The position numbers and the translations under genes are program-made. A DNA stretch of 64,000 bases from Gemmatimonadaceae bacterium (GTDB lineage: Bacteria; Gemmatimonadota; Gemmatimonadetes; Gemmatimonadales; Gemmatimonadaceae): assembly GCA_019637355.1 (NCBI GenBank), contig JAHBVT010000001.1, positions 558,001 to 622,000 on the forward strand, in the 5' to 3' direction. The stretch's first letter is position 1. The number at the start of each line of letters is the position of its first letter. The notes beneath the pieces were generated by a model. That model was not told the origin of the DNA. It did not search any database and saw nothing but the letters and a program-made list of their open reading frames with translations. Of the stretch, positions 1-64,000 are shown piece by piece.

Positions 1-31
1 GGCGAATCGCGTGGATACGGGTCTTCGTCAT
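1..31 (-). CDS. Start of an unidentified gene in the pilin operon (partial)
   Basis: Only the first ten codons are present (MTKTRIHAIR) before the left edge of the window. The ATG overlaps the TGA of the preceding PilW-like gene as ATGA, so the two are very probably translationally coupled. From position in a pseudopilin operon it could be a PilX-like or other minor pilin protein, but ten residues cannot show this. Confidence 0.5.
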   Translation of the reverse strand, partial: MTKTRIHAIR

Positions 32-1203
32 GGGATCGTCACCTGATTGCTGATGCGTTGCTGCGAGAGTGTCGGCGTGCAATCCTGCGCCGCGACCGCG
101 TAGCGGTACGTGCTGTCCGGAATGACGTTCGGGTCGTTGAAGATCAGCAGGGTGTCGCCACCAGGGAGCGCGAAGATCGGCTCGCCCCAGTCAGCGATGC
201 TGCCGAAGCGGCGCCAAATCAGATAACGCTCGACGTCGCGTTCACCGGAGTTCTCGTCGACGGAAGGGGCGAACGTGAGGCGGGCGTAGCGAGTGCTGTC
301 GGGGCTGATGCCGGCCACCGCGGTGATCGCCGACGTGAAGAGGGGCTCGTCACCGCAGGTGCGCGTGGAGGACAGCCCCACATTCGGGAGCCGAATCAGG
401 CGGGTCAGAGCCCGGGTCTGTTCCCCCGCGGCCGTGCCAGCGCGGCCATTCGTCACCGTGAAGCTGACCCGGATCGCGCGCACGCTGTCGATCCGCGCGA
501 AGGAGCCCGTATCGCTGTTGGACAGGTGAATGGGGCGCTGGTGTCGCCACGGGAGCGACGCCCGGGGCACGGTGTCGATCCACGTACTGGCTGCCGTGGC
601 GAACGCACGGAAATACCGGAAGAACGGCTCTCCGGGCGTACGCAGGATGTTCGTCGACACCACCTCCGGCGCGAGGTTGTTGATGCGCCGCCAGAGGATG
701 TAGTCGTCTGTGCGCGCCGTCGATGAATCGCGGCCGAAGTAGAAGGTGATGGTCTCTGCCGCCGAGTTCACGCCGCCGACGGTGTAGTTCGTATCCGGAT
801 ACTGCACGCCGCCCGAGAACGGGATGGTGATCTTCGACGTGGTGCGCATCGCCGAGACCGCGCTGTCCGGCGCATCCGCGGAGAAGTACACCGCCTCCAC
901 GTCGCCCGGGGTGTTGGTCCAATAGTTGGCGTTGAAGACCAGCACGCTGTCAGCGATGTACACCAACTGCGGCTGGATGTCCGGCGCCCCTGCGCCCGAC
1001 GTGCGCAGGTCCTTCTCCATCTCGTTGAGCGCGAAGCGACCGTTCTGGTACATCGCCGCCCGTTCGCCGCCGAGCCGGAACCGCCGGCTCTCGCTGCGCA
1101 GCATCGAAAGTGCACCGGCCATCATAAAGCTGAAGATCATAATGGCGATCATCATCTCGACGAGCGTCATTCCGCGCCGCGCGCGCGCCCCACGGGCCCT
1201 CAC
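28..1203 (-). CDS. PilW-like prepilin with type III signal (391 aa)
   Basis: Large minor-pilin/pseudopilin type protein. A basic leader of 11 residues ends in Gly11, followed by Met-Thr-Leu-Val-Glu, so Glu lies at +5 of the mature protein as required by prepilin peptidase and pilus assembly, and a hydrophobic helix runs to about residue 33. The length and the long soluble C-terminal part fit PilW-type priming pilins. A glycine/proline-rich C-terminal third looks like a beta domain. It starts with GTG overlapping the stop of the upstream pilin gene (GTGA) and its own stop overlaps the next ATG, so it is the third gene of a tight operon. Function in pilus priming or a type II secretion pseudopilus tip is inferred from family. 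Confidence 0.85.
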   Translation of the reverse strand: MRARGARARRGMTLVEMMIAIMIFSFMMAGALSMLRSESRRFRLGGERAAMYQNGRFALNEMEKDLRTSGAGAPDIQPQLVYIADSVLVFNANYWTNTPGDVEAVYFSADAPDSAVSAMRTTSKITIPFSGGVQYPDTNYTVGGVNSAAETITFYFGRDSSTARTDDYILWRRINNLAPEVVSTNILRTPGEPFFRYFRAFATAASTWIDTVPRASLPWRHQRPIHLSNSDTGSFARIDSVRAIRVSFTVTNGRAGTAAGEQTRALTRLIRLPNVGLSSTRTCGDEPLFTSAITAVAGISPDSTRYARLTFAPSVDENSGERDVERYLIWRRFGSIADWGEPIFALPGGDTLLIFNDPNVIPDSTYRYAVAAQDCTPTLSQQRISNQVTIP

Positions 1204-1571
1204 GGTGCCGCCACCGTGATGGTCCGCGCGATCGGGGCACGGAGCACCGCGCCCGTGACCGTCACCGTGACCTTCTTGTAGTTCTGCACCGAGTCCTGGA
1301 TGTGCAGGATGGCCGTCGTGCGCGTCAGGTCCAGCATCGTTGCGAAGTCCGTCTCCGTCCCCGCGTAAAGGGAGTCCAACGCACCGTAGCGTGGGTCCGA
1401 CAGGATCTCGTCCGTCCGGTCGGTCACGAGCTGCAGCGCGGCCTGCTCAAGGTCCGCCCGCGCGGCCGTATGCATCGTCCGACCCGTCAGTGTGATCAGT
1501 GACAGAAGCACGACTGTCAAGATGGTCAGCGCGACCACGACCTCGACCAAGGAGAATCCGGATCGGCGCAT
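1200..1571 (-). CDS. PilV/GspI-like prepilin (123 aa)
   Basis: Small pseudopilin. The N-terminus MRRSGFSLVEVV carries the prepilin cleavage site after Gly5, with Phe as the first mature residue and Glu at +5, followed by a hydrophobic helix to about residue 25. Size matches PilV or GspI minor pilins. It overlaps both neighbours: its ATG shares a base with the stop of the upstream pseudopilin (TGATG) and its stop overlaps the GTG of the PilW-like gene. Whether the set serves a type IV pilus or a type II secretion pseudopilus cannot be decided, since the assembly ATPase and secretin genes are outside the window. Confidence 0.85.
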   Translation of the reverse strand: MRRSGFSLVEVVVALTILTVVLLSLITLTGRTMHTAARADLEQAALQLVTDRTDEILSDPRYGALDSLYAGTETDFATMLDLTRTTAILHIQDSVQNYKKVTVTVTGAVLRAPIARTITVAAP

Positions 1572-2140
1572 CAGAAGATCTTGTTCCAGGAGCCAATCGC
1601 GTACGAGTAGGCAGATGCCCGCCCGGTGGAACGCTCGACGACCACGAGTCGTGAATGCTGCGGAAAATTCCCGCCCGGCGTCATCGCCCGCGAGGAGGTG
1701 AGGTACACGCCCCCGGCTTCGCTGGCCGAGCCGTCGCGCCGAAACACCACCGCCGCGCTGCCGTTCACCACCCGCGTGAACGTGATTGCGCTGGTGAGAC
1801 TGCCGCGAGGTGGCGCGTTGCCAATCCCGAACACCACCGACTCGCCCAGCGGTACCACCCGCGTGTGCTCGCCCACGTCGATGCTGCCGTTATTGTTGCG
1901 GTCCTCGTGCACGCGGACGTGGCGCGCCGTCGTGTCAAACGTCACGATCACATCGTGCTGCTGCGTCAGGGCCTGACGCTGGGCGGTCAACACCGTCGTG
2001 CCCACGAGTTGAATCGCGGTGTTCACCCGCGCGCCGGCAATGTCGATGCGCGGCAGGGCAATCATCACGAGTACCCCTACCATCACGAGCACCATCGCGA
2101 GTTCGGCAAGCGTGAATCCGTGACGTCGTGATTGAAGCAT
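1571..2140 (-). CDS. FimT/GspH-family pseudopilin (189 aa)
   Basis: First gene of the pilin operon. Cleavage site RRHG|FTLAE (after Gly8, Glu at +5) and a hydrophobic N-terminal helix to about residue 29 identify a prepilin; the beta-rich remainder and length fit FimT/GspH minor pseudopilins. The ATG is preceded by a strong ribosome binding site (GAGGAGG, 7 bases upstream), which fixes the start. Its stop overlaps the ATG of the PilV-like gene. Upstream lies a good sigma70-like promoter about 90 bases away. Confidence 0.88.
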   Translation of the reverse strand: MLQSRRHGFTLAELAMVLVMVGVLVMIALPRIDIAGARVNTAIQLVGTTVLTAQRQALTQQHDVIVTFDTTARHVRVHEDRNNNGSIDVGEHTRVVPLGESVVFGIGNAPPRGSLTSAITFTRVVNGSAAVVFRRDGSASEAGGVYLTSSRAMTPGGNFPQHSRLVVVERSTGRASAYSYAIGSWNKIF

Positions 2141-2231
2141 CGCAAACCTCCTCTACCGAAGAGCGGGAGCGCCCGGGTGAACCGGTGGCACACGGCAAGC
2201 CTGCCGCCGAAGCACTCCCGTCCCACTGGGC

Positions 2232-2260
2232 ATACTACGCGCCAGCCACCGGGCGGGCAA
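2232..2260 (-). promoter_or_regulatory. Predicted sigma70-type promoter of the pilin operon
   Basis: Reading the minus strand, TTGCCC (2260-2255) and TAGTAT (2237-2232) are separated by exactly 17 bases. It points at the FimT-like gene and leaves a leader of about 85 bases that ends in a strong ribosome binding site. It is one of the few promoters in the window with both hexamers recognisable. Confidence 0.55.
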
Positions 2261-2380
2261 CGCGAAACTATCACATCGTGGTAGCCACGGGGCCCACCGT
2301 ACGCGGGCGACGGCGCGGGTCCGGGACGGCCCACAACTATATTGAAGGGAATCTACCACCAATGGAGTTCGCTCGTCATT

Positions 2381-3517
2381 ATGTCTGACACCCTCCAGGC
2401 CCGCCTCGCCGAGGCGCTCGCCCCGCTCGCCAATCCCCGCACCGGCGCCTCGCTATACCAGACGCAGCAGGTGCGCGACATCGCCGTCACCCGCGACGGC
2501 AAGGTCCGCGTGACCCTGCTGCTCGCTGCCAACGACGACCCCACGCTGGCGCGCCAGGTGCGCCAAGCCCTCGAGCGCGTCGACGGCGTCGCCGAGGTCC
2601 GCGTGGACGTGAAGGACAGCGCCGAGCCGGCCCCGGGCGGCCAGTACGCGCCCGAGGGCAAGCCCAACCACGTCGCCAAGGCGCGTGCCCTCCCCGTGAT
2701 GGGCGAACAGGCCCCGCCCCGCACACCCGCGACTCCGCAGCCGGTCGCCTACCCACAACTCGGTCGCATCATCGCCGTGTCCTCCGGTAAGGGTGGCGTG
2801 GGCAAGAGCACCGTCACGACCAACCTCGCGATCTCTTTGGCCAAACAGGGGTATCACGTAGGGCTGATGGACGCCGACATCTACGGCCCGAACATCCCGC
2901 GGATGATGGGCGTGGACGAAGCGCCGCCGGTGGTGGACGACAAGATCCAGCCGCTGGTGGCCCACGGCGTCAAGGTCATCTCGCTCGGTTTCCTCATTGA
3001 GCGTGACCAGCCCGCCATCTGGCGCGGCCCAATCGTGATGAAGATCATCACCCAGTTCCTGCGCGATGTGAACTGGGGCCGCTTGGATTTCCTGTTCGTC
3101 GATATGCCCCCGGGCACGGGTGACGCGCAGCTCTCGCTGGTGCAGGCCACGCAGGTGGCGGGGGCGATCATCGTCACCACGCCGCAGGAAGTCGCCGTCG
3201 GCGACGCGCTCCGCGGCGCCAAGATGTTCCAGCGTGTCGGCGTGCCGGTGCTCGGCGTCGTCGAGAATATGAGTTACTTCGAATCCCCGGAGACGGGGAA
3301 GCCGATGGCCATCTTCGGGACGGGCGGTGGCAAGCGCCTCGCCGACGAACTGGAGGTGCCGCTGCTCGGCGAAGTGCCGCTATACCCGCCCGTGCTCGAA
3401 GGCGCGGACCGCGGCGCGCCCATCGTGGTCAGTGGGCCCGAGTCGACGGCCGCCCGAAAGCTCACCGAGATCGCCGGTCGCATCGTCTCCGCACTGGGGG
3501 TGGGTGCGCCGGCCTGA
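2381..3517 (+). CDS. mrp: Mrp/ApbC-family P-loop ATPase, cysteine-free
   Basis: Mrp/NBP35-family ATPase of 378 aa, usually a scaffold or carrier for iron-sulfur clusters. An N-terminal MIP18/DUF59 domain (about residues 1-80) is followed by a Pro-rich linker and the ATPase domain with the deviant Walker A GKGGVGKST (136-144), the DADIYGPNIP segment and the VDMPPGTGD Walker B segment. In most Mrp proteins a Cys pair near the ENMSYF motif binds the cluster; here that stretch reads ESPETGKP, and I find no cysteine anywhere in the translation. ATG at 2381 is preferred over an upstream in-frame TTG (2342) because the domain starts there and GGAG lies upstream. A possible -10 (TATATT) is at 2338. 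An 18-base gap leads to the nitrilase gene. Confidence 0.93.
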   Translation: MSDTLQARLAEALAPLANPRTGASLYQTQQVRDIAVTRDGKVRVTLLLAANDDPTLARQVRQALERVDGVAEVRVDVKDSAEPAPGGQYAPEGKPNHVAKARALPVMGEQAPPRTPATPQPVAYPQLGRIIAVSSGKGGVGKSTVTTNLAISLAKQGYHVGLMDADIYGPNIPRMMGVDEAPPVVDDKIQPLVAHGVKVISLGFLIERDQPAIWRGPIVMKIITQFLRDVNWGRLDFLFVDMPPGTGDAQLSLVQATQVAGAIIVTTPQEVAVGDALRGAKMFQRVGVPVLGVVENMSYFESPETGKPMAIFGTGGGKRLADELEVPLLGEVPLYPPVLEGADRGAPIVVSGPESTAARKLTEIAGRIVSALGVGAPA

Positions 3518-3535
3518 CCTCAACCCGGAGTCAGG

Positions 3536-4420
3536 ATGGACGAACGGATCCGCGTCGCCACGCTGCAGTACCACATCCGCCAGGTCGAGACCTTCGACCA
3601 GTTCGCCGCCCAGGTCACGGGCCTCGTCGAGACGGCCGCCGACTACAAGTGCAAGCTGGTGCTCTTCCCTGAGTACTTCACGCTGCAGTTGCTCACGCTC
3701 GGTGACGTCCGCTCCGACATCAAGCAGCAGGTGCGCCGTCTTGCCGGCTACGTCGAGCGCTACGTGGAACTGTTCAGCGCGCTCACGAAGAAGCACAAGC
3801 TCTACGTCTGCGCCGGCACCATCCCGGTCGCCGAGGACGACGACATCTACAACGAGAGCTTCTTCTTCGGCCCCGACGGCTCGCACCGCGTGCAGCCCAA
3901 GCTGCATATGACGCGCTTCGAGAACGAGGAGTGGATCGTCAAGCCGCGGAGCCGCCTCAAGCTCTTCGACACCGCGCTTGGCAAGGTCGCCATTGCCATC
4001 TGCTACGACGTGCAGTTCCCCGAGATCGCGCGCGCCGCCGCGCGGCGTGGCGCCAAGATCCTGCTCGTGCCCAGTTGCACCGACGACCGCCAGGGAATGC
4101 TGCGCGTGCGCTACTGCGCGCAGGCCCGCGCCATCGAGAACCAGATGTTCGTCATCACCTCGCACACGGTGGGTTCGCTGCCGATGGTGCCGGCGGTGTC
4201 GCTCAACTACGGGCAGGCGGCCATCCTCACGCCCAGCGACTTCCCCTTCGCGCGCGACGGCATCCTCGCCGAGGGCATCCCCAACCAGGAGACGATGGTC
4301 ATCGCTGAGCTGGAGATGGGCGCCATCCAGCGCGCGCGCTCCTCGGGAACGGTGTTGCCGCTGCTCGACTCCGAGCGCACTGCGAGCCTGGTCGCCGAGG
4401 TCGACGAGGAGTCGCTGTGA
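3536..4420 (+). CDS. Carbon-nitrogen hydrolase (nitrilase superfamily), 294 aa
   Basis: Cytoplasmic C-N hydrolase. The catalytic triad is visible: Glu46 in LFPEYF, Lys122 in QPKLHMTRFE and Cys156 in AICYDVQFPE. The family hydrolyses amides, carbamoyl groups or nitriles; the substrate cannot be read from sequence. The ATG follows the Mrp gene by 18 bases, and the stop overlaps the GTG start of a GNAT gene (GTGA), so hydrolase and acetyltransferase are made together. Proteins that fuse a GNAT domain to a nitrilase domain are known, which suggests these two act on one substrate or in one complex. Confidence 0.92.
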   Translation: MDERIRVATLQYHIRQVETFDQFAAQVTGLVETAADYKCKLVLFPEYFTLQLLTLGDVRSDIKQQVRRLAGYVERYVELFSALTKKHKLYVCAGTIPVAEDDDIYNESFFFGPDGSHRVQPKLHMTRFENEEWIVKPRSRLKLFDTALGKVAIAICYDVQFPEIARAAARRGAKILLVPSCTDDRQGMLRVRYCAQARAIENQMFVITSHTVGSLPMVPAVSLNYGQAAILTPSDFPFARDGILAEGIPNQETMVIAELEMGAIQRARSSGTVLPLLDSERTASLVAEVDEESL

Positions 4421-5100
4421 TTTCGCCGGACACCCCGCCGCGACGGCGCTATGTGAAGGTGCGCCAGGTGGAGTCGCGCGACTTTCCCGGCATCACAGCG
4501 CTCTGCAACCGCACCTACCCGAACTCTCCGCCGTGGAGCGAAACGCAGCTTTCGCGGCACCTCGAGATCTTTCCCGAGGGCCAGCTCGTCGCGGTGGACC
4601 GCGGATCGGAAGTCGTGGGCTACGCCGCCAGCCTCATCGTCTTCTGGGACGACTACGAGATGCATTCGCCCTGGAAGGAGTTCACCGACAGCGGGATGTT
4701 CACCAATCACGACCCGGCCCAAGGGCGCACGCTGTACGGCGCCGAGGTGATGGTGCATCCGGAGATTCGCGGCAGCGGCATTGGCGGCAAGCTCTATGAG
4801 GCCCGCCGGGCGTTGGCCGAGCGACTCGGCCTGCTACGCATCCGTGCCGGCGCGCGTCTGCGTGGCTTCCACAAGCACGCCGCCAAGATGAGTGCGGAAG
4901 AGTATGTGCGCCGCGTCACCCGTAAGTCGTTGCGCGACCCCACGCTGTCCTTCCAGATCAACCGGGGATTCCACGTGCTCGCGGTGGTCCCGGGCTATCT
5001 CAAGTTCGATCCGGAGTCGCTGGGCTGGGCTGCAGTCATTGAGTGGCTGAACCCACAGGTGGCCACGCCGGCCGATCGGGCCGCCGTGCCACGCTGGTAA
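4417..5100 (+). CDS. GNAT-family N-acetyltransferase (227 aa)
   Basis: Acetyl-CoA-dependent acyltransferase of the GNAT fold. The acetyl-CoA loop region is the segment VMVHPEIRGSGIGGKLYEA at about residues 111-129, with the R/Q-x-x-G-x-G/A type motif (RGSGIGG). A second conserved block near FHKHAAKMSAEEYV matches the GNAT part of bifunctional GNAT/nitrilase proteins. The GTG start overlaps the upstream hydrolase stop. The acceptor is unknown. It ends four bases before the convergent bactofilin-like gene. Confidence 0.85.
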   Translation: MISPDTPPRRRYVKVRQVESRDFPGITALCNRTYPNSPPWSETQLSRHLEIFPEGQLVAVDRGSEVVGYAASLIVFWDDYEMHSPWKEFTDSGMFTNHDPAQGRTLYGAEVMVHPEIRGSGIGGKLYEARRALAERLGLLRIRAGARLRGFHKHAAKMSAEEYVRRVTRKSLRDPTLSFQINRGFHVLAVVPGYLKFDPESLGWAAVIEWLNPQVATPADRAAVPRW

Positions 5101-5103
5101 GCC

Positions 5104-6162
5104 TTACTTCGCGCTCGCCTCGGGGCGGGCAGGAACCGGTCGGCGCGCTGCGGCGATGCCGCCAATCGGCGTAGGCGTCTGCCACCCGCCAGCCGTAGCC
5201 ACGGGAGCGGCCGGGCGGCGCTGCGAGAGCCGTAGCAACACGATGGCACCGAGGCCAGCCGTTGCCGCCACCCAGGTGACACCGAGCGCGAACGCGCGCG
5301 CCAGGATCGCCGCGCCACCGGCGGACTGCAGCGCCGCCGCGAGGATCCACGGGGCGAAGAGCACCACGGTCCCCGGCACCAGCGCGCGCAGCAGGGCGGC
5401 GCGGTCGTTGCCGCTGGAGTGCCGGAAGGCCGCGCGGCCGAGCAGCAGGGCCACCGACAGCCAGCCCAAGGTCACGAGGCCGACCATCGCGATCGGAGCC
5501 GCCACCAGCACGAAGGGAATCAGCAGGATGCCGACCAAGGTCACCGCGAGGGCCGCGGCCGCGAGCAAGACAATCGGGAGGAAGCCGAGCTGGCCGGCCA
5601 CGCCTACGAGGAAGGCCTTGCCAAAGTCCTGCTCCAACACGCCTGCCACGGCGTCGAGCTGCCGGCCCGACAGCACAAGCGCAATCAGGGCCAGTGTCAG
5701 CACCATCACACCCCATCCGCCGGCCAGCGTCAGTGCCTCGGCCGTGCTGCGCGGCGGCGGCGCCACGCGCGCGGCGGCCACGGGCTTCGCGCCAATCGCC
5801 CCGCGCACGCGGCCGCCCTCGACGATCACACGGCCGCGCCAGGCGCTGGCCGAGCCGTGCACGTCGGCACCGTCGCGGACCGTCACGTCACCGAAGATGG
5901 CGCTGACACTGCCGAGCACCGTGCCCCGGATGTCCGCATCGCCACGCAGGACAACGACAGGGCCGCGGACGGTATCGCCCGCGGCCACGAGGCCGGTCTC
6001 GCCGACTTTATAGAAGCCCCGGAACTCGCCGCTCAGTCCGAGCGCGCGCAGGGCAGAGGTGGTGGAGTCATCCAGGGCGCCGACGCTGGTTTGCGCGGTA
6101 GCCGGAACGAAGGCCGCGACGCCGAGGACGGCGGCGGCACTGAGGCGGAGCAGGAGTCGCAT
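5104..6162 (-). CDS. Bactofilin-like (polymer-forming) domain protein with membrane segments
   Basis: A 352-aa exported or membrane protein. The signal-like N-terminus MRLLLRLSAAAVLGVAAFVPATA ends near residue 24 (in pieces: MRLLLRLS, then AAAVLGVAAF). Residues about 55-120 form short repeats such as GPVVVLRGDADIRGTVLG and GDVTVRDGADVHG, the right-handed beta-helix pattern of bactofilin/DUF583 domains. At least five hydrophobic segments follow from about residue 145 to 325. It is the third gene of a sigma/anti-sigma operon, starting five bases after the anti-sigma stop, so it may be the envelope component whose state is sensed or a target of the sigma factor. The start was chosen at the signal peptide; an open frame upstream overlaps the anti-sigma gene and is not used. 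Confidence 0.75.
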   Translation of the reverse strand: MRLLLRLSAAAVLGVAAFVPATAQTSVGALDDSTTSALRALGLSGEFRGFYKVGETGLVAAGDTVRGPVVVLRGDADIRGTVLGSVSAIFGDVTVRDGADVHGSASAWRGRVIVEGGRVRGAIGAKPVAAARVAPPPRSTAEALTLAGGWGVMVLTLALIALVLSGRQLDAVAGVLEQDFGKAFLVGVAGQLGFLPIVLLAAAALAVTLVGILLIPFVLVAAPIAMVGLVTLGWLSVALLLGRAAFRHSSGNDRAALLRALVPGTVVLFAPWILAAALQSAGGAAILARAFALGVTWVAATAGLGAIVLLRLSQRRPAAPVATAGGWQTPTPIGGIAAARRPVPARPEASAK

Positions 6163-6166
6163 TGGC

Positions 6167-6736
6167 TCAGCCCCGGTTGGCGCGAGCCGCCGCAGCCAGC
6201 CGGCGGAAGGCGAGCACCGCGAAGATCGCGGTACCGGCCAGGGCAGTGGCTCCAGCCGCGACGGTCGTGCCGTCGCCGAGCGCCCCGACCGCCGCGCGGA
6301 CCGTGGCGCCGATGGCGCCCCAAGCCCCGCGTCCACCCTGCTCGAGCGCCGCGCCGGCGCTCCAGCCCAGGAGATCCATCCGGAACGCCAGCCACAGCGC
6401 CGTTCCCGACACCGTCGTGGCCGCGATGCCCGCCGCGGCCGCCGCCAGCACCCGCATTCCCGTGGTCTCGGGAATGAGGCGCCGCGCTGAATCCGCCAGC
6501 GCCACGTGCCACGGTTCAATGACCTGCACCTGCGTCATCACGCGATCGGCAAAGCCGTGCCGCGGTGCGAAGTGGGGCAGGGCATCCAGCTGTCCCGCGA
6601 TGCCCTGGAGCGTCGCGAGTTGCGCGCTGCACTCGGGGCAGGTCTCGACGTGCGCCTTCAGCGGCGCCAGGCCGAAGCCGGCGTCGCTGTCTACCAACAG
6701 GTCGAGTTCTTGGGGAAGCAGGTGGCGGTGGTGCAT
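6167..6736 (-). CDS. Anti-sigma factor with zinc-binding (ZAS/zf-HC2) motif
   Basis: A 189-aa membrane protein with the H-x3-C-x2-C motif of zinc anti-sigma factors at His29, Cys33 and Cys36, and two hydrophobic stretches near residues 90-115 and 145-175. Such proteins hold a cognate ECF sigma factor at the membrane until an envelope signal releases it. It lies 237 bases downstream of an ECF sigma gene in the same direction, has its own ribosome binding site (AGGAG 6 bases from ATG), and is followed by a bactofilin-like membrane protein. The pairing with the sigma factor is inferred from position. Confidence 0.85.
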   Translation of the reverse strand: MHHRHLLPQELDLLVDSDAGFGLAPLKAHVETCPECSAQLATLQGIAGQLDALPHFAPRHGFADRVMTQVQVIEPWHVALADSARRLIPETTGMRVLAAAAAGIAATTVSGTALWLAFRMDLLGWSAGAALEQGGRGAWGAIGATVRAAVGALGDGTTVAAGATALAGTAIFAVLAFRRLAAAARANRG

Positions 6737-6783
6737 TGGGTCTCCTGAGGCGTGTACGCGGGGCGGATGGAATCGGTTTCAGC

Positions 6784-6966
6784 CTTGCGGGTGGGAGGGG
6801 GGAGGTGGGGAGGGGGGTGAGGGCGGGGAGGCGGGAGGTGTGAGGCGGCTGGGAGGAGCGAGATGGCGGTTCGGACTCTGTTCGGTATCATCTCCCAACC
6901 ATATCCCCTCTCCCAACCGTCTCCCTTCTCCCCTCTCCCTGCCGTCACCCTCCTCCCCCTCTCCCA
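6784..6966 (-). repeat. G/C-tract repeat between sigma and anti-sigma genes
   Basis: The gap between the sigma and anti-sigma genes is mostly low-complexity. On the plus strand 6789-6860 is almost all G-runs (for example GGTGGGAGGGGGGAGG) and 6891-6966 is almost all C/T. The 10-mer CCCCTCTCCC occurs at 6905-6914, 6930-6939 and 6956-6965, spaced 25-26 bases. In the operon transcript the G-rich half comes first (GGGAGAGGGG x3) and the C-rich half second, so the two could pair as a long imperfect stem around a roughly 30-base loop, or the first could form a G-quadruplex. Confidence 0.8.
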
Positions 6967-6973
6967 TCTCGCG

Positions 6974-7579
6974 CTATTCCCGAAGATGCTCCAACTCATC
7001 CCTCAACTGATGTCGTGCCCGGTGGATGTACGTCTTCACCGTCCCGAGAGGCAGGTCGAGCGTGGCGGCGATTTCCTCGTAACTCCGCCCCTCGACGTGC
7101 CGGAGCATGATGCAGTTTCGGTACTCCGGCCTGAGCTTCGCGATGGCCCGTTCGATGATGGTTCCCAGTTCGCGGGAGGCGAGTTCATCGAGGGGGGATT
7201 CGCCTTGGTCGGCGAGCTCGAAGGAGCTGGCTTCGATCTCCGAGGCGGTGCTGGCGTGCGGCGAGCCGTCCATCGAGATGGTGTCGAGCTGCCGCTTGCG
7301 CAGCGCGTCGATCGCGACGTTGTTGGCGATCTTGAACAGCCAGCTCGAGAACTTGAACTCGGGCCGATATTTGTCGAGGTGGTTGAGGACCTTGATGAAC
7401 GAATCTTGCGCGAGGTCCTCGGCGGCGGCGCTGTCGCGCACCATCCGGTAGATGAGCGAAAAGACCGGACGCTCATAGCGCCGGATCAGCTCACGGAACG
7501 CGCTCTCGTTGCCGCGCTGGGCGAGGCTGACGACGTCCGCGTCGGGAAGGTTAGGAAGATCGAGGGGGGAGCGCGCCAT
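6974..7579 (-). CDS. ECF-type RNA polymerase sigma factor (201 aa)
   Basis: Sigma-70 family, ECF group. Region 2 includes AFRELIRRYERPVFSLIYRM and DLAQDSFIKVLNHLDKY, and region 4 includes ILRPEYR-type residues with the helix-turn-helix RSYEEIAATLDLPLGTVKTYIHRA. The central linker is longer than in minimal ECF factors (about residues 95-130). ATG at 7579 is used; a longer frame upstream would run through the divergent ubiE start. It is head of an operon with a ZAS anti-sigma factor and a bactofilin-like protein. Only 52 bases separate it from the divergent ubiE gene, so the two promoters must overlap or abut. Confidence 0.92.
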   Translation of the reverse strand: MARSPLDLPNLPDADVVSLAQRGNESAFRELIRRYERPVFSLIYRMVRDSAAAEDLAQDSFIKVLNHLDKYRPEFKFSSWLFKIANNVAIDALRKRQLDTISMDGSPHASTASEIEASSFELADQGESPLDELASRELGTIIERAIAKLRPEYRNCIMLRHVEGRSYEEIAATLDLPLGTVKTYIHRARHQLRDELEHLRE

Positions 7580-7631
7580 TCTCTGGACAGAAACTTGCCC
7601 GGCGTGAGCGTAACGGGCAACTTTCCTCTCT

Positions 7632-8387
7632 ATGACGACAGCGCTCGACCACGAGGCGCGCGAGGCTGACGCCGCCGCCGAGGGCGCGTCGGTGCAGGGG
7701 AAGCGCACCTATGTGCAGCGGATCTTCTCCGAGATCGCGCCGCGCTATGACCTGCTGAACCGCCTGCTTTCGTTGGGCATCGACCGCCGCTGGCGGAAGG
7801 TCGCGCTCAAGCGCCTGTCGTGGACGCAGTCTCCCCAGGGCGTGTATCTCGATCTCTGTGCGGGAACGCTGGACGTGGGCACCGAATTGTCCAAGCGCGA
7901 GGGCTTCGAGGGCAAGATCGTCGGGGCGGACTTCGCACAGCCGATGCTTGCGGCCGGCCTGGGCAAGGCGCCGGCGGACGTGCTCGTGCCAGTCGTGGCG
8001 GACGCGATGGCGCTGCCGTTTCGCAACGACGCGTTCGACGGCGGCATCGTGGCGTTCGGCATCCGCAACGTCGCCGATCTCGGCGCCGGCCTGCGCGAGG
8101 TGCATCGGGTGCTCAAGCCCGGCGCGCGCTTCGTGATCCTCGAGTTCTCGACGCCGCGCGTGCCGTTGGTGCGCGCGCTGTACCTGTTCTACTTCCACCG
8201 CATCCTGCCGTTGATCGGGCGCCTCATCTCCGGTCACCGCACGGCCTACACCTACCTGCCGCGCTCGGTCGCCAACTTTCCGGAGACTAAGGCGCTGGCG
8301 GCGAGAATGACCGAGGCCGGATTCCGTGACGTGCGCTTCGAGACGCTGACCTTCGGCATCTCCGCCGTGCACGTCGGCACCAAGTAA
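7632..8387 (+). CDS. ubiE: Demethylmenaquinone methyltransferase (UbiE/MenG)
   Basis: S-adenosylmethionine-dependent C-methyltransferase of 251 aa, catalysing the last step of menaquinone synthesis. Family marks are FSEIAPRYDLLNRLLSLGID near residue 40, the SAM-binding block YLDLCAGTLDVG, GADFAQPML, the FGIRNV motif and YLPRSV near the C-terminus. It is the first gene of a cluster with UbiD, a UbiA-family prenyltransferase and UbiX, which supports a menaquinone rather than ubiquinone role. The ATG lies 52 bases from the divergent sigma factor start; ubiD follows after 18 bases. Confidence 0.93.
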   Translation: MTTALDHEAREADAAAEGASVQGKRTYVQRIFSEIAPRYDLLNRLLSLGIDRRWRKVALKRLSWTQSPQGVYLDLCAGTLDVGTELSKREGFEGKIVGADFAQPMLAAGLGKAPADVLVPVVADAMALPFRNDAFDGGIVAFGIRNVADLGAGLREVHRVLKPGARFVILEFSTPRVPLVRALYLFYFHRILPLIGRLISGHRTAYTYLPRSVANFPETKALAARMTEAGFRDVRFETLTFGISAVHVGTK

Positions 8388-8405
8388 GCCTTCCGCCCCC
8401 CAGCC

Positions 8406-9893
8406 GTGACCCAGACGCTCGATACCCTGCAGGAGTTCATCGCCGCCATCGAGGCCCGCGGCGAGCTCGTGCGCATCACGCGGCCGGTGAGCGTGCACCT
8501 CGAGATGTGCGAGATCGCCGACCGCACGATGAAGCTGCCCGGCGGCGGCCCGGCGCTGCTGTTCGAGAAGCCCATCCTGCGTGATGGATCGGCCTCGCAG
8601 TTCCCGGTGGCCATCAATCTGTTCGGGTCGATGTCGCGGATGGCGCTTGCCTTGGGTGTGGAGCGGCTCGACGAGCACGGCGACCGCATCACCAAGCTGA
8701 TGGACCTGAAGGTGCCCGAGGGCTTCCTCGGGAAGCTGCAGTTGCTGCCGCGGCTCTTGGAGATTGCCAAGTTCCCGCCGCGGATGGCCTCCGGCACGCC
8801 GGCTTGCCAGGAAATCGTCTGGAAGGGTGACGACATCGACCTCGACAAGTTGCCGGTGCTGACGACCTGGCCGGAGGACGGCGGCCCCTTCCTCACGATG
8901 ACGGCGGTTGTGAGCAAGGACCCGAAGCGCGGCATCCGCAACGTCGGGATGTACCGCGTGCAGCAGATGGGCAAGCAGCACGTCGCGATGCATTGGCAGC
9001 GGCACAAGACTGGCGCCGAGCATTGGCGGCAGATGGCGGAGAAGGGCGAGAAGATGCCGGTGTGCATCATCATCGGCTCGGACCCGGCGTCGATGTACTC
9101 GGCCAGCGCGCCGCTGCCGCCCAACGTGGATGAGTTCATCTTCGCGGGCTTCCTGCGCAAGGCGCCGGTGAGGCTGACGAAGGCGCTCACCTGCGATCTC
9201 GAAGTGCCGGCCGATGCAGAGATCGTCATCGAGGGCTACATCGACCCGCGCGAGGAGCTGGTGGTGGAGGGGCCCTTCGGCGACCACACGGGCTACTACT
9301 CCGAGGCGGACCTGTATCCGCGTGTGCACGTGACCGCGGTGACGATGCGGAAGAACGCGGTGTACTCGGCGACCATCGTCGGGCGCCCACCGATGGAGGA
9401 CTATTACCTCGGGCACGCCACGGAGCGGATCTTCCTGCCGCTGCTCAAGCTCACGACGCCGGAAATCGTGGACTACCATATGCCAGCCGAGGGAGTGTTC
9501 CACAACCTTGTGCTGGTGAGCATCAAGAAGCAGTACCCGGGCCACGCCTACAAGACGATGAACGCGCTCTGGGGCGCGGGCTTGATGTCGCTGGCCAAGG
9601 TGATCGTCGTGGTGGACGACTGGGTGGATGTGCGCAATCCGCAGGAGGCCTGGTGGGTGGCGCTCAACAACATCGACCCCGAGCGCGACACGCGCTTCAC
9701 GATGGGGCCGGTGGACGTGCTCGACCACGCGAGTCGCGCGTTCACCTATGGCTCGAAGATGGGCATCGACGGCACCAAGAAGTGGCCCGAGGAAGGCTTC
9801 ACGCGGAACTGGCCGACGGTGATCGAGATGGACGCCGAAACCAAGGCCAAGGTGGACGGCTACTGGGCGTCGTTGGGGATCGAGAAGCCGTGA
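8406..9893 (+). CDS. ubiD: UbiD-family prenylated-FMN decarboxylase
   Basis: A 495-aa decarboxylase that needs the prenylated FMN made by UbiX. Conserved segments include FEKPILRDG, the central LPVLTTWPEDGGPFLT, MHWQRHKTGAEHW, and EELVVEGPFGDHTGYYS with catalytic acidic residues, plus PPMEDYYLGHATERIF. In a menaquinone context the likely substrate is a prenylated naphthoate (MqnL role in the futalosine route) or an equivalent intermediate; the sequence alone does not decide. GTG start. Its stop overlaps the GTG of the prenyltransferase gene. Confidence 0.93.
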   Translation: MTQTLDTLQEFIAAIEARGELVRITRPVSVHLEMCEIADRTMKLPGGGPALLFEKPILRDGSASQFPVAINLFGSMSRMALALGVERLDEHGDRITKLMDLKVPEGFLGKLQLLPRLLEIAKFPPRMASGTPACQEIVWKGDDIDLDKLPVLTTWPEDGGPFLTMTAVVSKDPKRGIRNVGMYRVQQMGKQHVAMHWQRHKTGAEHWRQMAEKGEKMPVCIIIGSDPASMYSASAPLPPNVDEFIFAGFLRKAPVRLTKALTCDLEVPADAEIVIEGYIDPREELVVEGPFGDHTGYYSEADLYPRVHVTAVTMRKNAVYSATIVGRPPMEDYYLGHATERIFLPLLKLTTPEIVDYHMPAEGVFHNLVLVSIKKQYPGHAYKTMNALWGAGLMSLAKVIVVVDDWVDVRNPQEAWWVALNNIDPERDTRFTMGPVDVLDHASRAFTYGSKMGIDGTKKWPEEGFTRNWPTVIEMDAETKAKVDGYWASLGIEKP

Positions 9894-10813
9894 GCACGAC
9901 GGCCACGCATCCAGGCGGCGGCCGCGAGGGGCAAACCTTCGCGGGCGAGGGGCGCATCGCGCGCTGGATGAGCTTCGTGAAGCTGCCGCACACCGTGTTC
10001 GCGCTGCCGTTCGCGCTGGTGGGCGTGACGATCGCGTCGCTGGAGTGGGAGATCACCTGGGCGATGCTTGGGTGGGTGGTGCTGGCGTTTACGGCGGCGC
10101 GATGGGTGGCGATGGCGGTGAATCGCATCGTGGACCGCGAGTTCGACGCGCGGAACCCCCGCACCGCGCAGCGCGAGATCCCGCGGGGCGCTATCCACGT
10201 GCGCGACGCCTGGATTACGGTGGCGGTGGCCGCGGCGCTGTTCGTGTGGGCGTCGGCGCAGCTCAATCCGCTGTGCCTGTACCTCTCACCGCTGGCCTTG
10301 GCCTGGGTGTGCTTCTACTCGTTCACCAAGCGCTTCACGCGTTACGCACACCTCGTGCTCGGCTTGGGTCTCGCGATTGCGCCCGTGGGCGGCTACCTCG
10401 CCATCACGGGCGTGTGGAGCGAGCCCTGGTGGTTGCTCATCGCCATCACGGTGGCCGTGATGACCTGGAGCGCCGGGTTTGACGTGCTGTATGCATTGCC
10501 CGATGTGGAGTTCGACCGCGCGCAGGGGCTGCATTCGATTCCGTCGGCCGTCGGGGTGCCTCGGGCCCTTCAGATCGCCCGGGCGATGCACGCCGTCACC
10601 GTGCTGGCGCTGGGTGCCACGGTGTGGGCCTCCGGGCTGGGCTGGTTGGCGTGGGCCGGTGTCTCGGTGGTCGGCGTGTTGCTCGCCTACGAGCACTCAC
10701 TGGTGCACAGCGACGACCTCAGCAAGCTCGACGCCGCGTTCTTCACGATGAACGGCGTGATCTCGATGAGCTTCTTTGCGTTCGTGCTGGCGGACCGGAT
10801 GTTCCTGCGATGA
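9890..10813 (+). CDS. UbiA-family prenyltransferase, MqnP-like
   Basis: Integral membrane aromatic prenyltransferase of 307 aa with about eight membrane segments. The first Asp-rich motif is NRIVDREFD (residues 78-86) followed by ARNPRTAQREIPRG, and the second is DVEFDRAQGLHSIP. The GLHSIP pattern is typical of UbiA relatives that sit with UbiD/UbiX in futalosine-pathway genomes and are annotated MqnP. It would join a polyprenyl chain to a naphthoate at the inner membrane. The GTG start overlaps the ubiD stop; the gene also ends in an ATGA overlap with ubiX. Assignment to MqnP rather than UbiA or MenA is inference from motifs and context. Confidence 0.88.
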   Translation: MSTTATHPGGGREGQTFAGEGRIARWMSFVKLPHTVFALPFALVGVTIASLEWEITWAMLGWVVLAFTAARWVAMAVNRIVDREFDARNPRTAQREIPRGAIHVRDAWITVAVAAALFVWASAQLNPLCLYLSPLALAWVCFYSFTKRFTRYAHLVLGLGLAIAPVGGYLAITGVWSEPWWLLIAITVAVMTWSAGFDVLYALPDVEFDRAQGLHSIPSAVGVPRALQIARAMHAVTVLALGATVWASGLGWLAWAGVSVVGVLLAYEHSLVHSDDLSKLDAAFFTMNGVISMSFFAFVLADRMFLR

Positions 10814-11427
10814 CGCGGCCACTCGTGAGCGACGCGCCGTTGGTGATGGCGATTACCGGCGCGAGCGGGGCGCCGTACGGCATCCGGCTGCTCGAGCAGT
10901 TGCTCGTCGCCGAGCGGCGGGTGAGTCTCATCGTGAGTTCGCACGGGTTCCGTTTGTTGCGCACGGAGAGCGAAGTCGGCGACTTGGCTGGCCTGCGTGC
11001 GGCGGTGGGCGCGTCTCGATTCGACAAGCTCGTCACCGTGTATGACGATGGCGATCGCGGTGCGGCGCCGGCGTCGGGTTCGTCGCTCGCGGGCGGGATG
11101 GTGATCTGCCCCTGCTCGATGGGGACGTTGGCAAGCATCGCGGCGGGGACGTCGCGCTCGCTGGTGGAGCGCGCGGCGGATGTGGCGCTTAAGGAGCGGC
11201 GGCCGTTGTTGATGGTGACACGCGAGACGCCGCTGTCGCTGATCCACATCGAGAATATGCGGCGCGTGACGCTGGCGGGGGCGACGGTGATGCCGGCGGC
11301 GCCGGGGTTCTACAATCGACCGACGACGATTGACGAGATGGTGGATTTCATCGTGGCGCGGGTGCTGGACCATCTTGGCGTGCCGAACACGCTGGCCCCG
11401 CGGTGGGGCGAACCCGCCGGCGACTGA
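10810..11427 (+). CDS. ubiX: UbiX flavin prenyltransferase
   Basis: Makes prenylated FMN, the cofactor of the UbiD decarboxylase two genes upstream. The 205-aa flavoprotein shows the N-terminal FMN motif AITGASGAPYGIRLLEQL, the block VICPCSMGTLASIAAGTSRS, LKERRPLLMVTRETPLS and the C-terminal MPAAPGFYNRPTTIDEMVDF. ATG overlaps the prenyltransferase stop (ATGA). A 10-base gap leads to the phosphoesterase gene. Confidence 0.94.
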   Translation: MTRPLVSDAPLVMAITGASGAPYGIRLLEQLLVAERRVSLIVSSHGFRLLRTESEVGDLAGLRAAVGASRFDKLVTVYDDGDRGAAPASGSSLAGGMVICPCSMGTLASIAAGTSRSLVERAADVALKERRPLLMVTRETPLSLIHIENMRRVTLAGATVMPAAPGFYNRPTTIDEMVDFIVARVLDHLGVPNTLAPRWGEPAGD

Positions 11428-11437
11428 GGCTGAGGCG

Positions 11438-11917
11438 GTGGCCGACGCGATTCGCATCGGGCTGATTTCCGATACGCACGGCCTGCTGCGCCCGCAGGTG
11501 CACGAGGTTTTCGCCGGCGTCGATCGCATCCTCCACGCCGGCGACGTGTGCAGCGACACGATCCTGACCGAACTCGGCTTGATCGCGCCGACGCAGGCCG
11601 TGTTCGGCAACTGCGACGACCCTTGGGATCCGTCGTTGCGCGAGGCGCTGGACGTGGACGTCGGCGGCCTGCGCATTCACGTGCAGCACGGGCACGAGTT
11701 GGGGCGGCCGAAGCCGGCGCGGGTGGCGGCCGCCTACGATGCCGACGTCTGCGTGTATGGACACACGCACCAGCAGGTGATCGAGCGCGTGGACGGGCGC
11801 CTCATCGTGAATCCCGGTGCCGCGGGGCCGCGGCGCTTCGATTTGAGGCCTTGCGTGGCGATCCTGACAATTGCGGACGGCGTCGCCGACGCGACGCTGG
11901 TCGAGCTCGAGGGCTAG
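11438..11917 (+). CDS. YfcE/MJ0936-type metallophosphoesterase (159 aa)
   Basis: Small calcineurin-like phosphodiesterase. All metal-binding motifs are present: D12-T-H14, G-D36 in HAGDVC, GNCD at 57-60, H84-G-H86 and GHTH with H109 and H111. Length and motifs match the YfcE family of manganese phosphodiesterases. A GTG start 10 bases after ubiX is chosen because the domain begins at once; the open frame before it is the ubiX 3' end in another frame. The TAG stop overlaps the TAG of the convergent response regulator gene by three bases. Confidence 0.9.
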   Translation: MADAIRIGLISDTHGLLRPQVHEVFAGVDRILHAGDVCSDTILTELGLIAPTQAVFGNCDDPWDPSLREALDVDVGGLRIHVQHGHELGRPKPARVAAAYDADVCVYGHTHQQVIERVDGRLIVNPGAAGPRRFDLRPCVAILTIADGVADATLVELEG

Positions 11918-12291
11918 CGCGCCTTCGGCGGCGGGCCGAAGGCCTCGACCGCATCAATGAACGTGTCGGGGTTGATCGGCTTGGCGAGGAAGGCTGCGGC
12001 GCCGAGCATCCGCACGCGGTTCTGCATCGCCGCATCGGTGGTGGCGCTGACGATGAGCACTGGAATCAGTGCGGACTTGGCCGACTGCTTGAGCTTGGCG
12101 AGCGTGGTCGCACCGTCGCCGGCGGGCATCTGCAAGTCGAGCACGATGAGGTCAGGCGCGGGCGCGCGCATCGCGGCCATCAGGGCGCTGGCGCCGTCGT
12201 AGGCGGGGAAGGCCTGATGGCCCGCAGCCATCAGCATCTGGCAGGCGAGCTGGGAAAACTGCCGGTCGTCGTCGGCGACAAGGATGCGCAT
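11914..12291 (-). CDS. Stand-alone response regulator receiver protein
   Basis: CheY-like single receiver domain of 125 aa with no output domain. Acidic pocket at Asp7-Asp9, phospho-acceptor Asp52 in IVLDLQMP, Ser82 in IVSATT and Lys104 in FLAKPIN. It would relay phosphate from an unlinked histidine kinase; no kinase is in the window. ATG at 12291 begins the domain directly. A GTG at 12333, four bases after the stop of the upstream gene, would add 14 residues (MRLAACAPQAELPR) and remains possible through coupling. Confidence 0.88.
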   Translation of the reverse strand: MRILVADDDRQFSQLACQMLMAAGHQAFPAYDGASALMAAMRAPAPDLIVLDLQMPAGDGATTLAKLKQSAKSALIPVLIVSATTDAAMQNRVRMLGAAAFLAKPINPDTFIDAVEAFGPPPKAR

Positions 12292-12336
12292 CCGGGGAAG
12301 TTCGGCCTGCGGAGCGCAGGCCGCAAGCCGCACGGA

Positions 12337-12873
12337 TCAGCGCGGCGGGCCGCTGCGGCGCAGGTGCATCTCAAGGGTCCGCTGCGGCGGAGCCCCCGCG
12401 CGTTCGTAGTAGCCGACCTCGTGCCAGGTCGAATCGGTGAGCGCAATCACGTACCGCACGCGCCCGCCGGCCACGGGGAAGCCCCAGATTACGGTGTCCG
12501 GCTTCAGCTCGATGTCTGGCTCGAGGGAGTTGCCATCCCGATGCGTACGCATCCGCACCTTGCCGGCTTGGGGGTCGAACCAAATCGTCGCCGCCGCTTC
12601 GAAGACGATGGCATCGCTGCGCGGATCGCGACCGGTGCCGCGGATCTGGATGATGCTGCCGCGCGCGCCGAAGACGATATCTTCGTGTTGGCGCACGGAA
12701 ATCGGCTCGCCGGGGCCCTCCCAGGCGCGGGCGTCACCTATCCACTGCCCGACGATGCGCTGGATGGGCGCGAGCGCCTCCTGTGAGCGGCGCGTGAGCG
12801 CGGCGGAGTCAGGGGCCTGTGCGTGGAGCGGGGCAGCAGCGACGACGAGCAGGATTGCGAGGCGGTACGGCAC
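12337..12873 (-). CDS. Exported protein of unknown function (178 aa)
   Basis: I do not recognise a named family with confidence. A signal peptide (PYRLAILLVVAAAPLHAQA) cleaves near residue 20. The rest is beta-rich: IVGQWIGDARAW, ARGSIIQIRGTG and AAATIWFDPQAGKVRMRT, and a pattern like DUF1579 or THAP4-type lipocalin-like barrels that measure small ligands. The GTG at 12873 is preferred because GGAG lies 9 bases before it and the signal peptide starts there; a TTG at 12891 would add six residues. It probably shares a transcript with the receiver protein downstream. Confidence 0.65.
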   Translation of the reverse strand: MPYRLAILLVVAAAPLHAQAPDSAALTRRSQEALAPIQRIVGQWIGDARAWEGPGEPISVRQHEDIVFGARGSIIQIRGTGRDPRSDAIVFEAAATIWFDPQAGKVRMRTHRDGNSLEPDIELKPDTVIWGFPVAGGRVRYVIALTDSTWHEVGYYERAGAPPQRTLEMHLRRSGPPR

Positions 12874-12962
12874 GGCAGCACTCCGAGGCAAGAGTCATCG
12901 TGATGGTCGCCAGAATCTGTGCGCCGGTACGCGTCGACGCTTGAACGAACGCGACATCGCGC

Positions 12963-13748
12963 TCACGGTCGCACGTTGCGATGCTCGATGGCGTGGAGGC
13001 GCTCGGCGACGTCGGTGGGCGCGAGACCCACCATCGCGCGGAACTCGCGTGCGAGATGCGCGTGGTCGGCGTATCCGGACTCCGCCGCGATGGCGGACCA
13101 TCCAGCGTCGTTGCCCATCCGCAGGGCGATGGACTCACGCAAGCGGCGGATGCGCGCCCACTCGCGGAGTGTCAGGCCGGTCGCAGCCACGAAGCGCCGC
13201 TGCAGTTGTCGCAGTCCGAGGCCGGCTTCTGCGGCCACGTCGGCCATCGTGACGTCGCCGCGGCTCCGGACGATGCTCAGCAGGGCACGGCGCACGCCGG
13301 CATCCGGCGTGGTCCACTGCGGCTGTCGCGCGAGGAGGGCGGCATCGAGCGCGGCGGTCACTCGCCCAGGCTCGAGCAGTGCAACCGCATCGAGCAACGA
13401 CGCGGCCCAGGCGACGATGGCTGGATCGGCGGGCCCCACGCGGTCACGCAGGGCCGGCGCGGTGAAGCCGAGCACGGTGGCGCTGGAGTCGGGCCAGAGG
13501 CGAAACCCCCACATCTCGCTGTGCGGACGCAGCGGCGGTTGCATCGCGGTCACGCGCGGGCCGGTCCAGAGAATGCGCGGCCCGGGCAACGGCGTGGCAA
13601 GCACTGCGATGGAGGTGCAACCGTCCGGCCATACGGTGAAGGGCGCGGCGTCCGCGGCGATGTCGTCCACCGAGAACCGCCAGTAGTTGAGGACCCACGT
13701 CCGCAGGGCGGGCGCGACAGGAAACTCCTCGTAGCGCTGCGACGCCAT
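12963..13748 (-). CDS. AraC-family transcriptional regulator (261 aa)
   Basis: Two helix-turn-helix motifs fill the C-terminal 100 residues: DVTMADVAAEAGLGLRQLQR then AGWSAIAAESGYADHAHLAR, followed by the FRAMVGLAPT segment typical of AraC/XylS proteins. The N-terminal half (about residues 1-140) resembles the DUF6597 region of one-component AraC regulators with WPDGCTSIAV. ATG at 13748 shares a base with the stop of the upstream UvrC-like gene (TGATG), so it may be co-transcribed with the repair genes. Ligand and targets are unknown. Confidence 0.88.
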   Translation of the reverse strand: MASQRYEEFPVAPALRTWVLNYWRFSVDDIAADAAPFTVWPDGCTSIAVLATPLPGPRILWTGPRVTAMQPPLRPHSEMWGFRLWPDSSATVLGFTAPALRDRVGPADPAIVAWAASLLDAVALLEPGRVTAALDAALLARQPQWTTPDAGVRRALLSIVRSRGDVTMADVAAEAGLGLRQLQRRFVAATGLTLREWARIRRLRESIALRMGNDAGWSAIAAESGYADHAHLAREFRAMVGLAPTDVAERLHAIEHRNVRP

Positions 13749-14890
13749 CAGGCGCTCCGCGCCGCGGCTGCGGTGATCGCGCCCAGCGGCAGTGTGCGCT
13801 CGAACTCCGCGGCATACTTCCGGAACCACCCGGCGACGAGCAACACTTCGTCGACTTCGTGGCCCGGCACGGTCTGCGCCTGCCGTTGGCTGCGTGCCCC
13901 GGGCACTTCGAGCGCCTTCGCCTCGAGCGCGGCCTGCTCGGCTGGCGTGCGCGGCGCCGGGCCTTCGGCGCGCACGACCCCGCGCTTGATCACGTATGCA
14001 CGATCGTCGCCCTTCACCCCGGGCACCACGTAGGTGAAGCTCAGCGACTCGAGCGCGAAGCGCAGGCGCGCGAACTGCTCGCGAAGCGACTCGAGGCGCT
14101 GGAGCTTGTCGCGCCAGAAGGCGGCGCGTTCGAAATCGAGCGCATCGCTGGCCTGTTCCATCCGGCCGCGCAGGAGGGTGACCGGCGCATCCTCGCGGCC
14201 CTCAAGGAATCCGCGTGCGGCGGCGAAGGCGGCGTCGTAGTCGGCGACGCGCACGGCGCCAACGCAAGGGCCGAGGCAGCGGCCGATCTCGTAGCGGATG
14301 CAGCCCGGTGTGCGCGAGGGGAGGTCGAGAAGGTCGGGTTGGTCCGCGAAGACCATCGGCGTATCGAGCGCACAGTCGCGCAGGCCGAGTGCGTCGTTGA
14401 GTTCGCGGATGGCCTCGGCGAGCTGCACGGCGCCGCGGAAGGGGCCGAAGTAGGTGCCGTGCTCGTCGGTGCCGGCTCCGCGCACGACGTGCAGGCGCGG
14501 GGCGGGGCCACGCGAGATGCGCACGAAGGCGTGGTACCGCGCGTCGCGCTTCATCGCGACGTTGTAACGCGGGCGCAGTTGCTTGATGAGCCGCAGCTCG
14601 CGCAACAGCGCCGCGAACTCGCTGGGCAGCGGCTCCCACTCCAGCGTGGCGGCTTCGCGCAGGATGCGCGCGCCTTTGTCACGCGGGAACTTGGCGCGGA
14701 AGTAGCTGAGCAGGCGGGTGCGCAGCGCCTTGGACTTGCCGACGTAGATGACTTCGCCCTCGGTCGAGGTCATCCGGTACACCCCGGGGACGTCGCGCGC
14801 GGTGTCCTTCACGAGCGCGAGCATATTGTCGATCCGCATCTCGACGTCCTTGGGCGGCGCGAGCGGGCCGCGGCGGCGACGGCGACTCAC
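13748..14890 (-). CDS. UvrC-like GIY-YIG nuclease lacking the C-terminal half
   Basis: A 380-aa protein matching the N-terminal part of excinuclease subunit UvrC. It has the GIY-YIG domain (GVY at 36-38, YVG at 49-51, Arg58, then EFAALLRELRLIKQLRP), the four-cysteine cluster motif ending in GCIRYEIGRCLGPC, and a UVR/UvrB-binding motif (MEQASDALDFERAAFWRDKL). The RNase H-like endonuclease and helix-hairpin-helix domains that complete UvrC (about 600 aa) are absent; the C-terminal 100 residues are different. It is closer to Cho-type nucleases, though those usually lack the UVR motif. The GTG start overlaps the Fpg stop, so it is coupled to base-excision repair. Confidence 0.85.
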   Translation of the reverse strand: MSRRRRRGPLAPPKDVEMRIDNMLALVKDTARDVPGVYRMTSTEGEVIYVGKSKALRTRLLSYFRAKFPRDKGARILREAATLEWEPLPSEFAALLRELRLIKQLRPRYNVAMKRDARYHAFVRISRGPAPRLHVVRGAGTDEHGTYFGPFRGAVQLAEAIRELNDALGLRDCALDTPMVFADQPDLLDLPSRTPGCIRYEIGRCLGPCVGAVRVADYDAAFAAARGFLEGREDAPVTLLRGRMEQASDALDFERAAFWRDKLQRLESLREQFARLRFALESLSFTYVVPGVKGDDRAYVIKRGVVRAEGPAPRTPAEQAALEAKALEVPGARSQRQAQTVPGHEVDEVLLVAGWFRKYAAEFERTLPLGAITAAAARSA

Positions 14891-15798
14891 TTCTGGCAAC
14901 TCCGGCACCAGACGGTCGAGCGTCCCTCGAGCTTGTGCGTCTCTTGTAGGGTGGCACCGCAGCGCACGCAGGCCTCGCCGCCGCGGCCGTACACCTTGAG
15001 CTCCTTGGCGTAGCCGCCGCGTCCGCCGTAGGCGTCCTGGAAGTCGCGGAAGGTCGTGCCGCGAAGTGCTATGCTCGCCCTGAGGATCTCGCGCAGGGAT
15101 TCGAGCAGCCCGGCGGCCGCGGCGCGCGTGATGGCACTGGCGCGCCGCGACGGGCGGATGCCGGCGCGCCACAGGGCCTCGTTGGCGTAGATGTTGCCCA
15201 CGCCGGCCAATCGCTTCTGGTCCATCAACACGGATTTCACGGCGCGGCTCGACCCCCGAAGGATTCCCGAAAATCGCTCCGGGGTGAGGGCTGGGTCAAG
15301 CGGCTCGGGTCCGAGGCTCGCGTCCCAGGCGGCGTAGCGCCCGTCGGGCATCAGTTCGAGCGTCCCCAGGCGACGCACGTCCACGTACTCGAGCAGGCGC
15401 GCGTCCGAGAGACGGAACTGGACGCAGCAGTAGGGCAGAGGCGGGGGCGGGGCGTTCGCGGGTCGCTGCGGCGTCGACGCCACGTTGATCGCACTCTCGG
15501 GCCCCGATGTCGCCCGTGCGGTGTCCGCGGCATCCCCTGCGCCGCGCAGGAGCAGTGCGCCCGTGAAGCGCGGCGTCACAACGATGCGAGCAGCGCCATC
15601 GAGTGCGATCACGATGGACTTGGCCCGCCGCGACACGCCGAGTATCGGGCGCGTGATGCGGCGCATCGCGTCCGGGGTGATCGGTCGCAGGCCGCGGACG
15701 ACATCGCCGCGGAGGACGGTGATCGTACGGATCCGCGCGCCGCGCAACGCGGCGTCGAGGTCGCGGGCAATCGTTTCGGTTTCGGGAAGTTCAGGCAT
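14887..15798 (-). CDS. mutM: Formamidopyrimidine-DNA glycosylase (Fpg/MutM)
   Basis: Removes oxidised purines such as 8-oxoguanine and nicks the strand. The 303-aa protein starts MPELPETETIARDL with catalytic Pro2 and Glu3, has Lys60, the H2TH block containing GNIYANEALWRAGIRPSRRA, and a C-terminal zinc finger with Cys277, Cys280, Cys298 and Cys301. It is about 30 residues longer than usual because of a low-complexity insertion (residues 86-122, rich in Ala and Pro, with NAPPPPLPY). The segment usually reading HLGMTG is TPRFTG, with Phe for the void-filling Met. It overlaps the UvrC-like gene. Confidence 0.93.
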   Translation of the reverse strand: MPELPETETIARDLDAALRGARIRTITVLRGDVVRGLRPITPDAMRRITRPILGVSRRAKSIVIALDGAARIVVTPRFTGALLLRGAGDAADTARATSGPESAINVASTPQRPANAPPPPLPYCCVQFRLSDARLLEYVDVRRLGTLELMPDGRYAAWDASLGPEPLDPALTPERFSGILRGSSRAVKSVLMDQKRLAGVGNIYANEALWRAGIRPSRRASAITRAAAAGLLESLREILRASIALRGTTFRDFQDAYGGRGGYAKELKVYGRGGEACVRCGATLQETHKLEGRSTVWCRSCQK

Positions 15799-15848
15799 CG
15801 GGCGTCCTCAGGCGTCGCGCCCAGCGAATCGCTGCGCTCGACCTGCGG

Positions 15849-17120
15849 TCAGCGCGCGAGTTCGCGCCAGCCGATGTCGCGGCGGAGCTGCCGCCCCGTG
15901 AACTGCACGCGCTCGGCGTATTCGCGACTCTTCGCCTGCGCTTCGGCAAGCGTCGGAGCGACAGCCGTGACCGCGAGCACGCGACCGCCAGCCGTCACCA
16001 ACTCGCCAGCCGCGTTACGCGCCGTGCCCGCGTGGAACACGGTGACGCCAGGTTCGGTGGCGGGCAGCGCGATGACATCGCCGCTGCGGGCCGTGCCGGG
16101 ATAGCCCTCGGCCGCCACCACCGTCGTGATCGCCGCACCGCTCTTCCACTCCAGCGGCGGCATCGCCGCGAGCGACCGCCCTTCGGCAATCGCCTGCATC
16201 GGCTCGAGTAGCGACGAGGCCATCATCGGGAGCACGGCCTGCGTCTCGGGATCGCCGAAGCGGCAGTTGAACTCCACGACCTTGGGGCCGTCCTTCGTCA
16301 GCATCAGGCCGGCGTAGAGCAGGCCGGTGAACGGACAGCCCTCGGCGCGCATCGCGGCGAGCATCGGCAGGATGATCGTCTGGCGCACGCGCTCGACGAG
16401 CTCTGGCGTGCAGGTGGAAACGGGCAAGTACGCACCCATCCCGCCGGTGTTGGGCCCGGTGTCGCCTTCGCCGATGCGCTTGTGGTCCTGTGCGCCGAGC
16501 ATCGTGAGGGCCTGTGTGCCATCGGTGAGGGCGAAGAGGGAGAGTTCCTCGCCTTCCATATACTCTTCGATCAACACCTCGGCGCCGGCGTCGCCGAAGA
16601 CCTTGGCGTCGAGCATATCGTCCACGGCGGCCTCGGCATCGGCGACGCTCATCGCGACGATCACGCCCTTGCCGGCGGCAATGCCGCTGGCCTTCACGAC
16701 CACGGGAGCGCCGAGTCGGCGGATCTCGGCCTTGGCTTCGGGAATGGTCGTGAACGTACGCGCGCTGGCCGTGGGGATGCCGTGCTTGAGCATCAGCTCC
16801 TTGGCGAAGCGCTTGGAGGTCTCGACGCGTGCGGCGGCGGCGGTGGGGCCGAAGATCGCGCGGCCGGCGGCGCGGAAGCGGTCGACGATGCCGAGCGAAA
16901 GCGGAGCCTCGGGCCCGACGACGGTGAACGTGACCTGCTCACGCTCGGCGAGCGCGAGCAGGCCGTCCACGTCAGTCGCCTGCACGTTGATGCAGCGGCC
17001 GAGCTCGGCGATGCCGGGATTGCCGGGGGCCGCGAGGATCTCGGCGGCGGGGTGGTCCTGCTTGAGCTTCCACGCGAGCGCGTGTTCGCGCCCGCCCCCG
17101 CCGACGATCAGGATCTTCAC
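15849..17120 (-). CDS. purD: Phosphoribosylamine-glycine ligase (PurD)
   Basis: Second step of purine synthesis, ATP-grasp fold, 423 aa as expected. N-terminal KILIVGGGGREHALAWKL, central GPEAPLSLGIVDRF, ATP-grasp residues PVVVKASGIAAGKGVIVA, EEYMEGEELSLFALTDG and DHKRIGEGDTGPNTGGMGAY, and the metal site EFNCRFGDPETQAVLP. GTG start overlaps the stop of the M48 peptidase gene. It lies alone among purine genes here. Confidence 0.96.
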   Translation of the reverse strand: MKILIVGGGGREHALAWKLKQDHPAAEILAAPGNPGIAELGRCINVQATDVDGLLALAEREQVTFTVVGPEAPLSLGIVDRFRAAGRAIFGPTAAAARVETSKRFAKELMLKHGIPTASARTFTTIPEAKAEIRRLGAPVVVKASGIAAGKGVIVAMSVADAEAAVDDMLDAKVFGDAGAEVLIEEYMEGEELSLFALTDGTQALTMLGAQDHKRIGEGDTGPNTGGMGAYLPVSTCTPELVERVRQTIILPMLAAMRAEGCPFTGLLYAGLMLTKDGPKVVEFNCRFGDPETQAVLPMMASSLLEPMQAIAEGRSLAAMPPLEWKSGAAITTVVAAEGYPGTARSGDVIALPATEPGVTVFHAGTARNAAGELVTAGGRVLAVTAVAPTLAEAQAKSREYAERVQFTGRQLRRDIGWRELAR

Positions 17121-18094
17121 CGCGCTCCGCCCTTCATCGCGTCGGTGAAGGCGTCCTTGGCGCGCTTCGCCGTGTCGGCGAGCTTGTCCACGGCGGCCTT
17201 GGCCTGGTCGCCGTAGTACGAGGCGCCGCGAGTGATGTCTTCGCCGAGTCCGTCGCCAGGCTTGACGTCAGCGCGCTTCACGTACTCGCCGGCGATGACC
17301 TTGGCGTAGTCGCCGCTGGCCATCCAGCGCTGCAGCTCGCCCGCGCGCACGGTGAAGAACGGATGCGTGCGGAACGCGGTGTTGATGGCCTTGAGCACGG
17401 TGTCCCAGGCGGAATCGTCCACCTCGTACTCGCGGGACTGGGCCTTGAAGGCCTCGAGGTCGAGCGTGTCCCCGAACTCACGGCCGCCGGCCATCTTCAT
17501 AAAGCTCATCAGCACGACGTCCGGATCCTGGGTGCCGAGCAGCGCGGCGCGATCGCAGGAGAGTTCGCTCTTGCGGTACCACTCGAGCAGCGCGAGCTGG
17601 AAGGGCAGGATGGCGATGCCGGCGAGGAAGGGCAGGTTGCCCATCCCGAGCATCAGGATGATCTGGGCGATAGTGCGGTAGGTGACGTGCCCGCTCATCA
17701 CGTGGCCGAGTTCGTGCGCGAGAATCACGCGCAGTTCCTCGCGCGTGAGGTGCTCGATGGCGGCCGAGTTGATGACGACGAAGGGCTCGCCGAAGCCGAC
17801 GGCGCCGGCGTTGATGGTCGGCGTCTGCGTGACGTAGAGCTGTGGGCGCGTGGGCCAGTCGAGCGTCTGCAGGACCTCGGTCCAGAGCGCGTCGAGCTGC
17901 GGGCGCTGCGTGGGGCCGACGCGCACGGCCGACGCGAGGAAGAGATGGCGCACGCCGCGCTCGCCGAAGGCCTTGGCGAAGGCGTTGATCGCGGTGTCGA
18001 AGCCCGGCAGCGCGCGCATCGCCGCGAGGGCGGCGCGGTCGGCGGGATGCTCCCAAGTCTGGGACGCGATATCGGTCAGGACGGTGCGCGCCAT
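17117..18094 (-). CDS. M48-family zinc metallopeptidase (325 aa)
   Basis: HtpX/Ste24-like peptidase with the zinc site H127-E-L-G-H131 and the third ligand Glu177 in KSELSCDRAALL. A hydrophobic stretch (about residues 143-171) lies between them, but there is no signal peptide, so it probably acts at the cytoplasmic face of the membrane or in the cytoplasm. The ATG is fixed by a perfect ribosome binding site (AAGGAG, 6 bases upstream); the longer frame that overlaps the upstream gene is not used. Stop overlaps the purD GTG. The C-terminal tail resembles a helical segment of YtjP/LoiP-type proteins but I cannot assign a substrate. Confidence 0.88.
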   Translation of the reverse strand: MARTVLTDIASQTWEHPADRAALAAMRALPGFDTAINAFAKAFGERGVRHLFLASAVRVGPTQRPQLDALWTEVLQTLDWPTRPQLYVTQTPTINAGAVGFGEPFVVINSAAIEHLTREELRVILAHELGHVMSGHVTYRTIAQIILMLGMGNLPFLAGIAILPFQLALLEWYRKSELSCDRAALLGTQDPDVVLMSFMKMAGGREFGDTLDLEAFKAQSREYEVDDSAWDTVLKAINTAFRTHPFFTVRAGELQRWMASGDYAKVIAGEYVKRADVKPGDGLGEDITRGASYYGDQAKAAVDKLADTAKRAKDAFTDAMKGGAR

Positions 18095-18111
18095 CGTGTA
18101 CTCCTTGGGGC

Positions 18112-19281
18112 TCAGAGCCCCTTGAACGCCTGCTCGAGGTCGGCGAGCAGGTCTTCCACGTCTTCGACGCCCACGGAGAAGCGGAGCAGGCCATCGGTGA
18201 TGCCGATCTCCGCGCGTCGTGCCGGTTCCACCGAGGCGTGCGTCATCCCCGCCGGCTGACATACCAACGACTCCACGCCGCCGAGGGATTCAGCCAGCGT
18301 AAACAGCTTCAGGCGGGTGACGACGGTGTTGGCATTGGCCTTGGATCCCGTCTCGACGGACACCATCCCGCCGAAGCCGCTCATCTGGCGCTCGGCCAGC
18401 TCGTGCTGCGGGTGGCTGGCGAGACCCGGGTAGAAGACGCGCTCGTCGCCGAGGCGCTTGGCCAGCCAGGCGGCGACGGCGCGGCCGTTGCTGTCGTGGG
18501 CCTTCACGCGCAGGGCCAGGGTCTTGGTGCCGCGCAGGGTGAGCCAAGCATCCATCGGGCCGGGGACGGCGCCGGCCGAGTTGGCGTTGAACTGCAGCTT
18601 GGCCGCCAGCTCGTCGGAGTTGGTGACGGCGACGCCGCCGAGCAGGTCGGAGTGGCCGTTGAGGTACTTGGTGCTCGAGTGCCAGACGATGTCGGCGCCG
18701 AGCGTGAGTGGGGCCTGGAGGATCGGCGACGCGAAAGTGTTGTCGACGATCGAGGTGGCGCCGGCCTTGTGGGCGACCTCCGAGATGGCCTTGATGTCCG
18801 CGAGCTGCATCAACGGATTGGTCGGCGTCTCGATGAAGATCGCGGCGGTGTTCTTCTTCACGGCGTCCTGCACCTTCTGGACGTCGCGCATATCGATCCA
18901 CGAGATCTCGATGCCGAAGTTCGTGAAGAGCTTGTCGAGCTGGCGGTAGGTGCCGCCGTAGACGTTGCTCCCGACGATGATGTGGTCGCCGGCCTTGAGC
19001 ATCAGCATAATGCTCGTGAGGCAGCCCATCCCTGAGCTGAAGGCGAAGCCGTGCTGCGCGCCTTCGAGCGCGGCGACGTTGCGTTCCAGCGCCTCGCGCG
19101 TGGGGTTCTTGCCGCGGGCGTACTCATAGCCCTTGTTGACCCCCAGCGCCTCCTGCGCATAGGTGGAGGTCTGGTAGATCGGCGGCATAATCGCGCCGCA
19201 GGTGGGATCGGGGCGCTGGCCGGCGTGGATGGCGCGGGTGCCGACGCGCTGGGCGAGGTCTTCGGCGAAGATCTTGGTCAT
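18112..19281 (-). CDS. Cystathionine gamma-synthase/lyase-type PLP enzyme
   Basis: Cys/Met metabolism PLP-dependent enzyme of 389 aa. Key segments are MPPIYQTSTYAQEALG, YEYARGKNPTREALERNVAALEGA, FSSGMGCLTS, ETPTNPLMQL, SIVDNTFASP, and SSTKYLNGHSDLLGG with the PLP lysine at 205. The sequence fits cystathionine gamma-synthase (metB) or cystathionine gamma-lyase, which share these residues; the choice needs a tree. The ATG is only six bases from a -10-like TAGATT on the minus strand, so the transcript may be leaderless. Confidence 0.9.
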   Translation of the reverse strand: MTKIFAEDLAQRVGTRAIHAGQRPDPTCGAIMPPIYQTSTYAQEALGVNKGYEYARGKNPTREALERNVAALEGAQHGFAFSSGMGCLTSIMLMLKAGDHIIVGSNVYGGTYRQLDKLFTNFGIEISWIDMRDVQKVQDAVKKNTAAIFIETPTNPLMQLADIKAISEVAHKAGATSIVDNTFASPILQAPLTLGADIVWHSSTKYLNGHSDLLGGVAVTNSDELAAKLQFNANSAGAVPGPMDAWLTLRGTKTLALRVKAHDSNGRAVAAWLAKRLGDERVFYPGLASHPQHELAERQMSGFGGMVSVETGSKANANTVVTRLKLFTLAESLGGVESLVCQPAGMTHASVEPARRAEIGITDGLLRFSVGVEDVEDLLADLEQAFKGL

Positions 19282-19287
19282 ACAGGG

Positions 19288-19293
19288 AATCTA
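19288..19293 (-). promoter_or_regulatory. Possible -10 element for a leaderless transcript
   Basis: TAGATTCC on the minus strand, six bases before the ATG of the cystathionine synthase gene. Transcription starting about seven bases past the hexamer would begin at the ATG itself. No convincing -35 was found. Confidence 0.35.
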
Positions 19294-19677
19294 CCTCGAC
19301 TCCCTCGCCGAGGCAGTCTGGGTGAGCAGATCTTCGAGCGCGGCCAGGCGGAGCTGGATCTCGTGCAGTGGCGCCGAGCGCATCCGCAGGAAGAGGCCGA
19401 TGGTGGCGAGGGTGGCACCGAGGGCGCAGAAGGCACCGACGGCGAGGATGACCGGCACGAGCGCGGCGAGCAGGGCGCCGAGGGGTGCAGCACCGCCGGC
19501 GGAGAGCTGCAGCGCCCAGCGGAACTGGGCAACGCCGAAGGCGATGAGCAGCACGACAACGAGGCCGGTGGCGATCCAGCCGACGATCGTGAGGCGGCGG
19601 AAGAGCCGATCGCTGCGCTGCTCGGCCTCGATGCGGCTCCAGGCGCGCGCGATGGGGGATTCAGGAGTGGCGTGCAT
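19291..19677 (-). CDS. Small membrane protein after an ECF sigma gene (128 aa)
   Basis: Unrecognised protein with two strong membrane helices: TIVGWIATGLVVVLLIAFGV (about residues 30-50) and a second from about 68 to 95 (AALVPVILAVGAFCALGATL). The C-terminus ends in a short amphipathic helix (HEIQLRLAALEDLLTQ) that could be a coiled coil. Its ATG lies inside the 3' end of the sigma factor gene (17-base overlap), so it is its translationally coupled partner. A membrane anti-sigma role is possible from position, but there is no zinc motif. Confidence 0.7.
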   Translation of the reverse strand: MHATPESPIARAWSRIEAEQRSDRLFRRLTIVGWIATGLVVVLLIAFGVAQFRWALQLSAGGAAPLGALLAALVPVILAVGAFCALGATLATIGLFLRMRSAPLHEIQLRLAALEDLLTQTASARESR

Positions 19678-20266
19678 CAGGTGCTCCGAGAGAGAGAAGG
19701 TGGGCGAGGCGCTTCTTGGCGTGGTGCAGGCGGGTGCGCACGGTGTTGATGGGCACGGCGGTGACGTTGGCGATCTGCGCGTAACTGAGGTCGTCACGGA
19801 AGCGCAGGATGAGCACTTCGCGTTGGGGCGGCGGCATTTCGTGCATCGCGGCGTCAATCCGCCCGGCATCGAGGTGGTCCAGCGCGGTGGGCGTATCGTC
19901 GGACTCGTCATCCGTCGCGATGGCGTCGAGCGGAGCATCGACGACGAGTTCGCGTTCGCGGCGGTGGCGGCGCAGCCAGTTGAGGGCACGATGCCGCGCG
20001 CTGCGGAAGAGCCAGACCTGGAACGCGGCTGGGTCGTGCAGGGTCGCAAGATGGCGATACACCGCGAGCCAAGTCTCCTGGAACAGGTCGTCAGCGTCGT
20101 CCCCGACGAGTCCGGTGAGATAGCGCAGCAGCGCCTCGCCGTGGCGCTGCATCAAGTCTGCAAACGCGCGCTCGTCCCCGGCCTGTGCGCGGAGCACGAT
20201 CAGGACTTGCCGAACGCTGTCCGGGTTTGGAGCCGACTGCGGAGACGTGCGCTCGGTGGATGCCAT
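19661..20266 (-). CDS. ECF-type RNA polymerase sigma factor (201 aa)
   Basis: Second ECF sigma factor. Region 2 is visible in AFADLMQRHGEALLRYLTGL and DDADDLFQETWLAVYRHLA with FQVWLFRSARHRALNWLRR; region 4 in LPPPQREVLILRFRDDLSYA-type residues (MPPPQREVLILRFRDDLSY) and IANVTAVPINTVRTRLHHAK. ATG at 20266 used; a GTG at 20281 would add five residues. It overlaps a small membrane protein gene by 17 bases. Targets are unknown. Confidence 0.9.
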   Translation of the reverse strand: MASTERTSPQSAPNPDSVRQVLIVLRAQAGDERAFADLMQRHGEALLRYLTGLVGDDADDLFQETWLAVYRHLATLHDPAAFQVWLFRSARHRALNWLRRHRRERELVVDAPLDAIATDDESDDTPTALDHLDAGRIDAAMHEMPPPQREVLILRFRDDLSYAQIANVTAVPINTVRTRLHHAKKRLAHLLSLGAPDARHS

Positions 20267-20343
20267 CGCCGCTAAAGACACGCGCGGGGTCAGCGAAGTT
20301 CAATGGCCACGGGCTCAGCGGCCCGGGGATCCCGCCGACGCCC

Positions 20344-20469
20344 TCAGTGCCCGCAGTTGTCGCAGTCGGGGCCACTCTTGGCGGCCCGCCGCGCGCGCAC
20401 GAAGTGCCGCACGAGGTACGCGACGGCACCGATGACGATCGCCGCGACAACCAGCGTGTCCGCGCTCAT
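20344..20469 (-). CDS. FeoB-associated Cys-rich membrane protein (41 aa)
   Basis: Very short protein MSADTLVVAAIV..., with one membrane helix (about residues 5-22), a basic stretch RHFVRARRAAK, and a tail CDNCGH with Cys36 and Cys39. This matches the small Cys-tailed proteins encoded after feoB in many genomes. The ATG overlaps the feoB stop (ATGA). It probably assists ferrous iron uptake at the membrane, perhaps by metal or redox contact with FeoB; this is inference. Confidence 0.8.
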   Translation of the reverse strand: MSADTLVVAAIVIGAVAYLVRHFVRARRAAKSGPDCDNCGH

Positions 20470-22607
20470 CCGGCGAAGCCCATCGCGCGGCCGACCACGA
20501 TCACCAGCCACGCCATCACGTAGGCGAGCACGAGCATATAGCCGAACTGGATCGCCGCCCAGCGGCGTCCGGTCTTGCCGCCGCCGGACTCGCGCACGGT
20601 GACGGCGACGGTGCTGATGCACATCAGCGCATACACATAGAAGACCATCAACCCGACGGCGATGAGCGGCGTGTACAGCGGCGTGCCGTCCGGCTTCACC
20701 TGCGCGCGCAGGCGCTCGCTGAGCGCGGCCTCGTCCTCGCCGCCGACGCCGTAGATGGTGCCCATCGTCGAGACGAACACCTCACGCGCGGCGAAGCTGG
20801 CGACGATGCTGACGCCGATCTTCCAATCGTAGCCGAGCGGTGCGACGACGGGCTCCACGGCGTGGCCGAAGCGGCCCAGCACCGAGTGGGCGAGCTGCTG
20901 CTCCTGCTGCGCGGTCTCGGGAAGCGTGTCGTCGAGTTGGGCCTTGGGGTACGTGGCCAGGGCCCAGAGGACGATGCTGAGGGCGAAAATGACCGTGCCG
21001 GCGCGACGGAGGAAGACGGCGCAGCGCTGCCAGACGGACACGGCCAACGAGCCGGGCGAGGGCAGGCGGTACGACGGCAGCTCGAGCAGCATCGGGCGCA
21101 CGGGCCCCTTGAGCAGCGTGCGGCGGAACGCGAAGGCGATGACCAGCGCGGTGAGCGTGCCGAGCAGGTACATCACGAGCATCGTGACGCCCTGCAGGTT
21201 GAGGCCGGGGAGCAACGGCAGGGCGGGCACGAAGGCGCCGATGAGCAGCGTGTACACCGGCAGGCGCGCCGAGCAGGACATCAGCGGCACCACCATAATG
21301 GTGGCGAGGCGGTCCTTCGGGTCGTCGATGGTGCGCGTGGCCATAATGCCGGGCACGGCGCAGGCGTAACCCGAGAGCATCGGGATGAAGCTCTTGCCGT
21401 GCAGCCCGACGCGGCGCATCACGCGGTCCATCAGGTACGCGGCACGCGCCATATAGCCGGTCTGCTCAAGCAGGCCGATGAAGGCGAAGAGGATGGCGAT
21501 CTGCGGAAGGAAGACGATCACGCTGCCGACGCCGGCGAAGACGCCGTCCTCCACCAACGAGCGCAGGTCGCCCTCGGGGAGCAGGCCGCCGGCCCAGCCA
21601 CCCATCGCGACCGCGGCACTCTCGAAGAGATCCTGCACCGGCGCGGCCCAACTGAACACGGACTGGAAGACCATCGCCATAATGGCCAGGAACAGCAGCG
21701 GCCCGCCGATGCGGTGCAGCAACACGGCGTCGATGCGGTCGCTGAGCGAATCGCCGGTGCGGACGACGCGCTCGACGCAGCGCGAGAGCACGCCGCCGAT
21801 CCAGGTGTAGCGCAGCTCCGATTCGAGGCGGTGCGGGACGTACCCGGCGGCCTTGAGTGCGGCGCGCGCCGCCTCAAGACGCTCGGTGAGTCCGGGGACG
21901 TGCACCAGATGCGGTTCGTCGCGGCTGACACCGAGCAGGCGCAGGGCTTCCATTCCCGCGGCGGCGTAGTTGATGCCGCCGCGCTCGAGCAGGCCCTGCA
22001 GGGGCGCGAGCACGACGTCGACGTCGGGCGGCAGGTCGAAGCGGCGCATCGGCGCGGGGAGCGCGGCCGCCGTCACCAGCGCGCGGCGCAGCGGCTCGAG
22101 GCCCTCGCCGCGATGTGCCACGGTGGGGATGACCGGCACGCCGAGCTCGTGGATCAGCGCGGGGACATCGATGCGAATGCCCTGTCGCTCGGCGACATCG
22201 AACTGGTTCAATGCGATGACCACAGGAAGGCCGAGCTCGAGCACCTGCGAGGCGAGATAGAGATTGCGCTCAAGGTGCGAAGCATCGGTGACGACGCAGA
22301 CGACGTGCGGCCGGTAGTGCGCGTCGTCGCGGCCGAGGAGGACCTCGAGGGCAATCTGTTCGTCCGGCGACCCGGCGGAGAGCGAGTACGAGCCGGGCAG
22401 GTCGAGGATGGTGGCGCGGCGTCCGTCAGGGAGCGGGGAGCTGCCTTCGACGCGTTCGACCGTGACGCCAGCGAAGTTTCCGACGCGCTGCCGCAGCCCG
22501 GTGAGCGCGTTGAAGAGCGTGGTCTTGCCCGTGTTGGGATTGCCGATCAGGGCGACGCGCAGGGTGTCGGAAGCGCCCGGCGCGGCGGGGCGCGGCGGAG
22601 CGTCCAC
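20466..22607 (-). CDS. feoB: Ferrous iron transport protein B (FeoB)
   Basis: Inner-membrane Fe(II) transporter of 713 aa. N-terminal G domain with GNPNTGKTTLFN (G1, about residues 22-33), DLPGSYSL (G3) and NQFD in place of the usual NMMD/NKxD (G4). Membrane part contains the two gate repeats (SVFSWAAPVQDLFE, FIPMLSGYACAVPGIMATRT, SCSARLPVYTLLIGAF, SFAAREVFVSTMGTIY). It begins one base after the feoA stop and overlaps a Cys-tailed small gene at its end. A Fur-like palindrome lies upstream of feoA. Confidence 0.96.
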   Translation of the reverse strand: MDAPPRPAAPGASDTLRVALIGNPNTGKTTLFNALTGLRQRVGNFAGVTVERVEGSSPLPDGRRATILDLPGSYSLSAGSPDEQIALEVLLGRDDAHYRPHVVCVVTDASHLERNLYLASQVLELGLPVVIALNQFDVAERQGIRIDVPALIHELGVPVIPTVAHRGEGLEPLRRALVTAAALPAPMRRFDLPPDVDVVLAPLQGLLERGGINYAAAGMEALRLLGVSRDEPHLVHVPGLTERLEAARAALKAAGYVPHRLESELRYTWIGGVLSRCVERVVRTGDSLSDRIDAVLLHRIGGPLLFLAIMAMVFQSVFSWAAPVQDLFESAAVAMGGWAGGLLPEGDLRSLVEDGVFAGVGSVIVFLPQIAILFAFIGLLEQTGYMARAAYLMDRVMRRVGLHGKSFIPMLSGYACAVPGIMATRTIDDPKDRLATIMVVPLMSCSARLPVYTLLIGAFVPALPLLPGLNLQGVTMLVMYLLGTLTALVIAFAFRRTLLKGPVRPMLLELPSYRLPSPGSLAVSVWQRCAVFLRRAGTVIFALSIVLWALATYPKAQLDDTLPETAQQEQQLAHSVLGRFGHAVEPVVAPLGYDWKIGVSIVASFAAREVFVSTMGTIYGVGGEDEAALSERLRAQVKPDGTPLYTPLIAVGLMVFYVYALMCISTVAVTVRESGGGKTGRRWAAIQFGYMLVLAYVMAWLVIVVGRAMGFAG

Positions 22608-22608
22608 G

Positions 22609-22875
22609 TCAGGACGCCGCGCGATCGTGCGGCTGGACGGTGATGCCCTGGGCGAGATCGGTGCCGAGCGCGAGGCGCGTGCCGCGGACGTCGACGAGCA
22701 GGCAATGGCGCCGGTTGATTACCGAGACGGTGGCGCCTTCGTAGACCCCCATCGCGCGGAGGCGGCAGGCATCGCCGTCGGCGCAGGCAATGGCGAGCAC
22801 GGTCGCGGGGCGCCCCGCCTCGGAATCGAGGAGCGGGCAGCTGCAACCAGGAAGCGTGCGCTCGGAGCCGTGCAT
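22609..22875 (-). CDS. feoA: FeoA-domain protein (88 aa)
   Basis: Cytosolic SH3-like partner of FeoB. The FeoA fold shows in CRLRAMGVYEGATVSVINRR and a C-terminal GTRLALGTDLAQGITV with the characteristic LG turn. An N-terminal extension of about 28 residues holds several cysteines (CSC at 11-13, then Cys31 and Cys37), unusual for FeoA. One base separates it from feoB, and a Fur-like box sits 27 bases upstream. Confidence 0.9.
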   Translation of the reverse strand: MHGSERTLPGCSCPLLDSEAGRPATVLAIACADGDACRLRAMGVYEGATVSVINRRHCLLVDVRGTRLALGTDLAQGITVQPHDRAAS

Positions 22876-22901
22876 TCGCGTGTCGGGGAGGTAGTTCCGC
22901 A

Positions 22902-22920
22902 GATGAGAATAGTTCTCATC
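22902..22920 (-). promoter_or_regulatory. Perfect Fur-like palindrome upstream of feoA
   Basis: GATGAGAATAGTTCTCATC: two 8-base arms (GATGAGAA and TTCTCATC) that are exact inverted repeats around TAG. It resembles a 7-1-7 Fur box and overlaps a -10-like TATTCT on the minus strand. Its position in front of feoAB suggests repression under iron sufficiency; a DtxR-type regulator is an alternative. Confidence 0.7.
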
Positions 22921-23011
22921 GAGGTGTATTGGAGTCTAACCGAGCCCTTCTATGGCTCGCAAGAGAGGGGAACAGAATGGTCAGGATTCCCCGGGCCGCT
23001 ATGTTGCCTCC

Positions 23012-24145
23012 GTGCCGTCACTCGACGATCTCAGAACCCCGGCGCTGCTGCTCGACCTCGACCGCGTGGATCGAAACCACGCTCGGCTGGACGCTCACCT
23101 GCGATCCTTGGGCGTCCCGCTACGCCTGCACGTGAAGACGGCCAAGAGCGTACCGGTCCTGCGACGGCTACTCGGGCCGGGCGATGCCCCCGTCACGGTA
23201 TCGACGCTGCGCGAGGCCGCTGCCTGCCTCGACGCGGGCTTCACGGACATCCTCTACGCCGTCGGCATCGCGCCGCAGAAGCTGCCGGACGTCGCCGCAC
23301 TGCAGTCGCGTGGCGCCGCGATCACGGTAATCCTGGATTCAGTCGCGGCGGCGCAGGCGCTGGTGGCGCACCGCGATTCACGGGGCCGCGGGATTCCGGC
23401 GCTGATCGAGATTGACAGCGACGGGCACCGCGCCGGCGTGGCGCCCGAGGCGCCGCTGCTGATGGACATCGCGCGCATCCTCGGCAACGACCTGCGCGGC
23501 GTGATGACGCACGCGGGCGAGTCGTATCACTGCGTCACGGCGGAGTCCAAGCGCGCGATGGCGGCGCAAGAGCGCGACGCGGTGCTGCGCGCGGCCGAAC
23601 GCCTGCGCGAGCACGGGCACGCGGCTCCGGTGGTGAGCGTGGGCTCGACGCCGACGGCACACTTCACGGACGACCTCAGCGGCGTGACCGAAGTGCGCGC
23701 GGGCGTGTACGTGTTCCAAGACCTCGTGATGGCCGGGCTCGGCGTCTGCGCGGTGGACGACATCGCGCTTTCGGTGCTGGTGACGGTGATCGGTCACCAA
23801 CCTTCGAAGGGGTGGGTGATTACCGACGGCGGCTGGATGGCGCTCTCGCGCGATCGCGGCACCAGCGCGCAGGCGACGGACCAAGGCTATGGCCTCGTGT
23901 GTGATGTGGACGGGCGACCGCTGGGCGATGTGGTGATGGTCGGGGCCAACCAAGAGCACGGGATGCTGGCGCGGCGCGACGGCGCTGCCTGGGACGTCGC
24001 GTCGCTGCCGCTGGGCACGCGGCTGCGCATCCTGCCCAATCACGCCTGTGCGACGGCGGCGCAGTACGACCACTACGAGACGATCGTGGGTGGACAGCTC
24101 ACCGGTGAGCGCTGGCCGCGCTTCAACGGATTCGCGATCGACTGA
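23012..24145 (+). CDS. Alanine racemase-fold PLP enzyme, D-threonine aldolase-like
   Basis: A 377-aa PLP enzyme of the D-threonine aldolase/D-serine dehydratase family. It begins SLDDLRTPALLLDLD, the usual opening, with the PLP lysine at about 42 (LHVKTAK). The barrel segments GVMTHAGESYHC, VSVGSTPTAHF and TEVRAGVYVFQDL follow, and the C-terminal beta domain holds NQEHGML and LPNHACATAAQYDH with the metal-binding His and Cys. Substrate is probably a D-beta-hydroxy amino acid. GTG at 23012 gives the normal family start; an ATG at 22952 would add a 20-residue basic leader and cannot be excluded. It is divergent from feoA. Confidence 0.85.
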   Translation: MPSLDDLRTPALLLDLDRVDRNHARLDAHLRSLGVPLRLHVKTAKSVPVLRRLLGPGDAPVTVSTLREAAACLDAGFTDILYAVGIAPQKLPDVAALQSRGAAITVILDSVAAAQALVAHRDSRGRGIPALIEIDSDGHRAGVAPEAPLLMDIARILGNDLRGVMTHAGESYHCVTAESKRAMAAQERDAVLRAAERLREHGHAAPVVSVGSTPTAHFTDDLSGVTEVRAGVYVFQDLVMAGLGVCAVDDIALSVLVTVIGHQPSKGWVITDGGWMALSRDRGTSAQATDQGYGLVCDVDGRPLGDVVMVGANQEHGMLARRDGAAWDVASLPLGTRLRILPNHACATAAQYDHYETIVGGQLTGERWPRFNGFAID

Positions 24146-24211
24146 GCGGGCGCTGTCCCCAAGCCCTAGGGCGCGGCTGGGTGCGGGCGAGGCAACACGG
24201 CCGCGGGCGGG

Positions 24212-24217
24212 TAGAAT
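24212..24217 (+). promoter_or_regulatory. Possible -10 element (TAGAAT)
   Basis: TAGAATCC, 34 bases before the ATG of the exported barrel-like protein. The same TAGAATCC/TAGATTCC string recurs before other genes in this window. No clear -35 was seen. Confidence 0.35.
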
Positions 24218-24251
24218 CCAGCCAAGAACCAACTCCACACAGAGGACTCCG

Positions 24252-25145
24252 ATGCGTCTGCGATGGTTTGCGTGTGCGTTGATGGTGGCGACGGCGGCAC
24301 TGGCGGCTCCCTCGGCAGCGGAAGCGCAGGGCCAGGCCGTGGCTCCCGACAGCGTCAGCGAGATCCGCCTCCGTGACGGCACCGTGCTCATCGGCCGAGT
24401 GGTGAGCGAAACCGAAACGACTATCGTGGTGCTTACGCGCTCGGGTGCACGCGTCGAGGTGCCGGTCGCGCAGATCGTCTCGCGGCGCGAGACCGTGGCG
24501 CGTGCCGGCGGCGAAGTGTGGCCGGACGACGAGAACGGGAGCCGGCTGTTCTTCAGCTCGACCGGACGGCCCGTGCCCAAGGGCGAGGGCTATGTCTCGA
24601 GCTATTGGCTGTTCTTCCCCTTCGTGGGCTACGGCGTGACAGAGCGCTTTACGATTGCCGCCGGCACGCCGGTGATCCCGGGCGCGATGGGCGAGATCTT
24701 CTACATTGCGCCGAAGTTCACGCTCTATGACGCGGGCGACCTCTCGCTCTCGGTGGGGGCGCTGTCGTTCTTCCTCACCAAGGAGATCGCCGAGGGGAAT
24801 GCCGGCATCCTGTACGGCGTGGGCACCTACGGCTCGCGGGACAACGCGATCACGCTGGGCGCCGGCTGGTTCTACGCCGCCACCGACGACTTCTCGGGCA
24901 CAAGCAACGAGCCGGTGTTTATGCTCGGCGGCGAACGTCGCATCTCGCGGCGCGTGAAGCTGGTGACGGAGAACTGGCTCGCGGTGAACCCGGGCGTCTC
25001 GGGAATGTTCAGCGGCGGCTTCCGCTTCATCGGGGACAGGTTGTCGGCGGATCTTGGCTTCGCCGGGATGACGGGCGTGGAATCGGCGTGCTGCCTGCCG
25101 GTGATCAACTTCGTGTGGAACTTCGGCGGGCAGGGAGCGCGGTAG
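24252..25145 (+). CDS. Exported protein, likely outer-membrane barrel (297 aa)
   Basis: Signal peptide MRLRWFACALMVATAALAA with cleavage after AEA near residue 25. Residues about 38-85 form a small SH3/Lsm-like beta unit (SEIRLRDGTVLIGRVVSE, then VEVPVAQIVSRRE). The remainder has alternating aromatic and glycine-rich strands (YWLFFPFVGYGVTERFTIAA, LGAGWFYAATDD) ending in NFVWNFGG, which suggests an outer-membrane beta barrel. I recognise no named family. Start chosen at the signal peptide. Confidence 0.75.
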   Translation: MRLRWFACALMVATAALAAPSAAEAQGQAVAPDSVSEIRLRDGTVLIGRVVSETETTIVVLTRSGARVEVPVAQIVSRRETVARAGGEVWPDDENGSRLFFSSTGRPVPKGEGYVSSYWLFFPFVGYGVTERFTIAAGTPVIPGAMGEIFYIAPKFTLYDAGDLSLSVGALSFFLTKEIAEGNAGILYGVGTYGSRDNAITLGAGWFYAATDDFSGTSNEPVFMLGGERRISRRVKLVTENWLAVNPGVSGMFSGGFRFIGDRLSADLGFAGMTGVESACCLPVINFVWNFGGQGAR

Positions 25146-25167
25146 TCGGCGTCCCTGCGCGCGGAGC

Positions 25168-26532
25168 TCAGGCGAGCGCCTCGCGCACGCGTCGCCACGC
25201 GCGTCCGACAGCCCATCCCGCGATTGCCGCGAATTCTTCCACGCTCGGCGCGGCCTGCTGCCCGAGTGAGCGCAGGATGCGGCTGCGCATCCGCATCACC
25301 AGCGGCGTGCCGACCTGGATGGCATTGAAGTACGGGTCGTAGCGCGTGCCGATGCCCTCGATGAGCGCCGCGGTGCGCGCGAAGTAGACGAGGTCCCGCG
25401 GCAGGATGACGGGGAAGTCGTACAGCGAGGCCATCACGCGGTCGGCGAGCATCGTCTCGAGGCGCTGCTGCGTGGTGGTGCGGCGGACGCTGAGCTCGAC
25501 GAGGATGCCGGCGAGGCGACGGATCTCGGCAGGGTCGGCGCCTGGCGTGACCAGGCCCATCGCGGTGAAGCCTTCGGCGACGGCGACCGGATCGCGGCGG
25601 ATGGAGGCGAAGACGGTGCGGATCAGCGAGAGCCGCAGCTCCTTGGGCACGCGCACCATCATCCCGAAGTCGAGCAGCACGAGGCGACCGTCGTCGGTGA
25701 CGAGCAGGTTGCCGGCGTGCGGATCGGCGTGGAAGAGACCGTCGACGAGCATCATCTGCACGTAGACCTCCATCACCAGCGCGGCGAGGCGCTGGGCGTC
25801 CACCGACCTGCCCTCGAGGCGATCCACGCGGCGGCCGTCGATGTACTCAAGGACAATGACTCGGCGGCGCGTGAGCTCGTGCATCACTTCCGGCACCAGG
25901 ACCCGCGGGTTGCCGCGGAAGTTGGCGCGCACTTCGGTGGCGTATTCGGCCTCAAGACGGAAGTCCATCTCCTCGGCGATGCGTGTGGCGAACTCCTCGA
26001 CCAGCGCCTGGAAGCCGAGCACGTGCGGCACCGGCCAGCGGCGTGCGGCCCACGCGGTGATGCGCCGCGCGGCGCGCAGGTCGCGGGCGACGGTGGACTC
26101 CACCCCGGGCCGCAGCACCTTCACCGCCACGTCCTGCCCGCGCCAGCGGGCGCGGTGCACCTGACCCAGCGAGGCGGCGGCCAGCGGCGCACGATCGATG
26201 TGCTCGAAGGTCTCGTCGGGAGGCGCGCCGTAGGCCTCGGTGAGTTCGCGCGAGATGGCCGTCCACGGCACCGGCGGTACCTGGTCGGTGAGCGTGCCGA
26301 GCGTGGCGAGGTACGGTTCGGGAATGAGGTCGGCGCGGGCGGAGAAGACCTGCGCGAGCTTTACGAACGTGGGACCGAGTGCGGCGATGCGCGCGACCAC
26401 CATCTGCGCGTGCCGGCGATGGAACTCCGGCGTGCGCGGCATCGGCGCGCCGAACCAGAACCAGCGGCGCTGGTCCCGGAGCACAGAGAGGACCAGCGGT
26501 CCGAGGGCGAGAAGGATGCGGAGTGTGTGCAC
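25168..26532 (-). CDS. ABC1/AarF-family atypical kinase (UbiB-like)
   Basis: A 454-aa protein of the UbiB/ABC1 family, which has a protein-kinase-like fold and supports isoprenoid quinone metabolism. Marks are FVKLAQVFSARADLIP (the KxGQ region), APLAAASLGQVHRARW (the Ala-rich loop), VAVKVLRPGV (lysine), DGLFHADPHAGNLLV (catalytic loop) and VLLDFGMMVRV. The C-terminal helix may be membrane-associated. Start is GTG, 17 bases after the stop of the permease gene. In a menaquinone organism it may serve quinone handling; that is inference. Confidence 0.9.
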   Translation of the reverse strand: MHTLRILLALGPLVLSVLRDQRRWFWFGAPMPRTPEFHRRHAQMVVARIAALGPTFVKLAQVFSARADLIPEPYLATLGTLTDQVPPVPWTAISRELTEAYGAPPDETFEHIDRAPLAAASLGQVHRARWRGQDVAVKVLRPGVESTVARDLRAARRITAWAARRWPVPHVLGFQALVEEFATRIAEEMDFRLEAEYATEVRANFRGNPRVLVPEVMHELTRRRVIVLEYIDGRRVDRLEGRSVDAQRLAALVMEVYVQMMLVDGLFHADPHAGNLLVTDDGRLVLLDFGMMVRVPKELRLSLIRTVFASIRRDPVAVAEGFTAMGLVTPGADPAEIRRLAGILVELSVRRTTTQQRLETMLADRVMASLYDFPVILPRDLVYFARTAALIEGIGTRYDPYFNAIQVGTPLVMRMRSRILRSLGQQAAPSVEEFAAIAGWAVGRAWRRVREALA

Positions 26533-26548
26533 GTCCTACAAACGCGGG

Positions 26549-28990
26549 CTACCCCGCACGCAGTGCCTCGCCCGGGTCGATCCGGCTGGCGCGCAGCGCC
26601 GGCAACCAGCAGGCGCCGAGGCCGACGAGCGTGACGGCCAGGGCCACCGAGAGCATCGTGGCCGGGTCGTGTGGCGGCACGGCGAAGAGCAGGCCTTGGA
26701 TGAGCCGTGCGAGGGCGAGCGACCCGGCCACGCCGAGCGCGAGCCCGATGCCGAGCAGCGCCCCGCCCTCCCCGAGGATCATCCGTTGGATGCGACCCGG
26801 CTCGGCGCCGAGGGAGATGCGGATGCCGATCTCGGTGGTGCGCGCCTGCACCGAGAAGGCGAGCACGGCGGCGATGCCGATGGTGGCGATGACGAGGGCG
26901 AGGATGCCGAAGCTGCCGACGAGCAGGGCGTTGAGGCGACGCGGGCCGATGCTCTCGTCGCGGATGGCGTCGAGCGGCAGGACGTTCTCGATGGGCTGGG
27001 CGGGAGCGATGGACCGCACGATCTCGCGTGCAGCGGGAGCCAGTGCGGTGGGATCCACGTTGGCGCGCAGGACGATGGTCCCGGCCGGGAAGATGGACTG
27101 CTCGGTCGGCAGGAACACGGCGCCGATGGGCGCGGCATCGAGTCCGCCGTCCTTGGTGTCGGCGACGACGCCGACCACCGTGCGGAACTCATTCTCCGCC
27201 ATCCCAATGAACCGCAGGACGTCTCCCGTCCACGCCAAGCGGCGCCCGACGGCGCTCTGGTCCGGCCAGAGCCGCGTCGCGAGCGTCTGGTTGATGACGA
27301 CCACCTTCTCCGATTGCGCGGCATCCGTGGACTGCAACGCGCGCCCTTCGATGATCCTGATGCCCGCGGCGCGGAAGTAGGTCGGGTCGGCGGTGCGATA
27401 CTCCGCGGTGGGAATCGGCTCGCCGGGGTTCTGCGGGCGGCCCTCCACCTTCAGCTCGAGCTGGAACCCCGCGCGTCGCAGCGGCGTGGTGCTGCCCATC
27501 CCGACCACCTCCACCTGCGGCAGCGCGTCGAGCTCGGTCACCATCTGCGCGTGACGCTGCCGGGTGATGACCGGATCGTCGGCGGTGAAGTCGAAGGGGA
27601 CCTCCATCGTCAGCACGTTGTGCGTGTCGAGGCCCGGATCGACGGCGGCGAGGCGCTGCATCGAGCGCACGAGCAGGCCGGTGCCGGTGAGCAGGATGAC
27701 GCTGACCGCGACCTGTGTGACGACCAGGACCTGCTGGAGGCGGCGACGGCGGCGGCCGCCGCTGGACTTGGCGGTGCCGGCCTGCAGGCCCTGCGCCAGC
27801 GCGTTCTCGTCGCCGATGCTGGGTACGAAGGAGAGGAAGAGCGCGACGAGCACGGCGAGGCCGAGCGTGAAGAGCAGCACCCAGCCGTCCACCGCGATCT
27901 CGTCGGCGCGGGGGCTGACGCGGGCGGCGATGGCCGAGAGCATCCCGACGCCAGCGTAGGCGATGGCGATGCCGAGGGCGGCGCCTCCGAGCGCGAGCAC
28001 GAGGTTCTCGGCGATGAGCAGGCGGCGGATGCGCTCGCTGCCGGCACCGAGGGCGGCGCGCAGGGTGAGTTCGTGCTCGCGGCGCACGCCGCGCATCAGC
28101 GCGAGGTTGGCGACGTTGGCGCAGGCGATGATGAGCACGAAGGCGGCGACGCCGAGCAGCAGGATCAGCGTGAGGCGGGCATCGGCGGCCAGGACTTCCT
28201 TGAAGGGCGTGACGCTGACCGAGTAGCCGGAGGCCTTGTCGTACATCTCCGGGAACTGCTCGTGCGCGCGCGAGGTGACCAGGACGACTTCCTGCCGCGC
28301 TTGGTCGACCGTGGCGTCGGGCGAGAGGCGGGCGATGACCTCGGTCATCCGGTGCGTGCGGCCGTCCTGCATCAGCGCGCTCACGTGGTGCTCGCTGATG
28401 CTCATATTCATCAGGGCGTCGAAGCGTCCCGGGAAGAACGGCGCCGACTGCAGCACGCCGATGACCTCGACGTTGCGCCCGCCGATGCGCAGGGTGCGTC
28501 CCACGACGTCTCCGGCGCCGCCGAAGTACGTCTGCCAGTACTGGTGCGTGAGCATAACGACCGGCGCGGCGCCGGCGCCGTCGTCGTCGGCGTTGAAGGG
28601 CCGTCCCATCACGGGGGCGAGGCCCATCACGCTGAGGTAGTTGCCGGTGACGAGGCCGACGTCGATCTGCGAGGCGCGGTCCTCGTCCACGAAGTTCAGC
28701 GTGAGCGGCGAGTACTCGGCGATCTGCCCGAGCGTGCTCGCGTCGCGGCGGAAGTCGTTGATCTCCGGTACGGAGAAGGCGATGGCGTCGCCGGTGGCGG
28801 CGATGGTGTGGCGGAGGTAGACGAGCTGGTCGCCGTCGCGGTGGGGCAGGGGCTTGAGCAGCACGCCGCGCACGACGGAGAAGATGGCGGTGTTGGCGCC
28901 GATGCCGAGGCCGAGCGTGAGGATGACGGCGATGGCGAAGCCGCGGGCGTTGGCGAGGCTGCGGAGGACGTAGCGGAGGTCGAGGCGCAT
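26549..28990 (-). CDS. ADOP-type ABC transporter permease (FtsX/MacB domains)
   Basis: An 813-aa permease with the ADOP layout: an N-terminal membrane helix in RGFAIAVILTLGLGIGANTA, a large periplasmic MacB-like core (about residues 40-270), FtsX membrane segments near 280-430, a second MacB-like core (about 450-680) and three C-terminal helices ending in AGSLALARLIQG and PALRASRIDPGEALR. Such orphan permeases without a linked ATPase are abundant in Acidobacteriota and Gemmatimonadota. Substrate is unknown. It lies 17 bases before the ABC1 kinase gene. Confidence 0.9.
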   Translation of the reverse strand: MRLDLRYVLRSLANARGFAIAVILTLGLGIGANTAIFSVVRGVLLKPLPHRDGDQLVYLRHTIAATGDAIAFSVPEINDFRRDASTLGQIAEYSPLTLNFVDEDRASQIDVGLVTGNYLSVMGLAPVMGRPFNADDDGAGAAPVVMLTHQYWQTYFGGAGDVVGRTLRIGGRNVEVIGVLQSAPFFPGRFDALMNMSISEHHVSALMQDGRTHRMTEVIARLSPDATVDQARQEVVLVTSRAHEQFPEMYDKASGYSVSVTPFKEVLAADARLTLILLLGVAAFVLIIACANVANLALMRGVRREHELTLRAALGAGSERIRRLLIAENLVLALGGAALGIAIAYAGVGMLSAIAARVSPRADEIAVDGWVLLFTLGLAVLVALFLSFVPSIGDENALAQGLQAGTAKSSGGRRRRRLQQVLVVTQVAVSVILLTGTGLLVRSMQRLAAVDPGLDTHNVLTMEVPFDFTADDPVITRQRHAQMVTELDALPQVEVVGMGSTTPLRRAGFQLELKVEGRPQNPGEPIPTAEYRTADPTYFRAAGIRIIEGRALQSTDAAQSEKVVVINQTLATRLWPDQSAVGRRLAWTGDVLRFIGMAENEFRTVVGVVADTKDGGLDAAPIGAVFLPTEQSIFPAGTIVLRANVDPTALAPAAREIVRSIAPAQPIENVLPLDAIRDESIGPRRLNALLVGSFGILALVIATIGIAAVLAFSVQARTTEIGIRISLGAEPGRIQRMILGEGGALLGIGLALGVAGSLALARLIQGLLFAVPPHDPATMLSVALAVTLVGLGACWLPALRASRIDPGEALRAG

Positions 28991-29131
28991 CGGGAAGCTC
29001 GGGGGGAGCGGGCGAGTTCTTTCGGCTACGAAGAAACTACTCCATCAGTCCCCGGATTGTTGCCCGTGGCGGTCTCTTGCCCCGTCGCGCGCCCTGCGCC
29101 CCCTTTACGCCGTCGGTAAGTTCCCCTCACG

Positions 29132-29908
29132 ATGCCTTGGATCCCGACCTTCCTGAGCCTGCTCGCGGTGACCGGCGTGCCGCTCGCGGTGATTGCGCTA
29201 CTGGCCGGTTCGGGCCGGGGCTTGGGCCGCGTGTTGCCGGTGCTCGTGAGCTTCGGAGCGGGGGCGCTGATTGGTGCGGCGGTGTTCCACCTGCTGCCCG
29301 AGGCCTACGAACGGCATCCAGCGGTGGGCTTCGTGGCGCTGAGCGTTGCGGCCGGCCTGGTGGGGTCGTACGCGGTGGAGCGCTGGCTGCACCGCTTCCA
29401 GCACACGGCGCACGAGGCGCCGCCCCAAGACGCGTCGCTCAGCGCCTTCGACGACCCGTCGATGGTGGCGGTGAGCTTCGGTGCGGATGCGGTGCACAAC
29501 TTCGTGGACGGCGCGCTGATCGCGGCGGCCTTTCTCGCGGGCACGGGGCCGGGTGTGGCGACGGCGATGGCGATGCTGGCGCACGAACTGCCGCGCGAGG
29601 TGGGTACCTTCGGCGTATTCGTGCACTACGGCACGCGCCCGCGGCGGGCAGTGGCGTTCACGGCGCTGAGCGGTCTGTTGGCCTTCGTCGGCGCGGCGCT
29701 GACGCTGTGGCTGGGTGAGGAGACGGCGCACGCGGCCGAGGTGGTGGTGCCGGTGGCGGCGGGGTCGTTCCTGTTCGTGGGCGGGGCCGTGATGGCGTCG
29801 CAGCTGAAGGCGCAGCGCACCTGGGACTTGCCGCGGCAGCAGGTGATGGCCTGCGCCGCCGGCTTCGCCCTCTCGGCCGCCGCGACGCTACTGGGCGGCG
29901 GGCACTAA
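29132..29908 (+). CDS. ZIP-family metal transporter (258 aa)
   Basis: Inner-membrane divalent metal transporter with about eight helices. The binuclear metal motif is FGADAVHNFVDGALIA in helix 4 (HNFxDG) and LAHELPREVG in helix 5 (HE.P). Between helices 3 and 4 is a short His-containing loop (LHRFQHTAHEAPPQD). Metal is likely Zn or another divalent ion. A TAAGTTCCCC string ends nine bases before the ATG and may be a -10; the gene ends before a strong bidirectional hairpin. Confidence 0.92.
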   Translation: MPWIPTFLSLLAVTGVPLAVIALLAGSGRGLGRVLPVLVSFGAGALIGAAVFHLLPEAYERHPAVGFVALSVAAGLVGSYAVERWLHRFQHTAHEAPPQDASLSAFDDPSMVAVSFGADAVHNFVDGALIAAAFLAGTGPGVATAMAMLAHELPREVGTFGVFVHYGTRPRRAVAFTALSGLLAFVGAALTLWLGEETAHAAEVVVPVAAGSFLFVGGAVMASQLKAQRTWDLPRQQVMACAAGFALSAAATLLGGGH

Positions 29909-29923
29909 GCGGATCCGAAACGA

Positions 29924-29959
29924 CGACGCCCCCGGCACCTGACGGTGCCGGGGGCGTCG
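29924..29959. terminator. Bidirectional hairpin between convergent genes
   Basis: A perfect 16-bp stem (arms 29924-29939 and 29944-29959, CGACGCCCCCGGCACC and its complement) with a TGAC loop. It sits between the ends of the convergent ZIP and LVIVD genes. There is no U-tract on either side, so it is strong but non-canonical. Confidence 0.8.
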
Positions 29960-29978
29960 CGGCCTGCCGGAGTGCGGA

Positions 29979-31979
29979 TTACGAGATCGTCACCTGCGCG
30001 AGGTTCTGCAGTGCTTGCTGCAGGTCGCGGATCTTGTTGCGGTCGCAGGCGTTGCGGGCCTCGGTATCGAGCGTACCGGCGACGCGCTGCAGCGCCTGCT
30101 GCCGCTCGCTGCCTGTGGCGCGCTCGGCGTTGCTGATGGCGTTCCGGATATCGGTGACGCGCGAGGCGGTGAGGCAGCCGTTGCGCTCGGCCTGGTCGAG
30201 ATACGCCTTGGCCAGCGCGAAGCTCGGCGGCCAGGAGAGGCGCGGCTGACCCTGTGCGTTGAACTCGGCGAAGCGGACCGTCTTGGCCGCGTCGATCTCG
30301 TTCTGCGTCAGGTGCTGGCTCGGCGTGAGCTCGGCAATGTCGATGCCGCGGGCGATCTCGGACGAGACGATGACGCCGTTGTACCAGTAGGTGGACCAGG
30401 CGCCGCCCATCTCCATCCGGTTGGCGTTCACCGGACCGCGGTCAAAGAACGCGATCTCGTACGGGTTGCGCGCGTCCGTCCAGTCGAAGACGGAGACGCC
30501 ACCCTGGTACCAGGACTGCACCATAATGTCGCGGCCGGGCACCGGCACGAGCGAACCGTTGTGCGCGACGCAGTTCTCCTGGTCGGTCTGGATGGTCGGG
30601 ATCTTGAAGTAGCTCTCGAACACCATCTTGCGGTTCTCGATGCGGAAGATGGCGTTGGCGCCCCACTCGTAGTTGTCGGTGGCGCGGCACTTCGGCGCGC
30701 CGCCGCCGCCCCACTCGTCCGAGAAGAGGATCTTGCTGCCGTCATTGCTGAATGTGGCGGAGTGCCAGTACGCGAAGTTGGAGTCGGCGACGGCGTCGAT
30801 GCGCACCGGGTTCACCGGATCGCTGATGTCGAGCAGCAGGCCGTGGCCTTCGCAGGCGCCGCCGGCGAGGCCGAGGGCCGGGTAGACGGTGATGTCGTGG
30901 CACTGCGAGGTGGGCGAGACCGGGCCACCGGGCTGGGCGCCGCCGCCGATGAGGCGATCGACCACGCCTTGGATGCCGGCACGCAGTGCGGCGGAGTCGG
31001 CGCCCGTCGGGGCACCGGAGCCGCCGCGGGCACGGACCACGGAGTCGAGCTGCGCGCGGATGAAGCCGGCGCCGAGGACGAGCGGCAGGCCGGTCTGGGA
31101 GTTATTGACGACGAAGGCGCCGGCGGCGCGTGCGGAATCCGCACGGCTGAGAGCGACGGTCCGCTCCGCGGCGGTGGGTCCGTGCTCGTGCGGCTGGCTG
31201 AGGCCGGTGAAGATGTCGGCCCGGTTGACGATGGCCGCGGCGGCCGGGTTGGTCAGCGGGACCTTGATGATCTCGATCTTCATCAGGGACGAGCGCGGAT
31301 TCTTGTCCGGCGTCTCGTTGATGCAGCCCTCGAGTTCGGAGTTCTGCCGCACGGGTGCGGAGCCGGAGACGTAGATGTAGATGTTCTCGCGGTCGCGCGG
31401 GTTCTCGACGACGGTGTGCGTGTGCGAGCCGCGGCAGGTCTGCACGCCGGCGACAAGGCGGGGCTCACGGATGTTGCTGATGTCGAAGACGCGCACGCCG
31501 CGGAAGCGCAGTGGGTTGGACTGGCCGGTGGGCGCCTGCGTGCCGCAGTCGGTGCGGCCGTTGAAGGCCTCGGCCGAGAGGAAGAGCAGGTTGCCGTAGA
31601 CCGAGACGTCGTTCTGCGAGGCGGGGCAGGTGACGGCGGCGACGACGGTGGGGTTGGCCGGGTTGGAGATGTCCCAGATCACCGGACCGTTGTAGTTGCC
31701 TTGGATGGCGTAGTTGCCGGTGAAGGCGAGGTCGGAGTTGGTGATGCCGAGGAAGCCCTCGGGCGACCGGGCCGTGCCGACGATGCGCATATTGCTCGTG
31801 GCGACGCCGGCATCGAAGAGGCCGGCGGCGAGGCCGACGCGGCGGTCATTGCGGAAGGCCTCGCCGGTGGGGCCGCGCATCTGCTGGGCCGTCGGCGTGG
31901 TCTCGACGCTGCGCTGGCTGCAGGCAGCAACGACGAGCGTCGCGACGGCAAGCGCGAGTCGGGTGAACGAATGCTTCAT
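29979..31979 (-). CDS. LVIVD-repeat lipoprotein (666 aa)
   Basis: Exported, probably lipid-anchored: the signal peptide ends VVAAC with Cys20. The body contains beta-propeller-like LVIVD repeats with the signature of display then partner: IWDISNPANPTVVAAV, VRVFDISNIREPRLVAGV, LLDISDPVNPVRIDAV and VSVFDWTDARNPYEIAFF. A HTHTVVENPRD segment and many His-rich turns are typical of this group. A C-terminal helical stretch (from about residue 590) ends in LQQALQNLAQ. It may bind a surface ligand; its role is unknown. It lies next to a DUF305 lipoprotein gene in the same direction (44-base gap), which supports a shared surface function. Confidence 0.85.
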   Translation of the reverse strand: MKHSFTRLALAVATLVVAACSQRSVETTPTAQQMRGPTGEAFRNDRRVGLAAGLFDAGVATSNMRIVGTARSPEGFLGITNSDLAFTGNYAIQGNYNGPVIWDISNPANPTVVAAVTCPASQNDVSVYGNLLFLSAEAFNGRTDCGTQAPTGQSNPLRFRGVRVFDISNIREPRLVAGVQTCRGSHTHTVVENPRDRENIYIYVSGSAPVRQNSELEGCINETPDKNPRSSLMKIEIIKVPLTNPAAAAIVNRADIFTGLSQPHEHGPTAAERTVALSRADSARAAGAFVVNNSQTGLPLVLGAGFIRAQLDSVVRARGGSGAPTGADSAALRAGIQGVVDRLIGGGAQPGGPVSPTSQCHDITVYPALGLAGGACEGHGLLLDISDPVNPVRIDAVADSNFAYWHSATFSNDGSKILFSDEWGGGGAPKCRATDNYEWGANAIFRIENRKMVFESYFKIPTIQTDQENCVAHNGSLVPVPGRDIMVQSWYQGGVSVFDWTDARNPYEIAFFDRGPVNANRMEMGGAWSTYWYNGVIVSSEIARGIDIAELTPSQHLTQNEIDAAKTVRFAEFNAQGQPRLSWPPSFALAKAYLDQAERNGCLTASRVTDIRNAISNAERATGSERQQALQRVAGTLDTEARNACDRNKIRDLQQALQNLAQVTIS

Positions 31980-32023
31980 TGGAACCCTCTGCTGAATGTG
32001 GTCGAGCTAGGGGACAACAACGG

Positions 32024-32698
32024 TCATTCCGGCGGCACGCCGCCGCGTTCGAGCAGCATCTGGAGCATCCGGCGGATCTCGGTGGACTGGTCCACCTCGA
32101 CGTCGGCGGCAAAGCGGAAGACGGTCTCGTCGATGGCACCGCCATCGCGGATGAGTTGCTGGACCATCGTCACGGCGCCGCGGTGGTGCGAGATCATCCG
32201 TTGGAGGAAGAGCAGGTTGAAGGCCTCGCCGCGGGCGGCATCGAGCTCTGCCAACTGGGCCTCGGAGAGCATCCCGGCCATCGTGCCGTGGTCGTGGTGC
32301 ATCCCGTGGCCGGCGCGTTCGTCGGCGGTGGCAGCGGGCGGCGGCGTGAGGACACCCTCGCGGCTGACACGCGGGAACGGGCGGCTGCGGTCGGCCAGCC
32401 AGCGCTGCATCAGCGTGATGTCGTCGGTCTGGGCGTTGATAATGCGCGCCGCCAGCGTCGCCAGCTCGGGGTCGCTGGTGTGTGTCGGCACCCACCGCGA
32501 GATGAGAATGGCCTGCGCGTGATGGCCGATCATATCGGTCATAAAGCGCAGGTCGGCCTCGGTGTATGGCAGGCGGATGGAGTCGGCTCGGATCTGGTCC
32601 TCGAGGGACCGGACCTGGGGGGCGCCGCCGGCTCCGCCGCGGGGGGCACAGGCCGCCAATGAGGCGGCCAGAAGCAACAGGATGGGGAGAGATCGCAT
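32024..32698 (-). CDS. DUF305-family lipoprotein (224 aa)
   Basis: Ferritin-like DUF305 domain protein. Lipobox LAAC puts the lipid on Cys17. Two histidine pairs mark the four-helix bundle: MTDMIGHHAQAI (His59, His60) and LFLQRMISHHRGAVTMV (His171, His172); an HGMHHDHGTM run lies between them. Proteins of this family bind copper or other metals in the envelope. The ATG is seven bases after a -10-like TAGTAT, so it may be leaderless. It precedes the LVIVD gene. Confidence 0.88.
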   Translation of the reverse strand: MRSLPILLLLAASLAACAPRGGAGGAPQVRSLEDQIRADSIRLPYTEADLRFMTDMIGHHAQAILISRWVPTHTSDPELATLAARIINAQTDDITLMQRWLADRSRPFPRVSREGVLTPPPAATADERAGHGMHHDHGTMAGMLSEAQLAELDAARGEAFNLLFLQRMISHHRGAVTMVQQLIRDGGAIDETVFRFAADVEVDQSTEIRRMLQMLLERGGVPPE

Positions 32699-32705
32699 TC
32701 CGAGG

Positions 32706-32711
32706 ATACTA
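32706..32711 (-). promoter_or_regulatory. Possible -10 element for a leaderless transcript
   Basis: TAGTATCC on the minus strand, seven bases before the ATG of the DUF305 gene. Same pattern as the element at 19288. No clear -35. Confidence 0.35.
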
Positions 32712-32789
32712 ATGATTGGACACCCGAGACGCGGTCGGGGTTGCTCCCAATCTACCTCGGACGGCGGCGGTCGGTTTCAGCGTCGTGGG

Positions 32790-34019
32790 TCAGCCCGCGC
32801 GCTCCAGAGTGAGCGTGTAGCGTCCGGTTTCGCCTTCGCTCAGCGAGTTGGCGTAGATGCTGTACCGGCCGGCCCGCTCCAGCGTGAACGCGATCTGCGC
32901 GTCGGTGGTGTCGGCGCCAGGGATGTCGTCGTTGCTCTCGATGAGCGCGCCGTCGGCGGTCCGGAGGCTGAGGTAGGCATCGAAGTCGGAGGAGCGCATC
33001 GTGATGATGATGCGCTCACCGGCGCGGCCCTCGAACGTGTAGGCGTCGTAAAAGGTGCCGTCGTCCTCGAGCACGCGATCGCCCTCCTGCAAGGTGCCGG
33101 AGACGGTCTGTCCGAAGGCGATGTCGCGGGTGGCCCGTGCGTCGCCGCTGGCCGTCGCGCCGCCGCCGAGCACCTCGGCCGCCGACCCGCCACCGCTGCC
33201 GTCTGCGCTGACCTCGAGCGAGTACTCGCCGGTCTCGCCGCCTTCGAACGAGCTCACCAGGATGACGTAGGTGCCCGCACGCTCGGCCGTGAAGCTGATG
33301 CGCGAGTCGAGGTCGTCATCGTTGTAGTCATCGTTGGAATCGAGGGCATCGTCGCCGCCGAGCAGCCCGATCCGCAGGAAGCTGTCGAAGTCCTCTGAGC
33401 GCTGCGTGACGGTGACGCGCTGGCCGGCGGTGAGGTCGAGATACCAGGCCTGCACGTGCGCGCCGTCCTCGAGGGTCTGGTCGTCGGCGGCGAGCGCCGC
33501 GGTCACGGTGCGTCCGACGCTGAGGCGACGTTGCGCGTTGACCGGCTGCGCGAGCACGTCGGCGACGGACATTCCTTGCCCCTGGGCCGGGGATGCAACG
33601 GCCAGCGTGTACTCGCCCGTCTCGGCCTCGGCGAAGGAGTTCGCGCGGATCACGTAGGTGCCGTTGGACGGCCAGGTGATGCGAATGCGTGCGTCCGAAC
33701 CGCCGGCGCCATCGTCGTTGCTCTCGAGCTGGTCGCCGCCGTGGCGGCCCACCGCGAGATAGGCATCGAAGTTGGAGGAGCGCAGTGTGATGATGGCGGT
33801 CTCGCCTTGGCGACCTTCGATGTACCAGAGGTGGTAGTGCGAGCCGTCATCGAGCGTCGGGTCGCTGGCGGCGAGGGCGGCGGTCTTGCTGTCGCCGACG
33901 CGGATCATCCGATCGCGGTTGACGGGCGCGCTCCAGGAATCTTGCGCGGCAAGGGCGAGCGGGGTGCCTAGCGCGGACGCGAGGAGGGCCAGCGTGGCGA
34001 TCGAGCGGGTAGAGCGCAT
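32790..34019 (-). CDS. Exported protein of three PPC domains (409 aa)
   Basis: Signal peptide MRSTRSIATLALLASALG is followed by three bacterial pre-peptidase C-terminal (PPC) domains, starting near residues 27, 143 and 287. Each has the same core: a GETIIT-type strand then SSNFDAYL, a DDD or NDD acidic loop, and YVIRANSFAEAETGEYTL. The acidic loops fit calcium sites. No catalytic domain is visible. It lies 31 bases after the stop of the six-PPC caspase gene, so it is co-transcribed and may be a partner or decoy with the same binding repeats. The start was chosen at the signal peptide. Confidence 0.85.
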   Translation of the reverse strand: MRSTRSIATLALLASALGTPLALAAQDSWSAPVNRDRMIRVGDSKTAALAASDPTLDDGSHYHLWYIEGRQGETAIITLRSSNFDAYLAVGRHGGDQLESNDDGAGGSDARIRITWPSNGTYVIRANSFAEAETGEYTLAVASPAQGQGMSVADVLAQPVNAQRRLSVGRTVTAALAADDQTLEDGAHVQAWYLDLTAGQRVTVTQRSEDFDSFLRIGLLGGDDALDSNDDYNDDDLDSRISFTAERAGTYVILVSSFEGGETGEYSLEVSADGSGGGSAAEVLGGGATASGDARATRDIAFGQTVSGTLQEGDRVLEDDGTFYDAYTFEGRAGERIIITMRSSDFDAYLSLRTADGALIESNDDIPGADTTDAQIAFTLERAGRYSIYANSLSEGETGRYTLTLERAG

Positions 34020-34050
34020 AGGAGACCTGTTGGCGAGAGAGAGGGGTGCA

Positions 34051-37000
34051 CTACTTGGTGCCGGCCGCGGCATCGTCACTGCCGCTGGCCCAGCTGACTT
34101 CGAGGCGATACCGCCCGCTGGCGCCGGCGGCGAAGGTGTTGGCGAGGATCACGTACGTCCCATTGGCCGGGAACGTGAAGCTGAGCTGGGAATCGGTGTT
34201 GCCGCCGGAGTCGTCGTCGTTGGCGAGGAGGCGCTGTTCGCCGTGCCGCCCGATGTGCACGTAGGCGTCGAAGTCAGACGAGCGCAGCGTGATGACCACG
34301 CGCTCGCCGGCGCGCCCTTCGAGATACCAGGCATCGAAAGGCGAGTCGTCGGTGAGCGTGCACGAGTCGGCGCCGAGGCTGCCGGTGACGGGCGTACCGA
34401 CGGTGATTCGGCGGGCCGGATCGACAGGCATCGCGAGCACGGCGGCGTTGGACATCGCGCTGCGAGTTGCTGCCGCGACGCCCCCGCCGCTCGCAGCACC
34501 GCCGCTCGGCGCACCTCCGCTGGTGACCTCAAGCGTGTAGGCGCCCGTGCTGCCGGGCCGCAGCATATTCGCGATGATCACGTAGACGCCGTCGCGCGGC
34601 AGGATCTGCGTGATGCGCGCGTCCGTGCCGCCGGCGCCATCGTCGTCGGTGGCCAGGGTGGCCGTGCCGCCCTGCACGCCGAGGTGCAGGAAGGCGTCGA
34701 AGTCGGCGGACTTCATCGTGATGGTGACCTGCTCGCCGGCGCGTCCTTCGTAGAACCAGGTCCCGAAGGCCGTGCGGTCGCGCAGCACGGGGTCCGACTC
34801 GGCGAGCCGTCCGCGGGCCGTCTGGCCGATTCGCAGCATCTGCGGCGCGGCGGGGCGCGCGGCGAGCACTTCGGCGATCTCGACGTGGGCGCGGCCGGCC
34901 CCGACCCGCAGCGTGTAGTCGCCGCGGGCGTCCTTGCCGATGGCGTTTGCCATCACGACGTAGCGCCCGGTGCGCGGGAAGGTGACGGTGAGGCGGGCGT
35001 TGGTGCCGCCGCCGCCATCGTCATCGTTGCCGATGATGCTGTCCGTTCCGGCGATGCCGATGCTGAGGTAGGCGTCGAAGCCGCTGGCTTCCATATCAAT
35101 CTGGACGGTCTCACCGGCGCGGCCCTGGAGCACGTAGCCGTTGAAGGGGGTGTTGTCGGTGCGCACGGGGCTACGCGCACTGAGCGTGCCACGCACGGGC
35201 TGTCCGGCCGCGAGGGCGGGGAACGAATCGGCCACCGCGAGCACGTCGCGATCGGTCATCGCGGTCCAGTCGATGCTGCTGCCGTCGCGCATCTCGAGCG
35301 TGTAGCGTCCGCGTCCGTTGGGCCGCAGCGCGTTGGCGACGACGGCGTACATCCCGTTGGCCGGGAGCGCGAGCGTGATGCGCGCATTGGTGCCGCCGCC
35401 GGAGTCGTCGTCGGTGGCGAGCACCTGCTTGCCACCCACCTGGGCGACGTGTAGGTAGGTGTCGAACTCCGCCGATCGCAGGTTGAGGGTCACGCGCTGG
35501 CCGGCGCGGCCCTCGAAGTACCACACCTGGAACGGCGAGGCGTCTTCCATCGCCTCGGTGGCCTCGGCGAGGTTGCCCTCGACCGACTGGCCGATGCGGA
35601 TGCGGCGATCGGTCGGCGCGCGGCCGATGACGTTCGCGGTGGCGACGGTCGGGAGCCCGGTGCGGATGCCGAGCGTGTAGGATCCGCTTGCATCGCGACC
35701 ATAGGAGTTGGCGAGGATGACGTAGCGTCCGGTGCGCGGCAGCCGCGCGACGATCAGCGCGTCGCTGTTGGCGCCGGAGTCGTCATCGCGCGCGACGACG
35801 GAATCACTGCCGGCCATACCGAGGGCGAGGAAGGCGTCGAAGTCCGTGGACTCCATCGAGATCTCGACGACCTGGCCGGCGCGTCCCTCGAAGCTGTAGG
35901 CGTCGAATGAGGATCCGTCGGTGAGCAGGGCGCTCTCTGCCGTGAGCGAGCCGCGCACGGTTCCGCCGATTTCGAGGCGCGGATGCTGATCTGCCATCCG
36001 CACAGCCTCGGCGAAGGTGACCTGCACGCGCGCGATGCTCTCGAAGGCGAGCGTGTAGTCGCCGAGCGCTGCCTTGTGGACGGCGTTGGCGACGATGGTG
36101 TAGTTGCCGTCGGCCGGAAGCTCGATGCTGATGCGTGCATCGGTGCCACCGCCGCCGTCGTCATCCTGGCGCACGGACTGCTGGCGGCCGTCGACGGCGC
36201 GGGTGAGGATCAGATACGGGTCGAAGGCCGACGAGCGCATCGTGATGGAGACGCGCTGGCCTTGGGTGCCGCGGAAGGTCCAGGCGTCGAAGCGCGTGCT
36301 GTCGTCGAGGACCGGTGAGCCGAGCGTGAGCGCACCGGTGATGGTCTCGCTGAGGCGAATCTCGCCGCCGCGTCGGCGCGTGGGGGTGGGGCGCGGCGCG
36401 GCGGAACCGGGTGCCGGCGCCGCCGAGCTGGGCGCGGCGGCGGGAGGGCGTCCGCCGGCTGGCGGCGGCGGTGGCGGTGGTGCCGCGCCAGCCGGCGCGC
36501 CGGTGCCGCGGGTGGGGCGCGCCCCGCCGACGCTGCTGCGCGAGGCCACGCGCCGCGCAACGGAGTCGCGGAGTGACGGCACGACACCGGTGATGCCCCA
36601 CTTGTGGTCGAAGGGCTGCACCTGCGGGACCTGCGCCTGGTTGGTCTCGGTGGAGACGCGGTCCACCACCCACATCCCGAGCTCGGCCAGGGTGACGTTG
36701 CCGTCGCCGTTGGCATCGGCCATTCCGTAGAGCCCGTTGAGCAGGAAGTAGGTGAAGGCGCCGTGCCCTTCCCACTGGTCGCCTTCCTGTGAGTCCTGCG
36801 TGCCCTCGCTGGAGACGAGGCGTCGGATGTTGGGACCGAGCGTCTGCGCAGCGCGGCTGAGCTGGTTGGAATTGAACAGCGTGCCCGAGCGGCAGGCGTC
36901 GAGGATCAGCAACACCGGGCTCTGGCCCGGCAGATAGCTCACTTCCTTATTGATGTCGTCGAGCGAGATGCCGCGGCGCGCGATGTTGGCGCTGTCCGCG

Positions 37001-37440
37001 TCGTGGGGCATCAGGTAGCCCTCGACGTTGTTGTGCACCTCTCGCACGCCACCGTGGCCGGCGAAGTACACGATGAGCTCGTCGTTCTCCTGCGTGGCCT
37101 CGACGAGCGATCGGTAGGTGTCGAGAAACTTCTCGCGCGTGGCATCCTGATTGAGCAGGATGACCATCGTGTCCACGTTGGCGGCCGAGGCGGGCGAGCG
37201 GAGCCAGCCGACGAAGGCCATCGCGTCGACGGAGGCGTAGCGCAGCTGCGGTATGCGCCGGTCCTGGTACTGGTCCACCCCGACGATGAGGGCGCGTCGC
37301 TTCCCGGTAACGCGCTGCTGGGTGCTGCGTTGCGGGATGACGCCGCGGGTGCCCGGGTCCTGGGCGGCGACGGGGACGGCATCGAGGCCCGCGGCGAGGG
37401 CGAGGACGAGGATGAGGCGGAGCGCGGCGCGCGGGGTCAT
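34051..37440 (-). CDS. Exported caspase-fold peptidase with EF-hand and six PPC domains
   Basis: An 1129-aa exported protein. Signal peptide to about residue 27. Caspase (C14) domain at about 47-310: RRALIVGVDQY, catalytic His129 in YFAGHGG and Cys183 in LDACRSG. A canonical EF-hand loop follows the dyad at 242-253 (DANGDGNVTLAE, ligands D242, N244, D246, N248, T250-side and E253), so calcium control as in metacaspases is plausible. A Pro/Ala linker (about 315-355) leads to six PPC domains, each about 115-130 aa, with the DDD acidic loop and FDAYL/FDAFL strand. The PPC array may bind the substrate or the cell surface. It is the second gene of an operon (38016 to 32790), 75 bases after a small exported protein. 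Confidence 0.9.
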   Translation of the reverse strand: MTPRAALRLILVLALAAGLDAVPVAAQDPGTRGVIPQRSTQQRVTGKRRALIVGVDQYQDRRIPQLRYASVDAMAFVGWLRSPASAANVDTMVILLNQDATREKFLDTYRSLVEATQENDELIVYFAGHGGVREVHNNVEGYLMPHDADSANIARRGISLDDINKEVSYLPGQSPVLLILDACRSGTLFNSNQLSRAAQTLGPNIRRLVSSEGTQDSQEGDQWEGHGAFTYFLLNGLYGMADANGDGNVTLAELGMWVVDRVSTETNQAQVPQVQPFDHKWGITGVVPSLRDSVARRVASRSSVGGARPTRGTGAPAGAAPPPPPPPAGGRPPAAAPSSAAPAPGSAAPRPTPTRRRGGEIRLSETITGALTLGSPVLDDSTRFDAWTFRGTQGQRVSITMRSSAFDPYLILTRAVDGRQQSVRQDDDGGGGTDARISIELPADGNYTIVANAVHKAALGDYTLAFESIARVQVTFAEAVRMADQHPRLEIGGTVRGSLTAESALLTDGSSFDAYSFEGRAGQVVEISMESTDFDAFLALGMAGSDSVVARDDDSGANSDALIVARLPRTGRYVILANSYGRDASGSYTLGIRTGLPTVATANVIGRAPTDRRIRIGQSVEGNLAEATEAMEDASPFQVWYFEGRAGQRVTLNLRSAEFDTYLHVAQVGGKQVLATDDDSGGGTNARITLALPANGMYAVVANALRPNGRGRYTLEMRDGSSIDWTAMTDRDVLAVADSFPALAAGQPVRGTLSARSPVRTDNTPFNGYVLQGRAGETVQIDMEASGFDAYLSIGIAGTDSIIGNDDDGGGGTNARLTVTFPRTGRYVVMANAIGKDARGDYTLRVGAGRAHVEIAEVLAARPAAPQMLRIGQTARGRLAESDPVLRDRTAFGTWFYEGRAGEQVTITMKSADFDAFLHLGVQGGTATLATDDDGAGGTDARITQILPRDGVYVIIANMLRPGSTGAYTLEVTSGGAPSGGAASGGGVAAATRSAMSNAAVLAMPVDPARRITVGTPVTGSLGADSCTLTDDSPFDAWYLEGRAGERVVITLRSSDFDAYVHIGRHGEQRLLANDDDSGGNTDSQLSFTFPANGTYVILANTFAAGASGRYRLEVSWASGSDDAAAGTK

Positions 37441-37515
37441 CGGACGAAGGCGGTAGGGAAGGGCCGACGCACTAACCTGCGACGGCTTGCAGAGGGGGGC
37501 AATGGGCGGACGGCG

Positions 37516-38016
37516 CTACTGGTGCAGCATCCACTTGAAGTCCCGCCCGGCCGGGCATTCCACGAGCCGCGGACCCCACGTGGATACGGAGCCGTCAGTG
37601 AAGCCGGCACGCGCGTAGAGCCGCGTGGGGCCGGCCACCACGAAGGTGAAGAGATCGCCCCAGGGCGAGACGTCGCCGCGGAAGATGCCTTCGGCGTAGA
37701 CGGCGATGTAGAGGCTGGTGCGGTTGTCGTAGTGCACCTTGCAGGCGGTGCTGTTCCGCGCGGCATTGCCGGAACTGAACTTTGAATCCGGCGGCAGCTC
37801 GCCCGGTTCGCCTCGAATGTTGACACCGCTGATGGCGCGGATGTTCTCATCCTGTGCCGGATCGCTGGTCCCACGTGCCGTGGCCGCCCGATCGCGGGCC
37901 TTGCCGGCCGGCTTCCCCTGGCCTGCAAGCGGAGCTGCGGCGACTGCCAGCGTGATGAGGGCAGCGAATGCGCAGGCGGCGTGACGGACAGCTCGACGGG
38001 GACGGACCGGCATCAT
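37516..38016 (-). CDS. Small exported protein upstream of the PPC caspase (166 aa)
   Basis: Unrecognised. The signal peptide CAFAALITLAVAAAPLAGQ cleaves near residue 32. The mature part has a basic linker, two Cys in the second half (KVHY after the first, VECPAG around the second) that could form a disulfide, and a compact beta-rich end with YIAVYAEGIFRG and WGDLFTFVVAG. It opens the minus-strand operon with the PPC caspase and PPC-only gene, so it may be a partner or substrate. ATG at 38016 (or the adjacent ATG at 38013) is preferred, with GGAG 10 bases upstream. Confidence 0.7.
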   Translation of the reverse strand: MMPVRPRRAVRHAACAFAALITLAVAAAPLAGQGKPAGKARDRAATARGTSDPAQDENIRAISGVNIRGEPGELPPDSKFSSGNAARNSTACKVHYDNRTSLYIAVYAEGIFRGDVSPWGDLFTFVVAGPTRLYARAGFTDGSVSTWGPRLVECPAGRDFKWMLHQ

Positions 38017-38324
38017 ATGGAAGGGCTCCAGCGGAAACGAGAAGGACGAGTCACTAGCGCGCATAGTGCATAGGGCGTGGGCGGCGACGCAACCATCGTG
38101 TGTCACCGTCTGCAATCGCTGTGACGGGACCGGATTGCGCGACGATGGTATTCGTCGCTTCTTCTATGTGTTCCATCGGTTCCGGCGATGGCGCGCGCGA
38201 TCTCGGTGACGTGAATCACGAGGGCACGCTCGAGTGCGGAACCGTGGAATCGAAGCGGAACACGCGGTGTAGCAGGCCGCGACCTCAACGACTGCACGCC
38301 ACTCCCCACCTCGTTCCCGACGCA
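38017..38324. other. Divergent control region of the caspase locus (308 bp)
   Basis: Gene-free gap between two divergent operons. It must hold both promoters. On the minus strand ACTATGCG at about 38053-38060 could be a -10 for the leftward operon. I see no clear operator palindrome, only weak inverted pairs. An open frame from 38100 reads into the rightward caspase gene, but the signal peptide starts at 38325 and the extension has no coding character. Confidence 0.5.
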
Positions 38325-40616
38325 ATGCATCGCCCGATCGCCCGCTGCCTCTGGCTCGCCAGCTTCGCCGTCATCACGTCATCTACCGTCGCCGAGGCGC
38401 AGACCAAACGCGCCGTGCTTGTCGGCATCAACCGCTACGACGCCGTGAGCGCCCCGGCTGGATCGCAGCTCGCTGCCACCGCGACGACGCGACGCATCAC
38501 GAACCTCAACGGCGCGCTGAACGACGCGACGGCGATGCGCGACCTCTTGGTCGGACGCTTCGGGTTTCCGGCCGCCAACGCGCGGTTGATGACGGACGGC
38601 GAGGCGACGCGTGACGCGATCATCGCGGCCGTGAACGAGACGTTGGCGCAGTCGCAGCCGGGCGACGTGGTGGTGTTCTTCTATGCAGGGCACGGCTCGC
38701 AGCGGCGCAACACGCTGTCGCCGAGCCCGAGCCGGCTGGACCAGACGATCGTGACGGCCGATGCCAACATCGGCGCCTACGACATCCGCGACAAGGAACT
38801 CGGACGGCTCTTCAATCCCTTCCTCGACAAGGGCGTGGAGCTGATCCTGATCTTCGACAGCTGCCATTCCGGTTCGATCACGCGCGGCGGTCTCTCGCAG
38901 GCAGTCGAGCGCTGGGCGGCAATCGACGAGCGCGATGCCGCCGACCCCGGGATGGCACGCGACGAGTCACCCGATCGCCGCGGTGCGCTGGTGATCTCGG
39001 CGGCGCAGGACTATCAGAGCGCGTTGGAGCGACCGGACGCGACGGGCAATCCGCGCGGCATCTTCACGGTGTCGTTGATCGAGACGCTCAACACCGTGCC
39101 GCCCGGCGAGTCGGCGGTGAACGTGTTCCGCCGCCTGCGCGCACGGATGCAGATGGACGGCGTGCCGCAGGAGCCGGTGCTCGACGCGACGATGCAGCGC
39201 CAGCAGCGCCCGGTCTTCGGCGGCGCGTCAGCGGGCGACGGCAGCACCTCGGTCGCGGTGCTGCGCGTCTCGTCGGGCGGCGTAGAGTTGCAGGGCGGGC
39301 CGGCGTTGGGCATCCGGCCGGGTGCGGTGCTGCGCAAGCTCTCCACGGGCGCCGACTCGAGCATCCGCGTCACGGTGGACAGCGTGCTCGGCATCAGCCG
39401 GACGCGCGGCCGCGTGACCACCGGCTCGGCGAACCGCGTGCAGGTCGGTGACTTGTTCGTGCTGGAGCGTTGGGTGTCGGCGCCCAGCGCGGGAATTACG
39501 CTGTATGTGCCGCCAAGCGGGCCCGACCGCGCGACGCTCGAAGCGGTGGCGGATTCGATCAGCGAACTGCGGGGCGAGGACGGCATCGAATGGCTGGACG
39601 ACCTGGCGCAGCTCCCTGCCGACTCACTGCCGTTCTTCGTGATGCAATGGACGGGTGCGGGCTGGGAGCTGCGTCAGAGCGGCGGTGCGGCCATCGCGCT
39701 GCCGCGGCGTCCCACGGCCGCGGTGCTGCGTGAGCGCTTGCTGCGCGCCAAGGGCGATGCGCCGGCGGCGCGATTCTTCCTGAACCTCCCTCCGACGGCA
39801 GCAGTGGCGTCGCAACTACGCGCCGCGTTCCCGAGCGGGAGCTCGGTGGTGCTGGGCACGGAGCTGGCGACGGCGACCTACGCGCTGGTCGGCCGCATCG
39901 GCGGTGCGGGCATTCAGTACGCGCTCGTGCAACCGACGGCGTCGCAGGCGTTGGCGCAGACCTCGCCGCTGCCGCTGCGCACCGACTGGACCGAGCTCGG
40001 TGACGGCGACGCGAGCGGTTTGCGTGAGCTGACGGACAAGGCCTTCACGCTGGCGCGGGTGCGCTCGTGGTTCCTGCTCGAGGCGCCGCCGGGGGGCGCG
40101 AGCTTCCCGTACCGCCTGGCATTCCGGCGCCTCTCGGACAACGCGCTGCGTACCGAGGGCGAGTTCCGTGCGGGCGAGACCTATGAAGTGGAACTGGTCG
40201 CCGATTCAGCGGCGGTGACGAACCGCATCGAGCGCCGCCGCATCTATGTGTTCGCGATCGACTCGCACGGCAACGCCGGATTGGTCTACCCGCAGGGGGC
40301 GAACGTCGAGAACCGCGTGCCCTTCGACCGCGGACCCGACGGGCGCTGGCCGACGAACATCCCGCTGGGCCCGCAGAGTCAGTTTGGAATCGGGGCGCCG
40401 TTTGGCGTCGACTCGTTCCTGCTGCTGGCTTCGGACGAGATCATCGAGCCCTGGGCCTTCGAGTGGTCCGGCGTGCGGAGCGCGACGCGCGGAGCCGGCT
40501 CCGGTCCACTGTCGGATCTGCTTGGGGGCACGGGTACCCGGACCCGAGGCACCGTGACCCAGGCGCCGCTGAGCTGGTCGCTGGATCGCGTTGTTATCCG
40601 TACTATTGACCGTTGA
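38325..40616 (+). CDS. Exported caspase-fold peptidase with DUF4384-like tail
   Basis: A 763-aa protein with a signal peptide ending AEA near residue 25 (WLASFAVITSSTVAEA). The caspase domain covers about 28-310: RAVLVGINRYD, catalytic His123 in FFYAGHGS and Cys180 in FDSCHSG. The residues after Cys (SITRGG) and the acidic loop match orthocaspase/metacaspase type C14 rather than animal caspases. The middle contains a beta-rich segment, and the C-terminal 150 residues resemble DUF4384 (RIYVFAIDSHGNAGLVYPQG). The first gene of the four-gene rightward operon; 38 bases to the M48 gene. Export of caspase-like enzymes suggests an envelope role. Confidence 0.9.
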   Translation: MHRPIARCLWLASFAVITSSTVAEAQTKRAVLVGINRYDAVSAPAGSQLAATATTRRITNLNGALNDATAMRDLLVGRFGFPAANARLMTDGEATRDAIIAAVNETLAQSQPGDVVVFFYAGHGSQRRNTLSPSPSRLDQTIVTADANIGAYDIRDKELGRLFNPFLDKGVELILIFDSCHSGSITRGGLSQAVERWAAIDERDAADPGMARDESPDRRGALVISAAQDYQSALERPDATGNPRGIFTVSLIETLNTVPPGESAVNVFRRLRARMQMDGVPQEPVLDATMQRQQRPVFGGASAGDGSTSVAVLRVSSGGVELQGGPALGIRPGAVLRKLSTGADSSIRVTVDSVLGISRTRGRVTTGSANRVQVGDLFVLERWVSAPSAGITLYVPPSGPDRATLEAVADSISELRGEDGIEWLDDLAQLPADSLPFFVMQWTGAGWELRQSGGAAIALPRRPTAAVLRERLLRAKGDAPAARFFLNLPPTAAVASQLRAAFPSGSSVVLGTELATATYALVGRIGGAGIQYALVQPTASQALAQTSPLPLRTDWTELGDGDASGLRELTDKAFTLARVRSWFLLEAPPGGASFPYRLAFRRLSDNALRTEGEFRAGETYEVELVADSAAVTNRIERRRIYVFAIDSHGNAGLVYPQGANVENRVPFDRGPDGRWPTNIPLGPQSQFGIGAPFGVDSFLLLASDEIIEPWAFEWSGVRSATRGAGSGPLSDLLGGTGTRTRGTVTQAPLSWSLDRVVIRTIDR

Positions 40617-40654
40617 ATTTCCATCCACTGTCTCACCTCACACCATCCAATCCA

Positions 40655-42553
40655 ATGCACTCGCTCCGTTCGCTCATCGCTCGAAGTCTCGCCGCGCTGC
40701 TGGTGGCCGGCGTGGTCGCACCGGTCCTCGGCGCCCAAGCGCTCCGTGCGGCCGACAATATGTACACGGTCGAGGAGCTGCGGAGCATCGCAGACCAGGT
40801 GATCCGCGATCGCGTGCAGCGCTTTGGGCGCGACACCGACCCGCAGCGTCGGGCGGATATCGGCGGGCTGATCAACACGATCCAGCGCACGGTGGGTTAC
40901 AGCGCGCACCCGCTGAAGTGGGAGATCGTGATGGACTCCTCGTTGAACGCCTCGGCGATCCCAGGCGGCGGGATGCTGATCAACGTCGGCCTCGCGCTGT
41001 ACTGCGACCAGTACGCCGGCCCGCGATCGGGTAACGACGCGACGCGTAAGCGGCGCATCTATATGGGATGCCTGGCGGCGGTGATCGGCCACGAATTCGG
41101 GCACCTTGAGCTCGGTCACACCGAGAACCTCGGCCAGACGATCAATCGTCGGCAGGAGATGCAGCGACGGTTGCGAATGGCCTCGAAGTTCAGCGAGGCG
41201 GTGCGTGACTCGGTGCTGATGGCGGCGACGCGCTTTGAGCGGAACCAGGAGCTGGAGGCGGACCGCGCCGGTGCAATCTACATCCTGCGTGTGGGCTACG
41301 AAGTGCAGGACGCGATCGACCTCTTTGACTCGATGGACCGCGACGAGCGCAACAGCCCGGCGTGGCGCAACCGCATCACCTGGACCGGAGGTCACCCGCG
41401 CTCGGCCGAGCGCGTGGCGATGCTGGAGATTGCGCGTGGCGAGCTGAAGCTGCTGCAGCGCGACTACGACGACGCGATCGCGCTGATCCAGGCCGAGGAA
41501 CTGCCGGACACGGCGCTGGCGATGCTGGACCGCGTGTTGGCGGCCTTCCCGAACCTGGCGGCGGCGCGGCACGCACGCGCGGTGGTGCTGGCGCAGCAGT
41601 GGCTGGCCGGTGCGGACCCGAGCGAGCTGCGCGTGCGCCCGATGCTGCCGGCCTACGACGCCCGCTTTATGGGCTCGATCCGCGGTTCGAACCCGAACCA
41701 GGGTCGGGCGGCCCGAGCGCCTGCCCGCGAGGCGTTCACGGCGCTGTTCCACCGCGACGCGCATCCGTACACGCTGGCGAACCTGGCGGTGATCGAGGCC
41801 TACGACGGCGACATCAACGGGGCCATCGAGAAGGCGAACCTCGCGGCATCGAAGGCGCCGCGTGACCCGGCGGTGCTCAACAACCTCGGCATCGTCTTGT
41901 TCCTCGCCAACCGCAACGCCGAGGCCAAGGACGCCTTCCAGCGTGCGGAGCAGGCGGCGGGCAACAATCCGTCGCCGCAGATCCTGTTCAACAACGCGCG
42001 CATCGCGGCGGCCACGGGTGACAACGCGTCGGCCGCGCGCTACGCCAGCCGCTACCTGCAGCGTGATCGCGGGTCGAACTGGTCGCGCGAGGCGCAGACA
42101 CTCGGCGGCACTGGCGGCGGCAATGCCGGTGGCAACGCGGGTGGTGGTAACGCCGGCAGCGCCGCGCCCGCGGCGCGCACGGCGCCGATGCCGAGCATCA
42201 ACGGCGCGGAGCTCGGTGCCGCGCGCTCGCGCCTCGTGGCAGCGCTGGGCGAGCCGGACGGCGGCCAGGACGCGGCGGGCACGGTGTGGCGGTATCCGGC
42301 CCGCGGCCTGACCGTACTGCTCGACGAAGAAGGCCGTTCGAAGATGTTCATCGTCGAAAGCCGCGCCGGCGGAGCGCTCGGCGGCGTGACCGTCGGCGAC
42401 CGATACGACGCGGTCACCCGCGCACAGGGCCAGCCGGATCTGGAGCAGCAGGCGCAACAGGGGACGGTGTACCGCTGGAATCGCGGCGGCTGGAACCTCC
42501 TGACCATCGTGAACAACGGAGCCGTTATCGCCGTCGGTGCTGGCCGAAACTGA
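40655..42553 (+). CDS. Exported M48 peptidase with TPR-like and SmpA-like repeats
   Basis: A 632-aa protein with signal peptide (LAALLVAGVVAPVLGAQ, cleavage near 28). Zinc site H146-E-F-G-H150 and third ligand Glu201 in ELEADRAG place it in M48, similar to BepA/YfgC, which handles outer-membrane proteins. TPR-like helices follow at about 265-460, then a Gly/Asn-rich linker (about 482-500) and two short repeats with GAARSRLVAALGEP and VGDRYDAVTRAQGQP that recall SmpA/OmlA (BamE) domains. ATG at 40655 is chosen over a TTG at 40613 overlapping the caspase stop. Two bases separate it from the next gene. Confidence 0.87.
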   Translation: MHSLRSLIARSLAALLVAGVVAPVLGAQALRAADNMYTVEELRSIADQVIRDRVQRFGRDTDPQRRADIGGLINTIQRTVGYSAHPLKWEIVMDSSLNASAIPGGGMLINVGLALYCDQYAGPRSGNDATRKRRIYMGCLAAVIGHEFGHLELGHTENLGQTINRRQEMQRRLRMASKFSEAVRDSVLMAATRFERNQELEADRAGAIYILRVGYEVQDAIDLFDSMDRDERNSPAWRNRITWTGGHPRSAERVAMLEIARGELKLLQRDYDDAIALIQAEELPDTALAMLDRVLAAFPNLAAARHARAVVLAQQWLAGADPSELRVRPMLPAYDARFMGSIRGSNPNQGRAARAPAREAFTALFHRDAHPYTLANLAVIEAYDGDINGAIEKANLAASKAPRDPAVLNNLGIVLFLANRNAEAKDAFQRAEQAAGNNPSPQILFNNARIAAATGDNASAARYASRYLQRDRGSNWSREAQTLGGTGGGNAGGNAGGGNAGSAAPAARTAPMPSINGAELGAARSRLVAALGEPDGGQDAAGTVWRYPARGLTVLLDEEGRSKMFIVESRAGGALGGVTVGDRYDAVTRAQGQPDLEQQAQQGTVYRWNRGGWNLLTIVNNGAVIAVGAGRN

Positions 42554-42555
42554 GT

Positions 42556-44001
42556 ATGCGTGAAGTAGTTGCAGGACTCGTCCTCCTCGCCGCGGCGGCT
42601 TCGCCGCTCGCGGCGCAGGAGCGGCGGGGGATCGTAGAGATCGAGCACCGCAGCGGCAACGCGCGGTTCATCTACATCGACGGAACGCGCGCGGACACGA
42701 GCGAGGTGGGGGCGAACCCCACCGTGCGCGTGCCCCGCGGCGTGTCCGTGCAGGTGCGCGTGGTGGGGACGAACACGGCGCTGTATCGCTTCGGCACCAA
42801 GGCGGAGGTGCAGCCGGCGCCGGACCTCGACGCCGTGCGGTCGTTGGTGCTGCGCTCGGCGCCGTTTATGCCCGAGCTGCGCACGGTGGCCTCCGCGCTC
42901 GGCGGGCGCGGGGGCGAGGACGCCGCCGAGGCGGAAGCCGCGATGGCCGATGCCGACCGACGGTTGCTGGAGGAGACCACGCTCGGGGTACGCAATGCAC
43001 TCGGGCGGGTGGACCGCGCCGTATACGGGCGTGCCGGGCTGCAGCAGTACCTGACGACGACGCTGTATGCGCTGGAGCAGATGCGCCTCGGTGAGCGGCC
43101 GGAGACGGCGGCGGAGGAGTTGCAGGCGCTGCTCCCACAGCCCGTGGCCTGCGGCGATGATGCCCCGGTGCGGCTACGCACGGCGCAGGAGCTGCTGGCG
43201 GGCGTGTTTTCGGCGGCGCGCGCGCAGGCCGAGCTGAGCGATGCCATCGGCGGCCCGGCGTACCCGGGGCAGCTCGCGTGGCGCAGCGCGTACGACACCG
43301 CGTTGGTGGTGGAGGCGCGGGCGCACGACGCGCTGGCGGAGTTTGAGTCGCTGGTGGGCACCGCGTACCGCCTGGAGCGGTTGGCTGGCGTGGTGGCGGG
43401 CGCGTGCTCCGTGCGCGACGTCGGCAGCGCGACGCCTGGCCTGACCAGCGGCAGTACGATCACCGTGACAGTGACGCCGCGCAGCGAAAGCGAATTGCTC
43501 CGTGTGGCGGACCTCGGCTCGGCCAGCTGGACGGTGACGGTGCAGCGCCGCGTGATGCTGGGGACGGCGCTGAGCATCGGCGGGGCGGTGTCGCCGCAGG
43601 CGCTGTTCCCGATCTACGGGACGTCGGCGGTGGGCGGCGGGTACGAGGTCGTCGAAACGGGCGCGGTGGATGCGCGCTTCGGCGCCGCAGGGATGTTGGG
43701 CTTCACCTATGGCGTGTTGGACCGGCGCGAGGAGAACGGGACGGCCATCTGGTTCCCTGAGTTCGCGGTGACGGCGGTGCGGAATCCCGGCTTCGGCGTG
43801 GGCGTCGGCTATAGCTGGAACACGCTGCGCCTCGGCGTCGGTGGAATGTGGACTCGCCGTCGCGTGCTCAACGGTACGCCAGTTGGCACGTTGCTCGCGG
43901 ATCCCTCGGAGCTGCGCCAGACGGATTCGTACGGGCGCCCGGAGCTGTATCTGTCCCTGTCCGTCTTTGACTGGTCGCCGTTGGCGCGTCGGTTGCAGTG
44001 A
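42556..44001 (+). CDS. Exported envelope protein of unknown function (481 aa)
   Basis: Signal peptide MREVVAGLVLLAAAASPLAA cleaves at about residue 21. The N-terminal domain (about 25-80) is beta-rich (RFIYIDGTRADTSEVG). A long helical middle (about 110-300) holds a Cys near VACGDD and another in GACSVRD. The C-terminal 150 residues have repeated Gly-aromatic strands such as GFGVGVGYSWNTLRLGVGGM and end in a hydrophobic strand (YLSLSVFDWSPL), which suggests an outer-membrane barrel or its partner. No family recognised. It is the third gene of the caspase operon, two bases after the M48 gene and overlapping the pseudocaspase start by 4 bases. Confidence 0.75.
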   Translation: MREVVAGLVLLAAAASPLAAQERRGIVEIEHRSGNARFIYIDGTRADTSEVGANPTVRVPRGVSVQVRVVGTNTALYRFGTKAEVQPAPDLDAVRSLVLRSAPFMPELRTVASALGGRGGEDAAEAEAAMADADRRLLEETTLGVRNALGRVDRAVYGRAGLQQYLTTTLYALEQMRLGERPETAAEELQALLPQPVACGDDAPVRLRTAQELLAGVFSAARAQAELSDAIGGPAYPGQLAWRSAYDTALVVEARAHDALAEFESLVGTAYRLERLAGVVAGACSVRDVGSATPGLTSGSTITVTVTPRSESELLRVADLGSASWTVTVQRRVMLGTALSIGGAVSPQALFPIYGTSAVGGGYEVVETGAVDARFGAAGMLGFTYGVLDRREENGTAIWFPEFAVTAVRNPGFGVGVGYSWNTLRLGVGGMWTRRRVLNGTPVGTLLADPSELRQTDSYGRPELYLSLSVFDWSPLARRLQ

Positions 44002-45065
44002 GCGCGGTCCGCGGCCTGCGCCGCACGTGGAGTGTCGTGGTCGCGCTTGCCCTCGCCTGCGCGCCGGCGACGCGGGCTGCGCCGGGCGCGCGCGCGATCG
44101 ACGCGCGCCCGGTGCTGCACATCGTCTCCATCGCGATCGAGGACTACGCGCCGCCGCTGGAGCGGCAGCCCGGCGCGCTGCAGTCGGCGGTCGCGCTGCG
44201 AGACTCGCTGCGCGCGGTCGCAGGCGCTGTGTATGCTGTCCGTACGCACGCGCTCAGCGGGGCGGGGGCCACGGCGACTGCCGTCCACGCTCTCTTGAGC
44301 ACCATCGCGCGGGACATTCGCGCCGACGACCAACTGTTCCTGTACTTCCGGGGCGCCGGTAGCGCCTCAGCCCTGCACCTCGCAGATGGCGGTACGCTGC
44401 GGCCCAACGAGCTCGGCGGCTGGCTGGCCAAGCTGCGCAGCCGAACGCAGGTGGTGGTGCTCGACGCCGCGGATGCGGCGGGGTTCATCCACGCGATGCG
44501 CCCCAAGCTGACGGCGCCGCGCGAGGCGCTGCGTGCCGCCCGTGACCTCACGGCGTTTGGCGTGCCGGGCGCGCCGGTGATGGTGTCGGACCTGCGCGGC
44601 CGGCAGCAGACGGCACTGGGCGTCGAGTTCCTGCGCGCCTTGGGTGACGAGCGGCGCGCCGCGCGGGTGGTGCTGGCGTCGGCGTTGGCCACCCGCGTGC
44701 TCGAGCGGATGGACACGCCGGTGATGGTCTATCAGTCCGGCCGCGACCTCGTGCTCGGCGCGCGAGCCGAGCCGGCCGCGCTGGCCGATGCCGCGGCCAT
44801 CCGGGACACGACGCCGTGGCGGACCACCTGCGGCGCATCCTGCCCGATGATCACCGTGACGGCGGTGGAACAGCGCATCACGCTGGTCGGGCGCGCGCCG
44901 GAGCTGGCGCCCGATGCGCTGGTGTTCGTGAACGGCCGGCGCGTGCGCTGGATGGGTGACCGCTTTGAGGTGGAACTGCCGCCCGGAGCGCTGCGCCTGC
45001 CGCTGCGCGTGCGCGCGCTCTTGCCCGACGGCAGCCGCCTGGAGCAGGCGCTACCGCCGCCCTGA
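43998..45065 (+). CDS. Exported caspase-like protein with both catalytic residues replaced
   Basis: A 355-aa protein with an N-terminal hydrophobic signal (VVVALALAC, perhaps lipid-anchored at Cys21). It follows the caspase plan: LHIVSIAIEDYAPPL, ALRDSLRAVAGAVYAVRTH, a helix ending in ADDQLFLYFRGAGS, and QVVVLDAADAAGF. Against the active paralogue at 38325, the FFYAGHGS block reads LYFRGAGS (Ala120 for catalytic His) and FDSCHSG reads LDAADAAG (Ala158 for catalytic Cys). It is therefore a likely pseudocaspase, suited to scaffold, inhibitor or activator duty. The GTG start overlaps the upstream stop, the last gene of the operon. Homology is from segment pattern and needs a profile search. Confidence 0.78.
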   Translation: MSAVRGLRRTWSVVVALALACAPATRAAPGARAIDARPVLHIVSIAIEDYAPPLERQPGALQSAVALRDSLRAVAGAVYAVRTHALSGAGATATAVHALLSTIARDIRADDQLFLYFRGAGSASALHLADGGTLRPNELGGWLAKLRSRTQVVVLDAADAAGFIHAMRPKLTAPREALRAARDLTAFGVPGAPVMVSDLRGRQQTALGVEFLRALGDERRAARVVLASALATRVLERMDTPVMVYQSGRDLVLGARAEPAALADAAAIRDTTPWRTTCGASCPMITVTAVEQRITLVGRAPELAPDALVFVNGRRVRWMGDRFEVELPPGALRLPLRVRALLPDGSRLEQALPPP

Positions 45066-45069
45066 GACG

Positions 45070-45393
45070 CTAGAGCACCACGGCGGTGCCGGAGGCGCAG
45101 ACCATCAGCATCCCGCCCGACTTGCCGACGGTGATGTTCTCGTAGTCGAGGTCCACGCCGACGACGGCGTTGCCCCCCATCGCTGCGGCTTCCTCGGCCA
45201 TCTCCTGGAGCGCGACGTCGCGAGCCTTGCGCAGCTCCTCCTCATAGGCGCCGGAGCGTCCGCCGACGATGTCACGCACCCCGGCGAGGAAGTCGCGGAA
45301 GATGTTGGCGCCGAGGATGGCTTCGCCGGTGACGATGCCAAGGGTCTTCTTGACGGGGCGGCCTTCGATGGCGGGCGTGGTGACGAGCAGCAC
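45070..45393 (-). CDS. YbjQ/UPF0145-family protein (107 aa)
   Basis: Small cytoplasmic protein of the heavy-metal-binding YbjQ family. It has [20 protein letters not shown] at the N-terminus and [13 protein letters not shown] near the C-terminus. The GTG at 45393 gives the family start and length of 107 aa and has an AGGA upstream; an ATG at 45432 would add 13 residues. Biological role is unclear. It converges on the pseudocaspase gene (4-base gap). Confidence 0.88.
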
Positions 45394-45470
45394 GGGATGA
45401 GTCCTGGTAAGAGTCGCGGGAAAGTGCATCACCCCTTGCCCCGCGTCCAGCCGGGCGTTGCTTTCAGCCT

Positions 45471-46412
45471 ATGGCCTCGACGCTGCTCGCCCTGCTGGAC
45501 GACATCACCACGTTGCTCGACGACGTCGCCGTCCTGAGCAAGGTCGCGGTCAAGAAGACGTCGGGCGTGGTCGGGGATGACCTCGCGCTGAACGCCGAGC
45601 AGGTGACGGGATTCAAGCCGGACCGCGAGCTGCCGGTGGTGTGGGCGGTGGCCAAGGGGTCGCTGGTCAACAAGGCGATCCTGGTGCCGGCGGCGCTGCT
45701 GATCAGCGCCTTCGCGCCGCGGCTGATCGTGCCGCTGCTGATGATCGGTGGCGTGTACCTCTGCTACGAAGGCTTCGAGAAGGTGGCGCACAAGCTGCTG
45801 CATCGGCGCGACGCCGAGGAGCAGGCGCGGCGGCTGGAGCGCGTGGCGGCGCTGGCGCACCCCGAGGTGGACCTCGTCGCGCTCGAGCGCACGCGCATCC
45901 GCGGCGCCATCCGCACGGACTTCATCCTCTCGGCGGAGATCGTCGTCATCGCGCTAGGGACGATGGCCAACGCGCCGCTCGGACAGCAGGTGGTGGCCCT
46001 GAGCCTGATTGGCGTCGGCATCACCGTGCTCGTCTACGGCCTCGTGGCGGGCATCGTCAAGCTCGACGACCTCGGCACGCAGCTGCTGCGCGCAGAGGGC
46101 AGGCACGGCGTGGCGGCGTCGAGCCGCGCCTTCGGTGCGGCGATCCTGCGGATGGCGCCGTGGCTGATGCGGACGCTCTCGGTGGTGGGCACCGGTGCGA
46201 TGTTCCTCGTGGGCGGGAGCATCGTGGCGCACGGGCTGCCGGTGATTGCAGGCCTGCTGGATCACGTGACCGACGGCGGTGGCGGGCTCGGCGGGGCCTT
46301 CGTGAAGTTGTTGCTCGACGCGTTGGTGGGTGTGCTGGTCGGCGCGGTGATGGTCGGCGCCGAGGCACTCGTGCGACGTCTACGCCGCCTCCGGGACCCA
46401 CGCGCGGGCTAG
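45471..46412 (+). CDS. DUF808-family inner-membrane protein (313 aa)
   Basis: YedI-like membrane protein. The family opening ALLDDITTLLDDVAVLSKVA, VVGDDLALNAEQVTG and PLLMIGGVYLCYEGFEKV are visible, with about six helices: near residues 70-90, 150-170, 180-200, 225-245, and 280-300. Function unknown. The end overlaps the convergent DUF3592 gene by 33 bases, unusual for two real genes and limiting for terminator placement. Confidence 0.88.
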   Translation: MASTLLALLDDITTLLDDVAVLSKVAVKKTSGVVGDDLALNAEQVTGFKPDRELPVVWAVAKGSLVNKAILVPAALLISAFAPRLIVPLLMIGGVYLCYEGFEKVAHKLLHRRDAEEQARRLERVAALAHPEVDLVALERTRIRGAIRTDFILSAEIVVIALGTMANAPLGQQVVALSLIGVGITVLVYGLVAGIVKLDDLGTQLLRAEGRHGVAASSRAFGAAILRMAPWLMRTLSVVGTGAMFLVGGSIVAHGLPVIAGLLDHVTDGGGGLGGAFVKLLLDALVGVLVGAVMVGAEALVRRLRRLRDPRAG

Positions 46413-46982
46413 TCCCCGCAGCTGGAGCAGCCCGACCATAGCAAAGAGCAGTCCGATGCCGCCGAGGAAGAGCACGAGCACGTCCATCCCCGGCACGAGT
46501 ACCGAGTTGGCGGGGTCCGCTGGGTCCACGTACACCGGGTGGCGGCTCCCCGGAGCGTAGCGTGCTTGCAGGGTTTCGGCGCCCGCACTCGCGTCGGGGA
46601 ACGTGTTGAGGCCGAACGACAGTCGCCGGCCCTCGTACGCCGCTCCTTCCCAGGTGTAACGATAGTGGACCCTCGGACGCCATTGCTTCCGGCCGGTGCG
46701 CGCTTCGACGCCTTGCGTGAGGGAAGTGTTCAAAATTTCTGCATCCACGGCGACCCAATGCATCGATGCGCGCCCGCTGAGCACCTCTCCTGTGCTCCAC
46801 ATCACTACTCCGATGCCCGCGACTGTCAAACCCGTGAACAGCACGGCTGCGGCAACCGAGGTCTGCTCGCGTAGCTTGCTGCCGGGCGACGTCAGTGCCT
46901 GCCAGAAAGCGGGCGGAGCGAGGAACAGAATCAAGCCGAGCGCGCAGAACCCGAGTCCGCCGAGAAGGAGCGATTGGACCAT
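46380..46982 (-). CDS. DUF3592-domain membrane protein (200 aa)
   Basis: Two helices at the N-terminus (LLLGGLGFCALGLILFLAPP and VAAAVLFTGLTVAGIGVVMW), a beta-rich DUF3592 domain (RPRVHYRYTWEG, RYAPGSRHPVYVDPADP, the last matching the family NP-type motif), and a C-terminal helix VLVLFLGGIGLLFAMVGLL. Start at ATG 46982. It overlaps the convergent DUF808 gene by 33 bases. Role unknown. Confidence 0.82.
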   Translation of the reverse strand: MVQSLLLGGLGFCALGLILFLAPPAFWQALTSPGSKLREQTSVAAAVLFTGLTVAGIGVVMWSTGEVLSGRASMHWVAVDAEILNTSLTQGVEARTGRKQWRPRVHYRYTWEGAAYEGRRLSFGLNTFPDASAGAETLQARYAPGSRHPVYVDPADPANSVLVPGMDVLVLFLGGIGLLFAMVGLLQLRGLARAWVPEAA

Positions 46983-47030
46983 CGCGAAAATGTACGCGGA
47001 ACCCGCGTAGCCAGCACGCGGCGATGAGGG

Positions 47031-47036
47031 TAGAAT
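47031..47036 (+). promoter_or_regulatory. Possible -10 element (TAGAAT) of the CHAT gene
   Basis: GGGTAGAATCCC ends 22 bases before the CHAT gene ATG; the string matches the one at 24212. It leaves a leader of about 15 bases. No clear -35. Confidence 0.35.
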
Positions 47037-47058
47037 CCCAAACTCCTCAGCCCACGCT

Positions 47059-50000
47059 ATGTCCCGATTGGTCGACCCGCGCGCACTCGTCGCCGCGCTG
47101 CTGCTCAGCATCGTCCCCGCGCCCACGTCGGCGCAGAATGCACTGGATCCCGAGGTCGCCGCTGCCGACGCCCGCCGCGTCGCGGGTGATACGGTCGGGT
47201 TGGTCGCCCAGTATGAGCGCGCACTGCAGCGGCTCGAAGCCGCGCCCGCACCGAACGCACGTTCCATAGAGCAGGCACTGCGCGGGCTGTCGATCCTGCA
47301 CTTCCGCCAACGCAACACGGCGGCGGCGCTGGCATACCAGGAGCGCCTCGCCCCGTTGATGGACTCGGTCGCCGGCCCACAATCCTTGGCGACGGCGCAG
47401 GAGTGGCACAACCTGGGCGTGCTGCGCTCGATGGCCGGGCGGCAGGACGATGCGCTGGTAGCCAGCGAGCGTGCGCTGGCGGTGCGTGAGCGCGAGCTCC
47501 CGGCGGGCGACGCGCTGACGAAGACGACGCAGCGCCAGCTCGCGACCTCCCTGCGCGACCGGGCGCGTCGCGCCGCACAGTCCGGCGCGCTCGTGAATGC
47601 CTGGAACGACTATGACCGCGCGATGAAGCTCTCCGAGGCGGCGGACGGACCGGACGCCGAGCCGACGCTGCAGGCACTGCTCGGGCTCGTGCAGCTTTTC
47701 GACGCGATCGGCAGGTCGGGAGACTCGCAGGTGCTGATGGCCGTTGGGCCGCAGCGTGCCGTCGCCGTGGGAGAGCGCGCCCTCGCCGTGCTGCAGCGCG
47801 AGTTCGGCGCGGATGACCAGCGGGTGCGCCGCATCGCCGCGGACCTCGAAGTGATGCGCACAGGCGCAACGGCGATGTCGATCGACCCACGCGCCACGCG
47901 CGATGCGGCGGCGCGGGCCGCAGCGGCCGCGGAATCGGCCTACGGCCCCGACACGCGAGAGACGGCGCAAGCGCTGCTGCGCCTCGGCGTGGCGCAAGGC
48001 GACCTGCGCGAGTTCGCTGCGGCCCGTACCACGCTCGAACGCGCCTTGGCGATCCGCACGCGCACGGACGGCGCCGCATCGGAGCCGGTGGCAGAGCTCC
48101 AGCGCCGGCTCGGCGATCTCCTGCGCGCCGAACGCCGGATGCCCGAGGCGCGCGCGCAGCTCGAACGTGCGCTGGCGACCGCCGAAGGCGCGCTCGGCCG
48201 CGACGCCGCCGGCCTCGCGCCTTTCCTGCGGTCGCTCGCCGGCCTGATGGGCGACCTCGGCGATCAGCAGCAAGAGCGGGCTCTGGTCGCGCGGGCCGAT
48301 CGCGTCGAAGGGGCCGCGACGGCCGGCGCTGGAAGCCCGGAGGCTGCGCTGCGCGACGTGCTGCGCGCGACCGAGCTTGAATCGCGCGGCGACCGCGCCG
48401 GGGCACGTCGGCTGCGCGAGGGCGCGCTGCGCACGCTGGAGCCACAGTTTGGACCGAGCCACATCATCGTGGCGACGGTGCAGTTTGCGCTGGCGCGGGA
48501 CCTCATCGCGCTGGAGGACTACGCCGGCGCCGAGCGACTCGTGCGGCGCGGGATGGAGACGGCGGCGAACACTTTCGGCGTGGAGTCGCCGGAGTACGCC
48601 GTGGCGATGACGATGCTCGCCAGCGTCGCGTCGGCGCGAAAGGACTATCCGGAGGCCGAACGCCTGCTGCGGCAGGTGGTCGCGCTCAACGACCGCACGC
48701 TCGGGCCTGGGCATCCACAGGGCTTCGCGCGGCGCTTCGACCTGGCGGACGTGATGCTCACGCAGCGCAAGTTCGATGAGGGCGGACGCTACGTGCTGGA
48801 GTCGGCGACGCTCGTGGACCGCTACGCGCGCGAGATCCTGCCGACGCTCTCGGTGGCCGAGCAGCAGGCATTCCTTGAGACGACGCTTCCGTACGCGACG
48901 GCCTTCCTGTTGATGAGCGCGCACGCCTCGCCGGATCTCGTGCCCGCGGCCTACGACCGCTTGGCCGGCTGGAAGGGCCTGCTGCTGCGCGGCATCGACC
49001 GGCAAGCGGCGGTGGCGCGGCTGGCCGACGATCCGCGCGCGCGGCAAGACGTGCAGCGCGTGTCGGTCGTGCGCGGCGAGCTAGCGTCACTCGTGCAAAA
49101 CGTATCGTCGATGGAACCGGCGGCGTACCGGCAGCATCTCGAGCGGCTCACGAACGAGAAGGAACGCCTCGAGCGCAGGCTTGCCGAGCTCGTGCCGGAG
49201 GCGCCGGATGCTTGGCGGGGCAGCGCCGCGCTGAGCGCGCAGTTGCCACTGGGTACGGCGTTCGTGGATGTATTCCGCTCCGGGGCCGGCACGCAGGCGC
49301 GCTACGACGCCATCATCACAGTCGCGCGCCGTGCTCCAATCAAGGTTGACCTCGGTCCGGCGGCGCGCATCGAGCAGCGCGTGGCGGCCTGGCGCACGGC
49401 CGTGACCGGCGATCGCTTTGCCATCGACGAGTTCTGGGCCTTGGTGAGCGCGACGATCGATCCGATCGCGCGGGCGCTGCCGGAGAAGCTCGCCTTCGTG
49501 TGGATCAGCCCCGACGCGCAGCTCTCGCGTGTGCCGTGGGCGACGCTCGCCGCGTACAACGACCGGATCAAGGACGCGCAGGCGGCACAGGTGCCGTCGG
49601 CGCGGGCGCTGGTGTCGTTGTTGGCGGCGCCGACGCTAGCAGACGGCGGCGACCTCGTGCTGGTGGGCGACGTGGACTTTGAGGCGGGCCCGCGCGCCGC
49701 GCAGCGCCCGAGCACGCGCTGGACGCCGTTGCCTGGCACGGGGACCGAGGTGCGCGCCATTGCATCCATCGCCGACAGCGCGAAGGTGCCGACGCGGCGC
49801 GTGGCGGGTGCGACGGCCACGCCGAGCGCGGTGACGCAGGCCTTGGTGGGTGCGCGCGTGGCGCACCTCGCCACGCACGGCTTCTTCTTTGGCGAAAGCG
49901 AGGCGGTGTACAACAGCCGTGGCGTGGTGGGCGTGGCGCCGGCGGGTCTGAACGCCGCGCCCGCCTCACGCAATCCGCTGGCCGAGAGTGGGCTCGCACT

Positions 50001-50373
50001 CGCAGGCGCCAACGTGAACGCGGCAGGGAACCTCACGGCCGAGCAGATCCTCGGGCTCGACCTGCGCCGGCTCAAGCTCGTGGTGCTCTCCGCCTGTGAG
50101 ACGGGCCGCGGCGCCGAAGTCACGGGGCAGGGTGTGCTCGGCTTGCAGGCGTCGCTGCTCGCGGCCGGCACGCGGGGGATGCTGATGAGCCTCTGGAAGG
50201 TGCCGGACGAGAGCACGGCCTTCTTGATGGAACGCTTCTACATCTACTACCTCGACGGCTACGCCGCGCCGGTGGCGCTGCGTCAGGCGCAGGGCGACGT
50301 GCTCGGGCGCGAGGAGTTCAAGAACCCCGTACACTGGGCCGGCTGGGTGTTCGTGGGCGGGCGCGACGGCTGA
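47059..50373 (+). CDS. Exported TPR-CHAT peptidase (1104 aa)
   Basis: Signal peptide ending TSA near residue 25 (LVAALLLSIVPAPTSA). Many 42-residue TPR repeats occupy about 45-600, including ATAQEWHNLGVLRSMAGRQD and RLGVAQGDLREFAAARTTLE. The CHAT domain, a caspase-relative in clan CD, covers about 780-1100 with catalytic His940 in HLATHGFFFGES and Cys1013 in LVVLSACETGRG. CHAT proteins are best known as separase-like proteases; here the enzyme is exported. The gene stands alone, not linked in operon, but lies within 2 kb of the pseudocaspase operon. ATG is preceded by a TAGAAT element. Confidence 0.92.
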   Translation: MSRLVDPRALVAALLLSIVPAPTSAQNALDPEVAAADARRVAGDTVGLVAQYERALQRLEAAPAPNARSIEQALRGLSILHFRQRNTAAALAYQERLAPLMDSVAGPQSLATAQEWHNLGVLRSMAGRQDDALVASERALAVRERELPAGDALTKTTQRQLATSLRDRARRAAQSGALVNAWNDYDRAMKLSEAADGPDAEPTLQALLGLVQLFDAIGRSGDSQVLMAVGPQRAVAVGERALAVLQREFGADDQRVRRIAADLEVMRTGATAMSIDPRATRDAAARAAAAAESAYGPDTRETAQALLRLGVAQGDLREFAAARTTLERALAIRTRTDGAASEPVAELQRRLGDLLRAERRMPEARAQLERALATAEGALGRDAAGLAPFLRSLAGLMGDLGDQQQERALVARADRVEGAATAGAGSPEAALRDVLRATELESRGDRAGARRLREGALRTLEPQFGPSHIIVATVQFALARDLIALEDYAGAERLVRRGMETAANTFGVESPEYAVAMTMLASVASARKDYPEAERLLRQVVALNDRTLGPGHPQGFARRFDLADVMLTQRKFDEGGRYVLESATLVDRYAREILPTLSVAEQQAFLETTLPYATAFLLMSAHASPDLVPAAYDRLAGWKGLLLRGIDRQAAVARLADDPRARQDVQRVSVVRGELASLVQNVSSMEPAAYRQHLERLTNEKERLERRLAELVPEAPDAWRGSAALSAQLPLGTAFVDVFRSGAGTQARYDAIITVARRAPIKVDLGPAARIEQRVAAWRTAVTGDRFAIDEFWALVSATIDPIARALPEKLAFVWISPDAQLSRVPWATLAAYNDRIKDAQAAQVPSARALVSLLAAPTLADGGDLVLVGDVDFEAGPRAAQRPSTRWTPLPGTGTEVRAIASIADSAKVPTRRVAGATATPSAVTQALVGARVAHLATHGFFFGESEAVYNSRGVVGVAPAGLNAAPASRNPLAESGLALAGANVNAAGNLTAEQILGLDLRRLKLVVLSACETGRGAEVTGQGVLGLQASLLAAGTRGMLMSLWKVPDESTAFLMERFYIYYLDGYAAPVALRQAQGDVLGREEFKNPVHWAGWVFVGGRDG

Positions 50374-53127
<2,754 letters not shown>

Positions 53128-53138
53128 GCGCTTCGCCG

Positions 53139-53648
53139 TCAGCGAATGCGGAAGCGGTTCGAGATGAGCGTCCCGTGGTCGGTGGGATAGTGGATGTAAT
53201 GCGGGCCTTCCAGCCACGCGGTAGAACTGGTGAAGTAGAGGAATGCGCCGATGCTGTGAAGTGTAATCGTGTCCGTGCGCACGGATTTCGGGCCAAGAAT
53301 CTCGTGCGTCGAGTCTGCGCAGTCTTTGAACGCCCCCCACCCGGCAATGTGTGGTCGTTCCTCGCTTTGGACGCGGACCAGCGGATGCGCAGTCAGTCCA
53401 CTTCCGCACACCGTGGTCCGCACCTCGTGCTCGCTGTCGTTGAAGAGACGAACGATGAGTTTCACTTGGTAGGTGTGCGGAACCGTATCTACCTGAATTC
53501 GCAGAAGCTCGTAGCTGCCGGCTTCCGTGCGAACCCGAATTGAAGGCTGGCGTTCAGTCGGTGCCTCACAGGAGATGGCCAAGGCTGCAATCACGGCGAT
53601 CGCGGGGAGTCTCAAATCCCGTTTTATCCTAAGCGTCCTCGGCGACAT
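53139..53648 (-). CDS. Exported protein, probable lipoprotein (169 aa)
   Basis: Unrecognised. Basic N-terminus, hydrophobic stretch PAIAVIAALAIS and Cys27 at a lipobox-like site. The mature domain looks like a beta sandwich: YQVKLIVRLFNDSEHEVRTT then CGSGL, and AWLEGPHYIHYP. One Cys pair (about 82 and 110) could form a disulfide. The ATG overlaps the SIMPL gene stop (TGATG), last gene of a three-gene operon; a GTG at 53651 is an alternative start. Confidence 0.7.
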   Translation of the reverse strand: MSPRTLRIKRDLRLPAIAVIAALAISCEAPTERQPSIRVRTEAGSYELLRIQVDTVPHTYQVKLIVRLFNDSEHEVRTTVCGSGLTAHPLVRVQSEERPHIAGWGAFKDCADSTHEILGPKSVRTDTITLHSIGAFLYFTSSTAWLEGPHYIHYPTDHGTLISNRFRIR

Positions 53649-54379
53649 CACTTCAGCAGGTACTCCACCGTCGCCACCACGCGGATGGTCTTCTTCACCT
53701 GGCTCGCCTCGCCGATCCCTTGCGCCTGGTCGCGCGGCAGGATCTCGAAGTAGCCCTGATTCGCCTGACGAATCCCACCGAGCGACGAGCCGGCATCAGC
53801 CGCGAACTGCTGCGCCGCCTCGCGTGCCCGCGCGGTGGCCTGCGCGATCATCTCCGGCTTGAGTGCGTTGAGCCCGGTGAACACGAACGTCGGGCCGCCA
53901 TTGCCGTACTGCTCGCCGCTGGAGAGCACCACGCCCTCGTTGACCAGCTCGGCCACACGCTGGCTCGCGGCCGCCACGACCTCCGGTTGCGTCGAACGCA
54001 CCAGCACGGTCTGCGTGATCAAATAACGCGGCCCGCCCATCTGCCCGCCGTACTCATTGGCCTGCTTGTCGCGGACGACGAAGTCCTGCAGGGTGATCTG
54101 CGTGGTGTCCACGCCGTGCCGCGCAAGAAAGCGCCGCACGCGCGCGACGTTGGTCTGCAGCTCGGCGTTGGCGCGGGCGAGGTCGTTGTCCGCCGAGACC
54201 AGCCGAAGCGGCCAGATGGCGAGATCGGCGACGGCTTCGCGCTCGGCCACGCCCTTCACGGTCACGTAGCGCTCGGCGGCCTTCGCGCGCACCACGCCGT
54301 GGCCGGCGAGGAAGCCACCCAGCGCAATGCCAAGGGCCAGGATCACGGACGAGGCGGGAATGCGTTCTGGGAGTTGCAT
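53648..54379 (-). CDS. SIMPL-domain (DUF541) exported protein (243 aa)
   Basis: A signal/anchor helix at about residues 10-28 is followed by the SIMPL domain: ERYVTVKGVAEREAVADLAI, VARVRRFLARHGVD, and a C-terminal RVVATVEYLL. Members include periplasmic YggE-type proteins implicated in oxidative stress protection. The ATG overlaps the stop of the upstream gene. Middle gene of a three-gene exported-protein operon. Confidence 0.87.
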   Translation of the reverse strand: MQLPERIPASSVILALGIALGGFLAGHGVVRAKAAERYVTVKGVAEREAVADLAIWPLRLVSADNDLARANAELQTNVARVRRFLARHGVDTTQITLQDFVVRDKQANEYGGQMGGPRYLITQTVLVRSTQPEVVAAASQRVAELVNEGVVLSSGEQYGNGGPTFVFTGLNALKPEMIAQATARAREAAQQFAADAGSSLGGIRQANQGYFEILPRDQAQGIGEASQVKKTIRVVATVEYLLK

Positions 54380-54930
54380 CAGCGGAGGGCCTCGAGCGTG
54401 GGTGGAGATTGCCGGCGCATCTCGGCGAGATGGCGCAGAATGCCGAGCAGCGATCCGCCCTGCGGGTACGCGATATCGGCGATGGCAAATGAGCCGTCGC
54501 GCCGCACCAGAAGGAACACGGCGTCAGGGATGAGCGGGATCTGGCCGTGGCAGTCGCCGAGGATCTCGACCATCACGGTGTCCGCGCGCTGCGCGCTGCG
54601 GCCGGTCCGGTAGGTCTCGCAGGGATCCTGGCTGTTGGAGAAGGGGTCGAAGTCGAGCCCGACGATCTCTTCGGTGCTGGCCACTGCGGCGGCGCGGTCT
54701 TCGGCGAGCGCACGGGCGAGTTGCGGCGTGAAGAACGCGGCGACGGCAGCCACCGGATCCCACTCGGCGCTGCGCTCTTCCTCCTGCTCAAACTGCGAGT
54801 GGTACACCGCGAGGAAGCGGTCTACGAAGGCCTTGGCGTCGTCCTGCGCCTGCGCGCTGGAGGGCAGCAGCAGGGTCGCGGCAAGCGCGGCGGTAGCGAG
54901 ACGACGAAGCTGAGCGGAGGCGGAGATCAT
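54379..54930 (-). CDS. Exported protein with DUF3828-like pattern (183 aa)
   Basis: Signal peptide ATAALAATLLLPSSAQAQ, cleavage near residue 28. The mature part begins AKAFVDRFLAVYHSQFE, a helical opening seen in DUF3828/NTF2-like proteins, and has two cysteines (in DPCETYRTG and GDCHGQ) that may pair. It ends in SFAIADIAYPQ, a typical NTF2-like strand. First gene of the operon with SIMPL and a lipoprotein. Function unknown. Confidence 0.7.
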   Translation of the reverse strand: MISASAQLRRLATAALAATLLLPSSAQAQDDAKAFVDRFLAVYHSQFEQEEERSAEWDPVAAVAAFFTPQLARALAEDRAAAVASTEEIVGLDFDPFSNSQDPCETYRTGRSAQRADTVMVEILGDCHGQIPLIPDAVFLLVRRDGSFAIADIAYPQGGSLLGILRHLAEMRRQSPPTLEALR

Positions 54931-55013
54931 CTTGACCGAAATGTGTGAGGGGGAAGCTTCGCTCCGGCGCGGCACGCTCGCCAGTCGGCGGGGCCCCCGG
55001 CTGACGGCAGCCG

Positions 55014-56423
55014 TCATCCGAATGCGCGTACGCGGATCGGGATCGGCGGCTCCACCGCGTCCTCGATCCGCACGCGCAGCGCCGAGAGCTCCTGCGGCAC
55101 AATCGGCACCAGGCGCCGGTACCCGATGGTCGTGCCGCGGTGCAGCACTCGCCATTCGCGCCCATCAAAGCCTTCGACCACGTGCCGCGCCACGCGCTGG
55201 CCTTCGCGGATGTCCTCGGCGAGGTCCAGCGTGTGGACGCTGGCCGGCCGCGCGAAGTAGCGCAGCGCCTCGGCGCGTCGCGCATCCTGCGGCGTGAAGC
55301 GCGAGCTCGCGCCCGCCGTGCGCTCCTCGGCGAAGCGGGCGTCGAGCCGCGCCCGCATCGCGCGCAAGCTGGCGACGTCGGTCTCGTGCAGCAATCCGGC
55401 TGGCGCCGGTGGCACGTTGAGCAGGAGCTTGGAGTTCCGGCCCACTGAGCTGAAGTAGAGATGCTCGATGTTCTCGCCGGAGCGCACGCGGGCGTCCTCG
55501 GCTGGATGGTAGAACCAGCCGGGCCGGATGGACACGTCCGTCTCGCCGGGCCGCCACACCGTGCCGTCGCGGTCGCCTTCCTGCAGCGAGCGTATCACCT
55601 CGGCGCCCTCGAGCCCGGGCACGGGTACGATCTCCGGCCGCACCGTGGACCAGTTGGTCTCGCCGGCGACGCCGATCTCGTTGCCAATCCATCGCAGGTC
55701 CGGCCCGGCGTCGGAGAAGATCACCGCCTCGGGCTGCAGGCGCTTCACCAGCGCCCACACGCTCGGCCAATCGTACTGCTGGCGCTTGCCGTTGGGGCCT
55801 TCGCCGTTGGCACCGTCGTGCCAGACTTCGTGGATAGGGCCGTAGCGCGTGAGCAGCTCGGTGAGTTGCGCGGCGTAGACGGCGTTGTACGCGGGCGAAT
55901 CGCCGTAGGTGGGATGGTTGCGGTCCCAGGGCGAGAGATACACGCCGACGCGCAGGCCCTCGGCGCGGCAAGCGTCGGCGAACTCGCGCACGAGGTCGCC
56001 CTCGCCGCCACGCCACGGGCTGCTCACCACGCTGTGCCGAGTGGTCGCGGTGGGCCAGAGGCAGAAGCCGTCGTGGTGCTTGGCGGTGAGGATCATCGCC
56101 TTGAAGCCCGTCTCGCGCGCGACGCGCGCCCACTGCCGTGCGTCGAGCAAGGCCGGGTTGAAGATTTCCGGCCGTTCCGTGCCGTCGCCCCACTCGCGAT
56201 TGGTGAACGTGTTCACGCCGAAGTGCAGGAACAGCGCGAGCTCGTCCTGCTGCCAAAGCAGCTGACTGGGGCTCGGACGTGGGCGGGGGCTGACTGCGCC
56301 GGCGCCGCGCGACATCGCGTGCAGAGCCGCATCGACCTCTGCCGCTTGGAGCGTGCGCGCTCCTGCAATCCCCGCGCCAGCCGCAGCCAGCGACGCCACG
56401 AACCCGCGCCGCGAGACGCTCAC
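55014..56423 (-). CDS. Alpha-L-fucosidase-type glycoside hydrolase (GH29), Tat-exported
   Basis: A 469-aa protein with twin-arginine signal SRRGFVASLAAAGAGIAGA, so folded export is expected. GH29 marks are ALFLHFGVNTFTNREWGDGT, ILTAKHHDGFCLWPT, GLRVGVYLSPWDRN and HEVWHDGANGEG with the probable nucleophile Asp; the C-terminal 110 residues are a beta domain. The GTG start overlaps the GH3 stop. Fucose-containing polymer breakdown is likely; the exact linkage is not. Confidence 0.9.
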   Translation of the reverse strand: MSVSRRGFVASLAAAGAGIAGARTLQAAEVDAALHAMSRGAGAVSPRPRPSPSQLLWQQDELALFLHFGVNTFTNREWGDGTERPEIFNPALLDARQWARVARETGFKAMILTAKHHDGFCLWPTATTRHSVVSSPWRGGEGDLVREFADACRAEGLRVGVYLSPWDRNHPTYGDSPAYNAVYAAQLTELLTRYGPIHEVWHDGANGEGPNGKRQQYDWPSVWALVKRLQPEAVIFSDAGPDLRWIGNEIGVAGETNWSTVRPEIVPVPGLEGAEVIRSLQEGDRDGTVWRPGETDVSIRPGWFYHPAEDARVRSGENIEHLYFSSVGRNSKLLLNVPPAPAGLLHETDVASLRAMRARLDARFAEERTAGASSRFTPQDARRAEALRYFARPASVHTLDLAEDIREGQRVARHVVEGFDGREWRVLHRGTTIGYRRLVPIVPQELSALRVRIEDAVEPPIPIRVRAFG

Positions 56424-59056
56424 GGCAGCGTGATCTCCTGCCGCAGGCGGATGTCCTTGCTCGACGCTCCCACCATCACGCGGAACACGCCCGGCTCGAC
56501 GACCCATTGCATCTCCTCGTTGAGCAGGCGCAGGTGCTCGGCGCCGAGCGTGAACTGCAGCGTGCGCGATTCGCCGGGCGCGAGCGTGACGCGCGTGAAG
56601 CCCTTGAGTGCAATCAGCGGCTGCGCCACGCTGGTGAGCACGTCGCGCACATACAGCTGCACGACCTCGGCGCCGGTGCGCGCGCCTGTGTTCGTGACGC
56701 GCAAGCGCACGTCGACCTGCACGGAATCCAGCGGCGCGACGCGGCGCGGCGTCAGCACGAGGCTGTCGTAGCGGAATGTCGTGTACGAGAGTCCGTGCCC
56801 GAAGGGGAACAGCGGTTGGCCGCTGAGGTCCAGATAGTCGTCGCCGCGACCGGTGGGCTTGTGGTCGTAGGTGAGCGGCAACTGGCCTTCGGCGAGCGGG
56901 AAGGTGATGGGCAGGCGCCCTGACGGCGAGACATCGCCGAAGAGCACATCCGCCACGGCCCGGCCGCCCTCTTCACCCGGATACCACGCGAAGAGCACCG
57001 CGCCGACGTCGCCGAGCCAGTCGGACATCGTCACCGCCGACCCGCCGACGATGACGACGACCGTCGGCGTGCCCGTGGCCGCCACGGCGCGGATGAGTGT
57101 TTCCTGCGCGCCGGGCAGCCGGAGGCGCGCCCGATCGCGGAACTCACCTTCCTCGATGCCCACGACAACGATCGCGACCTCGCTCGCACGCGCAGCCTCG
57201 ACGGCCTCGGCGATCCGCGCTGCCTCGTCGCGTTGCACGCCGTAATCCCACACGAGCTTGAGCCGTGCGTTGCCCGTGCTCTCGAAGTATTCGAGGCGAA
57301 TCTCGTGCGAACCCGGCGCCAGCGCCGCTTCCGCGAAGCTCACGCTGTACGAGCGCTTAAACCAACGGTCCACCACGAGCCGGCCGTCCACCCACAGGCG
57401 GTAGCCGTCGTTGCCTTCCACTCCGAGCCGCGCGCCGCCTTCCGGCACGGTGACGCGGCCGGTCCAGCGGCCCGAGTACCAGTCGTAGGGAATGCCGGGG
57501 GCAGGCGAGTTGAGCGTCCAGCCGAAGCTCACCTGCGCGTCAGTGCGCATCACGCGAGGCGCGCCGGTGAGCGCATTGTTGTCCCAGAGCTCAGCGCGCA
57601 AGCCGACGCGACGCTGGCCCGCCGAGTCGTGCGCGAACGCGGACGCGGGCACCACGAGATGCCGCGGTGAAAGCCGCGGCACGCCGGGCGCATAGCGCAC
57701 CGTGGCCGCCGAGCCCGCGCGCTCGCGGATGCCTTCCAGCATCGTCACCGGTGCGATGCCGGGGCCGGAGTAGCCGCCGAGCCGCACGGTATCCGCCTCG
57801 GCGCCGATGACGGCGATGCGCCGCAGCCCAGTGCGCAGCGGCAGCGTCGCGTGCTTGTTCTCGAGCAACACCAGCGAGGCCTGCGCCGCTTCGCGCGCGA
57901 GCTCGCGGTGTTCCGGATGGTTCGCCCAGTAGTGCGCGCTGTCGGGCCAGATGCGTGTATCATCGAACAAGCCGAGCGCGAACTTGGTCCGGAGCACGCG
58001 TGCGACGGCGCTGTCGATCACCGCGTCAGGCACTGCGCCGTCCGCGAAAGCACGCAGATACGGCCGGTGCTCGGGCCACGAGGACTGGAATACCACGTCC
58101 AGCCCCGACGCAAAGGCGTGTGCCGTAGCCGTGCGCGTGGACGCTTCGGTGCGGTGCAGGACCGTCGCGCCGCCGGTGGCCGCGGCGTCCGAGATGATGA
58201 AGCCGCGGAAGCCCCAGTCGCGCTTGAGCGTCTCGCCGAGCAGGTAGCGGCTCTGCGTGGCCGGCGATCCGTCCACCGAGTTGTACGCCGTCATCACCGA
58301 GCGCGCGCCCGTTTGGTCAATCAGCGACCGGAAGGGCAGGAAGTGCTTCTCTTCCAGCGCGCGGCGCGAGACATCGATCGGGTAGCTGTCGCGCCCTCCT
58401 TCGCCGATGTTCGCCACGAAGTGTTTGGGTGTGGTGATGATGCCCAGCCCCTCGAAGGCCCGCACGTGCGCGCGTCCCATCACGCCAGTGAGGTGCACGT
58501 CTTCGCCGAAGGTCTCCTCGACGCGGCCCCAGCGCACGTCGGTGGCGAGATTCACCACCGGCGAGAGCACCATCCGGATGCCACGGCTGCGCGTCTCGCG
58601 CGCGGCGGCGAGGTGCACGCGGCCGACGAGTGTGGAGTCGAAGGTCGCGGCCAGCGCGATGGCCTGCGGAAACACCGTCGCGCCCTCGCGCATCAGTCCG
58701 TGCAGGGCTTCGTCGAACGGGATGATCGGGATGCGGTGCCGCGAGCGCGTGGTGAACCAGCGCTGGATGGAGTCCACCTTGGCGGCGTGGGCACGGGCAG
58801 CCTCGCGCGGCGCGATGCCATCGGCCGCGCCGATCTGCAGGCCGAAGATTCCCGCCGAGTAGTCGTGTGCCGGTGTGGCGAGGTCGCCGGGGATCATAAA
58901 GAGCTGCCAGAACTTCTCCTCGCGGGTCATCTGCGCGAGCAGTTGTTGCACGCGGCGGTCTACGTCGGCGGATGCCGCCTGGCGCGGCTGCTGGGCCGCG
59001 AGTGGCCCTGCAACACAGAGCAACAGCGCGGCGCGGCGGCCCAGCGCGAACGTCAC
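56420..59056 (-). CDS. Glycoside hydrolase family 3 with PA14 domain (878 aa)
   Basis: Exported beta-glycosidase. Signal peptide RAALLLCVAGPLAAQ. The GH3 N-terminal barrel has the nucleophile Asp near residue 289 in FRGFIISDAAATGG; the C-terminal GH3 sandwich follows. A PA14 domain (about 480-610, GLRAELWDNNALTG to RLEYFESTGNARLKLVW) is inserted within the second domain, and a fibronectin-like end closes the protein. GTG start overlaps the amidohydrolase stop. It forms a sugar-polymer operon with GH29. Confidence 0.93.
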   Translation of the reverse strand: MTFALGRRAALLLCVAGPLAAQQPRQAASADVDRRVQQLLAQMTREEKFWQLFMIPGDLATPAHDYSAGIFGLQIGAADGIAPREAARAHAAKVDSIQRWFTTRSRHRIPIIPFDEALHGLMREGATVFPQAIALAATFDSTLVGRVHLAAARETRSRGIRMVLSPVVNLATDVRWGRVEETFGEDVHLTGVMGRAHVRAFEGLGIITTPKHFVANIGEGGRDSYPIDVSRRALEEKHFLPFRSLIDQTGARSVMTAYNSVDGSPATQSRYLLGETLKRDWGFRGFIISDAAATGGATVLHRTEASTRTATAHAFASGLDVVFQSSWPEHRPYLRAFADGAVPDAVIDSAVARVLRTKFALGLFDDTRIWPDSAHYWANHPEHRELAREAAQASLVLLENKHATLPLRTGLRRIAVIGAEADTVRLGGYSGPGIAPVTMLEGIRERAGSAATVRYAPGVPRLSPRHLVVPASAFAHDSAGQRRVGLRAELWDNNALTGAPRVMRTDAQVSFGWTLNSPAPGIPYDWYSGRWTGRVTVPEGGARLGVEGNDGYRLWVDGRLVVDRWFKRSYSVSFAEAALAPGSHEIRLEYFESTGNARLKLVWDYGVQRDEAARIAEAVEAARASEVAIVVVGIEEGEFRDRARLRLPGAQETLIRAVAATGTPTVVVIVGGSAVTMSDWLGDVGAVLFAWYPGEEGGRAVADVLFGDVSPSGRLPITFPLAEGQLPLTYDHKPTGRGDDYLDLSGQPLFPFGHGLSYTTFRYDSLVLTPRRVAPLDSVQVDVRLRVTNTGARTGAEVVQLYVRDVLTSVAQPLIALKGFTRVTLAPGESRTLQFTLGAEHLRLLNEEMQWVVEPGVFRVMVGASSKDIRLRQEITLP

Positions 59057-60228
59057 CGCCCGACCCGCGGCAGGCCCGGCAGGATCCGCTCCGCATTGCC
59101 GTAGTACACCTTCCGCAGCACCTCGTCCGGCAGGTCAATGCCGTATAGCATCCAGAACGCGTGGTAGCCGCGGTAGTACTCGAAGTAGTCGTCGCGCGTC
59201 TCGAACACGCGCCAATAGTACGGGTACTCCTCGGGCTGGTACGAGTCCTTGCCGAAGAGGATGCGGTCCTGGTACTTCACGAAGAAGTCGTGCATCGCGC
59301 GCGGCTGGCGGCCGATGTCATACAGCACCGCGCCGACCTCGAGCAGCATATTCGGCATCTCGTCCATCATCCGCGAGAGCCGAGGCAGGTCGTTGGCGTA
59401 CCAGGCCATATGCGCCACCACGAAGGTCGTGCGCGGATTGCGCTTGATCATCCGGTCGCGCTCCTGCGCCAACTGCTCGAAGCTCGGGAACTCGTCGCCG
59501 TAGCGGCGATTGGGGAACAGCGCCAGCTCGAGCCAACGCTCGTTCTTGAAGTCGATCGGCTGCCAGAATTCGGCCGGGTCCGCGGTGTGGATGAAGATCG
59601 GGATGTTGAGCCGCGCCGCCGCCTGCCATACCGGGTCCAAGGCGGGGTCGTCGATGGCGAGGCGCGAGCCGTCCGCCTTGCGGGTGCTGAGGCCGAGGCC
59701 CTTGCCGATCTCGCCCACCCCGACGGCGCCGGCGGCGATGTCGGCCTCGAGCGCGGCCACCGCGCGTTCGGCCCAGCCAGGGCCGACGTTGCTGAAGTCG
59801 ATGCCGGTGAGGAAGCGGATGCGGTCGCGCATCGCCGGATGCGCGCGGACGACGGCGAGCTGCGCGCGCAGCGACTCGCCGCGCGTGTTGTTGGCCGCGA
59901 CCATCACGCCGAGGTTCATCGCGTCGAACTCGCGCTGCAGCGCGTCGAGTTGCTCGGCGCTACGGATGGCCGCCGGATGGCCGTGGAAATCCACCGCGGG
60001 GTACTTGGCGCGCGGCACGGGCTGCGCGGCGGAGACCACCGTGTTGCGGGGCCGGTAGTCGAGGATGCTGGGGGCGGGCATCGTCGGAGCGCGGCAGTTG
60101 CGCGGCCGGATTTCGGTCATCCCCGGCGGGCATTCCTCGCCGGCCTGGATGGTGACGCCGCCTTGGCCGCTGCCGGGTTGGGCCACGAGGAGGGCGGGGA
60201 GGAGCAGGAGGAGGGCGAGAAGGCGCAT
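59053..60228 (-). CDS. Exported amidohydrolase-family TIM-barrel hydrolase (391 aa)
   Basis: Signal peptide MRLLALLLLLPALLVAQ. The amidohydrolase-2 type barrel has the metal motif AVDFHGHPAA (His-x-His equivalent), then IFIHTADPAEFW, FVVAHMAWYANDLPRL and ILFGKDSYQPEEYPYYWRVF. Members include decarboxylases and lactonases. First gene of a GTGA-overlapped operon with GH3 and GH29, so it may act on a sugar acid or lactone. A -10-like TATCCT lies six bases before the ATG. Confidence 0.88.
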   Translation of the reverse strand: MRLLALLLLLPALLVAQPGSGQGGVTIQAGEECPPGMTEIRPRNCRAPTMPAPSILDYRPRNTVVSAAQPVPRAKYPAVDFHGHPAAIRSAEQLDALQREFDAMNLGVMVAANNTRGESLRAQLAVVRAHPAMRDRIRFLTGIDFSNVGPGWAERAVAALEADIAAGAVGVGEIGKGLGLSTRKADGSRLAIDDPALDPVWQAAARLNIPIFIHTADPAEFWQPIDFKNERWLELALFPNRRYGDEFPSFEQLAQERDRMIKRNPRTTFVVAHMAWYANDLPRLSRMMDEMPNMLLEVGAVLYDIGRQPRAMHDFFVKYQDRILFGKDSYQPEEYPYYWRVFETRDDYFEYYRGYHAFWMLYGIDLPDEVLRKVYYGNAERILPGLPRVGR

Positions 60229-60234
60229 CCCAAT

Positions 60235-60240
60235 AGGATA
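60235..60240 (-). promoter_or_regulatory. Possible -10 element for a leaderless transcript
   Basis: TATCCT on the minus strand, six bases before the ATG of the amidohydrolase gene. No clear -35. Confidence 0.3.
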
Positions 60241-60260
60241 GCGCGCCTACGCCGCAGTGC

Positions 60261-60611
60261 CTACCGCTGGACGACGATCGAGGTGACGGGGTACTGCGCG
60301 GGGTTGCTCAGCCGGATGCCGAACTTTGGGTTGTAATTCAGCTGTACCCGTTCGCCGAGCTCGAGAATGGCGATGGAGCCGCGCACGGTGCCCAAGCTGG
60401 TGCGGTCGCGCACGATGACCGGGACACGGTCGCTGGCGCGGACCCAGATGGAACCTTCAGGCGTGCCGCCGATAATCACATCCGACACCTTGTCGCCGTC
60501 ATATTGGATGTCCGCAACCTCGCCTTCGAGCGTCACGCGCTCGGGCGCGAACGGGCCGACGCAGCCGGCCGTGGCGAGCAGGGCGCCAAGGAGCAGGAAC
60601 CGGGGTCGCAT
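60261..60611 (-). CDS. Small exported lipoprotein (116 aa)
   Basis: Unrecognised. Signal peptide [16 protein letters not shown] with Cys17 as probable lipid site, then a compact beta-rich domain ([27 protein letters not shown]). It lies 32 bases upstream of the amidohydrolase ATG in the same direction; the two may share a transcript. ATG at 60611. Confidence 0.72.
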
Positions 60612-60651
60612 ACCAGCTCCTACCCTCGCGCCACGCCCCACGTCACGCGCT

Positions 60652-60657
60652 TAGATT
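60652..60657 (+). promoter_or_regulatory. Possible -10 element (TAGATT) of clpP
   Basis: CTTAGATTCCG lies 40 bases before the clpP ATG, which has its own GGAGA ribosome binding site. Same string type as at 19288 and 24212. Confidence 0.35.
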
Positions 60658-60697
60658 CCGTCCGACCCCTTCGTCCCCCGGGACCGCGGAGACCCAG

Positions 60698-61267
60698 ATG
60701 AGCAGCAGCACCACCCCGATCGCCTTCGACCCCTACGCCGAGCGCCTCTTCAAGGCGCGCAGCATCATCATCAGCGGCGGCATCGACCAAGAACTCGCCG
60801 AACGCGTCACCGCCCAGCTCCTGGCGATGAGCGCCGAGTCCAAGGTGCCGATCACGATCTACCTCAACTCGCAGGGCGGCCACGTCGAGGCCGGCGACAC
60901 GATCCACGATATGATCAAGTTCGTGGACGCCCCGGTGCGCATCGTGGGCACCGGCTGGGTGGCCAGCGCCGGCGCGCTGATCTACGTGTCGGTGCCGCGC
61001 GAGCGTCGCTTCTGCCTGCCGAACACGCGCTTCCTGCTGCACCAGCCGGCCGGCGGCACGGGTGGCACGGCCTCGGACATCGCCATCGAGGCGCGGGAAA
61101 TCCTCAAGATGCGCGAGCGCCTCAACAAGATCTTTGCCGAGGCCACCGGACAGTCGCTCGCGCGCATCGAGGACGACACCAACCGCAACTTCTGGCTCGA
61201 TGCCGACACGGCGATCGAGTACGGGATCGCCGGCAAGATCATCAAGTCGGTGACGGAACTGGCCTAA
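60698..61267 (+). CDS. clpP: ClpP-family protease subunit, catalytic Asp replaced by Asn
   Basis: Proteolytic subunit of the Clp protease, 189 aa. Catalytic Ser90 in GWVASAGAL and His115 in FLLHQPAGG are present. The third residue, usually Asp in the D-R-D segment before the EYG motif, reads [10 protein letters not shown], so Asn164 replaces Asp. The GASM motif is GASAG (Ser, Ala for Met). The gene ends overlapping a convergent ATP-grasp gene by 26 bases. It may be a less active ClpP paralogue such as is found in some bacteria with two clpP genes. Confidence 0.9.
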
Positions 61268-62168
61268 GCCGCCGCGCAATGACATCCGCGAGGCGGCGCG
61301 CCGCCTCCGGATGCGTCCGCAGCCACAGCTCCGGTTCGATCAGCTCCAGTTCCATCAACTGCCACGCGCCGTCGTTGCCTCGTACGATGTCCACGCGCCC
61401 GTAGGCCGGCGCGGGCTCGCAGGCGGCGATGGCGCGCTGTGCGAAGGCCACCAGCTCGGCCGACGGCTCGATCGGCTCCCAGCGCCCGCCGTGGTCATCC
61501 TGCACGCGGAAGTCGCCTTCCTTGGGCAGCTTCCGCACCCCGTGCGTCACCTGCCCATCGATCACCACCAGCGTGTACTCGCCCTCGTCGGTGATCTGCT
61601 GCACGAAGGGCTGGAGCATAAAGGCCTCGGTCGCCCTTAGCGCCGCGATGCGCGCGTCCACGGCGTCGGCGTCGGCCGCCGAGACGCGGTAGGTGTGCCG
61701 AGCCGTGCCGGAGATGCAGGGCTTGATGACGGCCTCGGCCCAGCCGGACGCGGCGAGCACGGCGCCCAACGGACGCGGATCACCGGCCTCCAAATACACG
61801 CTCGGCACGATCGGAATGCCGCGCCCCTCGAGGTCGGCGAGGTAGTGCTTGTCGAGGTTCCACCAGATGGTCTTGGCGGAGTTCACCAAGCGCACAATCC
61901 GCTCGACGCGCCGCAGCCAGGCGGTGAACTCGTCAATGCGCTCGAAGTAATCCCAGGTCGTCCGGAACACCGCGAGGGGATACTGCGCCCAATCCACCGA
62001 CGGGTCCGCCCAGTCCACGCGGTCGGCGGCGATGTCGTGTTCGGCGAGCCCCTCCTGCAGCAGGGCATCGTCGTGCAGGATGTTGCGGAAGTACCAATCG
62101 TCGGCGGCCGGCTCGCGGCCGACGTAGCGATGCTCGCTGAGCAGGGCGATGCGGAGGGGCTGCGGCAT
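61242..62168 (-). CDS. RimK-like ATP-grasp protein (308 aa)
   Basis: ATP-grasp enzyme joining a carboxylate to an amine or thiol. The lid and P-loop region [20 protein letters not shown]-type residues ([19 protein letters not shown]), [39 protein letters not shown], and the metal-binding [13 protein letters not shown]-terminal [20 protein letters not shown] resembles the glutathione-synthetase-like group. Substrate unknown. The end overlaps clpP by 26 bases. Confidence 0.85.
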
Positions 62169-62267
62169 CGCGGAAAGCTAAACGGCGTCCGAGACCGGCA
62201 AACAGGCGGCGGGCCGCCAGCGGGAGCAAATCGCAGGGGTCGCGGGTTCTTCTGGCTGTTGCCGTAG

Positions 62268-64000
<1,733 letters not shown>

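Follow-up and report, generated by a model that had tools for sequence, protein, structure and literature searches.

A divergent locus of exported caspases in a Gemmatimonadaceae genome points to a possible modular proteolytic system of the cell envelope

Introduction

Most work on bacterial caspase and CHAT proteases treats them as effectors of defence or death in the cytoplasm. A locus in a Gemmatimonadaceae genome, at 32790-45065 of the window (the whole 64,000-nucleotide stretch of DNA that was analysed), encodes caspase-type proteins with signal sequences, and raises the question of whether its genes form a protein-cutting system of the cell envelope and whether any such system has been described. 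An initial annotation had proposed a proteolytic cascade at the envelope, perhaps triggered by calcium. If a recurrent exported set of caspase, CHAT, M48 and PPC proteins is real, caspase-type proteolytic signalling would also take place in the bacterial envelope.

Layout of the locus

All seven open-reading frames were found at their annotated positions within 32790-45065, in two tight gene sets diverging from a 308-bp gap, confirming the gene content and arrangement. The features are as follows.

A, 32790..34019, minus strand: exported protein with three PPC domains; ATG start; signal sequence MRSTRSIATLALLASALGTPLALAAQ
B, 34051..37440, minus strand: exported caspase of 1129 aa with an EF-hand-type loop and six PPC repeats
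C, 37516..38016, minus strand: small exported protein of 166 aa, conserved partner of D
Divergent intergenic region, 38017..38324, no strand: 308 bp, presumed to hold both promoters
D, 38325..40616, plus strand: exported caspase with a long C-terminal region and a DUF4384-like tail; hub of the module
E, 40655..42553, plus strand: exported M48 metallopeptidase carrying TPR as well as a two-repeat domain at its C-terminus
F, 42556..44001, plus strand: exported protein without a known domain; local addition
G, 43998..45065, plus strand: exported or lipoprotein pseudocaspase; local addition
TPR-CHAT protease, 47059..50373, plus strand: exported, 2 kb downstream of G; probably part of the module

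In 7/7 products the N-terminus shows a basic N-region together with a hydrophobic segment and a site resembling a cleavage site, in agreement with the annotated signal peptides; these Sec-type calls come from a crude scan of the N-termini and not from SignalP, and the cellular location is a prediction. The N-terminus of G contains a lipobox-like LALAC. Since the 308-bp gap gave no match to the sigma-70 consensus, with promoter and terminator scans at or below shuffle level, the promoters in 38017-38324 are presumed. Two further reading frames, 32024-32698 and 29979-31979, lie on the same strand as the leftward set with gaps of 91 and 44 bp, and the leftward set may extend into them.

Domains and catalytic residues

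In a Pfam search, B matched Peptidase_C14 (PF00656, 59.7 bits) and PPC (PF04151, 101 bits), and its catalytic dyad is intact (YFAGHG / DACRSG). The six PPC domains ascribed to it are partly borne out, as four stretches pass Pfam individually and six repeats are counted by eye. D matched PF00656 at 75 bits, also with an intact dyad (YAGHG / DSCHSG), whereas the DUF4384 (PF14326) assignment of its tail fell below the cut-off (18.2 vs 27 bits); the D of a Rhodothermales contig gave 20.3 bits for the same domain. In a predicted model of D, metacaspase 4 was matched at Z 23.6, a comparison that covers the caspase domain only; the middle of the model (approximately residues 310-580) is of moderate confidence. 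B and D are peptidases of family C14 of the metacaspase type, having the caspase fold and the His-Cys dyad. Metacaspases favour Arg or Lys at P1 (PMC4357240), and by analogy B and D would probably cleave after these residues.

A matched PF04151 (86.3 bits) over three stretches, as annotated, and a PPC-only exported protein adjoins caspases at three other loci as well (L049, L095, L113). E matched Peptidase_M48 (PF01435, 52.4 bits) as well as TPR and keeps the active-site motif HEFGH, which upholds its description as an M48 peptidase with TPR-like repeats. A BamE- or BLIP-like fold for its C-terminal two-repeat domain was considered and set aside, being a sequence pattern with no Pfam match. 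Structure prediction of E from two sequences was discarded at pLDDT 39, so it is the M48-TPR layout that suggests a BepA-like role. C is without a Pfam match, and comparison with solved structures returned none better than an E-value of 0.6. No Pfam match was obtained for F either, and no tool backed the barrel once ascribed to it. In G both His and Cys of the dyad are replaced (GAG / DAADAAG); it does not match PF00656 in Pfam, and its name of pseudocaspase derives from weak similarity (PADLOC caspase, 16 bits), the other weak match being to C13 at 19.1 bits.

Of the two CHAT genes that the genome has in all, the TPR-CHAT gene at 47059-50373 (PF12770, 188.9 bits against a cut-off of 24; TPR_12, 127.6 bits) is a probable member of the module overlooked in the initial annotation. 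Its catalytic residues are intact, as are those of B, D and E.

A calcium trigger was not supported by comparison with related proteins. B does contain a canonical EF-hand-type loop, DANGDGNVTLAE, as annotated, but among the caspases inspected the complete loop is limited to B: it is interrupted (DTDPKDGVVT) in the nearest relative of B, at L071, and absent from 11 others. The third caspase of G447 shows a degenerate EF-hand-type loop.

Recurrence and linkage in other genomes

Full-length D is present in 3/298 genomes of the phylum, and each of these has, within 15 kb of D, both E (scoring above 200 bits in just 4/298) and C (4/298). The hypergeometric chance of each overlap among D, C and E is about 1e-6, and that of D with C is 7e-5 when the genome of the window itself is left out. 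Occurring side by side in other phyla too, the same rare partners point to an undescribed protein-cutting envelope system. Full-length orthologues of D were found in G032, G019, L040, L041, G447 and G637; the orthologue in L042 is shorter. Among the D-bearing genomes (n = 8), C occurs in three, CHAT in four and E in five, with no partner common to all.

The arrangements differ from genome to genome. In G032, C adjoins D, and E lies 12.8 kb off, surrounded by three CHAT genes; in G019, D and E are divergently oriented, and C is 6 kb away. A Rhodothermales contig (57% GC) has CHAT, D and M48 as a single overlapping operon. In L041, an M48-TPR gene immediately follows D. In G447, which belongs to the same phylum as the Rhodothermales contig and whose locus was picked solely because of D, a PPC-caspase diverges from D across 185 bp, with a PPC protein and a third caspase alongside, much as at the present locus. 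PPC-caspases lie beside D in L112 and L113; G637 has both a PPC-caspase and a Sel1-caspase near D. CHAT genes adjoin D or lie close to it in G032, L041 and L042, and in the window the distance is 6.4 kb. E is followed by a B-type caspase in L071 (37% identity); in G045 two caspases, one of them B-type, come after E. In G312, E is on a separate contig. C stands beside a CHAT gene in G022.

Synteny across at least three genera holds for part of the locus, and F and G fall outside the conserved set. A caspase-centred exported locus is supported to the extent that its parts recur in several genera of one family, in a second family of that order and beyond the phylum, while a fixed seven-gene unit is unsupported, because homologues of F, in four other genomes, had no caspases in the stretches read, and G, rejected as a conserved pseudocaspase, has no homologue above 25 bits. 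F was likewise rejected as a core member. D was found in 0/11 same-genus genomes of the 298 sampled, indicating a patchy distribution; it may move horizontally or be often lost. Negative family searches were not taken as absence, because the PF00656 search of the window's own genome returned D only and missed B despite its 59.7 bits. Such genomes may carry many C14 and CHAT genes, which, like the patchiness and the lack of a common partner, weighs against a shared module.

A modular reading and its alternatives

Across genera and phyla, D is found again and again in clusters with E, C, CHAT, PPC-caspases or Sel1-caspases, a pattern best read as a system built of interchangeable caspase, CHAT, M48 and PPC parts. 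Gene content, intact catalytic residues, signal sequences from the crude scan and the clustering itself are the directly observed part of this reading. That the module is a functional unit is likely; that its proteases activate one another in a cascade is a more tentative suggestion, to which we would give slightly less than even weight. Taken as a whole and including the mechanism proposed here, a modular exported proteolytic system centred on D seems to us evenly poised.

In such a mechanism, the proteins would be exported by Sec and work in the periplasm or at the outer membrane. A clan CD protease with a regulator-like role, either TPR-CHAT or a caspase carrying PPC or TPR, would bind its target through the repeats and then activate or process D, which would cut substrates after Arg or Lys in the manner of metacaspases. 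The M48-TPR peptidase E might finish or clear the fragments, or act on outer-membrane proteins like BepA, and C and the dead caspase G could serve as inhibitor, adaptor or substrate. The 308-bp divergent region may co-regulate both arms. In G022, the neighbours of the sister cluster include genes that look like an anti-sigma/ECF sigma pair, suggesting control of the envelope-stress type.

The same genes might instead be a secreted scavenging or predatory protease battery, exported independently to degrade external protein and clustered only through shared regulation. A and B are rich in PPC domains, which take their name from secreted peptidases; in G032 a subtilase separates CHAT from C, and the Rhodothermales set has an M28 peptidase next to it. 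Caspase and CHAT proteases are, however, usually regulatory enzymes of narrow specificity and not digestive ones, a regulated system accords better with a pseudocaspase and with C, which is small, conserved and not an enzyme, and D is bound to particular partners, C and E, across genomes; we regard a digestive battery as unlikely.

Similarly improbable is an envelope conflict or death system, in which exported caspases would kill or restrain cells, whether self, kin or attacker, once the CHAT or repeat proteins sense an intruder. At the locus no known defence core gene was seen, the PADLOC matches were to the generic caspase model only, B and D are far under the cut-off for EACC1-type caspases, and none of the products was recognized as a toxin or pore-former. 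These points stand against the common use of caspase and CHAT domains as effectors in bacterial conflict systems (PMC7159879, PMC8195603), the defence-like patchiness of the set among close relatives, and the extracellular or fratricidal roles earlier proposed for exported metacaspases (PMC3501461). A chance gathering of loosely related exported proteases in a variable hotspot, without common function, would fit the lack of a universal partner among D loci and the local additions F and G, but is very unlikely given that the rare D, C and E coincide close together in the same genomes, that CHAT, D and M48 overlap as an operon in Rhodothermales, and that the G447 locus, picked only for D, repeats the divergent PPC-caspase/D layout.

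The modular exported system may extend further, to a class of envelope signalling or execution systems not yet described, in which an exported CHAT protease or PPC/TPR-caspase would activate an exported metacaspase and an M48-TPR peptidase and a small dedicated regulator would act further down, making a cascade of several proteases outside the cytoplasm, common to Gemmatimonadota, Rhodothermales-type bacteria and possibly Acidobacteria; this generalization is possible but rather doubtful. The three-gene Rhodothermales form offers a small, concrete operon for testing the order of activation with purified proteins.

Comparison with known systems

In the open-licence literature searched, no description was found of an operon of caspase, CHAT and M48 or of a PPC and caspase combination, in keeping with the initial claim that no system of such composition had been described. 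The closest relatives of B and D are the prokaryotic metacaspases, or orthocaspases (MEROPS C14B), with the same catalytic fold and dyad and common Sel1 and TPR fusions. A metacaspase survey had already reported, in bulk, operons with up to three caspases as well as probable signal peptides, along with one putative Gemmatimonadetes caspase in which the dyad is absent (PMC3501461), and DUF4384 is known with cyanobacterial orthocaspases (PMC7475262). Nothing in the text searched describes a linked exported set that unites a D-type caspase with M48-TPR, TPR-CHAT and PPC-caspase.

For a CHAT protease acting on D, the model is Craspase, in which the TPR-CHAT protease Csx29 cleaves a dedicated partner, Csx30, when the sensor fires (PMC11106740, PMC10028731). 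Craspase is cytoplasmic and RNA-guided (Cas7-11), whereas the present CHAT protein has a signal sequence and lies among exported caspases.

The EACC1/EACC2-caspase systems (PMC7159879, PMC8195603) similarly join a caspase to variable partner domains with a membrane link, and some EACC2 loci have ECF sigma neighbours. Here, in contrast, the caspases carry signal sequences themselves and sit with M48, CHAT and PPC proteins. Against the EACC1-type caspase model (NF047832, cut-off 140 bits), B scored 83.4 and D 53.1, and profile searches of the longer reading frames nearby called no one-helix EACC1 membrane protein.

E resembles BepA in having an exported M48 domain followed by TPR, and BepA is among its closest solved structures, although E scored 20.2 against the 570 bits of the BepA equivalog model (NF052400). 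BepA is an M48-TPR outer-membrane assembly protease; E differs from it in adding a C-terminal two-repeat domain and in sitting among caspases.

Gene content and export signals

All seven genes that the initial annotation placed at 32790-45065 were found in the sequence, the window being bases 558001-622000 of contig 1 in a genome of 3.15 Mb. The two arms are separated by a divergent gap of 308 bp (38017-38324), and neighboring genes of both arms are spaced by short gaps or overlap.

Genes of the locus, with Pfam matches
C, leftward from the gap at 38017-38324: 166 aa, no Pfam match
B, leftward: caspase with six PPC repeats (PF00656, PF04151)
A, leftward: three PPC domains (PF04151)
D, rightward: caspase with a long C-terminal region (PF00656)
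E, rightward: M48 peptidase with TPRs (PF01435 and TPR)
F, rightward, after E: no Pfam match
G, rightward, after F: weak matches to caspase/C13 models only

The DUF4384 tail proposed for D scored under the Pfam cut-off, and inspection of G revealed the loss of both catalytic residues. Sec-type signal sequences, attributed to every product, were seen by eye and with a crude scan at the start of 7/7; because that scan was lax, being positive for 29 of 50 ORFs, export is supported rather than proven. An exported TPR-CHAT protease at 47059-50373, absent from the cluster as first drawn, carries the catalytic dyad motifs THG and SACETG and is encoded by one of only two CHAT genes found by searching the window's genome. 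Downstream of A on the minus strand (29979-32698), after gaps of 91 and 44 bp, are two lipoprotein-like genes, of 224 aa (DUF305-like by eye) and 666 aa (LVIVD-repeat-like by eye), which may belong to the leftward transcript. A pseudopilin-like cluster of three genes with prepilin-type N-termini (GxTLxE) occupies 28-2140, also on the minus strand.

Distribution of D, C and E

Searching 298 genomes of the phylum with the whole D protein matched numerous caspases with the alignment confined to the catalytic domain, and full-length D was found besides the window only in genomes G032 (42%) and G019 (37%). The C profile gave clear matches in four genomes (the window's, G032, G019 and G022); a fifth, at 22.7 bits, was discounted as weak and inside a long unrelated ORF. 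The E profile exceeded 200 bits in four genomes (the window's, G019, G032 and G045), all others scoring at most 57 bits. C and E are both present in all three D genomes (the window's, G032 and G019), with a hypergeometric chance of ~1e-6 for each pairwise overlap and of 7e-5 for D-C when the window's own genome is left out; since both profiles were built from sequences first met near D, the informative part is the single clear copy per genome, sited near D. The genome searches of this analysis relied on a loose first look in which few candidates were scored, and one demonstrably missed B.

Linkage within and beyond the family

Within Gemmatimonadaceae, the end of C directly precedes D in G032, with E 12.8 kb away and surrounded by three CHAT genes; between the CHAT genes and C-D (L035, 6377-8604) are a gene for a subtilase (PF00082) and an ORF that matches sigma-70 region 2 at a borderline level. 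E and D diverge across a 264-bp gap in G019, where the gene after D encodes a caspase with Sel1 repeats and C lies at a distance of 6 kb. The same Sel1-caspase follows D in L040 (Gemmatimonadaceae bacterium ES-bin-51), and elsewhere in that genome a full E begins 230-350 bp from the end of a contig, as would fit the arrangement in G019. C adjoins a CHAT gene in G022, and another contig of that genome (L049) clusters three caspases, one a PPC-caspase lipoprotein, with a PPC-only protein; a similar cluster was found in genome G124. The putative anti-sigma and ECF sigma genes read after the G022 cluster (L049, 12492-13779) could possibly regulate this sister system. Two caspase genes also lie close together at L037 7004-11324 (G019) and at L038 378-6426 (genome G294), and the starts that were read show no obvious signal sequence; these pairs represent a different kind of locus.

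In G045, from another family of the order, a B-type caspase follows E within 56 bp with TPRs replacing PPC; next come a further caspase and a protein with a PPC-like end, both exported. Two more distant loci come from metagenome-assembled genomes. On a Rhodothermales contig (L041), TPR-CHAT, D and M48-TPR genes overlap or abut as one operon, and in the Acidobacteria (contig L042) a shorter D is preceded by a CHAT gene whose end lies 1.4 kb upstream of it. L041 has a GC content of 57%, compared with 65-73% for the Gemmatimonadota loci, which argues against a mis-binning of its DNA. D was found in two further genomes of the Rhodothermales genome's phylum (394 searched), G447 and G637. The G447 locus has a PPC-caspase lipoprotein divergent from D across 185 bp; adjoining these two are another caspase, the third of the locus, and an exported protein with two PPC domains, ingredients that match those of the window's own caspase and PPC genes. 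In G637, the genes flanking D encode a Sel1-caspase and a PPC-caspase lipoprotein. Because both loci were chosen solely for D, they test the association of caspases with PPC independently.

D is the hub of the gene set; its partners come from a pool of E, TPR-CHAT, PPC-caspase, Sel1-caspase and C, with none common to all D loci. F and G, counted in the cluster at first, fall outside the conserved set. Homologues of F in four genomes (L004, L092, L093 and L094; 25-30% identity), with no caspases in the stretches read, are an unnamed exported family with a context of its own.

Possible function

Catalytic residues and genomic association are what is directly established here. Metacaspases cleave after Arg or Lys, and many need calcium (PMC4357240); the calcium control suggested for this locus gained no support from conservation. 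In Craspase, a TPR-CHAT protease cleaves a dedicated partner (PMC11106740). By our model, CHAT or a repeat-bearing caspase would sense an envelope target and activate D, whose cleavage E would extend or clear, with C or G as a candidate regulator; the structure model of D is reliable in parts only, chiefly the catalytic domain. Alternatively, the genes could form a secreted scavenging protease battery, a conflict system located in the envelope, or a hotspot of genes with no shared function.

Comparison with known systems

A 2012 survey (PMC3501461) already noted operons with several caspases, as well as caspases that are probably exported, and EACC1/EACC2-caspase systems are membrane-linked conflict systems (PMC7159879, PMC8195603); B and D score well under the model for EACC1-type caspases. 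E is not BepA when judged by the BepA model, even though the BepA structure ranks with the solved ones nearest to it. No description of the caspase-CHAT-M48-PPC combination was found in the open-licence papers searched; the enzyme families are known, and their exported combination is apparently new.
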